In this document: positions 1 through 64,000 of the stretch, piece after piece
Layout: every line of letters begins with the position of its first letter
How positions within the stretch are numbered: the first letter of the stretch is position 1
NCBI RefSeq assembly: GCF_036287215.1
Contig: NZ_CP142860.1
Span: 1,674,001-1,738,000, forward strand
Direction: 5' to 3'
Source of the DNA: Caproiciproducens sp. CPB-2
GTDB taxonomy: Bacteria > Bacillota > Clostridia > Oscillospirales > Acutalibacteraceae
Length of the DNA: 64,000 nt
Notes under the pieces: model-generated
What the model was told of the DNA's origin: nothing
Database searches by the model: none
Seen by the model: the letters and a program-made list of their open reading frames with translations, nothing else
Position numbers and translations under genes: made by a program

Positions 1-261
1 TTGTCCGCCATTCCAGTAAGATACAGGATAATCATTTAATAGTTCAAAGTTTTCATGGTTGCCGTCAATAAAGAGCGTTGTTAGTGGAAGTTCATGAAGG
101 GTTTGTTTAAGCAATGTGTCTTTTTTTCCACCGTCCCAGCACACACCCACATCTCCCAGAATAATAACGAAATCTTCCTTAGTTATTCTTTTATTCTCAA
201 AAAAACGTGTAAGCCTGTCTACCCCTAAGTTACTATGAATATCGCCAGTTAAGTAAATCAT
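1..261 (-). CDS. Metallophosphoesterase, C-terminus cut by the window edge
   Basis: The first 87 residues of a calcineurin-like phosphoesterase are present; the rest lies beyond base 1. The metal-ligand motifs of the family are visible in order: GDIH near residue 6, GDVG near residue 42 and GNHE near residue 69. Such enzymes hydrolyse phosphomono- or diesters, but the substrate cannot be told from this part. The ATG at 261 follows a GAGGG ribosome site about six bases upstream. It is the third gene of a minus-strand cassette with the two unknown genes at 337-1007 and is as AT-rich as they are, which suggests that the three travel together. Confidence 0.85.
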   Translation of the reverse strand, partial: MIYLTGDIHSNLGVDRLTRFFENKRITKEDFVIILGDVGVCWDGGKKDTLLKQTLHELPLTTLFIDGNHENFELLNDYPVSYWNGGQ

Positions 262-336
262 ACGATCCCTCTTTTTTTGTTTTTCCGATAAACGCTTTGC
301 GAACTGATCCGATATGAACTTCCCATTTATTGCAGT

Positions 337-612
337 CTATTCCTCTAATGTACTGTTAGTTTGGGCTATCCTTAGAAAACGCAATGCAAAATTTGAAACA
401 AAGGGAGTATTGATTCTACCGTCATAAAGACTTTCCAAATGTTTCCGTAATTTTCTTTCGTCCGAGTCTGTAAAATCAAATTCTCCCCAAAATGATGATG
501 GCTTACAACTGGCTTTCTGCACTTTACGTGCATCACAAAGACTTGTTGGTAGTCTTAAATGTTGCCGCTCTATCAGTTCATAAAAAGATAGTCGGTTTGT
601 TAGAATTTTCAT
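337..612 (-). CDS. Hypothetical protein, 91 aa
   Basis: I do not recognise this small soluble protein. It is rich in Arg, Lys, Phe and Leu and has no membrane segment or signal peptide. The ATG at 612 has a clear AAGGAG site that overlaps the last codons of the gene before it (stop at 615), so the two are translationally linked. It is the middle gene of a three-gene AT-rich cassette. The gene itself is well supported by its ribosome site and spacing; its function is open. Confidence 0.7.
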   Translation of the reverse strand: MKILTNRLSFYELIERQHLRLPTSLCDARKVQKASCKPSSFWGEFDFTDSDERKLRKHLESLYDGRINTPFVSNFALRFLRIAQTNSTLEE

Positions 613-614
613 AT

Positions 615-1007
615 TTACTTCTCCTTAAAAATATTAGTGTTTTGATTTATTAGAAAGTTTGCTTTTAAAAGCATTCTGACTACAAAAGCCTTATGAATCC
701 TAGCGGCATTGAAAACATCTTTGAACATTATTTGCAGGGTATTAATGTTTTCTAAAACAGATTTTTCTAAATTTAATGTTGTATTATATTCGCAGTCGTT
801 GACCTGGGGTTCATCAACTAGTTTTAATTGATAAGATTTTACTGATTTCCAATCAATCTTATTTATATCCTTCGAAAATACATCTTTGGTGATTTTGTTT
901 ACTAACCAGCCATAAGTAGCTGAAACATCTTCCTTTTCTTTATAATTTTCTTTTTCTTTTCTCAAGATAAATTCACTTTCCTGGCTTAACCGCATTTGTA
1001 CTCTCAT
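615..1007 (-). CDS. Hypothetical protein, 130 aa, possible DNA-binding autoregulator
   Basis: This is the first gene of the AT-rich minus-strand cassette. The short N-terminal segment MRVQMRLS followed by charged helices recalls a ribbon-helix-helix fold, but that is a guess from pattern only. The rest is Lys/Asn/Glu-rich and predicted mostly helical. The ATG at 1007 is preceded by GGCGGAG. Directly upstream lies a near-consensus promoter with a perfect 14-base palindrome touching the -10 box, which is where the first gene of such a cassette would commonly act as its own repressor. Alternatives are a phage or plasmid accessory protein. Confidence 0.65.
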   Translation of the reverse strand: MRVQMRLSQESEFILRKEKENYKEKEDVSATYGWLVNKITKDVFSKDINKIDWKSVKSYQLKLVDEPQVNDCEYNTTLNLEKSVLENINTLQIMFKDVFNAARIHKAFVVRMLLKANFLINQNTNIFKEK

Positions 1008-1034
1008 AACTCCGCCTTCATAATGTATTATTTT

Positions 1035-1076
1035 TGATTACGTAATCATTTTAACTGATATAATTGATTTTGTCAA
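1035..1076 (-). promoter_or_regulatory. Promoter with palindromic operator for the 1-1007 cassette
   Basis: On the minus strand TTGACA (1076-1071) and TAAAAT (1053-1048) are separated by exactly 17 bases. Overlapping the last base of the -10 box is TGATTACGTAATCA (1035-1048), a perfect palindrome of 14 bases. A protein bound there would block initiation. Confidence 0.75.
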
Positions 1077-1170
1077 GTCAAATGTTTGGTAAATTGATTG
1101 CAACCATTTGTTACCTATCGGCTTTCCTGAATACTTTGCAGCTTTTGGACTTTGTATAACCGCCTTTCCA

Positions 1171-1199
1171 TTGTAATTGCTTTTTTATGGTGATATAAT
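1171..1199 (+). promoter_or_regulatory. Promoter for the 1353 gene
   Basis: TTGTAA (1171) and TATAAT (1194) have a 17-base spacer, and the TGA just before the -10 box makes it an extended -10. The leader to the start codon at 1353 is about 145 bases. Apart from this promoter and the one facing the other way, the 345-base gap 1008-1352 shows nothing recognisable. Confidence 0.6.
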
Positions 1200-1352
1200 A
1201 AAAAACAATCCGTTTGGTGAGGAAGGGGGGCTTGGCATTTTTAGTTCTATGCTCCCGGCGATAGAAAGTTATGGTTATACGTTTAAAATATTAAAAATAA
1301 AAACATGTATGTTATATTGAGTAAGGTTTATACAACAGACGGCAGGAGGACA

Positions 1353-1958
1353 ATGGATTTGAACAGCATGAATCATATTTTAATTGGAACCATTGTGTAT
1401 GAGTACCTGAACGAGAAATACGGCATTGTTTTAAATAAATCGCGTTTTTTAACGGGCAATACATGCCCCGACCATGGAATTTCTTTTCTACGTCCTCACA
1501 AAATGAGATACTGCAATAAAATGGTGCGCAGAAAGACGGAAAAGCTTTGCAGGAACGATTATCAGATCATCAGCGCAAAGGCGTCCAAAAAACTTGGCAT
1601 TTTGTGTCACTACTACGCGGATTTCTTCTGTTGCGCACACAGCTCTCAATTCAGCGGCAGCATCAGAGAGCATGTCCGGTATGAGAACGAATTGCTGCAA
1701 TTTATGAGGGAAAATTATTCCGCTTTTCGCGAGATGGATTATGTAGCAAATGCGGCCGTTCCGGAGAGTGTAGCGGAAATCAATAGCAGGATGCGAGGCC
1801 TGATTGAAAAGAGACCGGCAAGGGAATACGATTTTGGTACGGAACTGTTCTGTGCCATCCAGGCGTGTGCGGTACTGGTGCTTTCCGTCAGTCTTGCCAT
1901 TCTTTCGCAGTACAATCAGGTATTGCAGCAGGAGCTGAACATGAGAAAGACAGCGTAG
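1353..1958 (+). CDS. Zinc-dependent phospholipase C-like protein
   Basis: This 201-aa protein resembles the Zn-dependent phospholipase C / S1-P1 nuclease superfamily (PF00882-like). It begins MNHILIG and keeps His and Asp residues in a helical context (HILIG, CPDHG, CHYYADFF). The C-terminus has a hydrophobic stretch (about 165-185) that may be a membrane anchor. I chose the ATG at 1353 rather than the upstream in-frame ATG at 1305 because AGGAGGA (1344-1350) sits just before it. Catalytic activity is not certain, since many clostridial relatives are uncharacterised. A bidirectional terminator follows. Confidence 0.7.
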   Translation: MDLNSMNHILIGTIVYEYLNEKYGIVLNKSRFLTGNTCPDHGISFLRPHKMRYCNKMVRRKTEKLCRNDYQIISAKASKKLGILCHYYADFFCCAHSSQFSGSIREHVRYENELLQFMRENYSAFREMDYVANAAVPESVAEINSRMRGLIEKRPAREYDFGTELFCAIQACAVLVLSVSLAILSQYNQVLQQELNMRKTA

Positions 1959-2011
1959 ATTATTGTACTTTCACTGAATACTTAATTAATAAAATCAGAT
2001 GCTGAAAAGCA

Positions 2012-2049
2012 CAAAAACCCGTCAAACGTAAGTTTGGACGGGTTTTTGT
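2012..2049. terminator. Bidirectional rho-independent terminator
   Basis: A run of A, a stem pairing CCCGTCaAAC with GTTTgGACGGG, and a run of T lie between two convergent genes (ends at 1958 and 2072). It can serve both strands. Confidence 0.9.
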
Positions 2050-2071
2050 TTGCGGCTTCAATCGTCTGGAT

Positions 2072-2449
2072 TTAATCTGAAACCTGAGCGAATTCAATCC
2101 GCTCATTGTTAGGCCCTAAGAACAGAAAAAAGCGATTGCTTCTGGGAGCAAACATTTCGTTTGATTCGATTCCGTTACTGACGATCTTACATCCCATTGC
2201 AACGATTTCCTCATATGCCGCGTCGATATTTTCACTTGCTAAGGCGATATGATCAATCGCGCCGGCAGGCTTCTCATCTACACGGCGGCGGTAAATTTCC
2301 AAACGGCAGCTTCCGTTTTCCAAAATACAGGAAAATTCATGCATCACAACCGGTACAAAACCAAAGTTTTTATAGAATTCTACTGTAGTGGTAAAGTCAC
2401 CGGCGGGAATTGCCACGTGAGCGAGGCCTGTTGGAACATTTTTTATCAT
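2072..2449 (-). CDS. VOC superfamily (glyoxalase/bleomycin-resistance-like) protein
   Basis: This 125-aa protein has one vicinal-oxygen-chelate domain: it begins with a GLAHVAIP strand, has VEFYKNFGF in the first half, IDHIALA at the start of the second babb repeat, and ends FFLFLGPNNERIEF. Candidate metal ligands are the His in GLAHVAI, a Glu in the middle, the His in IDHIA and the terminal Glu. The family includes glyoxalase I and dioxygenases; the substrate is unknown. The start is taken at Met6 of the longest frame (2449) because GGAGG inside the upstream codons lies eight bases before it. Confidence 0.85.
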   Translation of the reverse strand: MIKNVPTGLAHVAIPAGDFTTTVEFYKNFGFVPVVMHEFSCILENGSCRLEIYRRRVDEKPAGAIDHIALASENIDAAYEEIVAMGCKIVSNGIESNEMFAPRSNRFFLFLGPNNERIEFAQVSD

Positions 2450-2550
2450 TTTTTCATCCTCCATATTTCGTCAAATTCCTTGCTGATTGTCACACATCAC
2501 ACAAATTTTGTATCGTTTTAATATTACATGCAGCAAACAATAAAGTCAAT

Positions 2551-2586
2551 AAAAATTTAGCCCTCCCGATCATAGCGGGAGGGCTT
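2551..2586 (-). terminator. Terminator of the 2595-2936 gene
   Basis: A 10-bp GC-rich stem (AGCCCTCCCG with CGGGAGGGCT) and 7-base loop is followed on the minus strand by a T-rich stretch. Confidence 0.9.
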
Positions 2587-2594
2587 ACGTTGAT

Positions 2595-2936
2595 TTATAC
2601 GGTAATATCAAGCAGATGATCGCTTAGAGAAGTGACAGAATCTCCGATCCGGTTGCCCGCTTGTGCGGTATCAGTCATTTGCGTTTCCTGTGCCTTTTTA
2701 TTCGCTTCATTTTGCAGCTGCTGAATTTGCTGCTGAATCTGGGAAATCTGCTGTTGAAGCAGAGCCTTCTGCTCCTGAATCTGATCGGAATCCTGCCCGG
2801 AGGAATCGGTATCCAATTCGGTAAGCTCCTGCTGCAGTTGTTTTTCCTGCGCTCTTAATTTGCTGATTTCGCTTTGATTGCCGGTACCCGATGTCGCGGT
2901 GTAGCTGCTGATGCCTGAAACCGCCGAAATGCTCAT
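2595..2936 (-). CDS. FlxA-like coiled-coil protein
   Basis: This 113-aa protein has a Ser/Thr-rich N-terminus (about 1-20), then a long Gln/Leu heptad region (about 22-85) that should form a coiled coil, and a short tail. Composition and length match FlxA-like proteins (PF14282), which in enterobacteria are under flagellar control but whose role in clostridia is unclear. No flagellar genes are near. Its own promoter was not identified; a terminator follows directly after its stop. Confidence 0.75.
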   Translation of the reverse strand: MSISAVSGISSYTATSGTGNQSEISKLRAQEKQLQQELTELDTDSSGQDSDQIQEQKALLQQQISQIQQQIQQLQNEANKKAQETQMTDTAQAGNRIGDSVTSLSDHLLDITV

Positions 2937-3092
2937 AATGAATCACTGTCCTTTATATTGATAAATTTTCCTCTTATGAATGATATCGGTACCTTCACAT
3001 GGAAATGAATGCTTTTTATGAAATTTAAGTTTGGTTTATGTTTCGATGGTATCAGGCAGAGGGGAGGGCTTTACAAAGTTACAGATAATACA

Positions 3093-3143
3093 AAAACCCC
3101 GCTAAAACCAAGTGTTATCACCCACAGGTACAACTACTGAACC
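3093..3143 (+). repeat. About 50-bp repeat, left copy (inverted relative to 15408-15457)
   Basis: The first 16 bases (AAAACCCCGCTAAAAC) are identical to the reverse complement of 15442-15457. The match continues with one gap through GTTA, CACAGG, ACA and TGAACC; about three quarters of 51 positions agree. Candidate end of a mobile element. Confidence 0.65.
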
Positions 3144-3260
3144 GAGGGGTAACCGGTACGAGGCAACAAGAAAGTAGACATTTATTCACGATTATGTGAG
3201 CAGATGTCTGCTTTTTTGTTGTAAATTTTATTCACGAGGCTCTGCACAGGTTGAATTTGA

Positions 3261-3446
3261 GAGCATACGGTCGCTAAGTTGACAAACCAGCTCAAGAAAT
3301 ACCGTGACGATCTCAAGTGTGTTGCTGGGATCAAGGTGCGCAGTGAACATATGAAAGAGAACATAAAGCTAATTGCCGAAGAAAAACAACTCGCTGCTGA
3401 TCAGATTGGCAAGAAGAAAAGCAAAGCACGAGGCTGCGAACGGTGA
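3261..3446 (+). pseudogene. Gene remnant, unrecognised
   Basis: An open frame of 61 codons begins right after a TGA and has no usable start with a ribosome site. The peptide has real-protein composition: helical, Lys/Glu/Leu-rich, with LKKYRDDLK and IAEEKQLAADQIGKK, and resembles a coiled-coil C-terminal tail. It lies just inside the left repeat, which suits decayed mobile DNA. I cannot name the parent family. Confidence 0.4.
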
Positions 3447-3539
3447 AAAGTAAAGAAGCTTTGCCTATTTCCCAATATTGCAAGTCAAACCCTGTACGAT
3501 CATCATCTTCAAGCTGGCCTTGATTTAAACAGAAAATTT

Positions 3540-3725
3540 TTAGCCAACCATCGTTATTATATTGCTGTTTGAGAGATATGCATATTCTATGGCTTCAGGA
3601 GCAGTATCGTTTGCTTCAGCTACCCGGTTTTCGTTATTTGTAGTCTGAACTACAATTTTACCAGCCGCAAAAGTTGCATGGTTTTGCTTTTGATTACTAT
3701 GTTTTCCTTTTCTATAAAGTGTAAA
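3540..3725 (-). pseudogene. Coding-like C-terminal fragment, unrecognised
   Basis: On the minus strand 61 codons run from a TAA to a TAA without a start codon. The peptide (HATFAAGKIVVQTTNNENR and TAPEAIEYAYLSNSN) has the mixed composition of a real globular protein end rather than of chance AT-rich translation. It is probably the 3-prime end of a gene whose front was lost. No homolog recognised. Confidence 0.35.
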
Positions 3726-3777
3726 TTAATCATTTTAAGGGATAATAATAACAAAAAGACTCCAAGGTGGTGGGTAG

Positions 3778-5571
3778 ATGAGTGTTATTTCGGTCATAAA
3801 AAATATTGTTATATACAAAGAACCAAAAAATAATGAACGGTTTGAATTGCTTGAGGATGAGCAAGAGGATATGGTAAACGGCGAAGCGCCTGAAACATCA
3901 GAAACGGCCGCACAAAACTTCAATGAAAATGAGGAGAACATCCTTCATCAGCCGTCGAAAAATATAATGCAGACGCTCAAAAGAGTAATGAAGCATAAGA
4001 AGCAGGAAGAAGCTCCAAAAGCAACAAACGACGCAAAAGCAGAGCAAAATCAAGACAGTTACAATAATGTGTCTAAAGATCTGAAGAAAAACTTACAAAA
4101 AATGAAGCAGGAATTTCATTTCCCTACCAATCAAGATATTGTCATCAGGGAATTTAAAGTAGTGCAGAAAAGTAATGCCTTTATTGTGTATATTGACGGT
4201 ATGGTCGATAAGAACACCATAAACGATTATATTCTGCGTCAGTTGATGGCAGAGCAAAAAAACAACAAAAACACGAAAATAAGTGTTGATTATATCACAG
4301 ATAATCTTCTTGCAATTAACCAGGTTATTAGGCAGACAGATTATGAGGAAATTATCAAGCAGATACTAAACGGCCTTACCGCACTTTTTGTTGAAGGTAA
4401 TCAAGAATGTGTTCTCATCGAAAGCCGCGGATATGAAAAAAGAAGTGTTTCCACGCCGTTAGACGAATCGGTAATCAAGGGGCCCCAAGAGGCATTTACT
4501 GAGAATCTGCGCACAAATTTGACATTAGTACGTAAAATCATTAAAAATAAAGACCTTGTTACCGAGATGATGCCTATGGGGAAGGCAGAAAATACAACCT
4601 GTGCGATTATGCATATTAAGGGTATCACCAATCCCAAAATTGTGCAGGAAGTAAAAAGAAGGATTGGCAGCATCAATATTGATTTTATAGCGGGGGATGG
4701 TGGATTAGACCAACTGATTGAGGATCACCCTTTTTCTCTGTTCCCTCAAATACTAAGCACCGAGCGACCCGATAAAACGGCATCCTTTTTAATAGATGGA
4801 AAGGTCGCCATTATCTGTGATGGCTCACCTTATGCAAGTATAGCCCCGATAACATTTTTTCGTTTTTTCCACACCTCTGAGGATACAATTCTTCGTTGGC
4901 AATTTGGTACATTTTTGAGGCTTATTAGGATGGTTGCCGCCTTTTTGGCAACATTTTTACCCGGGCTTTTCGTTGCCCTTACTTTATATCATCAGGAGAT
5001 GATTCCCACCGAACTTCTATTTTCACTTTCGAGGGCAAGAGAAAATATCCCCATCCCTTCAATATTGGAACTTCTGGTCATGGAGTTATTCTTCGAGCTT
5101 ATGCGGGAAGCAGGTGTACGGTTACCTGGGGCTATTGGCCAAACCTTAGGCATTATCGGCGCTATTATCCTGGGTTCAGCGGCTGTTGCCGCAGGTATTG
5201 TGAGCCCTATATTAATTATGGTTGTCTCAATTACCGGATTGTGCAGCTTTGCAATTCCTAATTATAGCATAGCATTTGGGGTCAGGATAACGAGGTTTAT
5301 ATTTTTTTTCTTTGGTGCGATTGCGGGCTTTTACGGTATTGCGGCGGGTATTTTCATTTTTGGCGGTCTTGCCTGCTCCATGAAATCCTTTGGTGTGCCA
5401 TACTTCAGCCCTGTTGCACCTAAAACGAAAGCAAATCATGATATTGGTATCATGGCACCTCCTTGGACGCTCAAAGAAAGACCGGACTTTCTTAATACAA
5501 ACAACAGGAAAAGAACGAGCGGCACAGTGCGGGGCTGGATACAGCAAGCTAACAGAGGTAACGGCAAATGA
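3778..5571 (+). CDS. Spore germination protein, GerA family (A subunit)
   Basis: This 597-aa protein is the A subunit of a nutrient germinant receptor in the spore inner membrane. It has a long charged, Lys/Gln/Glu-rich N-terminus (about 1-110), the soluble GerA domain (about 115-370, with VYIDGMVDK and PLFSLFPQ-like segments) and about five membrane segments after residue 370 (VAAFLATFLPGLFVALTLY, the PTELLFSLSRARE loop, LGIIGAIILGSAAVAAGIV). Length is slightly above the usual 480-550 because of the N-terminal extension. The ATG at 3778 follows AAGGTGGTGG. It is first in a tight operon with B, C and a small fourth gene, overlapping the next by four bases. The germinant is unknown. Confidence 0.93.
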   Translation: MSVISVIKNIVIYKEPKNNERFELLEDEQEDMVNGEAPETSETAAQNFNENEENILHQPSKNIMQTLKRVMKHKKQEEAPKATNDAKAEQNQDSYNNVSKDLKKNLQKMKQEFHFPTNQDIVIREFKVVQKSNAFIVYIDGMVDKNTINDYILRQLMAEQKNNKNTKISVDYITDNLLAINQVIRQTDYEEIIKQILNGLTALFVEGNQECVLIESRGYEKRSVSTPLDESVIKGPQEAFTENLRTNLTLVRKIIKNKDLVTEMMPMGKAENTTCAIMHIKGITNPKIVQEVKRRIGSINIDFIAGDGGLDQLIEDHPFSLFPQILSTERPDKTASFLIDGKVAIICDGSPYASIAPITFFRFFHTSEDTILRWQFGTFLRLIRMVAAFLATFLPGLFVALTLYHQEMIPTELLFSLSRARENIPIPSILELLVMELFFELMREAGVRLPGAIGQTLGIIGAIILGSAAVAAGIVSPILIMVVSITGLCSFAIPNYSIAFGVRITRFIFFFFGAIAGFYGIAAGIFIFGGLACSMKSFGVPYFSPVAPKTKANHDIGIMAPPWTLKERPDFLNTNNRKRTSGTVRGWIQQANRGNGK

Positions 5572-6665
5572 TTAAAGAGGGAAAATTCGGTGTTCAGGAA
5601 GCCGTATGCCTTATCACGGTAACAATAACTTCTAAAGTTTTTTTCTCAAGCCCGGCAATAATTGCAGGGCTTATAGGCAACACAGGTTGGTATACTACTT
5701 TAATTTCAGCTGCGGTTGCTCTTGTAGGTTTCTGCTTTATTTATTTACTATTGAAGCGTTTCCCGGGCAAAGACATCGTGGAAATATTTGATACAGCCTT
5801 AGGACGAGTTGTTGGATTTATCTTTTCGGGGATATTAGGAATATACATGCTTTTTATTTCTGTTACCAGAGTAAATGAATTATCGGAATTTCTTAAGGTT
5901 TACGTTATTCCTCTAAGTCCCAACTGGCTCATTATCGGTATTTTTATTACTTGCATTTTTACTCTTTCTTTGTTGGGCTTAGAGAGTATTGCAAGGCTTT
6001 CAAAGCTTTTAATATATGCCTTGTTAGCCGGTTTTTTAGTCGTACTGCTTCTGGGTATACAGAATTATAATATTAATAACTTGTTCCCCATCCTTGGATA
6101 TGGATTAGATAAAATTGCTTTTCAAGGTATTGTAAGAAGTTCTGTTTACGGTGAAGTGATTATACTCGCGATATTTGCTAAATCCTTTCAGGGTGTTAAG
6201 TTTATAAAAAAAGAGGGCATAACCGGTATTTTGCTGTCTGCTGCGATTATTTCTGTATCGGGTCTTTCTTATTCATTGACTTTTCCGTATTACGTAGCCC
6301 AAGAAATAACCGCGCCTATGTATGCGATGTCAACACTTATTGATTATGGAAGGTTTATGCAGAGAGTTGAGCCATTATTTTTGTATGTATGGATTATCGG
6401 CAGTTTTATATCGGCATCCTTGGTTTTCTATTCGTTCATATGGATATTCTGTAAAACATTTAGAATACAGGACAAAAAGCCAATCATAATCGGCAGTTGT
6501 ACTATCCTTTATGCAACCGCTTTAATGCACAAGGATATCATATCCATAATTTTGGGGTACGTTGTGCTGATAAGAAATTTTGGTTCATTGCCGCTATTTG
6601 TATTGCCCTTGATAGCCTTGATTGCAGCATTGATCAGGAAAAAAGGAGGCAATTTGAATGCGTAA
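5568..6665 (+). CDS. Spore germination protein, GerB family permease-like subunit
   Basis: This 365-aa protein has about ten hydrophobic segments and is the B subunit (APC-superfamily spore permease fold) that forms the ligand-binding part of germinant receptors in known systems. It starts with the typical short polar stretch and then TVTITSKVFFSSPAI; the family's usual length is 360-370. The ATG overlaps the stop of the A gene by four bases and its own end overlaps the C gene by eight, so stoichiometric expression is expected. Confidence 0.93.
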   Translation: MIKEGKFGVQEAVCLITVTITSKVFFSSPAIIAGLIGNTGWYTTLISAAVALVGFCFIYLLLKRFPGKDIVEIFDTALGRVVGFIFSGILGIYMLFISVTRVNELSEFLKVYVIPLSPNWLIIGIFITCIFTLSLLGLESIARLSKLLIYALLAGFLVVLLLGIQNYNINNLFPILGYGLDKIAFQGIVRSSVYGEVIILAIFAKSFQGVKFIKKEGITGILLSAAIISVSGLSYSLTFPYYVAQEITAPMYAMSTLIDYGRFMQRVEPLFLYVWIIGSFISASLVFYSFIWIFCKTFRIQDKKPIIIGSCTILYATALMHKDIISIILGYVVLIRNFGSLPLFVLPLIALIAALIRKKGGNLNA

Positions 6666-7956
6666 GGTAATCATCCTATTGATTTTAGGCACTTTTCTGC
6701 TAAGTTTAACAGCTTGCTATGATGCTCACGAAATGGACGATATGCTGTATGTTGTTACCATAGGAGTAGATAAGGGGATATCCGACAAATGGCGATTAAC
6801 GATACAGTTTCCCACCATGAAAGAAGGCGGAGGACAGACACAATCCGGCAGTGGCGGCGGCGGGCAGTCACAATCCGGCAGCGGCGGAGATGAGCAGAGT
6901 GGGCACAGTTATGCTTCTATTGACGCGCCCTCGTTCTTTACAGGCATCGACATGTTAAATGCTTCCTTGCCAAGAAAGCTTAATTTCACACACACGCAGA
7001 TTATTGTGTTTTCTGAAGAGCTGGCTAGAGAAGGGCTGATCGGGGAATATATAGCGCCCTTAAGCAGATTCCGTGAGATACGCAGAAGCGCCCATGTATT
7101 TGTTGTGAAGGGGAAAGCTATAGATTTTTTAAAGGAGAATAAGCCTGTGATTGGGACGACTATATCAAAAAGTTTTCAAGTGCTTACACATGCAAGTGAA
7201 AATATCGGTTTTTTCCCACACACTACACTTGAGAACTTCTATGAAGGCCTCAAGTCTCCCTACGGTCAGGCCATTGCAGCTATGGCCTCGGTAAATGATT
7301 CAAAAAGTTTTGCTGAGAACGGTGAACCTTGGGGGACAAAATTTAAAACAGGAGGAGACTATTTTGCAGGCCAGCTTCCGCGAACCGGCCAAAATAAAAT
7401 TGAGGTATGGGGTACTGCATTATTTAACGGCGATAAGATGGTGGGTGAACTGAACGGGGATGAGACCCGGTTTTTGCTCATGATACGAGGCGAGTTCAAG
7501 CAAGGCTCCTTTACAATGCAAGACCCCCAAAAACCCGAACTGATTATACCTTTGGATGTTAGAGTCTCTAAAAAGCCCCAAATTGATATAGATATTAAAG
7601 ATAAAAAGCCTGTTATTCGGCTCAAGGTTCAACTGGATGCGGATTTACTTGCCGTACAGAGCATGATAAATTACGAACAACCAGAACTTCAGTCACTATT
7701 GGAAGAGACCTTTAAGAAAAGCGTAGAAGAAGGAATCACAATGCTTATAAAAAAATGCCAGGGTTTAAATACTGATGTTTTTCATTTTGGTGACTATGCC
7801 GCGAAAAACTTTTTAACCATTGATGCATTTGAAAGCTATGATTGGAACAGACATTTTAAAGAAGCTGAAGTGATTGTCGATGTCAACTTTGCTATCCGTA
7901 GGACTGGAACGCAAATAAAAAGCTACCCTATAAAAGATCCGATAGGAGTGAATTAG
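6658..7956 (+). CDS. Spore germination lipoprotein, GerC family
   Basis: This 432-aa protein is the C subunit of the receptor. It has a lipoprotein signal (hydrophobic residues 3-18, then LTAC with Cys21 as the likely lipidated residue), the N-terminal DDMLYVVTIGVDKG motif common in GerC, and the C-terminal GerAC domain (about 235-430). Between the N-terminal strands lies a Gly/Ser/Gln-rich insert (about residues 57-82) made of repeated QSGSGG units, which is unusual. Coupled to the B gene by overlap and directly followed by a small membrane gene. Confidence 0.93.
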   Translation: MRKVIILLILGTFLLSLTACYDAHEMDDMLYVVTIGVDKGISDKWRLTIQFPTMKEGGGQTQSGSGGGGQSQSGSGGDEQSGHSYASIDAPSFFTGIDMLNASLPRKLNFTHTQIIVFSEELAREGLIGEYIAPLSRFREIRRSAHVFVVKGKAIDFLKENKPVIGTTISKSFQVLTHASENIGFFPHTTLENFYEGLKSPYGQAIAAMASVNDSKSFAENGEPWGTKFKTGGDYFAGQLPRTGQNKIEVWGTALFNGDKMVGELNGDETRFLLMIRGEFKQGSFTMQDPQKPELIIPLDVRVSKKPQIDIDIKDKKPVIRLKVQLDADLLAVQSMINYEQPELQSLLEETFKKSVEEGITMLIKKCQGLNTDVFHFGDYAAKNFLTIDAFESYDWNRHFKEAEVIVDVNFAIRRTGTQIKSYPIKDPIGVN

Positions 7957-8130
7957 ATGAAGTATATTATAGTTGTGCTTCTGTTTGCCGAATTGATTTA
8001 TCTGTTAAGTTTCGCTAAATATAACTGGGTAAAAAAGAATCGGCTTGCGGCAATAGGTTCGGCAATTATTGGCCTTGCGGCTTTTGCGCTTCCACTTTTT
8101 TTGATTTTCTTTGGGCAATATGAGTTATAA
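7957..8130 (+). CDS. Small two-helix membrane protein, probable germinant-receptor D subunit
   Basis: This 57-aa gene starts on the base after the gerC stop. It codes for two hydrophobic helices (about residues 3-17 and 30-50) separated by a short basic turn (KYNWVKKNR). Some gerA-type operons in Bacillus carry a small fourth gene of this form (D subunits such as GerKD and GerUD, which modulate receptor function). Position, size and topology match that role; sequence identity was not tested. A GATAGGAGTGA ribosome site lies inside the end of gerC. GC content rises sharply immediately after its stop. Confidence 0.75.
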   Translation: MKYIIVVLLFAELIYLLSFAKYNWVKKNRLAAIGSAIIGLAAFALPLFLIFFGQYEL

Positions 8131-8131
8131 C

Positions 8132-8353
8132 GCGGATGTTAACGCAGGAAACGGTTCGGATTCTACTCTGCCGGTCACCGTTGATAAAAAAAGCGGCAGG
8201 GTAGGCGTGGACGTCGACGCGGGCAATGGACTCATGTCTGATGGAAAAACCACCGTTATTACAGTACCGTCCGTCCCCGACGTCGATACTTATATGCTGG
8301 GCATCCCTGTTTCAAGTCTGTCAAGAGAGAGACGCTGTTCACACAAGGGGTAA
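8132..8353 (+). pseudogene. Internal fragment of a secreted or S-layer-like repeat protein
   Basis: From 8132 one frame reads about 64 residues of regular, Val/Asp/Gly/Thr-rich beta-type sequence (VTVDKKSGRVGVDVDAGNG, then TTVITVPSVPDVDTY). This is what the middle of a clostridial surface protein with SLH or Ig-like parts looks like. It has no start of its own; the frame merely runs on from an ATG inside the small ger gene, and it ends in a terminator hairpin. It is much more GC-rich than the ger genes. I read it as a broken piece at the edge of the mobilizable module. The rest of the 440-base gap (8371-8571) shows no gene. Confidence 0.45.
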
Positions 8354-8370
8354 CGTCTCTCTCTTATTCT
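8323..8370 (+). terminator. Rho-independent terminator
   Basis: A 12-bp stem (AAGAGAGAGACG with CGTCTCTCTCTT) is followed by ATTCTTCT. It is the first strong terminator after the ger operon, so ger transcripts may run through the fragment at 8132. Confidence 0.75.
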
Positions 8371-8571
8371 TCTACAATAAGCTCGACCTTAGCTTCAACG
8401 CTGTTATTGAGCAACATCCACACCGCTATCCTGTTGGTGATACACTTTGCCTGTCGGAAAGGCTGAAACGGAGAATCAGATTGAAAAGATGAATATTCAG
8501 GATTTAGAATAATAAAGTAGCTTTACGAATGATTCTGTGCTATGCTGTGTCGCTGAAGGGAGGCGGTACGC

Positions 8572-8886
8572 ATGGACAACATCCTGAAAACGCTGTACGA
8601 CCATTTCTACCGATTGCCAGAATTCACCCCGCAGGAAGCGAGAATCACAGAAAACCATCAATTATTGCGACAGCGGCTGAGCAGCCGAAATCGCAAACTG
8701 GTTCTACGGATCATGGATGACAAAGATCTGATCTGTTCGGACGTTTCGCTGGACAGCTTCATTTGCGGATTCTGGCTGGCGTGGCAGATTGCAAATCAAA
8801 TACAAAATTACGACGGGTGTTCGGAGTGCAGCCAAAGAGCTGAACCGGACGCCCGTCTTGTATTTTCAAAGGAGGCAGTCAAATGA
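8572..8886 (+). CDS. Small mobile-element accessory protein (DUF6809-like)
   Basis: This 104-aa soluble protein begins MDNILKTLYDHFYRL and has the SLDSFICGFWLAWQIA segment typical of short proteins carried by clostridial mobilizable elements. Their role is unknown. The ATG follows GGGAGGCGG. Its TGA overlaps the ATG of the next gene (ATGA). The C-terminal part after residue 80 differs in character and may have been altered. Confidence 0.55.
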   Translation: MDNILKTLYDHFYRLPEFTPQEARITENHQLLRQRLSSRNRKLVLRIMDDKDLICSDVSLDSFICGFWLAWQIANQIQNYDGCSECSQRAEPDARLVFSKEAVK

Positions 8887-9561
8887 AGAAGAAAATTATC
8901 CTCGTAGTAGCCATTATCACCTGTGTCGCGCTATGTACCGCTGTGTGGCCTTGGAGCTTCGAAGTCGGGGATTTACCCATTGAGCCAATAAAACCCGCCG
9001 TAATCGCCGAAATTGAGGCGCGGGCAGAAGAAACACCACAGATTTTTCTCTCTGCCGATATTCCTGCTCCTGAACAGGAGGCTGTCGCAGAAAGTGAACC
9101 GCAGAAAACTGATATAACGGCAGAAAAAGAAATACAAAAGCCTGCGCCAACACAGCAAACACAAACTCATAAGCTGTCTCCATCATCCTCTGAGCCGCAC
9201 ATGGGAGATGTTCGCGTCGTAAACAGCGAGAAGCAGACTTACATCGACGGCTTTGGCTGGATAGAGGACCACAGCAGTGAGGGCGGCGGCACAACTGTCG
9301 GAAACCCGGGCGACGAGCTCACCGGCAACAAGGTAGGGCAGATGGGCGGTACGACTGGCGATGGCAAGGGCGACATCAATAAGCAGGTCGTGCGTCATGG
9401 GCGGCGGAGAATCCTCGACGCCGAGAGAAACAACCCCTCCGCCCGCAGAACAGCCGGAACGGACCGGCGATGTCATATACATCGAGATGATGCCAACACC
9501 CACAAAGGACAGCACCCCGCCGCCATATAAGCCGAACACAACACTTCCAACGAACCTGTAA
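8883..9561 (+). pseudogene. Exported mobile-element protein (DUF6550-like), frameshifted near 9390
   Basis: The gene starts at ATG 8883 after AAAGGAGG. It has a signal peptide or anchor (about residues 3-22), a Pro/Glu/Gln-rich stretch and the conserved-looking block YIDGFGWIEDHSSEGG plus GNKVGQMGG. From about 9390 this frame turns into Arg-rich nonsense (RRRILDAERNN), while the +1 frame reads a coherent Pro-rich tail (TTPPPAEQPERTGDVIYIE and STPPPYKPNTT) to a stop at 9559-9561. One indel between about 9380 and 9420 explains both. Such proteins occur with Rep/Mob genes of integrated elements; function unknown. Confidence 0.6.
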
Positions 9562-9571
9562 GACACTGAAA

Positions 9572-9612
9572 TAGCGCACTCAGCCCCGACTGACCGAGTG
9601 CGCTGTTTCTTT
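9572..9612 (+). terminator. Rho-independent terminator
   Basis: AGCGCACTC pairs with GAGTGCGCT and is followed by GTTTCTTT; it closes the 8572-9561 pair. Confidence 0.8.
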
Positions 9613-9712
9613 CTGCTGTTCGTATTCGTAAGGTTTTGAAGCTGTTAGCTACATTCTATCTGTTCGGCTTCGATGGATTTGGTACGATGCCGACGAACTA
9701 TGAACCCTGTTC

Positions 9713-9742
9713 TTTACGCCGCTTGCGCCTCCATGATATAAT
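9713..9742 (+). promoter_or_regulatory. Promoter for the 9776 gene
   Basis: TTTACG (9713) and TATAAT (9737) are 18 bases apart, with TGA before the -10 box. The start codon is 34 bases downstream of the -10 box. Confidence 0.55.
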
Positions 9743-9775
9743 TTCATCAAAAGCTGTCAAAAGCGAGGTGACTCC

Positions 9776-10612
9776 GTGAAAAAGAAGAAAAGGACGCTGC
9801 TTGACCTTGACCATATTCCAACGCTCGATGAGTTGCGCGCGTACTTTAAGGAAAATGATTTCTCAGCGGCGACATATGTAGACGTCGATTATGAAACGAT
9901 GGACGCCGAAAGCGTTGAAGCTCTTGAATACATAAAAGGTCTGATGGACGAGAAATGGGAGCCGCTATCGCGTGAGATGGGCTTGAAGTCCGACTCGTCA
10001 TATTACGGAAAGGACAATCCGCTGATTGCTATGTGTAATAACATGGAAAGCCTCGTCGCCGGCGGCGTGATGAAGCTCCTTAATGAAAAGCCTGAAGTGG
10101 CTGCCGAAATTCTGGATCACTTTTTTCAAGACCCTGACGTGGAACAACACGCCGACGACTTTTTGAATAATGCTGTGAAAACGGCAATGCAGGTCATGAA
10201 CTACGAGGAACTCGCGCAGGTCGTTCAGGATAACGCCGCATACGAGGACTTCAATCACGATAAATTCGACAACTACCGCTCCAAGGATTTTGACCGTAAA
10301 TGGAATCATACTCGCTCAAAAACCGAAACCGTCTCGTTTAACGAGATGGAGGATACCGTAAACGGCGAGGGAGAAAGCTCTCCGGTGCAGGTTGCGGACA
10401 CCTCTGTAAACGTAGAGGATGAAGTCATCACTCACCTGACCGGCAAAACCTTTTGGGACAGCATCTCTGATGACGACAGAACGCTTCTTAGAATGAGGAT
10501 GAGCGGCAAGACCCAGCAGGAGATTGCCGATACGCTCGGCTACAAAACGCACAGCGCCGTCACCAAACGGCTGCAAAAGCTGAAAGAGATATTTGAAAAC
10601 AGCGATCAATGA
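9776..10612 (+). CDS. Element-borne protein with C-terminal sigma-70-like HTH
   Basis: This 278-aa protein has an acidic N-terminal two thirds without recognised motifs and a C-terminal helix-turn-helix (about 225-275: LLRMRMSGKTQQEIADTLG followed by SAVTKRLQKLKEI) like region 4 of sigma factors or phage-type regulators. It probably binds DNA and controls the mobilizable module or acts in its replication. The start is GTG 9776, with GAGGTGA four bases before it. It stands alone between terminators. Function inferred only from the HTH. Confidence 0.65.
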   Translation: MKKKKRTLLDLDHIPTLDELRAYFKENDFSAATYVDVDYETMDAESVEALEYIKGLMDEKWEPLSREMGLKSDSSYYGKDNPLIAMCNNMESLVAGGVMKLLNEKPEVAAEILDHFFQDPDVEQHADDFLNNAVKTAMQVMNYEELAQVVQDNAAYEDFNHDKFDNYRSKDFDRKWNHTRSKTETVSFNEMEDTVNGEGESSPVQVADTSVNVEDEVITHLTGKTFWDSISDDDRTLLRMRMSGKTQQEIADTLGYKTHSAVTKRLQKLKEIFENSDQ

Positions 10613-10617
10613 ATGAT

Positions 10618-10652
10618 GTGCCTGTCGATGTGTTCGGCAGGCATATTTTTTT
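10618..10652 (+). terminator. Rho-independent terminator
   Basis: TGCCTG pairs with CAGGCA across a 13-base loop, then ATATTTTTTT. Confidence 0.75.
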
Positions 10653-10730
10653 GAAAATATTTTTTATCCGAAGGAACAATTTGTTTTCCTTATGTCGTAA
10701 GGAGGTAAGAGGAAAACACAATAAACGATG

Positions 10731-10758
10731 AGCATCCGTCGAAAGGCGGGTGCTTTTT
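10731..10758 (+). terminator. Hairpin with T-run upstream of the Rep-like gene
   Basis: AGCATCCG pairs with CGGGTGCT (one G-T), followed by TTTTT, only 46 bases before the TTG start at 10804. It looks like an attenuator for the rep-mob operon or the end of a short leader RNA that contains AAGGAGGTAAGAGG. Confidence 0.55.
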
Positions 10759-10803
10759 CTGTTGCGCGTTTTCCAAAATAAATACGAACAGGAGGAAAAC
10801 AAC

Positions 10804-11994
10804 TTGAACAACGAAACCAAAAAGAAAGGGAAGCTGTGCTTTGACACCATCGACGGCGCGACGCTGATGAGCACGCCGCTCCAACCGCTTATCTTCGTGG
10901 TGGACTCGCTCATCTCGCAGGGGCTTCATGTCCTCGTGGGTTCTCCAAAGGTCGGCAAGTCGTGGCTGGCGCTATGGCTGTCGGTCACGGTGGCGAAGGG
11001 CGAGCTGGTCTGGGGTATGCAGACACGGCAGGGCACGACGCTCTATCTCTGTCTTGAGGACAGCAGGCTCCGTATTCAGAACCGGCTGTTTGGAATCATG
11101 GAGGACGCACCACCCATCGTTCACTTCTGCACCGACGCCTTCATCATCGGCGGTGGTCTGGAGGAACGCATCGAAACCTTTATCGGCGAGCATCCCGATA
11201 CCGTTCTCATCATCATTGACACGCTGCAGATGGTGAGAGGCACGGGCTACGACAACACTTACGCAAACGACTACCGTGACCTGTCGATTCTGAAAAAGCT
11301 GGCGGACAAGCATGGCGTCGCTATCCTGCTTATCCATCATCTTCGCAAGGAGGGCGCCGACGATGTGTTCAATCGCATCTCAGGTACGACGGGCGTCCAA
11401 GGCGCTGTGGATTCCAGCTTCACGCTCATCGAGGACAAGCGCGGCAGCGGCAAGGCAAAGCTCTCCTGCATCGGCAGGGATATCGAGTACAGAGAAATCT
11501 GTCTTGAGCGCAACGAGGATAACGTCTGGGAGATGGTGTCGGGCAGCCGTGAGCAGCCGGAGCTTTTGGGCGACGCCATTATTTCTCTTCTCTCTGCATT
11601 TATGAAATCCGCTCCTCGCTTCATCGGCACTCCGACTGAGTTGGCAGATAAGCTGTTCAGTCAGAGCGGCGAGAAGATATCGCCGAAGAAAATATCCCAG
11701 CGTATTCTTCAGAATGCTGATGCGCTCATGAACGCGGGAATCACCTTCGACATCCGGCGCAGTAACGGCAAACGTCTCATCGAGCTTCACCGTGCCGATG
11801 GTGACGATAGTGCCGATACCCCGGATACCCCGAATATCGTCCCTGTCGACCCTGTATGCGGGGCCTTGGATGCGGAAGCTCTCCCCTTGGGAGAGGCAAG
11901 CAAAGCGTCCGGCTATACGCCGGCCACTTTAAGCGGGGCGCTGCCCCACACCCCAGTGACGAAAGGAGTACGATATGAAAAAACAGAAGGATAA
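10804..11994 (+). CDS. RepA/RecA-like AAA ATPase of the mobilizable module
   Basis: This 396-aa protein has the hexameric RecA-like helicase core of RepA-type replication proteins: Walker A GSPKVGKS (about residue 45), acidic strand VLIIIDTLQM (Walker B, about 135-145), and LLIHHLRKEG with the GTTGVQGAVDS segment. The C-terminal 100 residues are variable and Pro-rich. It likely unwinds DNA for replication or transfer of the element. The start is TTG 10804 because GGAGG lies eight bases upstream; the longer frame has no ribosome site. It overlaps mobC by 20 bases. The end of the gene contains several inverted repeats that may be the transfer origin. Confidence 0.8.
   Translation: MNNETKKKGKLCFDTIDGATLMSTPLQPLIFVVDSLISQGLHVLVGSPKVGKSWLALWLSVTVAKGELVWGMQTRQGTTLYLCLEDSRLRIQNRLFGIMEDAPPIVHFCTDAFIIGGGLEERIETFIGEHPDTVLIIIDTLQMVRGTGYDNTYANDYRDLSILKKLADKHGVAILLIHHLRKEGADDVFNRISGTTGVQGAVDSSFTLIEDKRGSGKAKLSCIGRDIEYREICLERNEDNVWEMVSGSREQPELLGDAIISLLSAFMKSAPRFIGTPTELADKLFSQSGEKISPKKISQRILQNADALMNAGITFDIRRSNGKRLIELHRADGDDSADTPDTPNIVPVDPVCGALDAEALPLGEASKASGYTPATLSGALPHTPVTKGVRYEKTEG
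11871..11960 (+). other. Candidate origin of transfer (oriT)
   Basis: Three close inverted repeats lie in the 3-prime end of the Rep gene just before mobC: CTCTCCC/GGGAGAG (11879-11895), GGC/GCC around 11911, and GGGGC/GCCCC (11935-11947). MOBP elements often have oriT beside the relaxase accessory gene. Inference from position only. Confidence 0.3.
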
Positions 11995-12286
11995 AACCTA
12001 TGCGTTCCGAGTCAGTTCCGCTGACCTGAATAAGATAAAAATCAACGCCAAACGAGCCAAACTGACCATTACCGATTACCTCACGGCCTCTGCGCTGAAC
12101 AAAGAGATTACTGTCGTTGATGGATTGGAATCGCTGGTGCCGGAGTTGAAAGCCCAGGGGAGAAACCTGAATCAGCTGACCACCCTCGCTCACATGGGCA
12201 GGGTCTATCCGGAACAGATTGACCGCCTCACCGATGCCTACGGCGATATATTCTCGGCGCTCAAAAAAATTCTGGAGGTGAAGTGA
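11975..12286 (+). CDS. mobC: Mobilization accessory protein MobC
   Basis: This 103-aa basic N-terminal, helical protein has the MobC-family pattern: an RVSSADLNKIKINAKRAKLT segment like a ribbon-helix-helix, TDYLTASALNKEI, and near the end LNQLTTLAHMGRVY. MobC proteins bind oriT and help the relaxase open DNA. The ATG at 11975 follows AAAGGAG. Its TGA overlaps the relaxase ATG, so both are made together. Confidence 0.85.
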   Translation: MKKQKDKTYAFRVSSADLNKIKINAKRAKLTITDYLTASALNKEITVVDGLESLVPELKAQGRNLNQLTTLAHMGRVYPEQIDRLTDAYGDIFSALKKILEVK

Positions 12287-13305
12287 TGGCGACCTTTACC
12301 CGAGTAAAAGTGAAAAAGCAGTCCTGCGGACGGATGCTTGGTGCGCTTGCCTATGTGCTTCGGGATAAGAAAGTCCGCTTTGATGGCGACAGAGTGGAAA
12401 GCGGCGTCAACTGCACTCCCTACACCAGCTACCTTGAGATGATGGCGACGAAGCAGATGTTCAAAAAAACATCTGACGTTTGCTTCTTTCATTTCGTTCA
12501 TTCTTTCTCGGATAAGGAGAAGATCACGCCATGGCAGGCAAATGAGATTGCCCGCGAGCTTGCCGAAAAGCTGTTCCCAAATTACGAGTGCGTCATCGCC
12601 ACCCACTCCGATACCGACAACATCCACTCGCATATCATAGTCAACTCGGTTAGCTTCAAAGACGGGAAGAAGCTGCACCTGTCGCCCACCTCCATCGAGG
12701 AGCAGCGGCAGGTCAACGACCAGATCTGCATGGCGCATGGCTTCTCCGTACTGGAACCCTACACCGGGCAGAAAAGAAAAAAGCGTCTGACACCCGGCGA
12801 GTACCGCGCCGCCGAGCGAGGCGAGAGCTGGAAGTTCCGTCTGATGAAAGCCATCGATGAGGCTCTGGAATACTCCCGCACCCGTATGGATTTCATCACA
12901 AATATGGAGTACGAGGGCTATGAGGTGCGCTGGGACGATACGCACAAATACATTCTGTTTGTCACGCCGGATGGCTGCAAGTGCCGTGACCGGAGCCTGC
13001 ATGACGACACCTATCTCAAGGAAAACCTTGAAAAACTGTTTGAATACCGCACGGTGCATGGTTTTACACCTCAGACCCCGGAGCCGCCCGAGGGCTGGCT
13101 GTCGCAGATGTATACGGCTGAAAATGTTCTTTCCGATGCCGTCCGGCTGGGCAAAAGCATTGAGAATATTGGGGATGTACCGCCTCCGCTCCAGCCTTCC
13201 GTCTTTACCGACAGCAAGCAGCGTCAGCGTGAAGCCCTCAAAAAGCTATCGCAGGGGCACAAGCTCCAGAGCGAGCAGGAGCAGGATATGAACCTGACAA
13301 TGTAA
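12286..13305 (+). CDS. MOBP-type relaxase / mobilization nuclease
   Basis: This 339-aa protein nicks the transferred strand at oriT. The relaxase domain fills the first about 160 residues; the histidine motif HSDTDNIHSHIIVNS (about 107-121) supplies the metal ligands, and GALAYVLRDKK near the N-terminus should carry the catalytic region. The C-terminal half (KKRLTPGEYRAAERGESWK onward) matches the usual layout of Firmicutes relaxases on small mobilizable elements. It lacks coupling protein and type IV secretion genes nearby, so it must use another element's transfer machinery. Start ATG 12286 overlaps the mobC stop. Confidence 0.9.
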   Translation: MATFTRVKVKKQSCGRMLGALAYVLRDKKVRFDGDRVESGVNCTPYTSYLEMMATKQMFKKTSDVCFFHFVHSFSDKEKITPWQANEIARELAEKLFPNYECVIATHSDTDNIHSHIIVNSVSFKDGKKLHLSPTSIEEQRQVNDQICMAHGFSVLEPYTGQKRKKRLTPGEYRAAERGESWKFRLMKAIDEALEYSRTRMDFITNMEYEGYEVRWDDTHKYILFVTPDGCKCRDRSLHDDTYLKENLEKLFEYRTVHGFTPQTPEPPEGWLSQMYTAENVLSDAVRLGKSIENIGDVPPPLQPSVFTDSKQRQREALKKLSQGHKLQSEQEQDMNLTM

Positions 13306-13328
13306 CCCGTAAGGGAGAAAGGATACCT

Positions 13329-13622
13329 ATGGACAGAGAAAAAATGATCTCACAGCACTACCTGAAGACAGGAATCCTCGGGGCTTACGAAACCGCCGAG
13401 GTCATGCATGAGGAAGAAGAAAACGGGAAATACGCTCCCTGCTTTGAGGATGCCACCGTCTTTTTTGGCAAAACACAGACCACAACCAACCGATCCATGT
13501 GCATCGAGGGCAGGCAGTATCGCGTCTGTTCGGTGTTCCCGGCAGTCACTGAGCACACACCCACGGACAAGTTGCTTGCCCTAATCGACACCGAGCTTGA
13601 AAAAGAAACGCACAGTGCCTGA
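13329..13622 (+). CDS. Hypothetical protein of the mobilizable module, 97 aa
   Basis: A short soluble, acidic protein with no motif that I recognise. It starts MDREKMISQHYLKTG after AAGGGAGAAAGG and sits 23 bases behind the relaxase, ahead of the recombinase. Similar-sized proteins are commonly found at this place in serine-recombinase elements. A hairpin separates it from the recombinase. Confidence 0.65.
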   Translation: MDREKMISQHYLKTGILGAYETAEVMHEEEENGKYAPCFEDATVFFGKTQTTTNRSMCIEGRQYRVCSVFPAVTEHTPTDKLLALIDTELEKETHSA

Positions 13623-13642
13623 ATTCAATAGACTTGCGGAAG

Positions 13643-13673
13643 CCGGTGCGGTATGATGTGGTTACCGTACCGG
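13643..13673 (+). promoter_or_regulatory. Hairpin upstream of the recombinase gene
   Basis: CCGGTGCGGTA pairs with TACCGTACCGG (one G-U) across a 9-base loop, 32 bases before the recombinase ATG. There is no true T-run, so an RNA control element or protein site is as likely as a terminator. Confidence 0.45.
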
Positions 13674-13704
13674 TTTGCCTCAAAAGAAGGAGGTTTAATA
13701 AAAG

Positions 13705-15357
13705 ATGGCAAACCCAAAATACAACATACTTTATGGCAGGCTCAGCCAGGAGGACGAACTCAAGGGCGACTCCAACAGCATTCAGAACCAGAGAATGCTC
13801 CTTGAAAAATATGCACAGGAAAACGGCTTCGTCAACGTAAAATTCCTGTACGACGACGGTTACTCGGGCACCAATTTCAACCGTCCGGCGTGGAGTGAAA
13901 TAATGAAGTTGATCGAAAGCAGCGAGGTCGAAACCCTCATTGTAAAAGACCTTTCGAGGCTGGGACGCGAATATCTGCAGGTAGGTTATTACACGGAAAT
14001 CTACTTTCCTCAACAGGGCGTCCGCTTTATTGCGGTCAACGACGGCGTCGATTCGCTTTACTCGGAAACCAATGATTTTACTCCGATGCGCAATTATTTC
14101 AACGAGCTCTACGCCAAGGACTCCAGCAAAAAGGTGCGCATTGTGAAACGGGCTCAGGCTGAACGCGGCGAGCTTCTCGGCGGCAAACCGCCCTACGGCT
14201 ACAAAAGGGATGAAACAGTCCGCAAGGGAATCGTACCAGACGAGGAAGCAGCGGGAGTTGTGAAGCGCATCTTCGCCCTCTGCGCCGAAGGAAAAGGCCC
14301 GAACCAGATCGCAAGGCTGCTGACAAAGGAGCAGGTGCTCACGCCGAGCAATTATAGCTACAGGAAAACAGGAGTCTCTCACGCAGAATTGGATACAACC
14401 AGACCATACAGCTGGTGCGGCAGCTCGGTTACCGGAATCCTTGACAACAAAACCTACCTCGGGCACATGGCGGGCCTGCGCTCCACGACGTTGTCCTACA
14501 AGAACAAGAAGCTCATTCGGCACCCGGAATCGGAGCAGATTCTGGTGGAGAATACCCATGAGCCGCTGATCACCCAGGAGCTGTGGGACATCGTGCAGGA
14601 GGTCCGCAAGCATAAGAAACGGACGCCAAAGCAGATGGAAGAGCCGAATATGTTCTCGGGACTGGTGTATTGCGCTGACTGCGGGAAGCCGTTGGTGCTC
14701 CACAGGGCGCACACGATGAAGGCGACTCAGAACAATTTTATGTGCTACACCTACAAAAAGAAGGGCAAGGAGGTCTGCTCGGCTCACTATATCCGTGAGC
14801 AGGACTTGACGAGGATCATACTTGACGACCTACGCAGGGTTACTCACTTCGCGAGACAGAAGGAAAGGCTGTTTGCCGAGTACATCAACCAGAAAAACAG
14901 CGTAGAGCTTCGCCGGGAGATCAATACCGTGCAGAAGGAGCTGGATTCCATGCGTCGCAGGAACGCTGATCTGACGGCGCTTTTCAAGAGGCTTTATGAG
15001 GATAACGTGTTGGGGCGCGTCACCAACGAGCAGTTCCGCATCCTCTCCGGCGACTACAACGCCGAGCAAAAGGAACTCTCGGCAGCCATCCCCGAGAAAG
15101 AATCCCGACTGGAGAAGCTCAAGGCTTCCGCCGCCAACGTGGACGCATTTATTGAGAAAGCTAAGCGGTACACAGAAATCCAAGAGCTCACGCCGGAAAT
15201 TCTGAGGTTGTTCATCAGCCGGATTGAGGTCGGCGAACGCGGTGAGAAATACTCCCGCACCGCCGAACAGAGCATCCGCATCATCTACCGCGACGTTGGT
15301 GTTATGGACAGCGTGGAGCCGGTCGAAGAAAATATGGAACAAGAATACATTGCATAG
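13705..15357 (+). CDS. Large serine recombinase (TnpX/resolvase family)
   Basis: This 550-aa protein should catalyse excision and integration of the element. The N-terminal resolvase domain shows YGRLSQEDE with the likely nucleophile Ser14, and LIVKDLSRLGRE with catalytic arginines near residue 80. Then come the recombinase domain (about 160-270, GKPPYGYKRD), a zinc ribbon (CADCGKPLVLHR with later Cys residues around 345-360) and a coiled-coil/DUF4368-like C-terminus. ATG 13705 has AAGGAGG upstream. It lies about 100 bases from the right end of the element, the usual place for such recombinases, and reads toward tRNA-Thr. Confidence 0.92.
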   Translation: MANPKYNILYGRLSQEDELKGDSNSIQNQRMLLEKYAQENGFVNVKFLYDDGYSGTNFNRPAWSEIMKLIESSEVETLIVKDLSRLGREYLQVGYYTEIYFPQQGVRFIAVNDGVDSLYSETNDFTPMRNYFNELYAKDSSKKVRIVKRAQAERGELLGGKPPYGYKRDETVRKGIVPDEEAAGVVKRIFALCAEGKGPNQIARLLTKEQVLTPSNYSYRKTGVSHAELDTTRPYSWCGSSVTGILDNKTYLGHMAGLRSTTLSYKNKKLIRHPESEQILVENTHEPLITQELWDIVQEVRKHKKRTPKQMEEPNMFSGLVYCADCGKPLVLHRAHTMKATQNNFMCYTYKKKGKEVCSAHYIREQDLTRIILDDLRRVTHFARQKERLFAEYINQKNSVELRREINTVQKELDSMRRRNADLTALFKRLYEDNVLGRVTNEQFRILSGDYNAEQKELSAAIPEKESRLEKLKASAANVDAFIEKAKRYTEIQELTPEILRLFISRIEVGERGEKYSRTAEQSIRIIYRDVGVMDSVEPVEENMEQEYIA

Positions 15358-15366
15358 AAAGCGCAT

Positions 15367-15394
15367 GAGGCGGACGACTTTCGCCGTCCGCCTC
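15367..15394 (+). terminator. Perfect hairpin after the recombinase
   Basis: GAGGCGGACG pairs with CGTCCGCCTC ten bases after the stop. No T-run follows, so termination strength is uncertain. Confidence 0.55.
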
Positions 15395-15407
15395 TACATA
15401 CAAGACT

Positions 15408-15457
15408 GGTTCAAAACATGTCCCTGTGAACGCTAACAGAAGTTTTAGCGGGGTTTT
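15408..15457 (-). repeat. About 50-bp repeat, right copy
   Basis: Inverted partner of 3093-3143, identical over 16 bases at the outer end. It ends one base before the CCA end of tRNA-Thr. Together with the recombinase it marks the probable right end of the mobile element. Confidence 0.65.
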
Positions 15458-15458
15458 A

Positions 15459-15534
15459 TGGAGCTGCTAATGCGATTCGAACGCATGACCTCATCCTTAC
15501 CAAGGATGTGCTCTGCCAACTGAGCCATAGCAGC
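15459..15534 (-). tRNA. tRNA-Thr (anticodon GGT)
   Basis: A full cloverleaf of 76 bases with encoded CCA. Acceptor arm GCTGCTA/TAGCAGC, anticodon loop TTGGTAA on stem CATCC/GGATG, T-arm GTTCGAATC. The probable element end abuts its 3-prime side. Confidence 0.97.
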
Positions 15535-15537
15535 AAA

Positions 15538-15614
15538 TGGCGACTCGGATCGGGATCGAACCGACGACCTCTAGCGTGACAGGCTAGCGTTCTAACCAGC
15601 TGAACTACCGAGCC
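15538..15614 (-). tRNA. tRNA-Asp (anticodon GTC)
   Basis: A 77-base cloverleaf with encoded CCA. Acceptor GGCTCGG, anticodon loop CTGTCAC on stem CTAGC/GCTAG, T-arm GGTTCGATCCC. Three bases from tRNA-Thr, so co-transcribed. Confidence 0.97.
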
Positions 15615-15637
15615 ATTTACCGTGGACAACGAATATC

Positions 15638-15666
15638 ATTATACTGAAAAGGCCGTTACTTGTCAA
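15638..15666 (-). promoter_or_regulatory. Promoter of the tRNA-Asp/tRNA-Thr operon
   Basis: On the minus strand TTGACA (15666-15661), 17 bases, TATAAT (15643-15638); both boxes are perfect consensus. Confidence 0.9.
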
Positions 15667-15737
15667 CAGATAAACGACAAAAAAATAATAATTTTTTATT
15701 TGACAAACCTTCCCCGGAAAATCGGGGAGAGTTCCCG

Positions 15738-17078
15738 CTATTCCTGCTTGATTGCGGTCAGCGCGCTGATTTTGACGGCCCGGTTCGCAGGATGAAAACC
15801 GGAAACCAGGCCGACCATGGTGGAGAAGACAAGTGCGCCCAGCGCCAGCCAGACCGGAATGATGGAAATCTGAACGGCGGCGCCTCCGGTTCCCATTGCG
15901 TCTCCGCCGCCCGCGCTCTGCGCGGCGTACAGGGTGTTGATCAGAAAAGAGATCGCGTAACTCTGCGCAATCCCGATGGCGCCGCCCATAAACCCGATGG
16001 CTCCGGCTTCAACCAGAAACATGGTGCGGATATTCCGAACGACACAGCCGAGCACCTTCATGATCCCGATTTCACGGGTTCTTTCGTAGATGGACATAAT
16101 CATGGTGTTTGTAATCCCCAGAGCCGCCACCAAAAGCGAGATCGCGCCAAGGCCGCCCAGAATCATCTGAATGGTTCTCATCTGCTCCTCAAGCGGTTTT
16201 CGGACGCTTTCCATGCTGTAGGTGGAGAATCCCATATCCTGTATTGCCTTCTCCGCGGCCGGGACAGCCTCAACGGAAGCGACCTTTACGCTTGCACTGT
16301 CGTATCCGTCTTTTTTGTTGGGGTCCTTTTTGATATTGTTCAGCTTGTTGTATTTATCCCGAAGCTGCTTCGCAAGGGTGACATCCATAAAAACGGAATG
16401 GCTGGGGGAAGGGTCCTTTCCCCAGTCTTCCATTAGAGTACCGACGCATTGAAGCTTGACCGGCTTGGCTTTCGCGGTGGAGTCCTCCGGCAGGCTGATC
16501 TCGGCCTGGAATTTGTCGGTGAGGGCGGAAACATAAGGGTCGGGCATCTTTCCGTTTTTATCTGCCTGGGGAAAAATCATGTTGTTGCTGGATTTCCGGC
16601 TGTCGATAAAATCGTATTCCGCGTCTTTGCCAAACAGAATGGTCGTTTCCGGGGCTCCTTCCGCCGGGAGCGTTCCGGCTTCCGCCTGATACCCGAATTC
16701 TTTCAGAGCGCTCATCGAAACGCCGTAAATCATTCCCTGATAGCTGTATTTCCGGCTTTTAATGGTGACAGCGGAAGGGTCAAGGTAAAAGACGGGAGTG
16801 ACGGCCACGACATCCTTCATGGCTTTTACATTTTCCAGTGCTTTGTCGTCCAGCGCCGCCGAATCCGGAGTCTGGGAGTCATTCTTGATCGTGATGACCG
16901 TCAGGTCGCCCATGTTCTGCATCATGGTTTCCATGGACTGCTTAATTCCGATGCCAAACGACATCATGACGACGATGGCGCAGGTCCCGATCACAACGCC
17001 CATCACCGTCAGAAGGGTTCGGACCTTGCGTTTGAACAGATTGCCGAGCGCCATTGAAAGCATGTCTTTCCATTTCAT
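15738..17078 (-). CDS. ABC transporter permease, MacB/FtsX family
   Basis: This 446-aa permease has a membrane segment at about 18-45 (VRTLLTVMGVVIGTCAIVVM), a large extracytoplasmic MacB-type periplasmic-core domain (about 50-300) and three C-terminal membrane segments of the FtsX domain (about 310-435, with the YERTREIGIMKVLGC coupling helix). Such permeases export peptides or act as mechanotransmission complexes. Its start overlaps the stop of the 17075-18865 gene by four bases, and it is last in the operon ATPase - exported protein - permease. Confidence 0.9.
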   Translation of the reverse strand: MKWKDMLSMALGNLFKRKVRTLLTVMGVVIGTCAIVVMMSFGIGIKQSMETMMQNMGDLTVITIKNDSQTPDSAALDDKALENVKAMKDVVAVTPVFYLDPSAVTIKSRKYSYQGMIYGVSMSALKEFGYQAEAGTLPAEGAPETTILFGKDAEYDFIDSRKSSNNMIFPQADKNGKMPDPYVSALTDKFQAEISLPEDSTAKAKPVKLQCVGTLMEDWGKDPSPSHSVFMDVTLAKQLRDKYNKLNNIKKDPNKKDGYDSASVKVASVEAVPAAEKAIQDMGFSTYSMESVRKPLEEQMRTIQMILGGLGAISLLVAALGITNTMIMSIYERTREIGIMKVLGCVVRNIRTMFLVEAGAIGFMGGAIGIAQSYAISFLINTLYAAQSAGGGDAMGTGGAAVQISIIPVWLALGALVFSTMVGLVSGFHPANRAVKISALTAIKQE

Positions 17079-18865
17079 GGCTTTTCCTCATTGGCAGACT
17101 GACTGGCTTCTATGGGAAGGTCATCGTAATCGTCGCTTTCCTCCAGCCGTTTCAGCTTCTTTGCTTTTCGTTTCTTAAGTATGACGACCAGTACGATGAT
17201 TCCCGCTATTACTCCTCCGATTACCGAAAGAATTCCCCAGAGCGGCGGGGAAGAGGCGCCCGCGGTTGCCGGGACGGCGGACTCGGAATCGATTCCTTCG
17301 CCCGGATCCATTGCGGGCACTACCTCGCAGGAAAATTCCTTGAGCAGATTTTTGATTTCTCCGTTTGCGTCCTCGTAGCTGAAGGTCGCCGTGCCGGTCA
17401 GGGTTCCCTCGGCGGCGGGATTCAGTGTGGCCTGAAAGGTGTCGCCGACTCCGGAGTCTACATTGCCGATATAGGTGTTTGACTCGCCCGTGGTAAAGTT
17501 CCCGTCCAGCTTGACGGAAAGATTGAATATTTTGCTTTTTCCCTTATTTACGTAATTGATATTCAACTGGCCGGAGTCGCCCAGAAAAATCGGCCCCTGC
17601 AGCTCCGCTTCATTTGCTTCGAAGCGGTCGGACTGCGTCAGCGGGATGGCGATGGTCTCTGTTGCCTCAATGACCTCCCGCTTGCCGTCCAGAACGGCCT
17701 CATAATTGAAGGCGATGGAAACGCCGTAGGAATTCGGGGTGGCGTCGGCTTTGGGGATCAGGGCGATCTGTTCGGCAAAGACCGCGTTTGGGCCGACCTT
17801 GGGAATATAAAAGGTATTGGAGGATTTTGCGGGGGTGAACGCGCCCGCCACGGATTTGTCGTCGTCCCCGGCCACGGAAGAGACGGTGATTTTCAGGTTT
17901 TCAATCTGCGTGTTGGCGCTGGTATTTTTAAACCGCATGGCAAGATTGAATTCTTTGCCGCCCATCACCGCTTTTCCGCCGTAATCGTAATTTTCTATGA
18001 TAATCAGCGGCTTGCTCTCATTGGTGGTTTCATCCTTGTCCGTTTTGGTACCGGTCACGGGAATAAAGACTTTTGAAGTAACGGATTTGTCCAGCTCATC
18101 CGCGGAAAGAATCAGGCTTACGACGTAGTTGTTGGTTGTCATTTTTGAGAGACAAGTCATTGGATAGGAAATGGTGGCGGTGGCGCCGGTATCCAGCGTG
18201 TTGATGTACTGTGTGTCCGTGACGCCGTTGATGCTGACTCCCTCCGCCGTGGAGGTGTCCAGCACGGCCATGATGTTTTCGCAGACGACGCTGCCGGTAT
18301 TTTTCAGCGTGAAGGTCAGATTAAATTTTTCGCCCTCCTTGACCGGTGTGTGGTCAAGCCGATAGGACTGCACAACCAGTTTTCCCTGATCCTCCGTGTC
18401 GCTGCTGGTGCTGATAGGATCAAAAATGGTCTTTTGTGCTAAATAGGTTTTTGATTTATCGTCATCGTAATAAATTGTGAATTTCAGAGTACCCGCTCCG
18501 TCGCCAATCCGTTTCATATATAATTCCGGAATGGTAAGGCTATAATCGGCGTCATTGCCTTCATAGTCTTCATCGACACGCCTTATTTCATCATTGTCAG
18601 AGGTGAATGTTTTTTTCTTCAGTGATATGGAGTCATTGGAGCTTTCGACAGTGATTGTAATTTTATTAAAATGCTCTGAAGGGTGATTAAAATAGAAAAT
18701 AGCTTCAAAAGGACTTCCTTTAGAGACAGTCAATTTTTCACTGCTTACTGTCGGTGCCGGTTCCGCATAGGTTGCCCCGGAAGCGGGAAGACCGCCAAAA
18801 CAAAATGCCGCAATCAGCAATACCGTCAAAATGAGTGAAACACGCTGGTTTCCCGTTCTTTTCAT
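17075..18865 (-). CDS. Exported, membrane-anchored CARDB-like multi-domain protein
   Basis: This 596-aa protein has a signal peptide (about 1-30), several beta-rich Ig/CARDB-like domains with motifs such as [18 protein letters not shown] (about 185-205) and [19 protein letters not shown] (about 300-320), then one membrane helix (about 545-570) and a basic cytosolic tail. It faces outside. By overlap on both sides it is welded into one operon with the ABC ATPase and permease, so it is probably a structural or substrate-capturing subunit of that transporter. COG1361-type (S-layer-like) proteins are the closest general description; no specific role known. Confidence 0.8.
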
Positions 18866-19587
18866 GAACTTAATTCCTCCTCGTTTACCCCACTGTTAAC
18901 AGACAGGTTCCTTATGTCGCTTTGCACGCTGCCGTCGTGGATCGTAATCACCCGGTCGGCATATTTGGCGATTTCACTGTCGTGCGTTACAATAATCAAA
19001 GTCTCATGGTATTTTTTTGCCATGGCAACCATGATTTCCATTACCTCACGGCTGGTCCTGCTGTCCAGATTTCCTGTGGGTTCGTCCGCAAACACAATTT
19101 TGGGCCGCGCGATAAACGCGCGGGCGATTCCAACGCGCTGCTGCTGTCCGCCGCTCATCTGGGTCGGCTTGTGCAGCAGCCGGTCGCCCAAATTGACGAT
19201 TTTCAGCATATGTACCGCCCTTTTGATCCGCTCGTTTTTGCCCATACCCTTGAACATCAGGGGCATCGCCACATTTTCGATCGCGGTCATCGTCGGCATC
19301 AGGTTATAGGACTGAAAGACGAAACCGATATTTTTCTGCCGAAACAGTGCCCACTGTTTTTCGGAAAAATTCGTGACATCCTTTCCGTCGATGATAATAC
19401 TGCCCTTGGTCGCTTTTTCCAGTCCCGCCATCATATTCAGCAGAGTCGATTTTCCGGAGCCGGAGGTTCCGAGCACGCAGCAGATTTCCCGAGGTTCAAT
19501 CGTGATATTGATTCGGCCGAGCGCTACAATTTTTTCTTTGTCCACATGGTAAACCTTGCGGACATCTTTTAAACAAATCAGGCTCAT
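18862..19587 (-). CDS. ABC transporter ATP-binding protein, LolD/MacB type
   Basis: This 241-aa ATPase has Walker [10 protein letters not shown] (about 38-46), Q-loop [10 protein letters not shown], signature [13 protein letters not shown] (about 142-154), Walker [14 protein letters not shown] and the H-loop VTHD. This is the subclass paired with MacB/FtsX permeases, which supports joint function with the gene at 15738. First gene of the operon; its end overlaps the exported-protein gene by four bases. Confidence 0.95.
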
Positions 19588-19728
19588 ACGGATTCTCCAA
19601 ACTTAAATCAATATTAAATTAAGAAAAGAAAAAAGTAATATTTTGGTAATTTCTATTCTAATATGATTCCCGTATGAAAACAACAAACAAATATGTAATC
19701 ATTCTGATTCAGAAAATAAAAGTCATGC

Positions 19729-19756
19729 TTGCATATTCTTCTGTTTATGATAAGAT
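19729..19756 (+). promoter_or_regulatory. Promoter of the 19803 gene
   Basis: TTGCAT (19729) and TAAGAT (19751), spacer 16. It lies inside the longer open frame, which supports the later TTG start. Confidence 0.55.
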
Positions 19757-19802
19757 TAATATAAAAGAGCGGACACTGCCGCCTGATCATGGAGGTATTT
19801 CT

Positions 19803-20285
19803 TTGGATCTGTACATTAAGCAAAAAATATTTTCTCTGAGAGATAAATACAGCGTCTGTAATGAGCTTGGCGAACCGGTTTATACGGTGGAGGGAGAGCT
19901 TTTCACCTGGGGAGCGAAAATCCATCTGTATGATTTGATGGGCAGAGAGCTATATTATATTAAACAGAAGGTGCTGACCTTTCTGCCCGAATATGAAATT
20001 TTTGTCGGTGAACAGTTTTGCGCAAGGATCAAGAAGGAGTTTTCCTTCTTCACCCCAAGGCTGAATGTGCAGAGCAGCTACGGTGATTTTGAAATTGAGG
20101 GCGGCTTTATGGAAATGGATTTTTCCATTTATCACAACGGGCAGGCTTTCGGTGAAATTCATAAAAAATGGCTTTCCTGGGGGGATACTTACTGCCTGAC
20201 GGTGGCAAATCCGGAGGACGCCGCATTCTTTACCAGCATGGTGATTGCTATTGACAACTGTATGCATAACGAATCCAACCAATAG
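19803..20285 (+). CDS. LURP-one-related (YxjI-like) protein
   Basis: This 160-aa protein matches LOR/YxjI proteins in length and in the repeated beta-hairpin pattern (FSLRDKYSVCNELGEPVYTVEG, LYDLMGRELYYIKQK and the C-terminal GDTYCLTV). The fold resembles a tubby-like beta barrel; function in bacteria is unknown. I place the start at TTG 19803, since GGAGG (19791-19795) precedes it by seven bases and a promoter lies within the upstream extension of the frame. Confidence 0.75.
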   Translation: MDLYIKQKIFSLRDKYSVCNELGEPVYTVEGELFTWGAKIHLYDLMGRELYYIKQKVLTFLPEYEIFVGEQFCARIKKEFSFFTPRLNVQSSYGDFEIEGGFMEMDFSIYHNGQAFGEIHKKWLSWGDTYCLTVANPEDAAFFTSMVIAIDNCMHNESNQ

Positions 20286-20296
20286 GGGGCTTACCG

Positions 20297-20644
20297 TTGG
20301 AGTTCCGTGAAGTAAAGCTGGAGATTTTTGTGCCGGAGGAGTTTGTGGTTCCTATCCGGGATGCTTTAAGCCGTGTGGGAGCAGGGAAGATCGGGAGCTA
20401 CGATCACTGTGTTTCCGTGTCGAAGGTCAGCGGATACTGGCGCCCGCTGGACGGCGCTCATCCCTATCAGGGTACGGCTGGAGAAATCTGTTCGGGAAAA
20501 GAGTGCAAGATGGAAATCCGCTGCAGAAGGGAACTGGCCGCGAACGCGGTCCGGGTGATCAAAAGCATCCACCCCTATGAAGAGCCGGTAATCAATATTC
20601 TGCCGCTTGTCAACGATCTTTTTGACCGGAGAAATGACGGCTGA
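20297..20644 (+). CDS. NIF3/YqfO C-terminal-like (CutA-fold) protein
   Basis: This 115-aa protein consists of the small domain found inserted in YqfO/NIF3 proteins: VKLEIFVPEEFVVPIRDAL at the start, GAGKIGSYDHC in the middle and IHPYEEPVINILPL at the end. That domain has the CutA/PII-like ferredoxin fold. Stand-alone versions are common in Firmicutes; role unknown. Start TTG 20297 follows AGGGGG. It is ten bases behind the LURP-one gene and likely co-transcribed. Confidence 0.8.
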   Translation: MEFREVKLEIFVPEEFVVPIRDALSRVGAGKIGSYDHCVSVSKVSGYWRPLDGAHPYQGTAGEICSGKECKMEIRCRRELAANAVRVIKSIHPYEEPVINILPLVNDLFDRRNDG

Positions 20645-20657
20645 TTTATTTTGAGCG

Positions 20658-20691
20658 CAAAAAAAAACGCGCCCACAAAGCTGTGAACGCG
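20658..20691 (-). terminator. Terminator on the minus strand
   Basis: CGCG-flanked hairpin (20668-20691) followed on the minus strand by nine T. It would stop transcription coming from tRNA-Trp before it enters the convergent genes. Confidence 0.65.
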
Positions 20692-20721
20692 AATCTTGTG
20701 CAGGCCCGTCCGGTGTTAAAC

Positions 20722-20759
20722 AAAAGAGCCCCGTACGCGAATTGCGTATCGGGACTCTT
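20722..20759 (-). terminator. Terminator of tRNA-Trp
   Basis: AGAGTCCCGATACGC pairs with GCGTACGGGGCTCT (mismatches at two places), then TTTTGTTT on the minus strand. Confidence 0.8.
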
Positions 20760-20762
20760 GAT

Positions 20763-20838
20763 TGGCAGGGGCAGAAGGACTTGAACCCTCGGCACGTGGT
20801 TTTGGAGACCACTGCTCTACCAACTGAGCTATACCCCT
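20763..20838 (-). tRNA. tRNA-Trp (anticodon CCA)
   Basis: A 76-base cloverleaf with encoded CCA. Acceptor AGGGGTA, anticodon loop CTCCAAA on stem GTGGT/ACCAC, T-arm GGGTTCAAGTCC. Confidence 0.97.
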
Positions 20839-20868
20839 ATATGGTTCCCTTTTCAGACTGCGGATACT

Positions 20869-20897
20869 ATCTTATCATTTTCTGTTTTTCCTGTCAA
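20869..20897 (-). promoter_or_regulatory. Promoter of tRNA-Trp
   Basis: TTGACA (20897-20892), 17 bases, TAAGAT (20874-20869) on the minus strand. Confidence 0.8.
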
Positions 20898-20946
20898 TAC
20901 AAATTTCACAACTCGGTCGAACTTACGCAAAGTTAGCACATTGGGC

Positions 20947-20975
20947 TTGACATATTCCGGTGCGTTATGTATAAT
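20947..20975 (+). promoter_or_regulatory. Promoter of rpsU
   Basis: Perfect TTGACA (20947) and TATAAT (20970) with a 17-base spacer, as expected for a ribosomal protein gene. Confidence 0.92.
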
Positions 20976-21038
20976 TATTTTTATGTAATATGACTTACTA
21001 ATACCCCTGCCTTATGGCGGATGGGAGGGAAAAGATAA

Positions 21039-21215
21039 ATGGCTGAAATTAGAATTAAAGACAATGAGTCCTTGGACAGTGCTCTGAGAAGGTTTAAGAA
21101 ACAGTGCGCAAGAGCCGGGGTTATTGCTGAGGTTCGTAAGAGAGAAGCTTATGAAAAGCCTTCTGTTAAGCGTAAGAAGAAGTCCGAAGCAGCCCGCAAA
21201 CGCAAGTTTAAGTGA
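21039..21215 (+). CDS. rpsU: 30S ribosomal protein S21
   Basis: The 58-aa protein reads [19 protein letters not shown] at the start, then [17 protein letters not shown] and a Lys/Arg tail: the standard S21 of Firmicutes. ATG 21039 has GGGAGGG ten bases upstream. It has its own consensus promoter and a strong terminator, so it is a single-gene unit here. Confidence 0.97.
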
Positions 21216-21237
21216 CAGTACAAAAATGATTCGGAAA

Positions 21238-21262
21238 AGCGGGCTTGATTGCCCGCTTTTTT
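21238..21262 (+). terminator. Terminator of rpsU
   Basis: AGCGGGC pairs with GCCCGCT across TTGATT, then a T-run. Confidence 0.93.
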
Positions 21263-21300
21263 AGCCTGATTTTATTTTCTCCGAAACGGAGGTATGGTTA

Positions 21301-21816
21301 TTGGCATTGTTTCTGCCTACTGTTGCTGTGGACAAAGTTACGGATATTACTCCGGAACTGATCCGTGCCATGCACGCCCGGGCCCTTATTCTTGATGTGG
21401 ATAACACCTTGGCTATTCACGGTTCTCCGACTCCTTTCGAGGGTACTGTGGAGTGGACGCGCCACATGCGCGAAAACGGTATCAGCATTATCATTATGTC
21501 AAACAATTCTAAAAAACGGGTTGAACCATTTGCGGCGAAATACGATCTTCCTTTTTTGTCCCTTTCGTTAAAACCGATCCCCCTGGGTTATTTCCGCGCC
21601 ATCCGTAAAATGGGTGTAAAGCGCAGCGAAGCGGTCGTAGTGGGGGATCAGGTTTTTACGGATGTAATCGGCTCCAATTTGTCGTTTATGAAATCGATTC
21701 TGCTCGTTCCAACGGGCAAGGAAAAATCATTTTCTTTCAAAATACGCCGTGGTTTGGAAAAACCGATCCGTTACATAATCAAAGCGACGGGGCGTGGAAA
21801 GAAATATTTTAGTTGA
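21301..21816 (+). CDS. YqeG-family HAD phosphatase
   Basis: This 171-aa HAD superfamily IIIA phosphatase shows motif I LDVDNTLA (nucleophile Asp near residue 31), motif II IIMSNNSKKR and motif III GDQVFTDVIGSN. YqeG-type enzymes are conserved in Firmicutes and resemble phosphatidylglycerophosphate phosphatases (Gep4/PGP), but the bacterial substrate is not settled. The start is TTG 21301 with GGAGG upstream. It is followed after 12 bases by aroQ, a conserved neighbourhood in clostridia. Confidence 0.9.
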   Translation: MALFLPTVAVDKVTDITPELIRAMHARALILDVDNTLAIHGSPTPFEGTVEWTRHMRENGISIIIMSNNSKKRVEPFAAKYDLPFLSLSLKPIPLGYFRAIRKMGVKRSEAVVVGDQVFTDVIGSNLSFMKSILLVPTGKEKSFSFKIRRGLEKPIRYIIKATGRGKKYFS

Positions 21817-21828
21817 GAAGGTGTTTGA

Positions 21829-22266
21829 ATGAGCAGGAAAAAAGTCCTTGTGCTTCTTGGGCCGAACCTCAATATGATCGGCGTTCGGGAAAAGGGTGTC
21901 TACGGGGACGAAACCGCCGAAAGTATTCATCTTCAGATTATTGAGAATGCCAAAAAGCTGGATTATGACTGCGATATCTTTCAGTCCAATCACGAAGGCG
22001 ATCTGATTGACAAAATCCACAGCGCGCGCGGGGTCTATCAGGGCGTGGTGATCAACGCCGGCGCCCTTACGCATTACAGCTATGCGCTGCGCGATGCGAT
22101 CGCCTGTGTCAGGATTCCTTTTGTGGAAACCCACATGAGCAATATTTATGCGCGTGAGGATTTCCGGCATAAAAGTGTGATATCCGAAGTGTGCGCGGGC
22201 CAGATTTCCGGGTTCGGGAAAAACAGCTATTTTCTGGCGCTGGCGGCGTTAAGGGATTTAATGTAG
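21829..22266 (+). CDS. aroQ: 3-dehydroquinate dehydratase, type II
   Basis: This 145-aa enzyme removes water from 3-dehydroquinate to give 3-dehydroshikimate in the shikimate pathway. Family motifs are clear: LGPNLNMIGVREKGVYG (with the catalytic Tyr and the lid), QSNHEGDLIDKIH, INAGALTHYSYALRDA and VETHMSNIYARE with the catalytic His. Length matches the family (about 145). Likely co-transcribed with yqeG upstream and possibly efp downstream. Confidence 0.96.
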   Translation: MSRKKVLVLLGPNLNMIGVREKGVYGDETAESIHLQIIENAKKLDYDCDIFQSNHEGDLIDKIHSARGVYQGVVINAGALTHYSYALRDAIACVRIPFVETHMSNIYAREDFRHKSVISEVCAGQISGFGKNSYFLALAALRDLM

Positions 22267-22345
22267 TTCCATATAAAAATATCTTGAAAATTTTCTGAAA
22301 TTATTATAAGATAATAGTCGGAAAAAATTATTGGAGGATAATACG

Positions 22346-22903
22346 ATGATATCTGCAGGCGATTTTAGAAATGGCGTTACCTTTGAAATGGATGGAAACG
22401 TCGTTTCCATTATTGAGTTCCAGCATGTTAAGCCGGGAAAAGGCGCGGCTTTCGTCCGCACAAAGATCAGAAATGTCATTACCGGCAGCGTGACAGAAAG
22501 AACTTTCAATCCAAACGATAAATACCCTACCGCTTATATCGAGCGTAAGGATATGCAATATCTTTATAATGACGGCGACCTCTATTACTTCATGGATCTG
22601 GAGACCTTTGAGCAGACTCCGATCAACCACAGCGTTCTCGGCGACAACTTCAAATTTGTTCTGGAGAATATGACCTGCAAGGTACTTTCCTACAAAGGCA
22701 ATGTTTTCGGTGTTGAGCCGCCGAACTTTGTAGAGCTGGAAGTCACGAAAACGGACCCTGGCTTTAAGGGCAACACAGCGACCAACGCCCTGAAACCTGC
22801 CACAGTGGAAACCGGTGCTGAAATCAATGTTCCTCTGTTTATCGAGGAAGGCGAAAGAATCAGAATCGATACCCGTACCGGCGAATATATGGAACGCGCA
22901 TAA
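22346..22903 (+). CDS. efp: Translation elongation factor P
   Basis: This 185-aa protein relieves ribosome stalling at proline stretches. The N-terminal KOW-like domain carries [17 protein letters not shown], with the lysine that is modified in many bacteria; domains II and III follow, ending [17 protein letters not shown]. The start is ATG 22346 ([10 protein letters not shown]), because GGAGG at 22333-22337 is eight bases upstream, and not the TTG that overlaps that site. Confidence 0.97.
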
Positions 22904-22949
22904 CCAACACTATGCATGTTCAGTAAATGATGTTTAAGGAGGCAGAATT

Positions 22950-23363
22950 ATGACAAACACAGAGAAGGTTGCTTACATTCGCGGCCTTGCGGAAGGCCTT
23001 GAGCTTGATGAGAACAAAAAAGAAGTAAAGGTCATTAACGCAATAATTGATTTATTGGACGACATGGCGGCATCCGTATCCGACATGCAGGACAGCGTTG
23101 ACGACTTGGCCGACCAGCTGGACGCGGTCGACGAGGATCTTGGTTCTCTGGAAGAAGATTTTTATGAGGACGAAGATGACGATGAGGACGACGGGGACTG
23201 CTACTATGAAGTAACCTGCCCAAATTGCCATGAAACGATTTGCCTGTCCGAAGATATTATTGAGGATGGCCAGATGGATTGTCCGAATTGCGGCGAAACG
23301 CTGGAATTCGATATTGACGAAGAGGAATGCGATTGCGGCTGCGAGGACTGCAATCACGAATAA
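22950..23363 (+). CDS. CD1247-like protein with zinc ribbon
   Basis: This 137-aa protein has an N-terminal helical domain found in clostridia (KVAYIRGLAEGLELDENKKE, about 5-40), a strongly acidic linker (about 60-85), a CPNCHE...CPNCGE zinc ribbon (about 90-115) and an acidic Cys-rich tail (CDCGCEDCNHE). Function unknown; a role beside EF-P or in RNA/protein binding would be a guess. AAGGAGG precedes ATG 22950. A terminator follows. Confidence 0.8.
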   Translation: MTNTEKVAYIRGLAEGLELDENKKEVKVINAIIDLLDDMAASVSDMQDSVDDLADQLDAVDEDLGSLEEDFYEDEDDDEDDGDCYYEVTCPNCHETICLSEDIIEDGQMDCPNCGETLEFDIDEEECDCGCEDCNHE

Positions 23364-23383
23364 AAAGCTTTTTGGCTGAACGA

Positions 23384-23416
23384 AAAGAGTACTGCTTTGT
23401 GCGGTGCTCTTTTTTG
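23384..23416 (+). terminator. Rho-independent terminator
   Basis: AAAAGAGTACTGC pairs with GCGGTGCTCTTTT, then T-run. Ends the yqeG-to-23363 gene group. Confidence 0.88.
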
Positions 23417-23424
23417 CTTTTGTA

Positions 23425-23453
23425 TTGACAGATTTCGGTAACATGCTTATAAT
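23425..23453 (+). promoter_or_regulatory. Promoter of the Crp/Fnr regulator
   Basis: TTGACA (23425), 17 bases, TATAAT (23448): perfect consensus immediately behind the terminator. Confidence 0.9.
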
Positions 23454-23494
23454 AGTAGGAAAAGTGTACCAAATGAAACAGAAAGTGAACATTT

Positions 23495-24199
23495 ATGAAA
23501 CTGATTAAAAAGCAAAACAAATACTGTCTGCTGTTGGCACAGAGTTTTCTGTTCAATGGGATTGAGAAGGGCGTAGCGGAAGCCGCTTTTCAAAACAGCG
23601 AATTCAGCTGCATGGAATACGAAGCCGGTGAGAAAATATACACCAGAAGCAATTATAAAAAAAGCCTGGGAATCGTTTTTTCCGGGGTCGTAAAGGCCAT
23701 GAAGCCGGAAAACGAAAACCTGATTATGAATACCTTTTATTCGGGAGGAATTTTTGGGGTCGCCTGCCTTTTTAACAACTCGCGCCGGTATGTCTCCGAG
23801 ATTATCGCTGTCAAGAAAAGCCGCGTTTTGTTTTTGTCCCAGCAGCTTCTGCATGAGCTTTTCGAGAATCATACAAGGATTGCTGAGAATTACATCAGCT
23901 ATCTGTCGGATCGGATCTGTTTCTTAAATAGCAGGATTGACAATTTTACCGGGGGAACTGCTGTTTGCCGCCTGGCGACGTTTCTTCTTTCTCTGTCCGC
24001 CCAGAATGAATATTCCCTTGTATTGGAACTGCCGTGTACGCTGACGCAGCTTGCCAATACGCTGAACATCGGACGCGCTTCCCTGTACCGCGCTTTCGAT
24101 GATTTATCCGATACAGGCGTCATCACCCGCGAAGGAAGAAAGGTGACAATCAATCAGATTGAGCGGCTGCGGTCCGGTCAGTTTGATGATGAATCATAA
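23495..24199 (+). CDS. Crp/Fnr family transcriptional regulator
   Basis: This 234-aa protein has an N-terminal cyclic-nucleotide-binding-like beta barrel (about 25-130; GEKIYTRSNYKKSLGIVFSG) and a C-terminal winged HTH (about 165-225; TLTQLANTLNIGRASLYRAF). There is no Cys cluster for an Fe-S centre at the N-terminus, so it is not a classic Fnr. The adjacent importer genes in the same direction suggest that it regulates them, as is frequent for this layout; that is inference. The ribosome site before ATG 23495 is weak. Confidence 0.88.
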   Translation: MKLIKKQNKYCLLLAQSFLFNGIEKGVAEAAFQNSEFSCMEYEAGEKIYTRSNYKKSLGIVFSGVVKAMKPENENLIMNTFYSGGIFGVACLFNNSRRYVSEIIAVKKSRVLFLSQQLLHELFENHTRIAENYISYLSDRICFLNSRIDNFTGGTAVCRLATFLLSLSAQNEYSLVLELPCTLTQLANTLNIGRASLYRAFDDLSDTGVITREGRKVTINQIERLRSGQFDDES

Positions 24200-24226
24200 T
24201 TCAATGATAGATAAAGAGGGAGAAAA

Positions 24227-25276
24227 ATGAGACTGACGAAAAAAATAATTTCACTGGGATTAAGCGCATGTATGGCTTTGTCCGTCCTTGCCGGATGCGC
24301 CGGGCCTGCGGCGGCATCCTCCGGCGGGCCGGCTTCCAGCGAAGCGGTATCAAGCGCGCAGCCGAGCTCTGCCGCTGCTGAAAAGACGACCATTAAGATT
24401 GCGGCGCTCAAAGGGCCGACCGGACTGGGCATGTTAAAGTTGATGAGTGACAACGACGCCAAGACCGCCGCCGAAAACTATGAATTTACGATTGTGGGCG
24501 CTCCGGATGAAATCGTATCCAAGATTTCCAAAGGGGAAGTGGATGTGGCCGCCGTTCCCACCAACCTTGCCGCTACGCTGTATAACAAGACGGAGGGAAA
24601 GGTTCAGATGGCCGCTGTCAACACGCTCGGCGTGCTTTCCATCCTGACAAAGGGGGAGGACATTTCCAGCATCAAGGACCTCAAAGGGAAAACCGTCTAT
24701 TCTTCCGGCCAGGGCTCCACACCGGAGTATGCATTCAATTACATTTTAAGCCAAAACGGTCTTGAAGTCGGTAAGGATGTTAAGGTAGAATATAAAGCGG
24801 AACATGCGGAGCTTGCCGCGCTGATGGTTTCCGGCAAAGCAAAGATTGCCGTTCTGCCTGAACCGTTTGTCACTCAGGTGACGGCGAAAGATAAGGACGT
24901 AAAAATTGCGCTGAATATAACGGATGAATGGAATAAGATTGCGGATGGAAAGAGCGTTCTGACCATGGGATGCCTGATTGTCCGCAAGGATTTTGCAGAG
25001 CAGCATAAGGAAGCTTTTGACGCGTTCCTCAAGGAGTACAAGGAGTCCACCGATTATACCAACACAAAGGTGGAGGAAGCGGCTGCCCTGTCCGAAAAAT
25101 ACGATATCATGCCTGCTGCGGTTGCCAAAAAGGCGATTCCCAACTGCAATATCGTTTACATGGACGGAGACGAAATGAAAGCGAAAATTCCTGATTTTTT
25201 GAATGTTCTGTTCACAGCCAATCAGAAGTCCGTTGGAGGTAAATTACCGGGTGATGACTTCTACTACACAAAATAG
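24227..25276 (+). CDS. ABC importer substrate-binding lipoprotein (SsuA/ThiY/NMT1-like)
   Basis: This 349-aa protein has a lipoprotein signal with LAGC (Cys about residue 24), a Ser/Ala linker (25-50) and a NitT/TauT-type periplasmic-binding fold (IKIAALKGPTGLGMLKLM; VDVAAVPTNLAATLY; LKGKTVYSSGQGSTPEYAF). Ligands of relatives include sulfonates, nitrate and thiamine precursors; this one cannot be assigned. AGAGGGAGAAAA precedes the ATG. Its end overlaps the permease gene. Confidence 0.92.
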   Translation: MRLTKKIISLGLSACMALSVLAGCAGPAAASSGGPASSEAVSSAQPSSAAAEKTTIKIAALKGPTGLGMLKLMSDNDAKTAAENYEFTIVGAPDEIVSKISKGEVDVAAVPTNLAATLYNKTEGKVQMAAVNTLGVLSILTKGEDISSIKDLKGKTVYSSGQGSTPEYAFNYILSQNGLEVGKDVKVEYKAEHAELAALMVSGKAKIAVLPEPFVTQVTAKDKDVKIALNITDEWNKIADGKSVLTMGCLIVRKDFAEQHKEAFDAFLKEYKESTDYTNTKVEEAAALSEKYDIMPAAVAKKAIPNCNIVYMDGDEMKAKIPDFLNVLFTANQKSVGGKLPGDDFYYTK

Positions 25277-26036
25277 GAATCTTTTTCAATACAAGGGATT
25301 CAGAACCTTTCTGGCCGCCGTGTTCTGGATTGGACTATGGCAGCTGGCCTATTTCACTGTAAAGCAGGAGATACTGATCGTATCTCCTGTTCGTGTTTTG
25401 CAAAGGCTGTCTGAGCTTTCCCGGACCAAAGAATTCTGGCTGACCGCGTTTTTGTCCATGCTCCGTATCGTGGAAGGCTTTTTACTCGGCGTGGTTTTCG
25501 GAAGTGTGCTGGCGGTGCTGACTTCCGTTTCGCGTATGATGTACGAACTTTTTTATCCGGTCATCAGTATCATCAAGGCGACGCCCGTGGCTTCGTTTAT
25601 CATTCTCGCGCTTGTGTGGATTCCGTCCACTCATGTGCCGTCCTTCACGTCCTTTTTGATGGTGACGCCGATCATATGGGCAAACATGGTCAACGGCATT
25701 AAAAAAACCGACAGAAACCTTCTGCAGATGGCCGCGTCCTATCGGTTCGGACTGGTAAAAACCGTCAAACGCGTCTACCTGCCTTCCGTTATGCCGTATT
25801 TTACCGCAGCCTGTACAACCGGGATGGGGCTTGCCTGGAAGGCCGGCATCTCCGCCGAAGTGCTTTCCGTCACTCCGCTGTCGATCGGCAGGCAAATCTA
25901 CAATTCCAAAATCTATATTGAAACGGATGATTTGTTTGCATGGACGGTGATCGTCATCGCCATGAGCGTCATTCTGGAATGGCTGATGGTCCGGTTCATG
26001 AAAAAAGTGGGACAGAAATACAATGTTGTGCAGTGA
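25254..26036 (+). CDS. ABC importer permease (SsuC/TauC-like)
   Basis: This 260-aa permease has six membrane segments and the cytosolic EAA-like loop NLLQMAASYRFGLVKTVKRVYLP (about 160-180, typical of BPD_transp_1). I take ATG 25254 as start; GTG 25251 next to it is nearly equal (GGAGG at 25235-25239), while the longer frame has no ribosome site. It overlaps the binding-protein gene by 23 bases and its stop shares one base with the ATPase start. Confidence 0.92.
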   Translation: MTSTTQNRNLFQYKGFRTFLAAVFWIGLWQLAYFTVKQEILIVSPVRVLQRLSELSRTKEFWLTAFLSMLRIVEGFLLGVVFGSVLAVLTSVSRMMYELFYPVISIIKATPVASFIILALVWIPSTHVPSFTSFLMVTPIIWANMVNGIKKTDRNLLQMAASYRFGLVKTVKRVYLPSVMPYFTAACTTGMGLAWKAGISAEVLSVTPLSIGRQIYNSKIYIETDDLFAWTVIVIAMSVILEWLMVRFMKKVGQKYNVVQ

Positions 26037-26671
26037 TGGAGCGATGTAAATTGAAAATTCATAATCTGACCAAAAATTATAATGGAAAAATGGTACTGGA
26101 TCAGTTTTCTCTCCAGCTTCCTTCAACCGGAACAGTCTGTCTGTTCGGCCCTTCCGGCTGTGGAAAAACGACGCTTTTAAACTGCATAGCGGGTCTGGAG
26201 CCCTTTGACTCCGGTGAAATAGAAGGAGCCGGCACCGGGAAGATTTCCTATCTTTTTCAGGAAAACCGCCTACTGCCATGGATTTCTGCCAAAGATAATA
26301 TTACCGCTGTTCTTCGCGGCAAAGCCCGGCAGAATGAGGAGCAGGCGGAAAAGTGGCTCGGACTGGTCGGTCTGGAGGAAGCAGGGAACAAAAGGCCGGC
26401 GGAGCTGAGCGGCGGAATGCGGCGTCGGGTCGCCCTTGCGCGGGCGCTCGCTTACGGCGGGGACCTGTATCTTATGGATGAGCCCTTTCAGGGGCTGGAC
26501 GCGGAGCGCAGGGATGAAATGATCGCTTTGCTTCAAAAGGAAACGGCCGGTACGCTGAAAATCATTGTTACCCACGATTTTGAGGAGGCGGAAAAGCTGG
26601 CCGACGTCATTTATATTCTGGAAGGTCCTCCGGTCAGAATCGTTGACATAATTGTAAAAAAACCTGCATAA
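26036..26671 (+). CDS. ABC importer ATP-binding protein (SsuB/TauB-like)
   Basis: This ATPase of about 211 aa has Walker A GPSGCGKTT (about 41-49), Q-loop YLFQENRLLPW, signature LSGGMRRRVALARA, Walker B LYLMDEPFQGLD and VTHDFEEAEKLAD. It is slightly short for the family but complete. The start at ATG 26036 overlaps the permease stop (TGATG); a TTG at 26051 with GGAG upstream is the alternative. Third component of the importer. Confidence 0.93.
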   Translation: MERCKLKIHNLTKNYNGKMVLDQFSLQLPSTGTVCLFGPSGCGKTTLLNCIAGLEPFDSGEIEGAGTGKISYLFQENRLLPWISAKDNITAVLRGKARQNEEQAEKWLGLVGLEEAGNKRPAELSGGMRRRVALARALAYGGDLYLMDEPFQGLDAERRDEMIALLQKETAGTLKIIVTHDFEEAEKLADVIYILEGPPVRIVDIIVKKPA

Positions 26672-26786
26672 ATCTGCATATTCTTCCAATACCGCTGTGT
26701 TTCTTTACAAATTGCATCTTTCATTCGTGCAGGGTTTGTGCTATACTAATGCAGTTAAATTCGTTTTAGTAGGGGTAATTTATGAT

Positions 26787-28697
<1,911 letters not shown>

Positions 28698-28708
28698 TTT
28701 TCATGAAT

Positions 28709-28745
28709 AAAGCCCGCGGTCAGTGAATGGACTGGCCGCGGGCTT
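28709..28745. terminator. Bidirectional terminator
   Basis: AAAGCCCGCGGTCAG pairs with CTGGCCGCGGGCTTT between convergent genes. Confidence 0.9.
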
Positions 28746-28753
28746 TCCTCGTT

Positions 28754-29332
28754 CTATTTCTGTTTTCGTGGATTGTCTATTCTGTCGTTTTTCCAGCATT
28801 CGTAGCATAGGCCGATATAACTTTCGTTTCCGCCGATGAAGACCTGTTCCCCTTCCCGGACGATTTTTCCATTGCAAATCCTTGCGTTGACTTCCGCCTT
28901 GCGTCCGCAGGTACAAACGGACTTGATTTCCGTCAGTGAGTCCGCGATTTCGAACAGGCGTTTGCTGCCTTCAAACATATGCGTCTGAAAATCGGTCTTT
29001 AATCCGAAACAGAGAACGGGGACAAACTCGATCGCGATATCCTTGAGCTGATTGATTTGCGGGGCGGATAAAAACTGCGCTTCGTCTATAATCAGGACAT
29101 CGTAACGGTTTTGCTGAAACCATTGATACAGGTCCACGCTCTTATCCATTAAAATACCGGTATCTTTCAGCCCGATCCTGGATTTTACAACGGTAAGGCC
29201 GTCCCTGTTGTCCACAGAGGGTTTTAATAACCCTACCCGGTATCCTTTTTCTTCATAGTTAAATTTCACCATCAGCGCCTGTGCGGTTTTGCTGCTGCCC
29301 ATTGCGCCATATTTGAAATACAATTTCGGCAT
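28754..29332 (-). CDS. tdk: Thymidine kinase
   Basis: This 192-aa type II thymidine kinase phosphorylates thymidine in the salvage pathway. It shows the P-loop GAMGSSKTAQA (about 9-19), LIIDEAQFLS (Walker B, about 90), the lasso region and paired Cys zinc ligands (CTCGRKA and CYEC). I choose Met3 of the longest frame (29332), as GGAGG is then seven bases upstream; the first ATG would be only one base from it. Confidence 0.95.
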   Translation of the reverse strand: MPKLYFKYGAMGSSKTAQALMVKFNYEEKGYRVGLLKPSVDNRDGLTVVKSRIGLKDTGILMDKSVDLYQWFQQNRYDVLIIDEAQFLSAPQINQLKDIAIEFVPVLCFGLKTDFQTHMFEGSKRLFEIADSLTEIKSVCTCGRKAEVNARICNGKIVREGEQVFIGGNESYIGLCYECWKNDRIDNPRKQK

Positions 29333-29466
29333 TTTCATTCCTCCGGTTTGTTTTTGACAATCTTTTCTAAGTATAGCATCCTTTATTTACTTATGAAATA
29401 CTAAAATTTGGCGATGAATACAATATTTAAAAATAATAGTCACAAAATGTCTGATTCAATAAATGA

Positions 29467-29495
29467 TTGCTGATTAAGGTCGAATATGCTATAAT
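29467..29495 (+). promoter_or_regulatory. Promoter of the GGDEF gene
   Basis: TTGCTG (29467), 17 bases, TATAAT (29490). Confidence 0.75.
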
Positions 29496-29529
29496 TTTTC
29501 GTGTGTAAAATAAAAAGGCGGTGAACCGT

Positions 29530-31209
29530 TTGAGCAGACCCAAAATGCTGTATGTTCAGTTCTTTCTTGTAAGTTTGTCTGCGGTGGTCATCGCCTTTAT
29601 TTATATCACTTTTCAAGTGGAACAAATCAGGCTGGATGGGGGAGAAGTAACCGATTTTAACACGGGATGGCTGTTTACAGGCAGTGATGGGAGCAGTCTG
29701 AAGATCGATTTGCCGGTGCACTCCGTACCGGGAGCTGAAAAAAACAGGGCCGATTCTATTTCCAACAAGCTTCCTTCTGATCTCGGCAGTGAAATGACGC
29801 TCTCCTTTCCGACCTATCATGCGAGGATGCGTGTCTTTGTAGGAGACAAATTAATTGATGAGTTTGGGTATCAAACGCATCTCCTGTTTGGAAAATCCCC
29901 GGCATGTACGGCGTGGCATATTGTTCCTCTGCCGGAAGGCTCGGCAGGAAAGACGGTTACCATTGAAATCTGTTCTCCTTATACGAAATATGCATCTACA
30001 TTCAATGTAGTTACCATCGGGACGAGAAGTGCGAATATTATCTATTTGATGCAGAAATTTTTTCTCAGCACGATGATTAGTTCTCTGGTCCTGATTTTTG
30101 GAGTTCTGCTGTTGATGCTGTATTTTATTGCCCGGACAAGGATGAAAAACAATCTTTCTCTTCTGTATCAGAGCCTGTTTGCCATCAGCATCTCTGTTTC
30201 CACATTGACGGAAACGTCGGTTCTGCAGCTTGTAACCGGAAATGTTCTGGCGCTTGGCTATATCATGTATTTTTCGCTCATGCTCTGTTCCATTCCCTAT
30301 TTACTGTTCATCAAAACGGTTTATGCGAAACACCACGCGGAGCTGTTCGATCTGCTTTGTATCGCCGCCGTGGCGAATTTTTTGATCTGCACGTTTTTGC
30401 AGGTATTCAATCTGTCGGATTTTCCTGAAACAGTCTTTTTGACCCATATTATTATGGCGTTGGCTCTCGTCCTTTCTGTTTATACCGCGCTTGAAAATTT
30501 ATTGAAGTACAAAGACCATAAAGTAATTCCTTTTTTAACCGGACTTGGTTTGATGTTTATTCTTTTTATGGTCGATATGGTCCGGTATTACACGGGTGTT
30601 TATCAGGATGGGGCACTGTTTTGCCGCTCGGGGCTTTTCCTCTTTGTCGTTCTTCCTTCTATTGATACGGTTTCCCAATATTTTTCGATGATTGAACTTG
30701 GCATGGAAGCCCGCGTTCTGAAACGTCTTGCCTATCTTGACGTGCTGACACAGAAAAAGAACCGGACAGCCTTTGAAATCAAAATGGAAGCTTTAAATCT
30801 TCAGCGTGACTGTTCCCATGTGGCGATTGTGGCGTTTGATGTAAATAATTTAAAGACGGTCAACGATAACTTTGGACACAAATGCGGGGATGAATTGATT
30901 CTGGCGGCTTCGGATGTGATTCAGCAGAGCTTTGAAGGGTATGGAAGCTGCTACCGTATCGGCGGGGATGAATTTGCAGTGATTGTTGAAAACGATCTGG
31001 TCAGCAGTACCAAAGCATGTATCCATGATTTCAGAAGGCTGTTAAACGAATACAACCAAAAAAATCCCAGCCGGATCGAAATCGCCTACGGCTACGCGGA
31101 ATACGAGCCAAATGACAAAAATTTATTTGAAACACTGAATCGTGCGGATAAGCTGATGTATGAGAATAAAAAACAAATGAAAGACACCGTGTATTCAAAA
31201 GAACTTTAA
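29530..31209 (+). CDS. Membrane diguanylate cyclase (7TM + GGDEF)
   Basis: This 559-aa protein has one N-terminal membrane helix, an extracytoplasmic sensor region (about 30-165), seven membrane helices (7TM-DISM-like, about 175-395) and a C-terminal GGDEF domain with an intact GGDEF motif at residues 478-482. It should make cyclic di-GMP in response to an outside signal. The residues before GGDEF do not form the RxxD inhibitory site, so product inhibition may be absent. The start is TTG 29530: AAGGCGGTGA, one base off the full anti-SD complement, precedes it, so the GTG at 29521 is part of that site. Confidence 0.92.
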   Translation: MSRPKMLYVQFFLVSLSAVVIAFIYITFQVEQIRLDGGEVTDFNTGWLFTGSDGSSLKIDLPVHSVPGAEKNRADSISNKLPSDLGSEMTLSFPTYHARMRVFVGDKLIDEFGYQTHLLFGKSPACTAWHIVPLPEGSAGKTVTIEICSPYTKYASTFNVVTIGTRSANIIYLMQKFFLSTMISSLVLIFGVLLLMLYFIARTRMKNNLSLLYQSLFAISISVSTLTETSVLQLVTGNVLALGYIMYFSLMLCSIPYLLFIKTVYAKHHAELFDLLCIAAVANFLICTFLQVFNLSDFPETVFLTHIIMALALVLSVYTALENLLKYKDHKVIPFLTGLGLMFILFMVDMVRYYTGVYQDGALFCRSGLFLFVVLPSIDTVSQYFSMIELGMEARVLKRLAYLDVLTQKKNRTAFEIKMEALNLQRDCSHVAIVAFDVNNLKTVNDNFGHKCGDELILAASDVIQQSFEGYGSCYRIGGDEFAVIVENDLVSSTKACIHDFRRLLNEYNQKNPSRIEIAYGYAEYEPNDKNLFETLNRADKLMYENKKQMKDTVYSKEL

Positions 31210-31314
31210 CACAGGGAGCCGCTTGAAAGAATAAACAGGAATTTAAGAATCTGGGTAAAAAAGAAAATAGGAAAACCCTCTTGGTGCATATAATTGTGCC
31301 AAGGGGGCATTTTC

Positions 31315-32082
31315 ATGAGATTTTTGATTCTGACCAGAAAAAGAATACTGACGGTCTTATGCTGCCTGATTTGCGGCATATTGGCTGTATTTCTGGCATT
31401 TCAGGGCGTAGCGGCAATCAAGGCATCTTCCAGTAAGCGTCTGATCCCAATTTATTGTGTAAAAACAGATGAAAAGAAAATTGCGATCTCCTTCGATGCG
31501 GCGTGGGGAAATGAAGAGACACAGACGCTGATCGATATCCTGAATAAATACAACGTCAAGACGACCTTTTTTGTGGTGGGCGCCTGGGTGGATAAATATC
31601 CCGAATCTGTCAAGGCGCTTGCGACCGCCGGGCATGAGGTCTGCAACCATTCCAATACGCATCCCCATATGCCGAAACTCGGGCAGACAGAAATGGCGGC
31701 ACAGGTGACGGAATGCAACAATAAAATCAAAAATGTCATCGGTACCAGTCCGCTGCTTTTCCGTGCGCCTTACGGCGATTATAACAATGCTGTGATTGAA
31801 ACCGTAAAATCTCTTAATATGTACTGCGTCCAGTGGGACGTGGACAGTCTGGATTGGAAAGACCCGCCGCCCAACGATATCGTTACCCGGGTGACCACCA
31901 CGGTAAAACCCGGCTCAATCGTTTTGTTCCATAACGGTGCGAAAAATACACCGGCGGCCCTTCCCAAAATCATAGAAGCGCTGCAGAATCAGGGTTACCA
32001 GATCGTCCCCGTATCACAGCTGATCTATAAAGACAACTACACCATAGACCATACCGGAATGCAGGTGAAAGAAAACGGATAA
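31315..32082 (+). CDS. pdaB: PdaB-like sporulation polysaccharide deacetylase
   Basis: This 255-aa protein has an N-terminal membrane anchor (about 10-30) and a NodB deacetylase domain: FDAAWG (about 62) where most enzymes have FDD, HSNTHPH, FRAPYGDYN, WDVDSLDW and VLFHNG. The FDxxWG form is typical of PdaB, which in Bacillus is needed for spore stability. ATG 31315 follows AGGGGG. A sequence GAAAATA, 17 bases, CATATAA just upstream resembles a forespore sigma promoter. Stand-alone unit with its own terminator. Confidence 0.85.
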   Translation: MRFLILTRKRILTVLCCLICGILAVFLAFQGVAAIKASSSKRLIPIYCVKTDEKKIAISFDAAWGNEETQTLIDILNKYNVKTTFFVVGAWVDKYPESVKALATAGHEVCNHSNTHPHMPKLGQTEMAAQVTECNNKIKNVIGTSPLLFRAPYGDYNNAVIETVKSLNMYCVQWDVDSLDWKDPPPNDIVTRVTTTVKPGSIVLFHNGAKNTPAALPKIIEALQNQGYQIVPVSQLIYKDNYTIDHTGMQVKENG

Positions 32083-32123
32083 AAATCCATTCCGCCTTGC
32101 CTTTTGGAGGAGGGAAATCGATA

Positions 32124-32159
32124 GAAAAGGGCACCGCGGATTCATGCGGTACCCTTTTG
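32124..32159 (+). terminator. Terminator of the pdaB-like gene
   Basis: AAAAGGGCACCGC pairs with GCGGTACCCTTTT around an 8-base loop. Confidence 0.85.
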
Positions 32160-32235
32160 TGCCGGAATATAATTATTGTTGTGAAATAAGCATTGACAGA
32201 ATATGAATTTTATGTTAATTTAAAAATTAGAGTTT

Positions 32236-32260
32236 ATACACATTGCAGGATAATGTGTAT
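32236..32260. repeat. Perfect 9-bp hairpin
   Basis: ATACACATT, 7-base loop, AATGTGTAT. On the minus strand it is followed by an AT-rich, T-rich stretch and may end the 32280-32519 gene. Confidence 0.5.
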
Positions 32261-32279
32261 GGGCTTATGTGCTTTTTCT

Positions 32280-32519
32280 TCAGCGAAGTTGCTCCAATAT
32301 GAACGTCATTATTGGGGCAACTTCTTTCATTTTGTCCGTAAGAATGGCGATCAGTAAAAGAATGAGCAGAAAGACATTCAAAGCCTTCAGAAGGGTTTTT
32401 GAATTAATGTTCGGCAGACACCATTGAATCGTTTTCACTTCATGACGTTTTCCTTCATCCTTTGTAACGGTGTCGTAGGTTTTTTTCCAGATGACCACGG
32501 AACGGGCATTCGTTTTCAT
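32280..32519 (-). CDS. Small single-pass membrane protein, 79 aa, unknown
   Basis: The first half is charged and probably cytosolic (MKTNARSVVIWKKTYDTVTK), followed by one hydrophobic helix (about residues 44-63, rich in Leu and Ile) and a short outer tail. ATG 32519 has AAAGGAG upstream. I know no family. It is preceded by a possible 14-codon leader frame and its last codons form a long hairpin. Sporulation genes flank it on both sides, which is only weak evidence for a spore role. Confidence 0.6.
   Translation of the reverse strand: MKTNARSVVIWKKTYDTVTKDEGKRHEVKTIQWCLPNINSKTLLKALNVFLLILLLIAILTDKMKEVAPIMTFILEQLR
32285..32324 (+). ncRNA. Long hairpin with U-rich tail, candidate small-RNA terminator
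   Basis: A 15-bp stem GAAGTTGCTCCAATA / TATTGGGGCAACTTC with a 10-base loop is fully paired on the plus strand (one U-G) but has an A-C mismatch on the minus strand, and CTTTCATTTT follows on plus. A TTGACA box lies upstream at 32194. The RNA would be antisense to the end of the 79-aa gene. Inference from structure only. Confidence 0.35.
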
Positions 32520-32534
32520 AATGAATCTCCTTTC

Positions 32535-32579
32535 TTATGGCGAACGCACAGATGTGAACAGGTTTCTGAGAATGTCCAA
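32535..32579 (-). CDS. Possible 14-aa leader peptide
   Basis: TTG 32579 is preceded by GAGGTGA at seven bases and opens 14 codons (MDILRNLFTSVRSP) that stop 15 bases before the next ATG. The ribosome site is better than chance, but a frame this short could be accidental. Confidence 0.35.
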   Translation of the reverse strand: MDILRNLFTSVRSP

Positions 32580-32611
32580 TTTTTTTCACCTCGGATCTTG
32601 ATAGGATGATT

Positions 32612-32648
32612 TATAATAAAAATGACCAATCCAGTAGGGAGTGGTCAT
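32612..32648 (-). terminator. Hairpin with T-run on the minus strand
   Basis: ATGACCA/TGGTCAT stem, then TTTTTATT on the minus strand. It would end a short transcript from the promoter at 32803-32831. Confidence 0.55.
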
Positions 32649-32703
32649 GAAAGGCCCTCCATAAATTCAATTGCAAGCAACCGGTTGTCAATATGGAGGA
32701 ATA

Positions 32704-32763
32704 TTACTTTTTGGGGGACAGATCCGCCATCTGACGATACTACTCCGGTTCGATTGTTTTCAT
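32704..32763 (-). pseudogene. Micro-ORF with in-frame TAG
   Basis: ATG 32763 follows CGGGAG at ten bases. It reads MKTIEPE, a TAG, then YRQMADLSPKK and TAA. The second part looks like continued coding sequence. It may be a small gene broken by a nonsense mutation, two peptides, or a chance match; no function known. Confidence 0.35.
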
Positions 32764-32802
32764 AACGCAAAACTCCCGATTATCATTCTTATTTACGATT
32801 AA

Positions 32803-32831
32803 AGAATATTACACTTTTTTATGAATGTCAA
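32803..32831 (-). promoter_or_regulatory. Minus-strand promoter for the micro-ORF
   Basis: TTGACA (32831-32826), 17 bases, TATTCT (32808-32803). The upstream gap 32832-33153 shows no gene besides the unsupported front extension of the pdaA-like frame. Confidence 0.6.
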
Positions 32832-33153
32832 CATATATTTTGGGGAAGTTTTATTGAAATATAGATAATATTTTAGCTGAATACAGTTCCGGAAAAGGAA
32901 ATTTGTCAATTTATAAGGAAAATAAATCTTGTTCAGTATTAAATTTGCGGGCGAATATCCACATCTTTAAAAAATCTGTTTTTATATTACCGGATTACGC
33001 TTCGTTCCTGTTATGGTATCATCCCAGCTTTCTTATCCGTTCCTGCTCAACCCTGTATTGCGGTTGGGAGGGACTTTTTTATTTTCTGAAAATTTTTCTG
33101 ATATTATCTGTGACGGCATAATATATTTTACTGTAAGGCAGGTGACAAATACC

Positions 33154-33963
33154 GTGTATATAACCGTTAGAAAAAAGCAAATCGAAATTGTCATGGCAGT
33201 CTTTCTTTTTCTGCTGGCAGGCATTCTTACGCTTACCCATCAGCAGCAGGAAATCGCTGTACAGACGGCTGCCGCCAATACCAACTGGGGGCTCGGTTTT
33301 GGGGAGGACGGCAAGCAGCCTACAGGAAATGCCTCTGCGGATTTTTTAAAGCAGTATAACGCCTATTATGTGGGGGCGGCAGATAAAAAGGTGATTTACC
33401 TGACGTTTGATGCCGGGTATGAAAATGGGTATACACCGGCGATTTTGGATGCGCTGAAAAAACACAATGTAAAAGCAACTTTTTTTGTAGTGGGAAATTA
33501 TTTGAATACGAGCCCAGATCTCGTGAAACGGATGATTGAGGAAGGCCATATTGTCGGAAACCACACCAATACGCATCCCGACATGTCAAAAATTTCGGAT
33601 ATGACATCGTTTCAAAAGGAAATTTCAGCGGTGGAAACGAAATTCAAGGAAATCACCGGGCAGGATATGCAGAAATATTATCGCCCCCCACAGGGAAAAT
33701 ACAGTGTAAATAACCTGAAGCAGGCCAACGAGCTCGGATATAAAACGATTTTCTGGAGCCTTGCCTATGTGGACTGGTACCAGGATAAGCAGCCGACAAA
33801 GGAACAGGCTTTTGACAAGCTGATTCCCCGTATCCACCCTGGGGCAATCGTGCTGCTGCACAGCACCTCTAAAACAAATTCCGAGATATTGGACGAATTG
33901 CTCTCCAAATGGGAAACCGCCGGGTATACCTTTGGAACCCTGAACGAATTAAGCGGAAAATAG
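33154..33963 (+). CDS. pdaA: PdaA-like delta-lactam polysaccharide deacetylase
   Basis: This 269-aa exported protein (N-terminal hydrophobic segment about 9-27) has the mature start NTNWGLGFGEDGKQPTGNAS and the NodB domain motifs LTFDAGYENGYTP, GNHTNTHPDM, YRPPQGKYS, FWSLAYVDW and VLLHS. That set is typical of PdaA, which removes the acetyl group from MurNAc so that muramic delta-lactam can form in spore cortex, the mark read by germination enzymes. Start GTG 33154 follows AAGGCAGGTGA with eight bases spacing; the longer frame lacks a ribosome site. Confidence 0.9.
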   Translation: MYITVRKKQIEIVMAVFLFLLAGILTLTHQQQEIAVQTAAANTNWGLGFGEDGKQPTGNASADFLKQYNAYYVGAADKKVIYLTFDAGYENGYTPAILDALKKHNVKATFFVVGNYLNTSPDLVKRMIEEGHIVGNHTNTHPDMSKISDMTSFQKEISAVETKFKEITGQDMQKYYRPPQGKYSVNNLKQANELGYKTIFWSLAYVDWYQDKQPTKEQAFDKLIPRIHPGAIVLLHSTSKTNSEILDELLSKWETAGYTFGTLNELSGK

Positions 33964-34095
33964 GCAAAAAATCATTTCACGAAATATGCTTGTTTTGTGA
34001 ATGCACGAATGCTACAATAGTTCCAATGGATTTATGTAAACGACATGCCATGTTTCGTCAAGGAAATCGTGATGGTAAGAAAAAGGAGGACAAAA

Positions 34096-34314
34096 ATGGC
34101 GAAAATAACGGATATCAGAAAGTGCGGCAGACTGATCAGCGTCTATAACAAGACCGCAATGGACGTTAACTTTAATCAGGAATATTTCTCCATTTGGGTT
34201 CACGCCGCAGGACAGGAATCCGGTTTGGAAACCTGTCCGCTGAATGTACAGCTGAATACGGAAATGGCTGAAAGACTTCGGAATTATTTAAATGAATTTT
34301 TAAATAAATCATGA
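34096..34314 (+). CDS. Conserved-looking hypothetical protein, 72 aa
   Basis: A small soluble protein beginning MAKITDIRKCGRL, with NFNQEYFSIWVHAAGQ in the middle and a helical end. No known family comes to mind. GGAGGA precedes ATG 34096, so the gene is well supported. It lies between pdaA-like and SASP genes. Confidence 0.7.
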   Translation: MAKITDIRKCGRLISVYNKTAMDVNFNQEYFSIWVHAAGQESGLETCPLNVQLNTEMAERLRNYLNEFLNKS

Positions 34315-34392
34315 ATGAATTCTTTTCTTAGCTACATACTTTACGAGCAAACGCAAATAATGTTTGTACTGATTTACGGGAGTGAGTGTAAA

Positions 34393-34935
34393 ATGACAAA
34401 CATTATTTTGTGTGGCAAATCAACCGACACATCTGTTTCATGTGCTTTGCTTCCGGCGCTGGAAAAATACGGTGGAGTACAGTATTTCAGTACGCGGCAT
34501 CTTGTGCGCCTTGGAAGCGACAAAGTCAAATTCCTTCTTTACGACTGTGAAAAACTGCCGCAAATCGAGCTGGAAAGCGGCATCATTCTGTTTAAAAACA
34601 GTTTTCATTCTTCAGAAAAAATTTTGATTCCGGAGGGATTCTTGTCCATTCTGGAAATGAAAAATGCAAGCGCGGCAGAATTGCTCAACGGAACCGGAGC
34701 CGCGGCGATTACCTGCGGCACAAGCTCCAAAGATACGCTCAGCATTGCCGGTATCGATGAAACGAGTGCTGCGCTGAGTCTTCAGCGTAGTGTGATGACG
34801 CTTGACGGAAAAATGGTAGAGCCCCGCGATTTTACGGTCAGATTCCCGCCAAAGCTCAGTCCTACACGTATTTTAGCAGTGTGCGCCGTGCTGTTGCTGT
34901 CCGGTATCGATTCCGCAAATGGTTATGAACTTTAA
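34393..34935 (+). CDS. Hypothetical protein, 180 aa
   Basis: The start MTNIILCGKSTDTSVSCAL looks like a Rossmann or P-loop-type first strand, but a proper Walker A is missing. Middle and end: GIILFKNSFHSS, AAAITCGTSSKDTLS and a hydrophobic C-terminal helix ILAVCAVLLLSGID. ATG 34393 follows GGGAGTGA. Function unknown. Its place next to the SASP gene hints at sporulation. Confidence 0.65.
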   Translation: MTNIILCGKSTDTSVSCALLPALEKYGGVQYFSTRHLVRLGSDKVKFLLYDCEKLPQIELESGIILFKNSFHSSEKILIPEGFLSILEMKNASAAELLNGTGAAAITCGTSSKDTLSIAGIDETSAALSLQRSVMTLDGKMVEPRDFTVRFPPKLSPTRILAVCAVLLLSGIDSANGYEL

Positions 34936-35047
34936 CATGCAAAAATTAACATTCATAAAAACACCCCACATACACAAAATAGGAAAGCAAACGCAAAACA
35001 AATCAAAATTCAAACGAATTGAAAATTATTGAAGGAGTGTTTTGATT

Positions 35048-35239
35048 ATGGCAAGTAAACAGAATGTAGTTCCTGAAGCAAGAGAAGCTCTGAACAAGTT
35101 TAAGATGGAAGCCGCTTCTGAAGTCGGCGTCAACTTAAAGCAAGGTTATAACGGCGATTTGACTTCCAGAGAAGCCGGTTCCGTCGGTGGCCAGATGGTC
35201 AAAAATATGATTAAAAGCTACGAGCAGAACATGAAGTAA
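35048..35239 (+). CDS. Small acid-soluble spore protein, alpha/beta type
   Basis: This 63-aa protein coats spore DNA and protects it from UV and chemicals. Both signature parts are present: ALNKFKMEAASEVGV with the germination-protease site region, and YNGDLTSREAGSVGGQMVK. The ATG at 35048 is right, as AAGGAG is ten bases upstream, rather than the TTG at 35042. Expression in the forespore by sigma G is expected, but I saw no clear promoter. A strong terminator follows. Confidence 0.95.
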   Translation: MASKQNVVPEAREALNKFKMEAASEVGVNLKQGYNGDLTSREAGSVGGQMVKNMIKSYEQNMK

Positions 35240-35252
35240 AAATTTCCATTGT

Positions 35253-35291
35253 TGGAGCGTCATGCCGTTCGGTATGGCGCTCCAATTTTTT
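35253..35291 (+). terminator. Terminator of the SASP gene
   Basis: TTGGAGCG...CGCTCCAA long stem with two internal mismatches, then six T. Confidence 0.9.
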
Positions 35292-35294
35292 GAA

Positions 35295-35324
35295 AGCCCG
35301 CATAGATTTATCTATGCGGGCTTT
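35295..35324 (-). terminator. Terminator of the M14 peptidase gene
   Basis: AAAGCCCGCATAGAT pairs with ATCTATGCGGGCTTT; T-rich on both sides. Confidence 0.85.
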
Positions 35325-35339
35325 GTATAAGAAATTGTT

Positions 35340-36614
35340 CTATACGGTGGCGGCATGAAGCAGCACGTTGATGTTTTCCTGATAAATGGTGTTAAACTGC
35401 GAAATGGAAATCGGATTTCTGCCCAGACCGACTTCAATCGTATAGCCGGGCCTGCGGTAATCCTGAATAAACCAGTCCTTGTAGCCTGCGTAAGAGGCAA
35501 TTCCGGCAGTCTGGTCCAGCCGGTAGCCGCTGATTGCCGCGAATTCCTCTCCAATGGTTCTGCCTTCCGGAGGAGCCATATCCATGAAATTCCAGTAGAT
35601 GACCCTGCCCTGCGTGTGGTAGGCGATCACCAGCCGGAAATCGTGGGTCTGCGTAAAATTGACGACAGTCTGTGTTTCCGGCTCCGACACGGGGAATGGT
35701 CCCGAATATCTTGTCGGACCGGGACCGGTAATGCCGTATTCTGCTTCCGCATCCTTTGACTCCTGCCACGCGGCGTTATAATTATGGTTTAAATCCACGC
35801 CGCGGTTGTTTGCCTGCCATACCGTAGAGAAATCGGTACTGCCGTTATTCCAGACAATCAGGTCCTGATAATAAGGGTTGTCGGGCTGCAGGCCGTTCAG
35901 TACCAGATCCACTCCGTCGGGGTTGACCATGGGAATGATATAAATACTGCTCTGGTTCCAGATTTCCCTGGGGCTATATCCGTCGCCCAGCGTTTGGTTC
36001 AGGGTATAGGTATATAGGAAATTTTCCGTAAACTTCATCAGCAGTGGGGAAGTGATCCACTCCAGAGCGTGATGGGCTGCATTATAGAAAACCTGATTCG
36101 GACCCGAGCCGAGCCTTAAATAATACAGGTTTTTACCAAGGACGCTGAGCCCGGCAATACCAACCTCTAAAAAAGGGTACCGTGCTTTCAGCCCCTGAAT
36201 GTCCCGCTCTAAAATCTGATAAGTATAGTCAATGTTGGTGTCGACCACGTCCATACCGTAAGGAACAACAATCTGCTGGCCGACCGTGAGGTTTCCGGCG
36301 TCAAGACCGGGATTTGCTCCGAGCAGCAGGGGAAGGGACGTATGATACCGGCGGGCTATGCTGTAGAAGGTATCGCCCGGCCTGATCCGGTACAGGTCAT
36401 ATCCCAGCAGGTATCGTTCCATGACCCTATAGGTGGCCGGGCCGATGATGCCGTCCTGAGTAAGACCGAACGCACGCTGAAATTGCAGGACTGCCCGGCG
36501 CATCTGCTGGCCGAAGATTCCATCAATGGGGCCGGGATTGTAGCCGATCTTTTGCAGCATTGCCTGAATTTCCATGACATCTGTCCCGGACATCCCCAAT
36601 CGCAGTGTTCTCAT
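35340..36614 (-). CDS. M14 zinc carboxypeptidase with peptidoglycan-binding and LysM domains
   Basis: This 424-aa protein has a PG_binding_1 domain (about 3-65: GMSGTDVMEIQAMLQKIGYN), a LysM domain (about 72-120: YRIRPGDTFYSIARRYH) and an M14 peptidase domain (about 130-424). Zinc ligands HHALEW (HxxE) and a later His (VIAYHTQG), and the catalytic Glu in YTIEVGLG are visible. It probably cleaves gamma-D-Glu-diaminopimelate bonds in peptidoglycan, like the spore-associated YqgT/ENP1-type enzymes. There is no classic signal peptide. GAGGTGA precedes ATG 36614. Confidence 0.9.
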   Translation of the reverse strand: MRTLRLGMSGTDVMEIQAMLQKIGYNPGPIDGIFGQQMRRAVLQFQRAFGLTQDGIIGPATYRVMERYLLGYDLYRIRPGDTFYSIARRYHTSLPLLLGANPGLDAGNLTVGQQIVVPYGMDVVDTNIDYTYQILERDIQGLKARYPFLEVGIAGLSVLGKNLYYLRLGSGPNQVFYNAAHHALEWITSPLLMKFTENFLYTYTLNQTLGDGYSPREIWNQSSIYIIPMVNPDGVDLVLNGLQPDNPYYQDLIVWNNGSTDFSTVWQANNRGVDLNHNYNAAWQESKDAEAEYGITGPGPTRYSGPFPVSEPETQTVVNFTQTHDFRLVIAYHTQGRVIYWNFMDMAPPEGRTIGEEFAAISGYRLDQTAGIASYAGYKDWFIQDYRRPGYTIEVGLGRNPISISQFNTIYQENINVLLHAATV

Positions 36615-36673
36615 GATGGTTCACCTCAAAATCCTTTTTTGAAAACCGCTCATTGATTCATGGTACTAATGTA

Positions 36674-36702
36674 TTGCGGAAAATCAGGCTTTATGCTATA
36701 TT
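36674..36702 (+). promoter_or_regulatory. Promoter of nfo
   Basis: TTGCGG (36674), 17 bases, TATATT (36697). Confidence 0.6.
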
Positions 36703-36792
36703 TTCCATGGACGTTTCTTTCCATTTTCCGTTTTCTCCGTAAAGCAGCGGGAAAAGGGAAAATAGAGAAAAGTCCTGAAAGGAGTCAATAAA

Positions 36793-37635
36793 ATGCTGAA
36801 AATAGGCTGCCATCTTTCTGTGTCCAAAGGATTTCTGGCCATGGGAAAGGATGCCCTTACCATACAGGCGAATACCTTTCAGTTTTTTACACGCAATCCC
36901 AGAGGGAGTAAAGCAAAAGAAATCAATCCGGAGGATGTCCGGGCATTGCTGGAGCTGATGGAAGAAAACCGGTTCGCACCCATCCTTGCGCATGCTCCCT
37001 ATACGCTGAACGCCTGTTCGGCTGATGAGAGGACCAGAAGCTTCGCCATGGAAACAATGGCGGACGACCTTAACCGGATGGAGTTTTTGCCGGGGAATCT
37101 TTATAACTTCCATCCCGGCGGCCATGTGGGCCAGGGGGCGGAAAAGGGAATAGAACGGATTACCGCGATGCTCAATTCGATTTTGAAGCCGGAGCAGCAC
37201 ACGACGGTTCTGCTGGAGACAATGGCCGGGAAAGGCACGGAGGTAGGCCGTACTTTTGAGGAGATCCGGCTGATTCTGGACGGGGTCGAGCGGAAGGAAC
37301 AAATGGGTGTCTGTCTCGACACCTGCCATGTGTTTGACGCCGGGTATGACATTGTAAACGGTCTTGACGACGTTCTGGACTATTTTGACGAAGTCATTGG
37401 GCTCGACCGGCTGAAGGCCATCCATCTGAACGACAGCCTCAATTCTCTGGGCAGCCATAAAGACCGTCACGCCAGAATCGGGGAAGGGAAGATCGGACTC
37501 GAGGCGATCACCCGCGTGATCAACCATCCCGCTTTACGGCATTTGCCGTTTTATCTGGAGACGCCGAACGATCTTGACGGTTACGCCGCAGAAATCAAGC
37601 TTCTTCGGGGTGTCTATGAAGAGACTCCTTCTTAA
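36793..37635 (+). CDS. nfo: Endonuclease IV (AP endonuclease)
   Basis: This 280-aa TIM-barrel enzyme cuts DNA at abasic sites. Zinc-ligand motifs include [69 protein letters not shown] and the C-terminal FYLETPND. Length and motifs match the family fully. AAAGGAG precedes ATG 36793. Nfo is often expressed in the forespore in Bacillus; here it lies among spore genes. Confidence 0.97.
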
Positions 37636-37676
37636 GGCAAAGAGGGAGCCTCTTCTTTATGATTGCTGAATACTCA

Positions 37677-38204
37677 TTATTTACTTGATTTTTTTGAAGC
37701 CGGGGCGGAAAACAATCCGATGTGTGGAGGGCGGAAGGTAAAAACAAAGAAGCTGAGAGTAAGCGCCGCAAGGAACAGCAGGCCTTCCCAGCCTGTTTTG
37801 GTACCGGATTTGGAGGATTCGGAAATCTTTCTTCCGCTGTAACGAAAAGCAATCAGCACCCCTGAAATAAAGGTGAGGATGTCCAGCCAAAGATAATTTT
37901 TTCCGATCATTCCGGCATAAGTGTAAAAGAAGACGATGATAAAAAGCAGTCCGAGCAGGATGCCGAGCGATTTTGCTGTAATAAAATTTCCGTACTCTTT
38001 TCCGACGGCGAAATATTCCACGATACTGAACATCAGCATGGGGAAAAAGAGCATTTTTAAATGTTCCCATACGCTTTCGTTGATCGGGCTGAACATTCCG
38101 ATCAACCGGTTGTTTCCCGTCCAATTGTAAAGGAAATGCAGAATAGTGCCAAAGATCATCACGAAAATAAAACCGATGGTTTCCCAAGCGAGCAAATTTT
38201 GCAT
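37677..38204 (-). CDS. DUF6512-like membrane protein
   Basis: This 175-aa protein has about five hydrophobic helices, with the motif FLYNWTGNNRLIGMFSPINESVWEHLKM between the first two, which is typical of this uncharacterised clostridial family. The C-terminus is Ser/Lys-rich. Function unknown. AAGGAGG precedes the ATG. Its stop is 41 bases from the convergent nfo end. Confidence 0.75.
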   Translation of the reverse strand: MQNLLAWETIGFIFVMIFGTILHFLYNWTGNNRLIGMFSPINESVWEHLKMLFFPMLMFSIVEYFAVGKEYGNFITAKSLGILLGLLFIIVFFYTYAGMIGKNYLWLDILTFISGVLIAFRYSGRKISESSKSGTKTGWEGLLFLAALTLSFFVFTFRPPHIGLFSAPASKKSSK

Positions 38205-38487
38205 GGTATCCCTCCTTTTTATTAAATTCTATGATGTGGGTTCAGAAAATAGGAGTTTAAACCATCAAAATTGCTTTATAAAATGGAGTTTCAGAAGCTT
38301 TTCATCCTCCGGCCGCTACGGCGGTTAGGGGGACTGATTTTTGCATCTCAGCCGTTTTCTGAATATTTTCTGAAAGAAAGGTCAAAAATTGCAAAATAGG
38401 AGATTCTAAATCAAAGGAAGCTCCCAATTGCCGTATCGGCTAACTATTTCAAAGGAAAGGTTCTTTAAAAATAACGGGGGAGAAAGA

Positions 38488-39219
38488 ATGAAAACTCCAG
38501 GAAAAATACATTGCAGGATAGAAACTATTTATGCGCTGTGCATGATAGCTGCGATCTTCTGTATCGGGCGATCCTTTCATAATCAGACACTTCCGGTAGA
38601 AACTCATATTGTCACCCAAAGCTCGTCCTCACAAAGTCAGCTTTCACAAAGTTCCTCTCAGGCGTCCGGCGAGGCGGTATCTGAGGAAACCAGCTGGCAG
38701 GAACAGAATTCTACGGCAGAAAAGCCCGAGTCAAAGGCAGAAAAAACGACGGAACTGCAGGAACCAAAACCGCAGGAAAAAACGGAACAGATTCAGTCAT
38801 CGAAATATTATGACATTCCACTGGATGCAGATATACAGGATGCTATTTTCAGGGAATGCAAAACAAAAAATGTCCCGGAGGATCTCGTAATCGCCCTGAT
38901 TGGTGTGGAGAGCCATTATAATTCAAAAAGCATCAGCAAAACCAATGATTACGGCCTGATGCAGATTAATATCTGCCACAGGGAATCTTTGGAGCGGGAC
39001 CTGCAGGTTACGGATCTGCTGGACAGCAAGCAGAATATTAAAGCCGGCGTCCACATGCTTTCGTGGATCGTCAATAAGTACAGCAACATGAATCAGGCGC
39101 TGATGGTTTACAACAACGGAGAAGCCGGTGCGCAGAAGCTTTGGAAACAGGGGGTTTATTCTACGCCCTATTCCAGAAAAGTAATTGATCAGATGAATAA
39201 AATTAAAAAGGAAGCATAA
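38488..39219 (+). CDS. Lytic transglycosylase (SLT domain), anchored
   Basis: This 243-aa protein has an N-terminal membrane anchor (about 15-33), a low-complexity Ser/Gln/Glu/Lys linker (about 45-110) and an SLT catalytic domain (about 118-240) with IALIGVESHYNSKSIS, where the Glu is catalytic, NDYGLMQIN and YNNGEAG. It cleaves peptidoglycan glycan strands. Start ATG 38488 is preceded by GGGGGAGAAAG; the longer frame has no ribosome site. The 280 bases before it show no gene. Confidence 0.88.
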   Translation: MKTPGKIHCRIETIYALCMIAAIFCIGRSFHNQTLPVETHIVTQSSSSQSQLSQSSSQASGEAVSEETSWQEQNSTAEKPESKAEKTTELQEPKPQEKTEQIQSSKYYDIPLDADIQDAIFRECKTKNVPEDLVIALIGVESHYNSKSISKTNDYGLMQINICHRESLERDLQVTDLLDSKQNIKAGVHMLSWIVNKYSNMNQALMVYNNGEAGAQKLWKQGVYSTPYSRKVIDQMNKIKKEA

Positions 39220-39245
39220 TGAATTTTGCTGGTAAAAGCAGGAAG

Positions 39246-39293
39246 AATGCTTACCATCTGAAAAGCCATAGAACTTTACAGATGGTAAGCATT
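39246..39293 (+). terminator. Perfect 15-bp hairpin after the lytic transglycosylase
   Basis: AATGCTTACCATCTG pairs exactly with CAGATGGTAAGCATT around an 18-base loop. Only TTTG follows. The rest of the gap (39294-39534) shows no gene. Confidence 0.6.
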
Positions 39294-39534
39294 TGCCGGC
39301 TCCTGATTGCTGCTTGATACAGATATTTTGTTCAACACTGTTTGAGCCGCTTTGATACAAAAGAAAACAGGATTCTCCATCTGTAATTTTATTTTAATTA
39401 TGAATGATTCTGTCGAAACTGTAAAGCGATTATACTGTTCATGCTCATTTTGGTTATGTAATGCATAACATTCTTTTCTTTCTGTTCCGGGAATAGGGAA
39501 ACCGTTTCCGGAATACAATCAAGGGGGTGATGTT

Positions 39535-40008
39535 ATGCTGTGTAAGGTTCGGAATTTCTTGTTGAAGGATGCCCTTCTGCTTGTGATCGGCGGGGACATT
39601 TATCTCATAATGGAAATCTGTTACCGGGGATACTCCCATTGGAGCATGTTTGTTTTAGGCGGCGTCTGCTTTTTAGGATTGGGATATATCAACCGTTTCC
39701 TGTCCTGGGAAACGCCGCTGGTTTTACAGATGCTGATCGGAATGCTTTTGATAACGGCATTGGAATTTATCACCGGCATGATTGTCAATGTCCATTTTGG
39801 CTGGGAGGTTTGGGATTACTCGCAAAAGCCGTTCAATCTGTTCGGGCAGATTTGCCTGTCTTCCAGTATAGGATGGTATTTTCTTTCTGCGGTGGGAATT
39901 GTTCTGGACGATTATCTGCGCTGCTGGATTTTTGAAGAGGAGCAGCCGCGTTATTATCTCTTCCGCAAAAAATTGAAAACAAAAAACGGTTCCTGCGGCG
40001 GAATTTGA
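39535..40008 (+). CDS. Putative ABC transporter type IV (PF06541-like) membrane protein
   Basis: This 157-aa protein has four hydrophobic segments and the motif EFITGMIVNVHFGWEVWDYS followed by NLFGQICLSSSIGWYFLS, which marks this small clostridial membrane family. Despite the family name no transport has been shown. AAGGGGGTGATG precedes ATG 39535. Confidence 0.8.
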   Translation: MLCKVRNFLLKDALLLVIGGDIYLIMEICYRGYSHWSMFVLGGVCFLGLGYINRFLSWETPLVLQMLIGMLLITALEFITGMIVNVHFGWEVWDYSQKPFNLFGQICLSSSIGWYFLSAVGIVLDDYLRCWIFEEEQPRYYLFRKKLKTKNGSCGGI

Positions 40009-40079
40009 TCAGCCCGTCATCGGTCAACTCTTTACTAAATGGAAAACGACATTTTCTGTTAAAAACTTCGTTTTTGATA

Positions 40080-40108
40080 TTGACACATGGGCGCTGATAT
40101 GATAATAT
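40080..40108 (+). promoter_or_regulatory. Promoter of tRNA-Leu
   Basis: TTGACA (40080), 17 bases, TAATAT (40103). Confidence 0.75.
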
Positions 40109-40122
40109 AGTTGAGTCGTCAC

Positions 40123-40209
40123 GCGAGAGTGGCGGAATTGGCAGACGCGCATGGTTCAGGTCCATGTGAAAGCAATTTCATGGGGGTTCAAGTCCCCCCC
40201 CTCGCACCA
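40123..40209 (+). tRNA. tRNA-Leu (anticodon CAG)
   Basis: An 87-base class II tRNA with long variable arm and encoded CCA. Acceptor GCGAGAG, anticodon loop TTCAGGT on stem CATGG/CCATG, T-arm GGGTTCAAGTCCC. Confidence 0.96.
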
Positions 40210-40256
40210 AGAAGACATACTTTTTCCGTTTAGGGGAATGTATGTCTTCTTTTTTA
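40210..40256 (+). terminator. Terminator of tRNA-Leu
   Basis: AGAAGACATAC pairs with GTATGTCTTCT, then T-run. Confidence 0.9.
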
Positions 40257-40341
40257 TAAAGCATGTGATATTATGGATGCAGTGGTATTTTTGTATTCGC
40301 CGATAAATGCTGAAACACAAATAGGGGAAGAGGTAGTCTTT

Positions 40342-40494
40342 ATGTTTGAAATCATTGCATTTGTGGCAACCATCATTTTGGGTGTGTTTGCTGAGTCTAT
40401 TGGTACAGGATCTCATATATCTGGAGCCGGCAGCATCGCTGCAATTGCCACCATGGGTGCGTTTATTCTATGGTCTGTTAGACACAAAAAGTAA
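40342..40494 (+). CDS. Small membrane protein, 50 aa
   Basis: Two short hydrophobic stretches (MFEIIAFVATIILGVFAES and IAAIATMGAFILW) with a Gly-rich turn between them and a basic end. ATG 40342 follows GAGG at eight bases. No family recognised; a holin-like or leader role cannot be excluded. Confidence 0.5.
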   Translation: MFEIIAFVATIILGVFAESIGTGSHISGAGSIAAIATMGAFILWSVRHKK

Positions 40495-40710
40495 AAAATA
40501 ATTTTAGCCTATGAGATTTGGAGCATAACTGAAAGATTGCAGGCTTCATTTTTCCGGCTTAGTTCAAAAATTTTTTCTACCTTTTTTACAAAAACAGCAG
40601 TTTAACCGGTAAGGTTTGACTGCTGTTTTTTGCTATGGGCAGACGGGGGAAACATCGCTCTCGCGCCGGACCGGGTCCGGAACAATCGGAAAGAGACATA
40701 CTAATCTGGT

Positions 40711-41259
40711 TTACTTTATTGATAATCCAAGTCTTTCCACCCTTTTTAGTGCATCCGTCTGCAGAATATCTCCTTTTTCCACGACGGACGGAATCAATAT
40801 ACGAGCAAGGTCAGTCCATTTCAGATAGGCTGCGATCAGCTCATAGGTTCTGACCAAACCGTCAAAATCAGCCATTTCTTCAGTTTCGGCACAGGCAAGT
40901 AAAATACTTTCTTTGATATTGCTCTGTCTGCCGCCGATCAGCAGCGCATACATTTTATCTAAAGCTGCTTTAAGCTGTGCCGGAAAGGTAAACCAATACA
41001 TGGGTGTTGCGAGAACGAGGATATTACTTTCTTCCAAGAATGGAGCCAATGTATTGAAATCGTCTTCAAATACGCAGGCTTCCGCTTTGGAGTAACATCT
41101 GTTACAGGCTTTACAGCCATTGATTTTGTTTAGGCCTGCTTCATATTTTGTTACAGTATTTCCGACGGTCTGCGCTCCTTTCATAAACGCATCCGCCATT
41201 AAATCGCTGTTGCCTCCTTTTCTGGGGCTGCCCGTAAGTACCAGGATTTTTTTGCCCAT
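40711..41259 (-). CDS. Flavodoxin-fold NAD(P)H-dependent FMN reductase
   Basis: This 182-aa protein has the FMN phosphate loop LTGSPRKGGNSDLMADAF (about 7-24), a CNRCYSKAEACVFEDD Cys segment (about 53-68) and LVLATPMYWFTFPAQLKAALDK. Such iron-sulfur-flavoprotein-like reductases handle quinones or other oxidants. The start is Met14 of the longest frame (41259), with AAGGGATG upstream. Divergent from the HxlR regulator gene, a standard pairing in which the regulator controls the reductase. Confidence 0.88.
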   Translation of the reverse strand: MGKKILVLTGSPRKGGNSDLMADAFMKGAQTVGNTVTKYEAGLNKINGCKACNRCYSKAEACVFEDDFNTLAPFLEESNILVLATPMYWFTFPAQLKAALDKMYALLIGGRQSNIKESILLACAETEEMADFDGLVRTYELIAAYLKWTDLARILIPSVVEKGDILQTDALKRVERLGLSIK

Positions 41260-41462
41260 TTTCAATTCATCCCTTCGTATATTTTTTGCTTTATTCACCA
41301 GTATTTACAATCCTCATCTGTGATGAATCTCAGCACTTTGAGAGGACTGACTGGAATTGCGCTGTTTGGAATGTCGTAGCTGAAAGGCCGATTGTATGAC
41401 CTTTCTCAAACGTAATAAATTCGGCTGGAAGTTTTTTTCTGTCATTTGGCCTTCTTTTCTGA

Positions 41463-41545
41463 TTGACACTAAGATAAGGATAGTGTATATATATTATAAG
41501 TCAAGTATGCACATTTGAGATATATACTATACTGAAGGAGAGTGT
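41463..41545 (+). promoter_or_regulatory. Promoter/operator region of the HxlR gene
   Basis: TTGACA (41463), 17 bases, TATATA (41486). Sequences TAGTGTATATAT and ATATATACTATA flank the transcription start as an imperfect inverted repeat, a plausible HxlR operator. Confidence 0.55.
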
Positions 41546-41548
41546 GAG

Positions 41549-41911
41549 ATGGCGATTGAAGATTGCAGCCCAACAGGGGCAGTTATTGAAAATACTGGTT
41601 TTGGCTATACTTTGTCGATCATAGGCGGCAAATATAAAATGATTATCATGTATTGGCTTTCAGAGTATAAGCAGATTATGAGGTTTAATGAATTGAAGCG
41701 CTGTATTGGTACGATCACCTATAAAACGCTCAGCAGTACATTGAAAGACATGGAAGCCGACCAGTTGATTATCCGCACAGAGTACCCACAAATACCGCCA
41801 AAGGTGGAATACACTCTTTCAAAACGAGGAAAGTCTTTGATTCCCGTCTTAGATATGATGTGTGAGTGGGGCGAAAGAAATCGATTGCCATATTCGAAAA
41901 AATGCAGATAG
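41549..41911 (+). CDS. HxlR family transcriptional regulator
   Basis: This 120-aa winged-helix protein matches the HxlR family: GKYKMIIMYWLSEYKQIMRFNELKRCIGTITYKTLSSTLKDMEADQLI and YTLSKRGKSLIPVLDMMCEWG. HxlR regulators respond to aldehydes, quinones or redox stress. AAGGAGAG precedes the ATG. It faces the flavodoxin gene and probably represses it and itself. Confidence 0.92.
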   Translation: MAIEDCSPTGAVIENTGFGYTLSIIGGKYKMIIMYWLSEYKQIMRFNELKRCIGTITYKTLSSTLKDMEADQLIIRTEYPQIPPKVEYTLSKRGKSLIPVLDMMCEWGERNRLPYSKKCR

Positions 41912-42026
41912 AATTGTCAGCACAATGTTAAGAGAGATGGTTAAGACTGTTTTTCCGAGATTCTGCAGGAACGTTGGCACATAAAACCCGGAAGTGGTGA
42001 AAAAGCAAATTAGAAGGAGTGCAAGT

Positions 42027-42899
42027 ATGAATCAGTATGTTATTGTATCAGATGCCACCTGCGACCTTCCGGCTGCTTTGACGGAGCAGCTTGAAATCGT
42101 TGTTATCCCGATGGAATTTACGATGAGCGGAAAAGTGTATCGGCATTTCCCCGACGCACGGGAAATGAGCTTTCACACCTTTTATGAGAGAACGAAAAAC
42201 GGGGAGATGTCCGTCACTTCCCAAATCAACAGCATTACCTATGAAAAATACTTCTGCCCGATTCTCGAACAGGGGAAGGACATTTTGTATATCGCGTTTT
42301 CGTCTAATTTAAGCGGTACCTATCAGGCGTCCCGGATTTCGGCGGACGATCTGATGGAGCGGTACCCGGGCAGAAAAATTATCTGCATCGATTCCAAAGC
42401 CGCCTCGGTGGGAGAGGGAATGCTTGTTTATTACGCTGCCCGGAAAAAGCGGGAGGGCCTTGGCTTGGAGGAACTGGCGCAATGGGCAGAAATAAACCGT
42501 GATCATATGTGTCACTGGTTTACGGTCGACGACCTGAACCATCTGAAACGCGGAGGAAGGGTTTCTGCGGTATCCGCCGTAGTAGGAACGGCGCTGGGAA
42601 TCAAGCCCGTGCTTCATGTGGACAAGGAAGGGAAATTGCTTCCTGTTGCCAATGTGAGAGGGCGTAAGAAGTCTTTGGAAGCGTTGGTTGACCATATGAT
42701 CAAAACCTGTGTCCATCCGGAGGACCAGACCGTTTTTATCGGCCATGGAGATGATATGGAAGCGGCTGAATTTCTGAAATCCCTTGTTCAGGAAAAATTC
42801 TCCGTAAAGGAGATCATCATCAGCGATATGGGTCCCGTGATTGGAACCCACACCGGTTGCGGTATTGCCGCTCTGTTCTTTATCGGAACGGAAAAATAA
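42027..42899 (+). CDS. DegV family fatty-acid-binding protein
   Basis: This 290-aa protein has the DegV start VIVSDATCDLPAALTE, the TSQINSITYEKYF segment (about 60), the fatty-acid binding loop AFSSNLSGTYQASRIS (about 91-106), and the C-terminal GPVIGTHTGCGIAALFF. FakB-type relatives bind acyl chains for the fatty acid kinase FakA. AAGGAGTG precedes ATG 42027. No fakA is near. Confidence 0.92.
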   Translation: MNQYVIVSDATCDLPAALTEQLEIVVIPMEFTMSGKVYRHFPDAREMSFHTFYERTKNGEMSVTSQINSITYEKYFCPILEQGKDILYIAFSSNLSGTYQASRISADDLMERYPGRKIICIDSKAASVGEGMLVYYAARKKREGLGLEELAQWAEINRDHMCHWFTVDDLNHLKRGGRVSAVSAVVGTALGIKPVLHVDKEGKLLPVANVRGRKKSLEALVDHMIKTCVHPEDQTVFIGHGDDMEAAEFLKSLVQEKFSVKEIIISDMGPVIGTHTGCGIAALFFIGTEK

Positions 42900-42913
42900 G
42901 TTTTCTTACTGCA

Positions 42914-42951
42914 AAAGGGGCTCCCGGCTGTTTTCAGCCGGGAGCCCCTTT
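42914..42951. terminator. Strong bidirectional terminator
   Basis: AAGGGGCTCCCGGCTG pairs with CAGCCGGGAGCCCCTT between degV and the convergent hppA. Confidence 0.92.
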
Positions 42952-42974
42952 ATAGGCATGCGATCAATAATTGA

Positions 42975-45065
<2,091 letters not shown>

Positions 45066-45348
45066 TGTACCAACTCCTTGTTAATAAAATGTTCATTTAT
45101 TTCGCATTATATCACGATGAATCACGTAAATACAGATTAAAATAGACGATTTTTTCGTCTTAATATTGTGCATTCTGATATTTTTCATAATAAAGCCTTT
45201 TAAAGTGACAAATTGGGTATCGTAATTTTTGTCGTTTTTTATTGCAATTTTATTACAGTTCAAGTATTATATTGTGGTATGTGTTAGGCGCGGGGCTTGC
45301 CCGACGTGCTGAATGAGCAAATATTCAGATATTAAGAGGATATGTAAA

Positions 45349-46227
45349 ATGGCTTCATCTTCTTCCCAAAGGCGTTCCGTCGGGCTTATGGCCGTCTGTG
45401 CCTGTCTGTGGAGCATTGCCGGTATTTTTATCAAATTGGTTCCGTGGAACGCAATGGTGATCGCGGGATTTCGCAGCCTGATCGCGGCAGCCGTGGTATT
45501 GATATTTATGCGTATGACCGGGCGCCGGGTTAAGCTGAATTTGTCCTCCCTTCAGAGCGGCGTCTGTATTGCGGCAACGTTTTTTGCCTTCGTTTCCGCC
45601 AATAAGATGACCACGGCCGCCAACGCCATTGTGCTGCAATTTACCTCGCCCGTCTTCATTTTGATTATTTCCGCGCTGGTTTTCCATCAGCATTTCCACA
45701 GGGCGGATCTTATTACCGTAGTGATAACGCTGTTCGGGATTTCTCTGTTTTTCTTTGATAAGCTTGGCGCGGGTAAGCTGATTGGCAATTGCCTTGCAAT
45801 TCTCGCCGGACTGTTTATGGCGGGAATGTATGTGATTACCGGGCGTACGGATGATGATTCGCGTATGAGCGGTATCCTTTTCGGCCATCTGCTTACTGCG
45901 GTGATCGGAGTTCCGATGATTTTTATCTTTCCGGCTCCTGTCTCATCGACTGCGGTAATCAGCGTTCTGGCGCTGGGAGTCATACAGCTTGGCATCCCTT
46001 ATATCCTGTATGGGCTTGCGGTAAAGGACTGTCCGCCGCTTGCATGCTCGCTGGTCGGCGCGATTGAACCGCTGCTGAATCCCTTTTGGGTCTTTATTTT
46101 TAACGGAGAGCAGCCCGGAAAATTCGCCCTTCTGGGCGGAGCCATTGTGATTGCCGCCGTAACCGGATGGTGTGTCTGGAGAGACCGTTTTGTTTCAGTC
46201 AATTCTCAGAATTCTCTGGACGATTAG
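45349..46227 (+). CDS. DMT family (EamA) transporter
   Basis: This 292-aa protein has ten membrane helices in two EamA repeats, with VPWNAMVIAGFRSLIAAAVV in the first and LGIPYILYGLAVKDCPPLACSLVGAIEPLLNPFW in the second. Family members export amino acids or metabolites; substrate unknown. I prefer ATG 45349 with GAGGA upstream over ATG 45313, which lacks a good site; the family starts close to the first helix. Confidence 0.88.
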   Translation: MASSSSQRRSVGLMAVCACLWSIAGIFIKLVPWNAMVIAGFRSLIAAAVVLIFMRMTGRRVKLNLSSLQSGVCIAATFFAFVSANKMTTAANAIVLQFTSPVFILIISALVFHQHFHRADLITVVITLFGISLFFFDKLGAGKLIGNCLAILAGLFMAGMYVITGRTDDDSRMSGILFGHLLTAVIGVPMIFIFPAPVSSTAVISVLALGVIQLGIPYILYGLAVKDCPPLACSLVGAIEPLLNPFWVFIFNGEQPGKFALLGGAIVIAAVTGWCVWRDRFVSVNSQNSLDD

Positions 46228-46259
46228 GATTTGTTTTGAACTTTGAAATTCATTTTGTC

Positions 46260-46291
46260 AGGGCCTCAGCATAAGCTGTTGGCCCTTTTTC
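46260..46291 (+). terminator. Terminator of the DMT transporter
   Basis: GGGCC...AGC/GCT...GGCCC hairpin followed by TTTTT. Confidence 0.8.
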
Positions 46292-46307
46292 GATTCTGTG
46301 CTATAAT
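46279..46307 (+). promoter_or_regulatory. Promoter of the alanyl-tRNA editing gene
   Basis: TTGGCC (46279), 17 bases, TATAAT (46302). The -35 box lies in the right arm of the preceding terminator. Confidence 0.65.
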
Positions 46308-46416
46308 AACCGCAAAGGGTCATGATACGCCGGTTTTATGTCCTGCCGGTCCGCCGGCTGCGCGGAAACCGGCGGGGATGGATGACTGTGAAGTTTTTAG
46401 GAAAGCTGGAAATGGA

Positions 46417-47580
46417 ATGAATCAGGGAACGGAAAAATTATATTATAAAAATATGTATTTCAGAACCTTCCGTGCAAAGGTTCTCCGCTGTGAAAAGCAG
46501 GGAGAGCATTACGGCGTTGTGCTGGACAGAACGCTGTTTTATCCGGAGGGCGGGGGACAGCCCGCGGATATCGGGGTACTGGACACGGTCAATGTTCTGG
46601 ATGTGCACGAGCAGGATGGCTGGATCGTTCATACGACGGACAGGCCGCTTCCCATGGGCTCTGCAGTAACAGGCGGAATCAACTGGCCGCACCGTTTTAC
46701 GCTGATGCAGCAGCATTCGGGGGAACACATCGTTTCGGGAATTGTAAACCGCCTTTTCGGTCTCGACAACGTCGGTTTTCACATGGGGTCCAAAGTGGTA
46801 ACCGTCGATTTTAACGGAGAGCTCAGCCAGGATGATCTTTCGCTGGTTGAAGCCCTGGCGAACGAAGCGATTTACCGGAACATTTCCATTGAAACATCTT
46901 ATCCCGACGCGCAGGCGCTTTCGGCGCTTTCCTACCGGAGCAAAAAAGAACTGACCGGGGAAGTGCGCATCGTTACAATCCCCGGATACGACGTCTGTGC
47001 CTGCTGCGGTACACATGTCTCAAAGACCGGGGAGATCGGGATCATTAAGCTGATATCCGCCCAGCGTTATAAAGGAGGCACGCGTATCGGCCTCTTATGC
47101 GGTAAAAAAGCGGTGGATGATTACAATGAAAAAACAGACAGCGTCGGTGCCGTTTCGGTGCTTCTGTCCGCGAAGCCGGATAAAATAAAAGAAGCGGTGG
47201 AGCATCTGCTGGAAGAAACCAACGCTTTGAAGCAGCAGTTGACTTCCCTGAAAAATCAGATTTTTGCTTCCAGATGCGATCAGGTGTCGGAAGGGACGGA
47301 AAATATCTGTTTGTTTGAGCCGGATCTTGCACCCGCGGATCTTCGTACCTTTTGCCTGCTGCTGTGCGGCCGCTGTTCCGGCGTTGCCGCCGTCCTTTCG
47401 GGGGATGACGCTGCCGGATATCAGTATGCAGTGGGCAGCGAAAAGAAAGATGTCCGTGCGTTTGGAAAGGAACTGAATCAGGCTTTCAACGGAAGGGGCG
47501 GAGGCTCCAAAGAGCTTGTACAGGGCACCGTTCGGGGATTACAGCAGGAAATCAAATGTTTTATAGAAAACCATCATTGA
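46417..47580 (+). CDS. Alanyl-tRNA editing protein (AlaX-type, with DHHA1)
   Basis: This 387-aa protein removes serine or glycine wrongly attached to tRNA-Ala. It begins like AlaX proteins (TEKLYYKNMYFRTFRAKVL), has FYPEGGGQPADIG (about 38), the zinc-site HSGEHIVSG (about 106) and CCGTHVSKTGEIG (about 196), and a C-terminal DHHA1 domain (about 250-387) ending GGGSKELVQGTVRG. The start at 46417 is set by family length; the longer frame reads poor sequence, although the ribosome site (GGAAATGGA) is weak. Confidence 0.9.
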   Translation: MNQGTEKLYYKNMYFRTFRAKVLRCEKQGEHYGVVLDRTLFYPEGGGQPADIGVLDTVNVLDVHEQDGWIVHTTDRPLPMGSAVTGGINWPHRFTLMQQHSGEHIVSGIVNRLFGLDNVGFHMGSKVVTVDFNGELSQDDLSLVEALANEAIYRNISIETSYPDAQALSALSYRSKKELTGEVRIVTIPGYDVCACCGTHVSKTGEIGIIKLISAQRYKGGTRIGLLCGKKAVDDYNEKTDSVGAVSVLLSAKPDKIKEAVEHLLEETNALKQQLTSLKNQIFASRCDQVSEGTENICLFEPDLAPADLRTFCLLLCGRCSGVAAVLSGDDAAGYQYAVGSEKKDVRAFGKELNQAFNGRGGGSKELVQGTVRGLQQEIKCFIENHH

Positions 47581-47596
47581 TGGCGGAGGAGTAAAA

Positions 47597-48625
47597 ATGT
47601 ACAGTTTTCATAATGACTACAGTGAAGGAGCCCACCCGAGAATTTTGGAGGCGCTCGCGAAAGCAAGCCGGGAGCAGAACGCCGTATACGGAAATGACCG
47701 CCACAGCCTGCACGCGGCTGAACTGATCCGGCAGCGCATTGGACGCGGCGATGTTGCGGTGCATTTTCTGGAAGGCGGGACCCAGACGAATCTGACGGCG
47801 ATTTCAGCGTTTTTACGTCCTTATCAGGCCGCCGTGGCCGCCGAAACAGGGCATATCAATGTGCATGAAACCGGGGCCATAGAGGCTACGGGACATAAAG
47901 TATTGACGGTACATACAGAGGATGGAACGCTCACTCCTGAAATGGTTCAGGAGGTACTGGACGGACATACGGATGAGCATATGGTCCGCCCGAAGCTAAT
48001 CTATATATCCGATTCAACCGAAATCGGAACGATTTACACCAAGGCTTCCCTTTCCGCGTTAAGCGAATTCTGCAGGGCCAATCAGCTTTATTTGTATCTG
48101 GACGGCGCACGGCTGGCCTCGGCGCTCACCTGCAGCGAAAATGACCTGACCCTGCGGGATCTGGCCGACCTTACGGACGCGTTTTATATCGGGGGCACCA
48201 AAAACGGCGTTTTACTGGGAGAAGCGCTTGTGATCTGCAACCCGGATCTGAAAGAAGATTTCCGCTATATGCAGAAGCAGAGGGGAGCCATTGCCGCCAA
48301 AGGGATGGTCCTGGGCGTCCAGTTTGAAGAACTGTTCCGGGATAATTTATACTTTGATCTGGCAAAGCACGCAAACGAAATGGCGGCCTTCCTTCGGGAA
48401 GAGATTGCCCGAGCGGGATTTCCATTTTTGTCTCCGTCTCCGACCAATCAGATTTTCCCGATTCTTCCGGATTCTTTGATCGAAAAGCTCAGGGAAAAGT
48501 ACGGCTTTGAATTTTGGGCAAAGATCGATGCATCCGTTTCAGCGATTCGTCTGGTTACTTCCTGGGCTACGCCAAAGTCGGAAGTGGAGGCTTTTACGAA
48601 AGATTTTCTTGGTTTTGCTCGGTGA
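47597..48625 (+). CDS. Low-specificity L-threonine aldolase
   Basis: This 342-aa PLP enzyme splits L-threonine or allo-threonine into glycine and acetaldehyde. It starts FHNDYSEGAHPRILEAL, has HETGAIEATGHKV, DGARLASAL and FYIGGTKNGVLLGEAL, where the Lys (about residue 203) binds PLP. Beta-eliminating lyase family of usual length. GGCGGAGG precedes ATG 47597; 16 bases behind the editing gene and probably in one operon with it. Confidence 0.92.
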   Translation: MYSFHNDYSEGAHPRILEALAKASREQNAVYGNDRHSLHAAELIRQRIGRGDVAVHFLEGGTQTNLTAISAFLRPYQAAVAAETGHINVHETGAIEATGHKVLTVHTEDGTLTPEMVQEVLDGHTDEHMVRPKLIYISDSTEIGTIYTKASLSALSEFCRANQLYLYLDGARLASALTCSENDLTLRDLADLTDAFYIGGTKNGVLLGEALVICNPDLKEDFRYMQKQRGAIAAKGMVLGVQFEELFRDNLYFDLAKHANEMAAFLREEIARAGFPFLSPSPTNQIFPILPDSLIEKLREKYGFEFWAKIDASVSAIRLVTSWATPKSEVEAFTKDFLGFAR

Positions 48626-48724
48626 ATCAAAGCTTTTTTATGCTGATAAGGAGCAAAGATTGGATGTGGATTTTTGTAAATATGCAGCGATCTTGACATC
48701 ATCCTTCATAATTTTAAAAGAATT

Positions 48725-48749
48725 CCGGCTCACAGAGCCGGTTTTTTTT
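48725..48749 (+). terminator. Rho-independent terminator
   Basis: CCGGCTC pairs with GAGCCGG across ACA, then eight T. Ends the alaX-like/threonine aldolase unit. Gap 48626-48978 holds only this and the thl promoter. Confidence 0.92.
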
Positions 48750-48853
48750 GCTTTCTTATAGAATTTTACTGGTTTTTTACATGCGCCGCTTTTATTTATG
48801 TGACAATTTTTGATAATTTTGTAACACTTTTTGAGATATTCATTTTAATTGTA

Positions 48854-48882
48854 TTGCAAATCGAAGGATATTGTGATATATT
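48854..48882 (+). promoter_or_regulatory. Promoter of the butyryl-CoA operon
   Basis: TTGCAA (48854), 17 bases, TATATT (48877). It overlaps the Rex-like operator. Confidence 0.75.
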
Positions 48883-48888
48883 TAACAC
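48871..48888 (+). promoter_or_regulatory. Rex-like operator over the -10 box
   Basis: TTGTGAT-ATAT-TTAACAC agrees with the clostridial Rex consensus TTGTTAA-N4-TTAACAA at 11 of 14 fixed positions and covers the -10 box. In clostridia Rex represses these fermentation genes when NADH is low. Confidence 0.55.
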
Positions 48889-48978
48889 ATACCCGCGTTC
48901 AGTAAAATATTGCAAATTGAAGAACATGATGCTTCGCAATTGGACGAATTGCAAAAACATGAATGGAGGAAAATTTTT

Positions 48979-50169
48979 ATGTCAAGAAAAGTTGTTTTAG
49001 CAGGCGCGTGCCGTACGGCCATCGGCAAGATGGGCGGCGCACTTTCCAACGTCCCGACCCCAACCCTCGGTACCATCGTCATTAAGGAAGCTTTGAAGCG
49101 TGCAAACGTAGCACCGGAGCAGGTTGACGAAGTCATTATGGGCTGTGTGTATCAGGCCGGTCTTGGCCAGAACGTCGCCCGTCAGTCCGCTGTTTACGCA
49201 GGCATTCCGGTAACCGTTCCGGCGTTCACCCTCAACAATCTCTGTGGTTCCGCTCTGAAAACCGTCAACGTTGCCGCCGCGCTGATTGAATCCGGCGAAG
49301 CTGACATCATCGTAGCCGGCGGTATGGAAAGCATGTCCGGCGCTCCGTATCTCCTGAAAAATGCCCGTTTCGGCTATCGCATGAACAACGGCGAGCTGCT
49401 CGATTCCATGATCCACGATGGTCTGGAAGATACCTTCAACCACTACCACATGGGCATCACCGCTGAAAATGTTGCGGAGCAGTACGGAATCACCCGTGAA
49501 ATGCAGGACGAGTTTTCCGCATTCAGCCAGCAGAAGTGCGAAAAGGCACAGGCGGAAGGCAAATTTGACGAAGAAATCGTTCCCGTTCCGATTAAAGTAA
49601 AAAAAGAAACCGTTCTGTTTACGAAGGACGAAGGCCCCCGTGCAGGCGTTACAGCGGAAGGTATTTCCAAGCTGAAACCGGCATTTAAGAAAGACGGCAC
49701 CGTTACCGCCGCAAACGCTTCCGGCATCAACGACGGCGCTGCCGCCATCGTTCTGATGAGCGAAGAAAAAGCAAAAGAACTCGGCGTAAAACCGATGGCA
49801 ACCTGGATTGCCGGTGCTTCCGCCGGTGTTGATCCTTCCGTCATGGGTCTCGGCCCGATCTACAGCACCCGCAAGGTCATGGAGAAGACAGGCATGACAG
49901 TGGACGATATGGACCTGATTGAAGCAAACGAAGCTTTCGCCGCCCAGACTCTTGCCGTTGCGCACGATCTGAAATTCGACCAGTCCAAGGTCAACGTAAA
50001 CGGCGGCGCTATCGCGCTGGGCCACCCGGTCGGATGTTCCGGATGCAGAATCCTTGTTACCCTTCTGTATGAAATGCAGCGCAGAAAATCCAAGTACGGC
50101 CTTGCCACACTCTGCGTAGGCGGCGGCATGGGCGTTTCCACAATCGTAAAAATGGGCGATGACGAATAA
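48979..50169 (+). CDS. thlA: Acetyl-CoA acetyltransferase (thiolase)
   Basis: This 396-aa enzyme condenses two acetyl-CoA to acetoacetyl-CoA, or longer acyl-CoA in chain elongation. Catalytic Cys lies in [11 protein letters not shown] (about 89), the His in [14 protein letters not shown] (about 350) and the second Cys in [10 protein letters not shown] (about 380). First gene of the operon thl-crt-hbd-bcd-etfB-etfA. ATG 48979 follows GGAGG; the longer frame is not supported. Confidence 0.96.
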
Positions 50170-50201
50170 TTGATAAACTGCAGAAAGAAGGTTATTGAAT
50201 T

Positions 50202-50978
50202 ATGAGTTACGTAAAATACGAGCAAAAGGATTTTATCGGGATTATTACCATTGACCGTGAAAAGGCGCTGAATGCCCTGAACAGCGAGGTCCTGACCGAT
50301 CTCGAGGCTGTGCTGGACGGTGTTTCCATTGATACTACCAGATGCCTGATCATTACCGGCGCCGGACAGAAGTCCTTTGTCGCCGGCGCGGATATCGCCG
50401 AAATGAGCAGCAAAACACGGGCGGAGGGGGAGGCCTTCAGCGCAAAGGGCAACGCTGTTTTCAGAAAAATCGAAACCTTCCCGATCCCGGTGATCGCCGC
50501 GGTAAACGGGTTTGCTCTTGGCGGCGGCTGCGAGCTTTCTTTAAGCTGCGACATCCGTATCGCCGCTGAAAACGCGGTGTTTGCACAGCCCGAAGCGGGC
50601 CTCGGCATTACCGCCGGATTTGGCGGGACCCAGAGGCTTGCCCGTACCATCGGCATCGGCAAAGCCAAGGAAATGCTCTACACCTGCGGTAAGGTCAAGG
50701 CGGAGGAAGCGCTGAGGCTGGGCCTTGTCAATGCGGTTTATCCGGCGGATCAGCTGATGGAGGAATGCCTGAAGCTTGCCGGCAGAATCGCGGGCAACGC
50801 TCCGATCGCTGTCCGTGCCACTAAAAAAGCGGTCAATGACGGCATCCAGGTCGACATCGATTCCGGAATTGCCATCGAGGCCGCTCAGTTCGGCACCTGC
50901 TTTGAAACAGAAGACCAGAAAAACGCCATGAAGGCTTTCTGTGAGAAGCGTAAACCGGATCCGTTCGTAAATAGATAA
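50202..50978 (+). CDS. crt: 3-hydroxybutyryl-CoA dehydratase (crotonase)
   Basis: This 258-aa enoyl-CoA hydratase makes crotonyl-CoA from 3-hydroxybutyryl-CoA. Oxyanion-hole and catalytic segments [11 protein letters not shown] (about 62), [16 protein letters not shown] (about 103; Glu in GGCELS) and [18 protein letters not shown] (about 130, second catalytic Glu) are intact. AGAAGG precedes the ATG; 32 bases behind thl. Confidence 0.95.
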
Positions 50979-51015
50979 TTTTTTAATAAATTATATTGAA
51001 TCAGGAGGAATTAAA

Positions 51016-51855
51016 ATGAAAGTTGGTATTATTGGCGCGGGCACCATGGGTTCCGGAATTGCTCAGGCGTTTGCTCAGACCGACGGATATACGGTTAAGC
51101 TTTGCGATATTAACGAAGAGTTTGCCGCCGGCGGAAAAAAGAAAATCGCCAAAGGCTTTGAGAAGCTTGTTGCCAAAGGAAAGATGGATCAGGCAAAAGC
51201 GGACGAAGTCCTCGCAAAAATCACAACCGGGACAAGAGAAATTGTCGCCGACTGTGACTTGGTTGTTGAAGCCGCTCTTGAAAGAATGGATCTGAAGAAG
51301 GAACTGTTCAAGGCGCTGCAGGGCATCTGCAAGCCCGATGCGATTTTTGCCACCAATACGTCTTCTCTCTCCATTACCGAAATTTCCAACGGGCTTGACA
51401 GAGCGGTCGTGGGCATGCATTTCTTTAACCCCGCTCCGGTTATGAAGCTGGTCGAAGTAATCGCCGGCATCACGACTCCGGACGAGACGGTCGAAAAAAT
51501 CAAGGCTATCTCCGTTGAAATCGGTAAAACTCCTGTACAGGTCAAGGAAGCTGCCGGTTTCGTTGTCAACAGAATCCTTGTTCCTATGATCAATGAAGCG
51601 GTTGGAATCTATGCTGACGGCACCGCTTCCGCTGAAGATATCGATACGGCAATGAAGCTGGGCGCCAATCATCCGATGGGCCCCCTGGCTCTGGGCGATC
51701 TGATCGGTCTGGATGTCGTTCTTGCTGTTATGGAAGTGCTTCAGTCCGAAACGGGCGACAGCAAATACCGTCCTCACCCCTTACTCAGAAAAATGGTCCG
51801 CGGCGGATTGCTGGGCAGAAAAACCGGTAAGGGTTTTTACGATTATACAAAATAA
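51016..51855 (+). CDS. hbd: 3-hydroxybutyryl-CoA dehydrogenase
   Basis: This 279-aa enzyme reduces acetoacetyl-CoA to 3-hydroxybutyryl-CoA. NAD(P)-binding [13 protein letters not shown] (about 7-19), catalytic His in [16 protein letters not shown] (about 137) and the C-terminal domain [16 protein letters not shown] are typical. CAGGAGG precedes the ATG. Third gene of the operon. Confidence 0.96.
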
Positions 51856-51898
51856 AGATTGCTGATTGCTGCAAATTATAGATTTTGGAGGAACGAGT

Positions 51899-53038
51899 AT
51901 GGATTTCGTACTTAGCAAGGAGCATGAGATGCTCCGTACGCTGTACAAAGAATTTGCTGAAAATGAAATAAAGCCTCTTGCCCAGGAACTGGATGAAGAA
52001 GAGCGCTTTCCTGTAGAAACAGTAGAAAAACTGCACAAATATGGTTTTTTGGGAATTCCATTCCCGAAGGAATACGGCGGCCAGGGCTGCGATACGCTTG
52101 CTTATATCATGTTCGTTGAAGAGATTGCGAAGGTTTGCGGCACGACCAGCGTGGTTGTGTCCGGACATACTTCCCTGGGCGCTTCCCCGATTTTAAAATT
52201 CGGTACTCCCGAGCAGATTGAAAAGTATTTTGTTCCGCTCGCAAAGGGTGACAAATTAGGCGCTTTCGCTCTGACAGAGCCGAACGCGGGTACTGATGCA
52301 TCCATGCAACAGACGAAAGCTGTCCTGGAGGGTGACCACTATGTGCTGAACGGCAGCAAAATCTTTATCACAAATGCCGGATATGCCGATACTTATATCA
52401 TCATTGCCATGACCGATAAGAGCAAGGGAACAAAGGGCATCTCCGCGTTCATCGTTGAGAAGGATTTCCCGGGCTTCAGCGTAGGCAAGAAGGAAAAGAA
52501 AATGGGTATCCGCGGTTCTTCTACCTGTGAGCTCATTTTTGAAAACTGCATTGTTCCGAAGGAAAACCTGCTCGGTAAAGAGGGCAAGGGCTTTGGAATC
52601 GCTATGAACACACTCGACGGCGGCCGTATCGGCATCGCTGCCCAAGCTCTGGGTCTTGCGGAAGGCGCTTATGAGGAAACCGTCAAGTATGTAAAGGAAA
52701 GAAAGCAGTTCGGCAAACCGATTGCAAAATTCCAGAACACACAGTTCCAGATCGCGGATATGGCAACAAAGATCAAAGCGGCCCAGTTGCTTGTTTATCG
52801 CGCCGCTATGGCAAAGGATACCCAGAAGGTTTATTCAGAAGAAGCTGCAATGGCAAAGCTGTTTGCGGCTGAAGTTGCAATGGAAGTTACCACAAAAGCA
52901 GTTCAGCTTCATGGCGGTTATGGTTACACGAGAGAATATCCAGTTGAGCGCATGATGCGTGATGCCAAAATCACCGAGATTTACGAAGGTACCAGCGAAG
53001 TTCAGCGCATGGTTATTTCCTCGAACGAACTTAAATAA
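51899..53038 (+). CDS. bcd: Short-chain acyl-CoA (butyryl-CoA) dehydrogenase
   Basis: This 379-aa flavoprotein reduces crotonyl-CoA to butyryl-CoA; with EtfAB it may bifurcate electrons to ferredoxin. It shows AFALTEPNAGTDAS (about 120), the FAD-binding LDGGRIGIAAQALG and the catalytic Glu in ITEIYEGTSEVQ (about 363). Start ATG 51899 with GGAGG upstream; the longer frame is not supported. Lies between hbd and etfB. Confidence 0.95.
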   Translation: MDFVLSKEHEMLRTLYKEFAENEIKPLAQELDEEERFPVETVEKLHKYGFLGIPFPKEYGGQGCDTLAYIMFVEEIAKVCGTTSVVVSGHTSLGASPILKFGTPEQIEKYFVPLAKGDKLGAFALTEPNAGTDASMQQTKAVLEGDHYVLNGSKIFITNAGYADTYIIIAMTDKSKGTKGISAFIVEKDFPGFSVGKKEKKMGIRGSSTCELIFENCIVPKENLLGKEGKGFGIAMNTLDGGRIGIAAQALGLAEGAYEETVKYVKERKQFGKPIAKFQNTQFQIADMATKIKAAQLLVYRAAMAKDTQKVYSEEAAMAKLFAAEVAMEVTTKAVQLHGGYGYTREYPVERMMRDAKITEIYEGTSEVQRMVISSNELK

Positions 53039-53067
53039 CGATAAAAGCCCAAAAGGAGTGACAATCT

Positions 53068-53850
53068 TTGAATATTGTTGTTTGCATAAAACAAGTTCCA
53101 AACACCAACGAAGTGAAGCTGGACCCGGTAACCGGAACACTGATCAGAGAAGGCGTGCCCAGCATCATCAATCCCGATGATAAGGCCGGCCTGGAAGCCG
53201 CCCTTCGCCTGAAAGACGAGCAGGGCGCGCATGTTACCGTTTTGTCCATGGGCCCGCCGCAGGCCGATGCCGCTCTGCGCGAAGCGCTTGCGATGGGCGC
53301 GGACGAAGCGATTCTGGTAACAGACAGGGCTTTCGGCGGCGCCGACACTCTGGCAACTTCCACTACGATCGCCGCAGCGGTCAAAACACTTCCATACGAC
53401 CTGATTATCACAGGCCGCCAGGCCATCGACGGCGATACCGCGCAGGTTGGCCCCCAGATTGCCGAGCACCTCGGCATTCCGAATGTCAGCTATGCGGAGG
53501 AGATCAAAGTCGAAGGCGATTCCATCACCGTAAAACGCCAGTATGAAGACAGATACCACATCCTCAAGGTGAAAATGCCCTGCCTGATTACTGCTTTAAG
53601 CGAATTGAACCAGCCGCGCTACATGACCCCGGGCGGAATTTTTGACGCATACAGAAGCAAGGAAGTCAAAACCATTACCCGTGCGGATATTGAAGTGGAT
53701 GACGCTCAGATCGGATTAAAAGGCTCACCAACCAGAGTTGCACAGACATTTACAAAGAGCTTGAAGGCGGCGGGTCAGCTTGTAAACCTTGACCCACAGG
53801 AGTCGGCTGAGTATATGCTCGAGAAACTCAGAGAAAAATTCATTATATAG
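53068..53850 (+). CDS. etfB: Electron transfer flavoprotein beta subunit
   Basis: This 260-aa subunit begins MNIVVCIKQVPNTNEVKLDP and has LSMGPPQADAALREALAMGADEAIL and the TGRQAIDGDTAQVGP flavin site (about 112). Together with EtfA it passes electrons from NADH to Bcd and, in clostridia, to ferredoxin. Start TTG 53068 follows AAAAGGAGTG. Confidence 0.95.
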   Translation: MNIVVCIKQVPNTNEVKLDPVTGTLIREGVPSIINPDDKAGLEAALRLKDEQGAHVTVLSMGPPQADAALREALAMGADEAILVTDRAFGGADTLATSTTIAAAVKTLPYDLIITGRQAIDGDTAQVGPQIAEHLGIPNVSYAEEIKVEGDSITVKRQYEDRYHILKVKMPCLITALSELNQPRYMTPGGIFDAYRSKEVKTITRADIEVDDAQIGLKGSPTRVAQTFTKSLKAAGQLVNLDPQESAEYMLEKLREKFII

Positions 53851-53868
53851 TTGAAAGTGGTGAGCAGT

Positions 53869-54888
53869 ATGGATATTCAAGAATATAAAGGCATATTTAT
53901 TTTCGTACAGCAGGTCGACAACAAAATAGCCGGCGTTTCTTTTGAGCTTCTTGGAAAAGCCAGGGAACTTGCGAAAGATATGGAAACAGAAGTGACCGCT
54001 GTTCTGCTTGGTTACAACGTATCCGGCCTTTGCAAAGAGCTGGCCAGACATGGCGCCGATAAGATTATCATGGTCGACAACAAGGCGCTCGAGGTTTATG
54101 CCACAGAGCCTTATGCACACAGCATGTATCATGTCATTGAAAAATACAAACCCGCAGTTGTCCTTTACGGCGCAACCGCAATCGGCCGCGACCTGGCTCC
54201 GCGCGTATCCGCCAGAGTAAAGACCGGCCTGACCGCCGACTGCACAAAGCTCGAAATCGCGGACGACGGCTCCAAAAACCTGAGAATGACCCGTCCCGCA
54301 TTCGGCGGAAACATCATGGCGACGATCCTTTGCCCGGATCACCGTCCGCAGATGGCAACCGTGCGTCCCGGCGTTATGCAGAAGATCAAGCCGATCGAAG
54401 GCGCACAAGTTCCGGTCGAAAAGTATGATCTTGAAATCGGCGCGGATCATCAGAATGTAGAGATCGTTGATATCATCAAGAAGGTATCCAATAAAATGGA
54501 TATCCAGGACGCAAAAATCCTCGTTTCCGGCGGCCGCGGCATGGGCTGTCCCGAGAATTTTACCCTGCTCAAGGATTTGGCCGACGCACTTGGCGGCACC
54601 GTCAGCTCCTCCAGAGCGTGTGTTGACGCCGGTTGGGTTGAAAAGGACATTCAGGTCGGTCAGACAGGGAAGACGGTCCGCCCGAACCTTTACATTGCCT
54701 GCGGTATTTCCGGCGCTATCCAGCATCTTGCCGGTATGGAAGAGTCCGACGTGATTATTGCAATCAACAAGGACGAAACCGCTCCGATCTTTGAAGTAGC
54801 CGACTACGGCATTGTCGGAGATGTCACCAAAATCCTGCCTCTGTTTACGGAAGAGGTCAAAAAGGCAATGGCTGCCCGCAACGCGTAA
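53869..54888 (+). CDS. etfA: Electron transfer flavoprotein alpha subunit
   Basis: This 339-aa subunit has the C-terminal FAD domain with SGGRGMGCPENFTLL (about 222), SSRACVDAGWVEKDIQVGQTGKTV (in part) and ACGISGAIQHLAGM, all intact. Start ATG 53869 follows AAGTGGTGAG; the in-frame TTG at 53851 lacks a site of its own. Last gene of the operon, closed by a perfect palindrome terminator. Confidence 0.95.
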   Translation: MDIQEYKGIFIFVQQVDNKIAGVSFELLGKARELAKDMETEVTAVLLGYNVSGLCKELARHGADKIIMVDNKALEVYATEPYAHSMYHVIEKYKPAVVLYGATAIGRDLAPRVSARVKTGLTADCTKLEIADDGSKNLRMTRPAFGGNIMATILCPDHRPQMATVRPGVMQKIKPIEGAQVPVEKYDLEIGADHQNVEIVDIIKKVSNKMDIQDAKILVSGGRGMGCPENFTLLKDLADALGGTVSSSRACVDAGWVEKDIQVGQTGKTVRPNLYIACGISGAIQHLAGMEESDVIIAINKDETAPIFEVADYGIVGDVTKILPLFTEEVKKAMAARNA

Positions 54889-54919
54889 TTTCAACGCGTG
54901 ATTTCGCACTGCTAAAATC

Positions 54920-54950
54920 AGGACTCCGTGGATATCCACGGAGTCCTTTC
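54920..54950 (+). terminator. Terminator of the butyryl-CoA operon
   Basis: GGACTCCGTGGAT pairs perfectly with ATCCACGGAGTCC, then TTT. Confidence 0.88.
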
Positions 54951-54962
54951 TATGTAAGAATT

Positions 54963-54997
54963 GAGGGAGTTCCCCGGCTTTACCGGGGAACTCCCTC
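54963..54997 (-). terminator. Terminator of the CoA transferase gene
   Basis: A perfect 15-bp stem (GAGGGAGTTCCCCGG with CCGGGGAACTCCCTC), loop CTTTA. Convergent with the preceding terminator. T-run is weak. Confidence 0.75.
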
Positions 54998-55039
54998 ATC
55001 ATTCTATTCAGGCGAATGGGAATCTGTTTTCCTTCAGGT

Positions 55040-56599
55040 TTATTCTTTCAGACCCATTTTTTCGTCTATAAAGATACGTGCGTCCATCTGTTTCAGGTCG
55101 GGGGATATGATCGGCTTCATCGGCATATGGGCAAGCACATCTTTTTCCAGGTCAATACCGGGGGCGGTTTCCGTCAGCATAACGCCGTCTTCTGTCAGCT
55201 TGAACACGGCGCGTTCCGTAATGTACATAACCGGAAGATGATTCTTGATGGCTGTTTTTACGCTGAATGTAATATGTTCGACGCTCTCACGGAACTTATT
55301 GGCGCTGCCTTCGTGCAAAATATGGAGTTTGCCGTCCTTTATTTCGGTTTTCAAACCGTTCGCCGTAAAGGTCCCACAGAAAAACACCTGTTTGGAGTTT
55401 TGGGAGATATCGATGAATCCGCCGCATCCGGGCAGCTTCGCGCCGAATTTGGATACGTTTACATTGCCTTCCTTATCGGATTCGGCAAAGCCCAGGAACG
55501 CCTGGTCGAGCCCGCCGCCCTGATAGAAATCGAACATGGAGGGCATGGAAATGATGGACTCGGGGTTCAGGCTGACGCCAAAGTCAATGCTGCTTTGCGG
55601 GTTGCCGCCAAAGATACCGGACTCTACGGTCAAAGAAAATTTATTTGTGATGCCTTCTTCCTGAGCGACGGAAGAGATGTATTCCGGGATGCCGATCCCA
55701 AGGTTGACAATGCTGCCGTCTTTCAGCTCCATCGCCGCGCGGCGGGCAATGATTTTCTTGTTGTTCAGAAGGGCCGGGGTGAATTCGGAAAGCCCCATTC
55801 TGTGTTCGCCGGAGAAGCCGGGATTATACTGCGTGCCATAGTTCTGCATATGATATTTGATATCGCTGACAACGACTACCGCGTCCACCAGAACGCCCGG
55901 AATTTCCACTTTCTGCGGGTCGAGAGATCCCGCCTCCAGGACTTTTTCGACCTGGACGATAACGGTGCCGCCGGAATTTTTGCACGCCTGCGCCACCGCG
56001 AGCGTTTCCGCACGGACGCCTTCGCGCTCTATGGAAATATTTCCGTTCTCGTCCGCATAGGTGCCGCCCAGAATGGCGAAATCAACAGGATGGGTCTTGT
56101 AGAAAAGATATTCTTTTCCGTCGATTTCCATTAAGCTGACCAAATCCTCCGCTTCCCGGGTAAGGGGATTCAGCTTCCCGCCCAGGCTGCGGGGGTCGAC
56201 AAAGGTACCGAGGCCCACCTGAGAGATGGTCCCCGGCTTGTTTGCCGCTGTATCGCGGAACATGTGGGTGGTAACGCCCTGGGGGAAATCATACGCCAGT
56301 ATTTTGTTCTCAATGACCAGTTTGCCGAGCCTGGGCGCCATCCCCCAGTGGCCGCCGATTCCCCGGCGCACCAGGCCCTCGTGGGCAAGATGATTCAGGC
56401 CCTTTGTTTTTCCGTCGCCCTGGGCGGCGCAAAACAGAAGGGTAAGGTTATTCGGTTTGCCGGTTTCCAGAAAACGGTTCTCAATTTCCATTGCGATTTC
56501 CTCGGCAACCGAGGCGCCCATAAATCCGTTTGTTGCGAAATTAATATTGTTTGGCACCAGATCGGCCGCTTGCCGCGCAGTCAATATCTTTACAGCCAT
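55040..56599 (-). CDS. Acyl-CoA:carboxylate CoA-transferase (family I, fused subunits)
   Basis: This 519-aa enzyme joins the alpha and beta halves of family I CoA transferases in one chain, as in propionate CoA-transferase. The first half has FATNGFMGASVAEEI and GGTYADENGNIS; the second has VNLGIGIPEYISSVAQEEG and the catalytic Glu in TVESGIFGGNPQSS. It probably moves CoA from butyryl- or caproyl-CoA to acetate and so releases the acid. CGGAGG precedes ATG 56599. Convergent with the bcd operon and divergent from the WYL regulator. Confidence 0.92.
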   Translation of the reverse strand: MAVKILTARQAADLVPNNINFATNGFMGASVAEEIAMEIENRFLETGKPNNLTLLFCAAQGDGKTKGLNHLAHEGLVRRGIGGHWGMAPRLGKLVIENKILAYDFPQGVTTHMFRDTAANKPGTISQVGLGTFVDPRSLGGKLNPLTREAEDLVSLMEIDGKEYLFYKTHPVDFAILGGTYADENGNISIEREGVRAETLAVAQACKNSGGTVIVQVEKVLEAGSLDPQKVEIPGVLVDAVVVVSDIKYHMQNYGTQYNPGFSGEHRMGLSEFTPALLNNKKIIARRAAMELKDGSIVNLGIGIPEYISSVAQEEGITNKFSLTVESGIFGGNPQSSIDFGVSLNPESIISMPSMFDFYQGGGLDQAFLGFAESDKEGNVNVSKFGAKLPGCGGFIDISQNSKQVFFCGTFTANGLKTEIKDGKLHILHEGSANKFRESVEHITFSVKTAIKNHLPVMYITERAVFKLTEDGVMLTETAPGIDLEKDVLAHMPMKPIISPDLKQMDARIFIDEKMGLKE

Positions 56600-56632
56600 T
56601 CTTTAATCCTCCGAAAAAAATACTTTGTTAAT

Positions 56633-56660
56633 ATTATATCATTTCCGTGTAAAATTACAA
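56633..56660 (-). promoter_or_regulatory. Promoter of the CoA transferase gene
   Basis: TTGTAA (56660-56655), 16 bases, TATAAT (56638-56633) on the minus strand; a TTAACAA Rex-type half-site follows the -10 box. Confidence 0.7.
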
Positions 56661-56669
56661 GTTCCTTTG

Positions 56670-56768
56670 TACCAAAATATGTCTTTTAGTGGCCAATATG
56701 GTAAAAAGATACGATCTTTTGACAGATTGGCAAAGAATGATACCAAATTCTACCATATTATGGTAGAA
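56670..56768. promoter_or_regulatory. Operator-like half-site cluster with a 21-base palindrome
   Basis: TTCTACCATA-T-TATGGTAGAA (56748-56768) is a perfect inverted repeat. More TACCA/TGGTA half-sites lie at about 56670, 56699 and 56741. They fill the divergent region between the CoA transferase and the WYL regulator. Confidence 0.65.
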
Positions 56769-56799
56769 TAATTTCAAAAACGGAAAGCAGGTGAAACGT

Positions 56800-57804
56800 T
56801 TGACAGACCATGGCAACGCGAAAATGAAACTTCTATTCTTATTAAAGCTGCTGAGAAAATATTCCGATGATGAGCATCCGGTTTCCGCGGTGGAGCTTTG
56901 CCGTCTGTTGGAGCAGGAGGGGATCGGGACAGAACGAAAGTCCGTCTACCGCGATCTTGATGTCCTGACGAAATTCGGGGTGGATATTGTCTATACCCGT
57001 TCCCCGCGGCAGGGCTTTTTTATAGCAAAACGCGATTTTGAGCTGGCTGAAGTTCGTCTGCTGATGGATGCCGTACTCACGGCGCCTTTTATCACCAATA
57101 AAAAAACAGCCGAATTGACGGACAAGCTTTGCGAGCTCCTCAGCTGTCATCAGGCTGAAACGGTTTTGAAGCAAATTTACGTGGATCAACGCGTCAAATT
57201 TGACAATGAAGAAATCTATTATAATATCGATACCATCAACCGGGCCATTGCCCAGCGTAAAAAATTATCGTTTTCCTATCACCATCGCGTGATCGCAGGC
57301 GGGAAAGCGCAGCTGGATGAAGGCCGGGAATTTATCATCAGCCCCTACGCGCTTCTGTGGGCGAACGATAAATATTACCTGGCGGGAAATTATGAAAAAT
57401 ACGATACGATCAGCAATTACCGGCTGGACCGGATGAAACGGATTGCCCTGACCGCTTTGGAGGCGCGTCCGTTCAGCGAGGTCTGTTCTTATCGGGATTA
57501 TTTTGATACCGCGGACTATCTGCGCAGGACATTCAATATGTACAATGGGGAACAGGAGCGCATTATGCTGCGGTGCTCCAACAGCCTGCTCGAAACGATC
57601 ATCGATAAATTCGGCGGGGACATCGAGTTTTCCTGTCACGACAGCAACGCTTTCACCGTGAGGGCCTCCGTGTATGTCAGCGACGGTCTGATCGAATGGC
57701 TGCTGCAGTACGGGGACCGGGTGATCGTTCTGTCGCCGCAGACGCTGAAAGACGAGATGCTGAAGCGGATCGAAGCGATGCACGCCGCGTATCAAATCAC
57801 GTAA
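56800..57804 (+). CDS. HTH and WYL-domain transcriptional regulator
   Basis: This 334-aa protein has an N-terminal winged HTH (about 8-65; VSAVELCRLLEQEGIGTERKSVYRDLDVL) and a WYL domain (about 140-225; LSFSYHHRV, PYALLWANDKYYLAGNY), then a C-terminal extension. WYL domains bind small ligands or nucleic acids. I take TTG 56800 because AAAGCAGGTGA forms the ribosome site; the GTG at 56791 is inside that site. Divergent from the CoA transferase and probably its regulator (inference). Its last eight bases overlap the end of mntP. Confidence 0.85.
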   Translation: MTDHGNAKMKLLFLLKLLRKYSDDEHPVSAVELCRLLEQEGIGTERKSVYRDLDVLTKFGVDIVYTRSPRQGFFIAKRDFELAEVRLLMDAVLTAPFITNKKTAELTDKLCELLSCHQAETVLKQIYVDQRVKFDNEEIYYNIDTINRAIAQRKKLSFSYHHRVIAGGKAQLDEGREFIISPYALLWANDKYYLAGNYEKYDTISNYRLDRMKRIALTALEARPFSEVCSYRDYFDTADYLRRTFNMYNGEQERIMLRCSNSLLETIIDKFGGDIEFSCHDSNAFTVRASVYVSDGLIEWLLQYGDRVIVLSPQTLKDEMLKRIEAMHAAYQIT

Positions 57805-58384
57805 AAAACATGTGTTCCACGAAAATCTTGACGCCAATGCCCGTCAGGACGATCCCGCCGAACAGTTCCGCTTTTGAAGAAAGCAGTTTCCCAAAATTTT
57901 TCCCGATATAAACGCCGATCAGGCAAAGGAAGAAGGTAACGGTTCCGATGATTCCCACGGAAGAAACCATCAGGGCTGCCGTTTTGGCGCCCACTGCGGA
58001 TGGAAGAAGAATTCCGGTGGCCAGAGCGTCAATGCTTGTCGCAACTGAAAGAGTAACAAGGGTCTTGAAACCGATGTCGTTTTGCCTCTGACCGGTGCTT
58101 TTTTCTTCCGGTTGTTTAGAGGATTCCATCATCATTCTGATTCCCAGGTAAGAAAGAAGTACCAAAGCGATCCAGTGATCCACCGCATTGATAAAACCTT
58201 CTCCCGCTTTGCCAATGAGCCAGCCGAGCATGGGCATAAGCGCCTGAAAAAGTCCGAAGCTGAATGCAAGCTTTAAAGAGAATCTCGGCGTAACTTTTCG
58301 GATCGTCGCCCCGTTGGTAATGCTGACTGCAAACGCGTCCATGGCAAGGCCCAAAGCAATGCCGACCAATGAAATATAATCCAT
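57797..58384 (-). CDS. mntP: Manganese efflux pump MntP
   Basis: This 195-aa protein has six membrane helices in two inverted repeats, each with the acidic motif of the family: GLAMDAFAVSITNGA (about 12-26) and ATSIDALATGI (about 113-123). It exports Mn(II). I looked for a yybP-ykoY manganese riboswitch upstream and did not see one. The coding end overlaps the 3-prime end of the WYL gene by eight bases (tail to tail). GGAGG precedes the ATG. Confidence 0.92.
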   Translation of the reverse strand: MDYISLVGIALGLAMDAFAVSITNGATIRKVTPRFSLKLAFSFGLFQALMPMLGWLIGKAGEGFINAVDHWIALVLLSYLGIRMMMESSKQPEEKSTGQRQNDIGFKTLVTLSVATSIDALATGILLPSAVGAKTAALMVSSVGIIGTVTFFLCLIGVYIGKNFGKLLSSKAELFGGIVLTGIGVKIFVEHMFFT

Positions 58385-58506
58385 GGTTTTTCCTCCGAAT
58401 CAAAAAAGACATGAATATTATCATACCTTTTTATTAAAGCGATGTCAATCATAACGATGGACAAGTTTTTAATTTAATATGGTAATAAATTAATATGTTA
58501 AATCAA

Positions 58507-58535
58507 TTGCGTTTCTTTTTTAATCATGATAAAAT
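58507..58535 (+). promoter_or_regulatory. Promoter of hisH-hisF
   Basis: TTGCGT (58507), 17 bases, TAAAAT (58530), with TGA before the -10 box. Confidence 0.65.
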
Positions 58536-58579
58536 TTAGGTAGAATCGGATGCAAGTTTAATGAGAAGGATAATGTATT

Positions 58580-59191
58580 ATGATTGCTGTGATCGATTAC
58601 GGTGCCGGAAACCTGCAAAGCGTTGTAAAGGCATTTCATTTTATCGGCTGTGACATCCTCGTCACGGCGGACAAGGAGGAGCTGAAACACGCTTCCGCTG
58701 CGGTACTGCCCGGTGTGGGCGCGTTTGGCGACGCGATGAGCTGCCTGAAAAAAGCCGATTTCGTGACCCCGGTGCTTGATTTTATAGAGAGCGGCAAGCC
58801 CTTTCTGGGAATATGCCTCGGTCTGCAGCTCCTCTTTGAAGGAAGCGAGGAAACTCCGGGAATCAGCGGGCTTGGCGTATTAAAAGGAAAAATTCAAAAG
58901 ATTCCCGCGGAGACGGGGCTGAAAATCCCGCATATCGGGTGGAATTCTCTTTCAGTAAAAGAAAACAGCGGTCTTTTTCAAAATATGGACCCCAATCCCT
59001 ATGTCTATTTTGTCCATTCCTACTATCTGAAAGCGGAAGACCCGGGTGTCGTCTCTTCCACCACCGATTACGGGGTTGCCATCGACGCCTCCGTCCAACG
59101 CGGAAACCTGTTCGCGACCCAGTTCCATCCGGAAAAAAGCGGGAAAACAGGCTTGCAGATGCTGAAAAATTTCGTATCGTTTGTTTCTTGA
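58580..59191 (+). CDS. hisH: Imidazole glycerol phosphate synthase, glutaminase subunit HisH
   Basis: This 203-aa class I glutaminase frees ammonia for HisF. It starts [15 protein letters not shown], has [10 protein letters not shown], the nucleophile Cys in [12 protein letters not shown] (about 79) and the His-Glu pair in [16 protein letters not shown] precedes the ATG. hisF follows 23 bases later, but no other his gene is in the window. Confidence 0.96.
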
Positions 59192-59214
59192 TTTTTTGCG
59201 CGGAGGTTATGATT

Positions 59215-59973
59215 ATGTATGCAAAACGGATTATCCCCTGCCTGGATGTAAACGGCGGCAGGGTTGTAAAAGGAACTTCCTTTGTCAATCTGCGCGATGC
59301 GGGAGACCCGGTGCAGGCCGCCATTGAATATGACAAACAGGGTGCGGACGAGCTTGTGCTGCTGGATATTACCGCGTCGTCCGATAAACGCGGCATTATG
59401 CTGAACATCGTCAGCAAGGTGGCCGAACAGATTTTTATTCCGTTCACAGTCGGCGGCGGAATCAAAACGGTGGATGATTTTACAGCCCTGCTTCGGGCGG
59501 GTGCGGACAAGGTTTCCGTCAATTCCGCCGCGTTGAACCGCCCCGCCGTGATCAGCGAGGCCGCGGAAAAGTTCGGCAGCCAGTGCGTTGTGTGCGCGAT
59601 TGACGCGAAACGCAGGAAAGAGGGCGGCTGGACGGTTTATCAAAACGGAGGCCGCATCGATACGGGAAAAGACGCCGTGGAATGGGCGGTGGAAGCGGCC
59701 CGGCTGGGAGCGGGGGAAATCCTTCTGACCAGCATGGACTGTGACGGCGTGAAGAACGGGTATGATCTGGAACTGACTGCGGCGGTTTCGCAAAGCGTCA
59801 ATATTCCGGTGATTGCTTCCGGCGGGGCGGGAAAGCTTGAGCATTTTTACGATGCGTTTACCGCGGGAAAAGCGGACGCGGTTCTGGCGGCTTCGCTGTT
59901 CCATTTCGGGGAAATCACGATTCCGGAACTGAAAATATATCTCGCGCAAAGAGGAATCCCTGTCAGGCAGTAA
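59215..59973 (+). CDS. hisF: Imidazole glycerol phosphate synthase, cyclase subunit HisF
   Basis: This 252-aa TIM barrel makes imidazole glycerol phosphate and AICAR from PRFAR. It begins [19 protein letters not shown] with catalytic Asp11 and has VVCAIDAKR (about 130) with the second catalytic Asp; an [15 protein letters not shown] phosphate-site loop follows. ATG 59215 is eight bases from GGAGG, better than ATG 59209 at two bases. Confidence 0.96.
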
Positions 59974-60007
59974 AAATGAGGCCGAATTTGATTCGGCCTC
60001 ATTTTTT
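59974..60007 (+). terminator. Terminator of hisF
   Basis: AATGAGGCCGAAT pairs with ATTCGGCCTCATT, then T-run. Confidence 0.92.
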
Positions 60008-60064
60008 ATGGATAGAACCTCTTTTTTTGGCATAAGAATTACTAATAAATTGGAGGTGCTGGAG

Positions 60065-61213
60065 ATGAAGTTAAAAAAATTGTCGGCATGCTTCCTCGTG
60101 GTTCTGATGCTTATTTCAGTTTTGCCGGTGAAAGCGGCTGCACTGTCCGACACGGAGGTGAAAGCCCCGTCAGCCGTACTGATGGAGTCGCAGACCGGAA
60201 AAATACTTTACGAGAAGAATTCACATGAAAAGCGCCCTTGCGCGTCCATTACGAAGGTCATGACGCTGCTTCTCATTATGGAAGCGCTTGACTCCGGTAA
60301 AATCAAGCTTACCGATATGGTTTCCACAAGCGAACACGCGGCGTCCATGGGCGGCTCCGACATTTGGCTGAAGCCGGGGGAGACGATGTCGGTGGACGAC
60401 ATGCTGAAAGCTACGGTAGTCGCCAGTGCGAATGATGCGGCCGTAGCGCTGGCGGAGTATGTTTCCGGCAGCGAGGATGAATTTTTGCAGCAGATGAATC
60501 AGAAAGCAAAGGACCTCGGCATGAAGGACACCGTTTTTAAGAACTGCAACGGCCTCGACGAAGACGGGCACGTCACCTCCGCGTACGATGTCGCGCTGAT
60601 GTCCCGCGAGCTGATAAAACATACGAAAATATTCGATTATACAAAAATCTGGATGGAAAATATCCGTGACGGCAAGACTCAGCTGGTCAACACCAATAAG
60701 CTGCTGAAGACCTATAAGGGGATCACCGGGTTGAAAACCGGAACCACCGGAAAGGCAGGCAGCTGTATGACAGCCACCGCCGAACGCGACAATGTGAAGC
60801 TGATCTCGGTTGTGCTGGGCGCGGCGGACACAAAGACGCGGTTTTCTGCTGCGTCCGCTTTGCTGGACTACGGTTTTGCCAACTGGTCTGTGACCACTCC
60901 CGCCGTTCCGCAGGAGGCTGTTAAACCTGTCCCGGTGCTGAACGGGATGAGCGATACGGTGGAAACGACCGCCGAAACGGACGGCAGCATTCTGGTGCCG
61001 AAAGGAAAGGCCGGAGAAATCAAATACAGCGTTTCTTTTCAGCCGGAGATCACGGCCCCGGTGACAAAAGGCCAGGTCGTGGGAAAAATCACCTGCAAGC
61101 TTGGGGACGAGGTTGTAAAGGAATATAATATCTGTGCAAAAAATTCCGTTTCCCAAATAACGTTTGGCTCCGCTTTCCGGCTGTTAGCAAAATATCTGCT
61201 GAAAATGCTTTGA
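60065..61213 (+). CDS. D-alanyl-D-alanine carboxypeptidase, PBP5/DacF type
   Basis: This 382-aa exported enzyme trims the terminal D-Ala of peptidoglycan stem peptides. Signal peptide about 1-26; SxxK motif SITK with Ser61; SAN motif in VVASANDAAVAL; KTG in GLKTGTTGKAG. A C-terminal beta domain (about 280-365) and amphipathic helix anchor (RLLAKYLLKML) follow. DacF-type enzymes act in spore cortex formation, but a vegetative role is equally possible. Start ATG 60065 with GGAGGTG upstream. Confidence 0.92.
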   Translation: MKLKKLSACFLVVLMLISVLPVKAAALSDTEVKAPSAVLMESQTGKILYEKNSHEKRPCASITKVMTLLLIMEALDSGKIKLTDMVSTSEHAASMGGSDIWLKPGETMSVDDMLKATVVASANDAAVALAEYVSGSEDEFLQQMNQKAKDLGMKDTVFKNCNGLDEDGHVTSAYDVALMSRELIKHTKIFDYTKIWMENIRDGKTQLVNTNKLLKTYKGITGLKTGTTGKAGSCMTATAERDNVKLISVVLGAADTKTRFSAASALLDYGFANWSVTTPAVPQEAVKPVPVLNGMSDTVETTAETDGSILVPKGKAGEIKYSVSFQPEITAPVTKGQVVGKITCKLGDEVVKEYNICAKNSVSQITFGSAFRLLAKYLLKML

Positions 61214-61319
61214 ATAGAATTTATGAAATAATTATAAAATATAGTGCTCCTCCTTGCAAATGTAGTCAATATATTGTAATATAATCATATCGAACGTATC
61301 ATTTAGGAGGAAGCTAAAA

Positions 61320-62660
61320 ATGTCTGTCAGACTGGAATTAAAACATCTTTCAAGTTTCATCGGACAAAATGAATACACGGCGATTGCCCCGCAGATCCGT
61401 CAGGCCCATGAGGCTCTGCATTCAGGAAATTGTGTGGGCAATGATTTTATCGGATGGGTCAACCTTCCTACCGATTATGATAAAGAGGAATTTTCCCGTA
61501 TGAAAGCGGCGGCGGAAAAAATCAAGTCGGATACCGATGTTTTTATTGTGATCGGCATCGGCGGTTCTTATCTTGGCGCACGTGCGGCAATCGAATTTTT
61601 AAATTCCCCGAATTATAACTTGGTCAGGAAAAATACCCCGGATATTTATTTTACCGGCAACAGCATCAGTTCATCCGCGCTGAGCGAGCTTTTAGAGCTC
61701 TGCGAGGGCAGGAACGTTTCCATCAACATGATTTCTAAATCCGGCACTACGACCGAGCCGGCAATCGCTTTCCGGGTGCTCCGCAAGCTTTTGGAAGAGA
61801 AATATGGTAAGGAAGAAGCACGCAAGAGGATTTACTGCACCACCGACAAGGCGCGCGGCACCTTGAAGCAGCTTGCGACGAAGGAAGGCTATGAAACCTT
61901 TGTGATTCCGGATGACGTCGGCGGCAGATACTCTGTGCTGACGGCTGTCGGCCTTCTGCCCATCGCGGTCAGCGGAGCCGATATCGACGCGCTGATGGCC
62001 GGCGCGGCAAAGGCGCAGCAGGAGCTGAACAATCCGGACTTGGACTCCAACGCGTGCTATCAGTATGTAGCCGCCCGCAACCTTTTATACCGCAAGGGAA
62101 AAGAAATTGAAGTCCTTGTCAGCTATGAGCCGTGTTACTCCATGATGTGCGAATGGTGGAAACAGCTGTTCGGCGAGAGCGAAGGCAAAGATCATAAGGG
62201 CCTTTTCCCGGCTTCGGTTATTTTCTCGACCGATCTGCATTCCATGGGTCAATACATTCAGGATGGCCGACGTTCCCTGTTTGAGACGGTTGTTTTATTC
62301 GATAAAGCGAAAAAAGATTTGTTTATAGAAACAGACCCTGAAAATGTTGACGGCTTGAACTTTCTGCGGGGAAAGAGCATGGCCTATATCAATGAAAAAG
62401 CATTTGAGGGAACTGTTCTGGCACACGCTGACGGAGGTGTTCCCAGCGTTGTACTCCGCGCACCCGATTTTTCTGAAGAGACGCTCGGCTACATGGTTTA
62501 TTTCTTTGAAAAGGCCTGTGCGATTTCCGGAAGCCTGCTCGGCGTAAACCCCTTCAACCAGCCCGGAGTCGAAAGCTACAAGAAAAACATGTTTGCCCTT
62601 CTCGGCAAGCCGGGTTATGAATCGGAAAAAAGTGCTTTGGAGGCGAGATTAAAGAACTAG
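61320..62660 (+). CDS. pgi: Glucose-6-phosphate isomerase
   Basis: This 446-aa enzyme interconverts glucose 6-phosphate and fructose 6-phosphate. The signatures [17 protein letters not shown] (about 78), [17 protein letters not shown] (about 140), [16 protein letters not shown] (about 200) and the C-terminal [25 protein letters not shown] are all present. TTAGGAGGAAGC precedes the ATG. Single gene, short Firmicutes type. Confidence 0.97.
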
Positions 62661-62717
62661 CAAAAGCAGGAGTTTTCTCCGCTTTTGCGGAAATAATATA
62701 ATATAGGAGGAGTTTTC

Positions 62718-63134
62718 ATGATAACTCTTATCGTTGGCAAAAAAGGTTCAGGAAAAACAAAAAAGCTGATCGAAAGTGCAAACGACGCAGCAAAAAAGTC
62801 AAACGGCAATGTTGTAGTCATTGAAAAGGGTCTGAAATTGACCTATGATTTATCCCATCAGGTAAGGCTGATCGACAGCGACGCATACGGAATTCAGGGT
62901 GCGGACGCACTCGTTGGTTTTATCAGCGGTATTTGTGCAGGAAACTATGACTTGACGGATATTTTTGTTGATTCCACCTTAAAGATAATTGGGCATGATA
63001 TGAAAGCCCTCGTACAGTTTACTGAAAAGATGAATGCCCTTTCCACGCAGGCCAATACCAGGATCTCACTTCTTGTTTCCGCAAGCAAAGAGGAGCTGCC
63101 GGAGGAAATCCGCTCCTTCTCCGTTCAGAGCTAA
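62718..63134 (+). CDS. Small P-loop NTPase-like protein, 138 aa
   Basis: It has a Walker A loop VGKKGSGKTKK at the very start, acidic strands DIFVDSTLKI (possible Walker B) and a last strand ISLLVSAS. Clostridial homologs are sometimes called twitching motility or PilT-like, but no pilus gene is near and function is unknown. TAGGAGGAG precedes the ATG. A hairpin follows. Confidence 0.75.
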   Translation: MITLIVGKKGSGKTKKLIESANDAAKKSNGNVVVIEKGLKLTYDLSHQVRLIDSDAYGIQGADALVGFISGICAGNYDLTDIFVDSTLKIIGHDMKALVQFTEKMNALSTQANTRISLLVSASKEELPEEIRSFSVQS

Positions 63135-63156
63135 GGGCAAACCTTTCTTTCATAAT

Positions 63157-63192
63157 GCTGCCGCAGGCGTTTCGTCTTCGGCAGCTTCTTTA
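63157..63192 (+). terminator. Terminator-like hairpin
   Basis: GCTGCCG pairs with CGGCAGC, then TTCTTT. Confidence 0.65.
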
Positions 63193-63219
63193 TGAATATG
63201 AATATATTGTAATTTTCTA

Positions 63220-63248
63220 TTGACAAAACATAGATAAATCTATATAAT
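63220..63248 (+). promoter_or_regulatory. Promoter of the YceD/rpmF operon
   Basis: TTGACA (63220), 17 bases, TATAAT (63243): perfect consensus boxes. Confidence 0.92.
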
Positions 63249-63275
63249 AAGCTAATGTAGCGCTGAGGTGTAATT

Positions 63276-63770
63276 ATGCTTCTTGATTTGAAAAAGGTGT
63301 TTTCCGACAGAGAGGAAAGCTGTTCCTTTGACTACCTGCTGGATTTGTCATCTACCGATATCAATGGCTATCATCCTTTTGTTTCACCTGTGAAGGTTCG
63401 GGGGACCGTGAAAGGTCAGGACGGCTTTGCGCAGCTTAACGCCGAGGTTTCGTTTGAATTTTCCATTCCGTGCGACCGATGCATGAAGCAGATCGATAAA
63501 TGCTATCATTATACCTTTTGGCACACCCTGGTGTTGTCTTTGGAAAACGAGGACGATGTCAGCTATGTGGAGGTTCCCGATTACCAGCTGGATTTGGATG
63601 AGCTGATCCGGGCGGATATTTTGCTTGAGCTGCCGTCCAAGTATTTATGCAGCGATGATTGCAAAGGTCTGTGTCCTTCCTGCGGGAAAAATTTGAATGA
63701 TGGAACATGCGATTGTGATTTTCATCAGATTGATCCTCGTTTGGAGGCTCTTAAAAAACTAATAGATTAG
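63276..63770 (+). CDS. YceD/DUF177 family protein (23S rRNA accumulation)
   Basis: This 164-aa protein belongs to the family encoded before rpmF in most bacteria; its plant and bacterial members affect 23S rRNA levels. Typical parts are VRGTVKGQDGFAQLNAEVSFEF, IPCDRCMKQ and the C-terminal CKGLCPSCGKNLNDGTCDC zinc-like cluster. GCTGAGGTG precedes the ATG. Confidence 0.92.
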   Translation: MLLDLKKVFSDREESCSFDYLLDLSSTDINGYHPFVSPVKVRGTVKGQDGFAQLNAEVSFEFSIPCDRCMKQIDKCYHYTFWHTLVLSLENEDDVSYVEVPDYQLDLDELIRADILLELPSKYLCSDDCKGLCPSCGKNLNDGTCDCDFHQIDPRLEALKKLID

Positions 63771-63797
63771 TCTGAGTTTTATAAGGAGGTGCTGAAG

Positions 63798-63980
63798 ATG
63801 GCGGTACCAAAGAGTAAAGTGTCGAGTGCAAGACAGAATAAAAGACGTTCAAATGTTTGGAAGATGAGTGCTCCTGCTCTGGTGAAATGCCCTAAATGTG
63901 GCGAGTTGAAAACTCCGCACAGAGTTTGTGGCAGTTGTGGTTACTACAACGGCAGGGAAGTAATCAAAAAAGAAGCATAA
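63798..63980 (+). CDS. rpmF: 50S ribosomal protein L32
   Basis: This 60-aa protein starts MAVPKSKVSSARQNKRRSN and has the zinc ribbon CPKCGELKTPHRVCGSCGYY, with four Cys. The start ATG 63798 is preceded by AAGGAGGTG. It is 27 bases behind the DUF177 gene, the normal order; plsX would be expected next, beyond the window. Confidence 0.97.
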   Translation: MAVPKSKVSSARQNKRRSNVWKMSAPALVKCPKCGELKTPHRVCGSCGYYNGREVIKKEA

Positions 63981-64000
63981 GCTTTGTTTGATTTTCCAAA

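Follow-up and report, generated by a model that had tools for sequence, protein, structure and literature searches.

Can a complete spore-germination receptor operon travel as the cargo of a mobilizable element and, if so, where does that element begin and end? The question is raised by 64,000 nt of the Caproiciproducens sp. CPB-2 genome (assembly GCF_036287215.1, contig NZ_CP142860.1, positions 1,674,001 to 1,738,000; hereafter the window, numbered from its first letter), in which a sequence-only reading had placed a germination-receptor operon and a mobilization module between two inverted copies of a repeat of about 50 bp. We find that the 12,330 bp at 3112-15441 are a single large serine recombinase (LSR) insertion, the features of which are collected in Table 1.

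Table 1. Features of the inserted element and of its target in the window (L and G numbers denote other loci and genomes).
Feature	Position	Strand	Basis
Left terminator arm behind tRNA-Thr (attB half, target DNA)	3093..3109	+	Contiguous with right arm in G010; sole perfect partner 15442-15457
Likely crossover dinucleotide AA, left copy (attL)	3110..3111	.	Common to 7 left and 7 right ends
attP half-site P-prime, element left end	3112..3160	+	Similar left ends in six other genomes
gerA, 597 aa	3778..5571	+	PF03323, E 3e-174
gerB, spore permease, 365 aa	5568..6665	+	PF03845; TIGR00912 above cut-off
gerC, 432 aa	6658..7956	+	PF05504, PF25198; TIGR02887 above cut-off
Small fourth ger gene, 57 aa	7957..8130	+	No Pfam match; behind gerC in relatives
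Relic like part of the SLH/InlB-repeat surface protein of the L076 cargo slot	8159..8311	+	44% over 52 positions, E 2e-6
DUF6809 protein, backbone	8572..8886	+	PF20648; 75% in Marasmitruncus element
DUF6550 protein, backbone	8883..9530	+	PF20187; present in L073 and L074
Sigma-like HTH protein, backbone	9776..10612	+	TIGR02937 below cut-off; 83-86% in L073/L074, 59% in L076
AAA_25 ATPase	10750..11994	+	PF13481
MobC/NikA-like relaxosome protein	11975..12286	+	PF21983; PF05713 just below cut-off
MobA/VirD2-type relaxase, 340 aa	12283..13305	+	PF03432, E 1.2e-35
97-aa protein between relaxase and LSR	13329..13622	+	73-87% in L072-L075; no Pfam match
LSR, 550 aa	13705..15357	+	PF00239, PF07508, PF13408, PF14287; 84-94% in five other genomes
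attP half-site P, element right end	15392..15439	-	blastn matches of L072, L073, L074 and L076 end at 15442; aligned
Likely crossover dinucleotide AA, right copy (attR)	15440..15441	.	Shared end of L075 and L091 reaches only to AA (by eye)
Right terminator arm (attB half, target DNA)	15442..15457	-	G010 empty site
tRNA-Thr (GGT), host gene with terminator as target	15459..15534	-	tRNA call

Among the 11 genomes of the genus, own included, the right-hand neighbour of the insertion (a permease) was present in eight (E <= 1e-30), and the left-hand neighbour (a glyoxalase-like gene) was matched in five, two of the matches being weak. In the congener G010 these two neighbours are 97% and 96% identical to those of the window and lie only ~950 bases apart; blastn joins window 1142-3117 directly to 15431-19064, with flanks 91% identical, and this is the empty site that had been predicted to join about 3092 to 15458. 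The G010 joint carries an unbroken terminator hairpin, CCCGCTAAAACCAAGTTTTAGCGGG, directly behind tRNA-Thr. Unbroken hairpins follow tRNA-Thr in all six congeners, own genome aside, with tRNA-Thr in the fetched stretch (that of G003 has no tRNA and was excluded from the count); those of G001, G002, G004, G007, and G008 are intact but different in sequence. The single true empty site of exactly the window's target comes from one species, G010, at 91% DNA identity. Among the congeners examined, none had an empty site bounded near 8131 and none had the window's ger operon at the same place, which includes both outcomes named beforehand as contrary to the proposal (the latter as an operon lacking the mobilization module). 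Because of this and of the G010 empty site, the ger operon most likely arrived within the recombinase element, as the sequence-only reading had supposed.

The repeat itself had to be reinterpreted. The 16-mer AAAACCCCGCTAAAAC is identical at 3093-3108 (+) and 15442-15457 (-), and nowhere else in the 64 kb of the window is it matched with fewer than three mismatches; one further place matches it with exactly three, and at that laxity three matches are reached in 3 of 100 shuffles. Its right copy stands one base short of tRNA-Thr and starts 84 bases past the LSR stop; a tRNA-Asp, also confirmed, lies beyond the tRNA-Thr. The inverted pair and its position against the tRNA and behind the recombinase were therefore as described, but the 16-mer does not form the element ends: because G010 has an intact hairpin at the joint, the perfect repeat is, on the evidence of that sequence, the two arms of a host terminator pushed 12.3 kb apart, and thus target DNA rather than element. 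An LSR is expected to leave the halves of an attP at both ends of its insertion, and the element itself ends in such attP half-sites, inverted and imperfectly matched, next to the terminator arms. Inward from the arms the two sides have a similar start (AAGTGTTATCACCCACAGGTACA; on the opposite strand, TTCTGTTAGCGTTCACAGGGACA), with agreement inward of the core at 16 of 24 positions, a level matched by 3 of 100,000 random inverted 24-mer pairs. The weaker similarity of the ~50-bp repeat beyond the 16-mer is thus real, but its perfect part belongs to the target. A half-site consensus has two window matches at <=2 mismatches, 3114-3132 (+) and 15419-15437 (-), both with none; since it was composed from the ends after they were seen, and shuffles average 1.08 matches at this setting with 30 of 100 reaching two, this is not an independent test.

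Seven left and seven right ends (the window and six further genomes each) were aligned and are similar, not identical, at unrelated sites with a core AA. Similar left ends occur in Marasmitruncus, L093, G060, G061, G064, and G482, and were not found in four of the 10 genomes searched (G001, the Pelotomaculum genome G063, G433, and G434); a hit in G065 (E 1e-4) was excluded as missing the half-site. On the right, blastn homology of L072, L073, L074, and L076 to the window ends at 15442, with unrelated DNA beyond. AA, which stands in attL, attR, and the attB of G010, is likely the crossover dinucleotide, because L075 and L091 by eye share the end only to AA; the L091 blastn match nevertheless continues to 15457, which is taken as a chance likeness of two terminator arms. 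By sequence, the element occupies the hairpin loop of the terminator that follows tRNA-Thr. A general rule that the target is always a terminator was rejected because only two of five reconstructed attB sites fold clearly relative to mononucleotide shuffles (window, z -5.1; L072, -3.9); folding was unclear for Marasmitruncus (-1.3), L076 (-1.1), and G061 (-1.8, from two contigs assumed to be one element). L093 adjoins the 3' side of rpsI and has one terminator-like arm, its right half lying outside the sequence seen.

Both ends enclose a GerA-type receptor operon with complete A, B, and C genes and the small fourth gene; Pfam identified GerA, Spore_permease (GerB), and both GerAC domains, in agreement with the initial description. 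The fourth gene also follows gerC in Marasmitruncus, in G177, and in nine of 20 fetched GerA stretches. The operon is not GerX, because the GerXA, GerXB, and GerXC equivalog models matched far below cut-off. A loose pattern found no sigma-G/F-like site in the 300 bases upstream of gerA. The stretch of ~600 bases that separates the left end from gerA (3160-3777) has no recognised gene; one short ORF was scanned there, with no Pfam match. Three further GerA genes occur in the CPB-2 genome, in 20-kb stretches without a backbone match (E <= 1e-5). Around 8130, GC shifts from 0.37-0.40 to 0.46-0.55; the change reported there is present but less sharp than described, as GC within the ger part varies between 0.35 and 0.46.

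The second half of the element bears out the proposed Rep-MobC-relaxase-recombinase module, with an AAA_25 ATPase that we take to be RepA/KaiC-like, a NikA-like protein (the MobC model falling just below cut-off), a MobA/VirD2-type relaxase, and the LSR. Of 14 element ORFs scanned with Pfam, nine matched a family and five did not, and no mating-pore family was among the nine. The insertion thus combines its own integrase (the LSR), a relaxase without mating-pore genes among the matched ORFs, defined attL and attR, and an empty site in a relative, as in an integrative mobilizable element (IME). The CPB-2 genome has 11 matches to the window LSR at E <= 0.001, the window LSR included.

An LSR scan of GTDB species genomes yielded 23 loci, the best five nearly full length and 84-94% identical, with L072, L073, L074, and L076 among these five. 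One of the related elements, in Marasmitruncus massiliensis (Oscillospiraceae), is the same element (13,736 bp), located near the end of an ABC-transporter gene whose joined flanks form one frame to the stop. It carries a complete four-gene ger operon between the left end and the backbone, inverted relative to the window, with products 64, 65, 64, and 58% identical to the window's (aa, tblastn), and a group II intron between the sigma-like and AAA_25 genes (L074 5454-6865; RVT_1 and GIIM in two ORFs). Elsewhere, the cargo slot holds an SLH surface protein (L072, and by eye a similar one in L075), an SLH/InlB-repeat protein and LuxR-type regulator (L076, in G064), DUF1848, YhcG nuclease, and LuxR/MalT-type regulator genes (L073, in G061; split over two contigs, the gap between them unseen), or, in L093, AraC-APH and DUF1016 genes. 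By eye, L072 and L075 share the same SLH-protein and LuxR-type regulator cargo in different genomes (Ch29 and Pelotomaculum sp.). GerA relatives occur somewhere in all seven related-element genomes, but one is seen between the ends only in Marasmitruncus; in G061, a GerA gene (38%; C15, 13444-14940) lies ~4.3 kb outside the left end of the related element on the same contig. In L091 (Oscillibacter valericigenes Sjm18-20), the LSR is split at 10300-12400 by two genes, by eye an IS21-type transposase and ATPase, and the right att end of this interrupted element is present. The congener G001 has a 74% LSR elsewhere, in a 20-kb stretch with relaxase, MobC, and DUF6809 matches and no ger match. Similar backbones and ends are thus present at different sites in other Clostridia, where the cargo differs; in Marasmitruncus it is a second kind of ger operon. 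Across 394 genomes drawn from the order, the window relaxase was matched at E <= 1e-120 only in the own genome, and GerA at E <= 1e-150 in two (own and G177), the 16-kb GerA stretch of G177 having no backbone match. In IMG/VR, the LSR search gave just two distant loci (31% and 29%), and three GerA stretches fit a pattern, none of them encoding a relative.

At class level, GerA was matched at E <= 1e-170 in 32 of 391 genomes, own included, and 20 GerA stretches, several of them short, were fetched from the 31 non-own genomes with a strong match. One, L154, is the left end of the window's element; the other 19 had no backbone match at E <= 1e-4, except L163, which has another LSR, and all such stretches are called non-mobile only as far as their contigs extend. 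L163 (G489:C7) carries at 1107-7479 a different GerA-type operon (GerA 51% identical) ~200 bases from its unrelated LSR, possibly another mobile ger operon. The best non-own GerA match, G482, is listed in the same class only, in another order, and there window 3087-5230 recurs at 97.3% DNA identity at another chromosomal site; the copy starts at the left att core and takes in the initial 1.45 kb of gerA, where the contig ends. That contig begins with 55 bases identical to the end of another G482 contig; this other contig and the first 358 bases of the copy-bearing one match G445, a congener of G482, at 73% and 80%, so that the start of the copy-bearing contig appears native to that genus as far as tested. 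No LSR match was found in G482 at E <= 1e-20, nor was the rest of the element.

In a quick GerA tree (126 rows, without L155), supported branches separated the window from Marasmitruncus. A second tree, built from GerABC, had 20 rows: the two elements, G177, and 17 of the fetched stretches (L154, L160, and L168 were omitted as their receptor genes are cut off). There the window paired with L155 with support of 100/100, and a clade uniting the window with Marasmitruncus was rejected (p-AU 9e-49; this test was run once the first tree was known). GerA, GerB, and GerC of the window are closer to L155 (72, 78, and 81%) than to Marasmitruncus (66% each). Because the trees place the two operons apart, ger was probably captured twice, once in each lineage. 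A single ancient capture would instead require a ger-bearing common ancestor, receptor genes diverging faster than the backbone, one inversion, and an element as the source of the chromosomal L155 copy; the L155 operon may indeed have left an element earlier, although its 13.9-kb contig has no backbone match. The two operons share their four genes, their slot, and one broad clade, as a single capture would predict, but the pairing with L155, the rejected clade, the opposite orientations, and the surface-protein relic at the window's cargo border all argue for separate events, and we consider one capture plausible yet unlikely. With respect to the relic, whose counterpart in L076 has SLH domains, the search at 8159-8311 covered three loci only; because this segment resembles part of that surface protein, ger seems to have replaced a surface-protein gene in the window lineage, in a slot between the left end and the DUF6809 gene that would have been refilled over time.

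From the gene content we infer a working receptor for some nutrient and an element able to excise and to be transferred with help. Recombination of attL with attR by the LSR would release a circular form of the element; a conjugative helper could then transfer it by means of the MobC and relaxase genes, together with the AAA_25 gene, and the LSR would insert the transferred element at a new site, where the new receptor, made in the forespore, would alter the set of nutrients triggering germination. The insertion might alternatively be a remnant that can no longer move, with ger now an ordinary acquired operon: its mobility is a prediction from sequence, an IME requires a helper, and the DUF6550 gene (stretch 8883-9561) looks frameshifted near its 3' end relative to the Marasmitruncus copy, its tblastn pieces lying in two frames. 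We regard such a remnant as rather improbable, given that open frames as long as those of relatives encode the LSR, relaxase, MobC, and AAA_25 proteins (the ger genes are open too), that both att halves are present, and that a 97% identical left part occurs in another order. Two events, in which a mobilization element landed beside a resident ger island, would fit the change of composition and divergence at about 8131 and the lower DNA identity to Marasmitruncus of ger (66%) than of the backbone (78-84%), but are highly improbable, as the two outer ends make up a single attP, the left end beside ger recurs in G060, G064, and G066 with GerA genes on other contigs, neither the left-end motif nor the half-site consensus has a further copy in the window, near 8131 or elsewhere, the Marasmitruncus ger also lies between the two ends, and G010 lacks both parts. 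Overall, the locus is thus very probably an LSR-driven IME with gerABC cargo, bounded by attP halves in the loop of the tRNA-Thr terminator and putatively mobile.

Several of these traits have precedents. Tn4451/Tn4453 are clostridial IMEs likewise described as having a serine integrase, recombination between 2-bp identical sequences, a relaxase, and low site specificity; for Tn4451, however, a MobV relaxase and chloramphenicol resistance as cargo are reported (PMC5704250), in contrast to the MobA/VirD2-like relaxase and gerABC cargo here. No MobV model was among the relaxase matches of the window element, for which PF03432 lay above cut-off and MobP-type NCBIfam models below. IME8 of Lysinibacillus sphaericus is also an IME with a spore-germination gene module, but differs in its tyrosine recombinases, its single specific target region, its host group, and its accompanying toxin genes, and no conjugative genes of its own are reported; TnXO1, as named in the same source, also has germination-associated genes on a mobile element, but is a class II transposon on a plasmid and not an LSR element (PMC13239906). 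A Tn1546-like transposon bearing spoVA2mob, gerKA, and ger(X)C likewise mobilizes spore genes, some for germination, but has tnpA/resolvase and was studied for heat resistance, and the passage describing it names gerKA and ger(X)C but no B gene (PMC5133452). Among gut mobile elements, serine-integrase IMEs occur mostly in Firmicutes, and mobile elements are enriched in sporulation genes, but the examples are spoVA, gpr, and spoIIP, the word "germination" being absent from the main text (PMC6907783); for Clostridium botulinum, horizontal transfer of ger clusters could not be excluded in a study of its germination genes (PMC5083711). Transposons and a tyrosine-recombinase IME with germination genes, as well as clostridial LSR IMEs, are thus already known from these descriptions (PMC13239906, PMC5133452, PMC5704250). 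Among the matches listed in our literature search, which covered few subscription journals, none was an LSR IME with a full gerABC operon or a case of repeated capture. The initial view that a ger receptor as serine-recombinase cargo would be notable therefore holds for this type of element, but not for germination genes on mobile DNA in general; what is new is an LSR-driven IME in Clostridia with probably repeated receptor capture.

With attP, the AA core, and a naturally empty attB all defined, the element lends itself to direct tests of transfer. Because a sister mobile DNA in another bacterium bears the same kind of cargo, our findings suggest that a spore-waking trait can pass between species. 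We are modestly inclined to go further and view this LSR element family of the Clostridia as a vehicle by which whole receptors were captured at least twice and moved between orders, making the germination cue horizontally exchangeable rather than a property of the species. Where a spore-former is able to grow is decided by the nutrients that wake its spores; should receptors travel as element cargo, germination specificity could jump between distant lineages in one step and would not be predictable from species identity.
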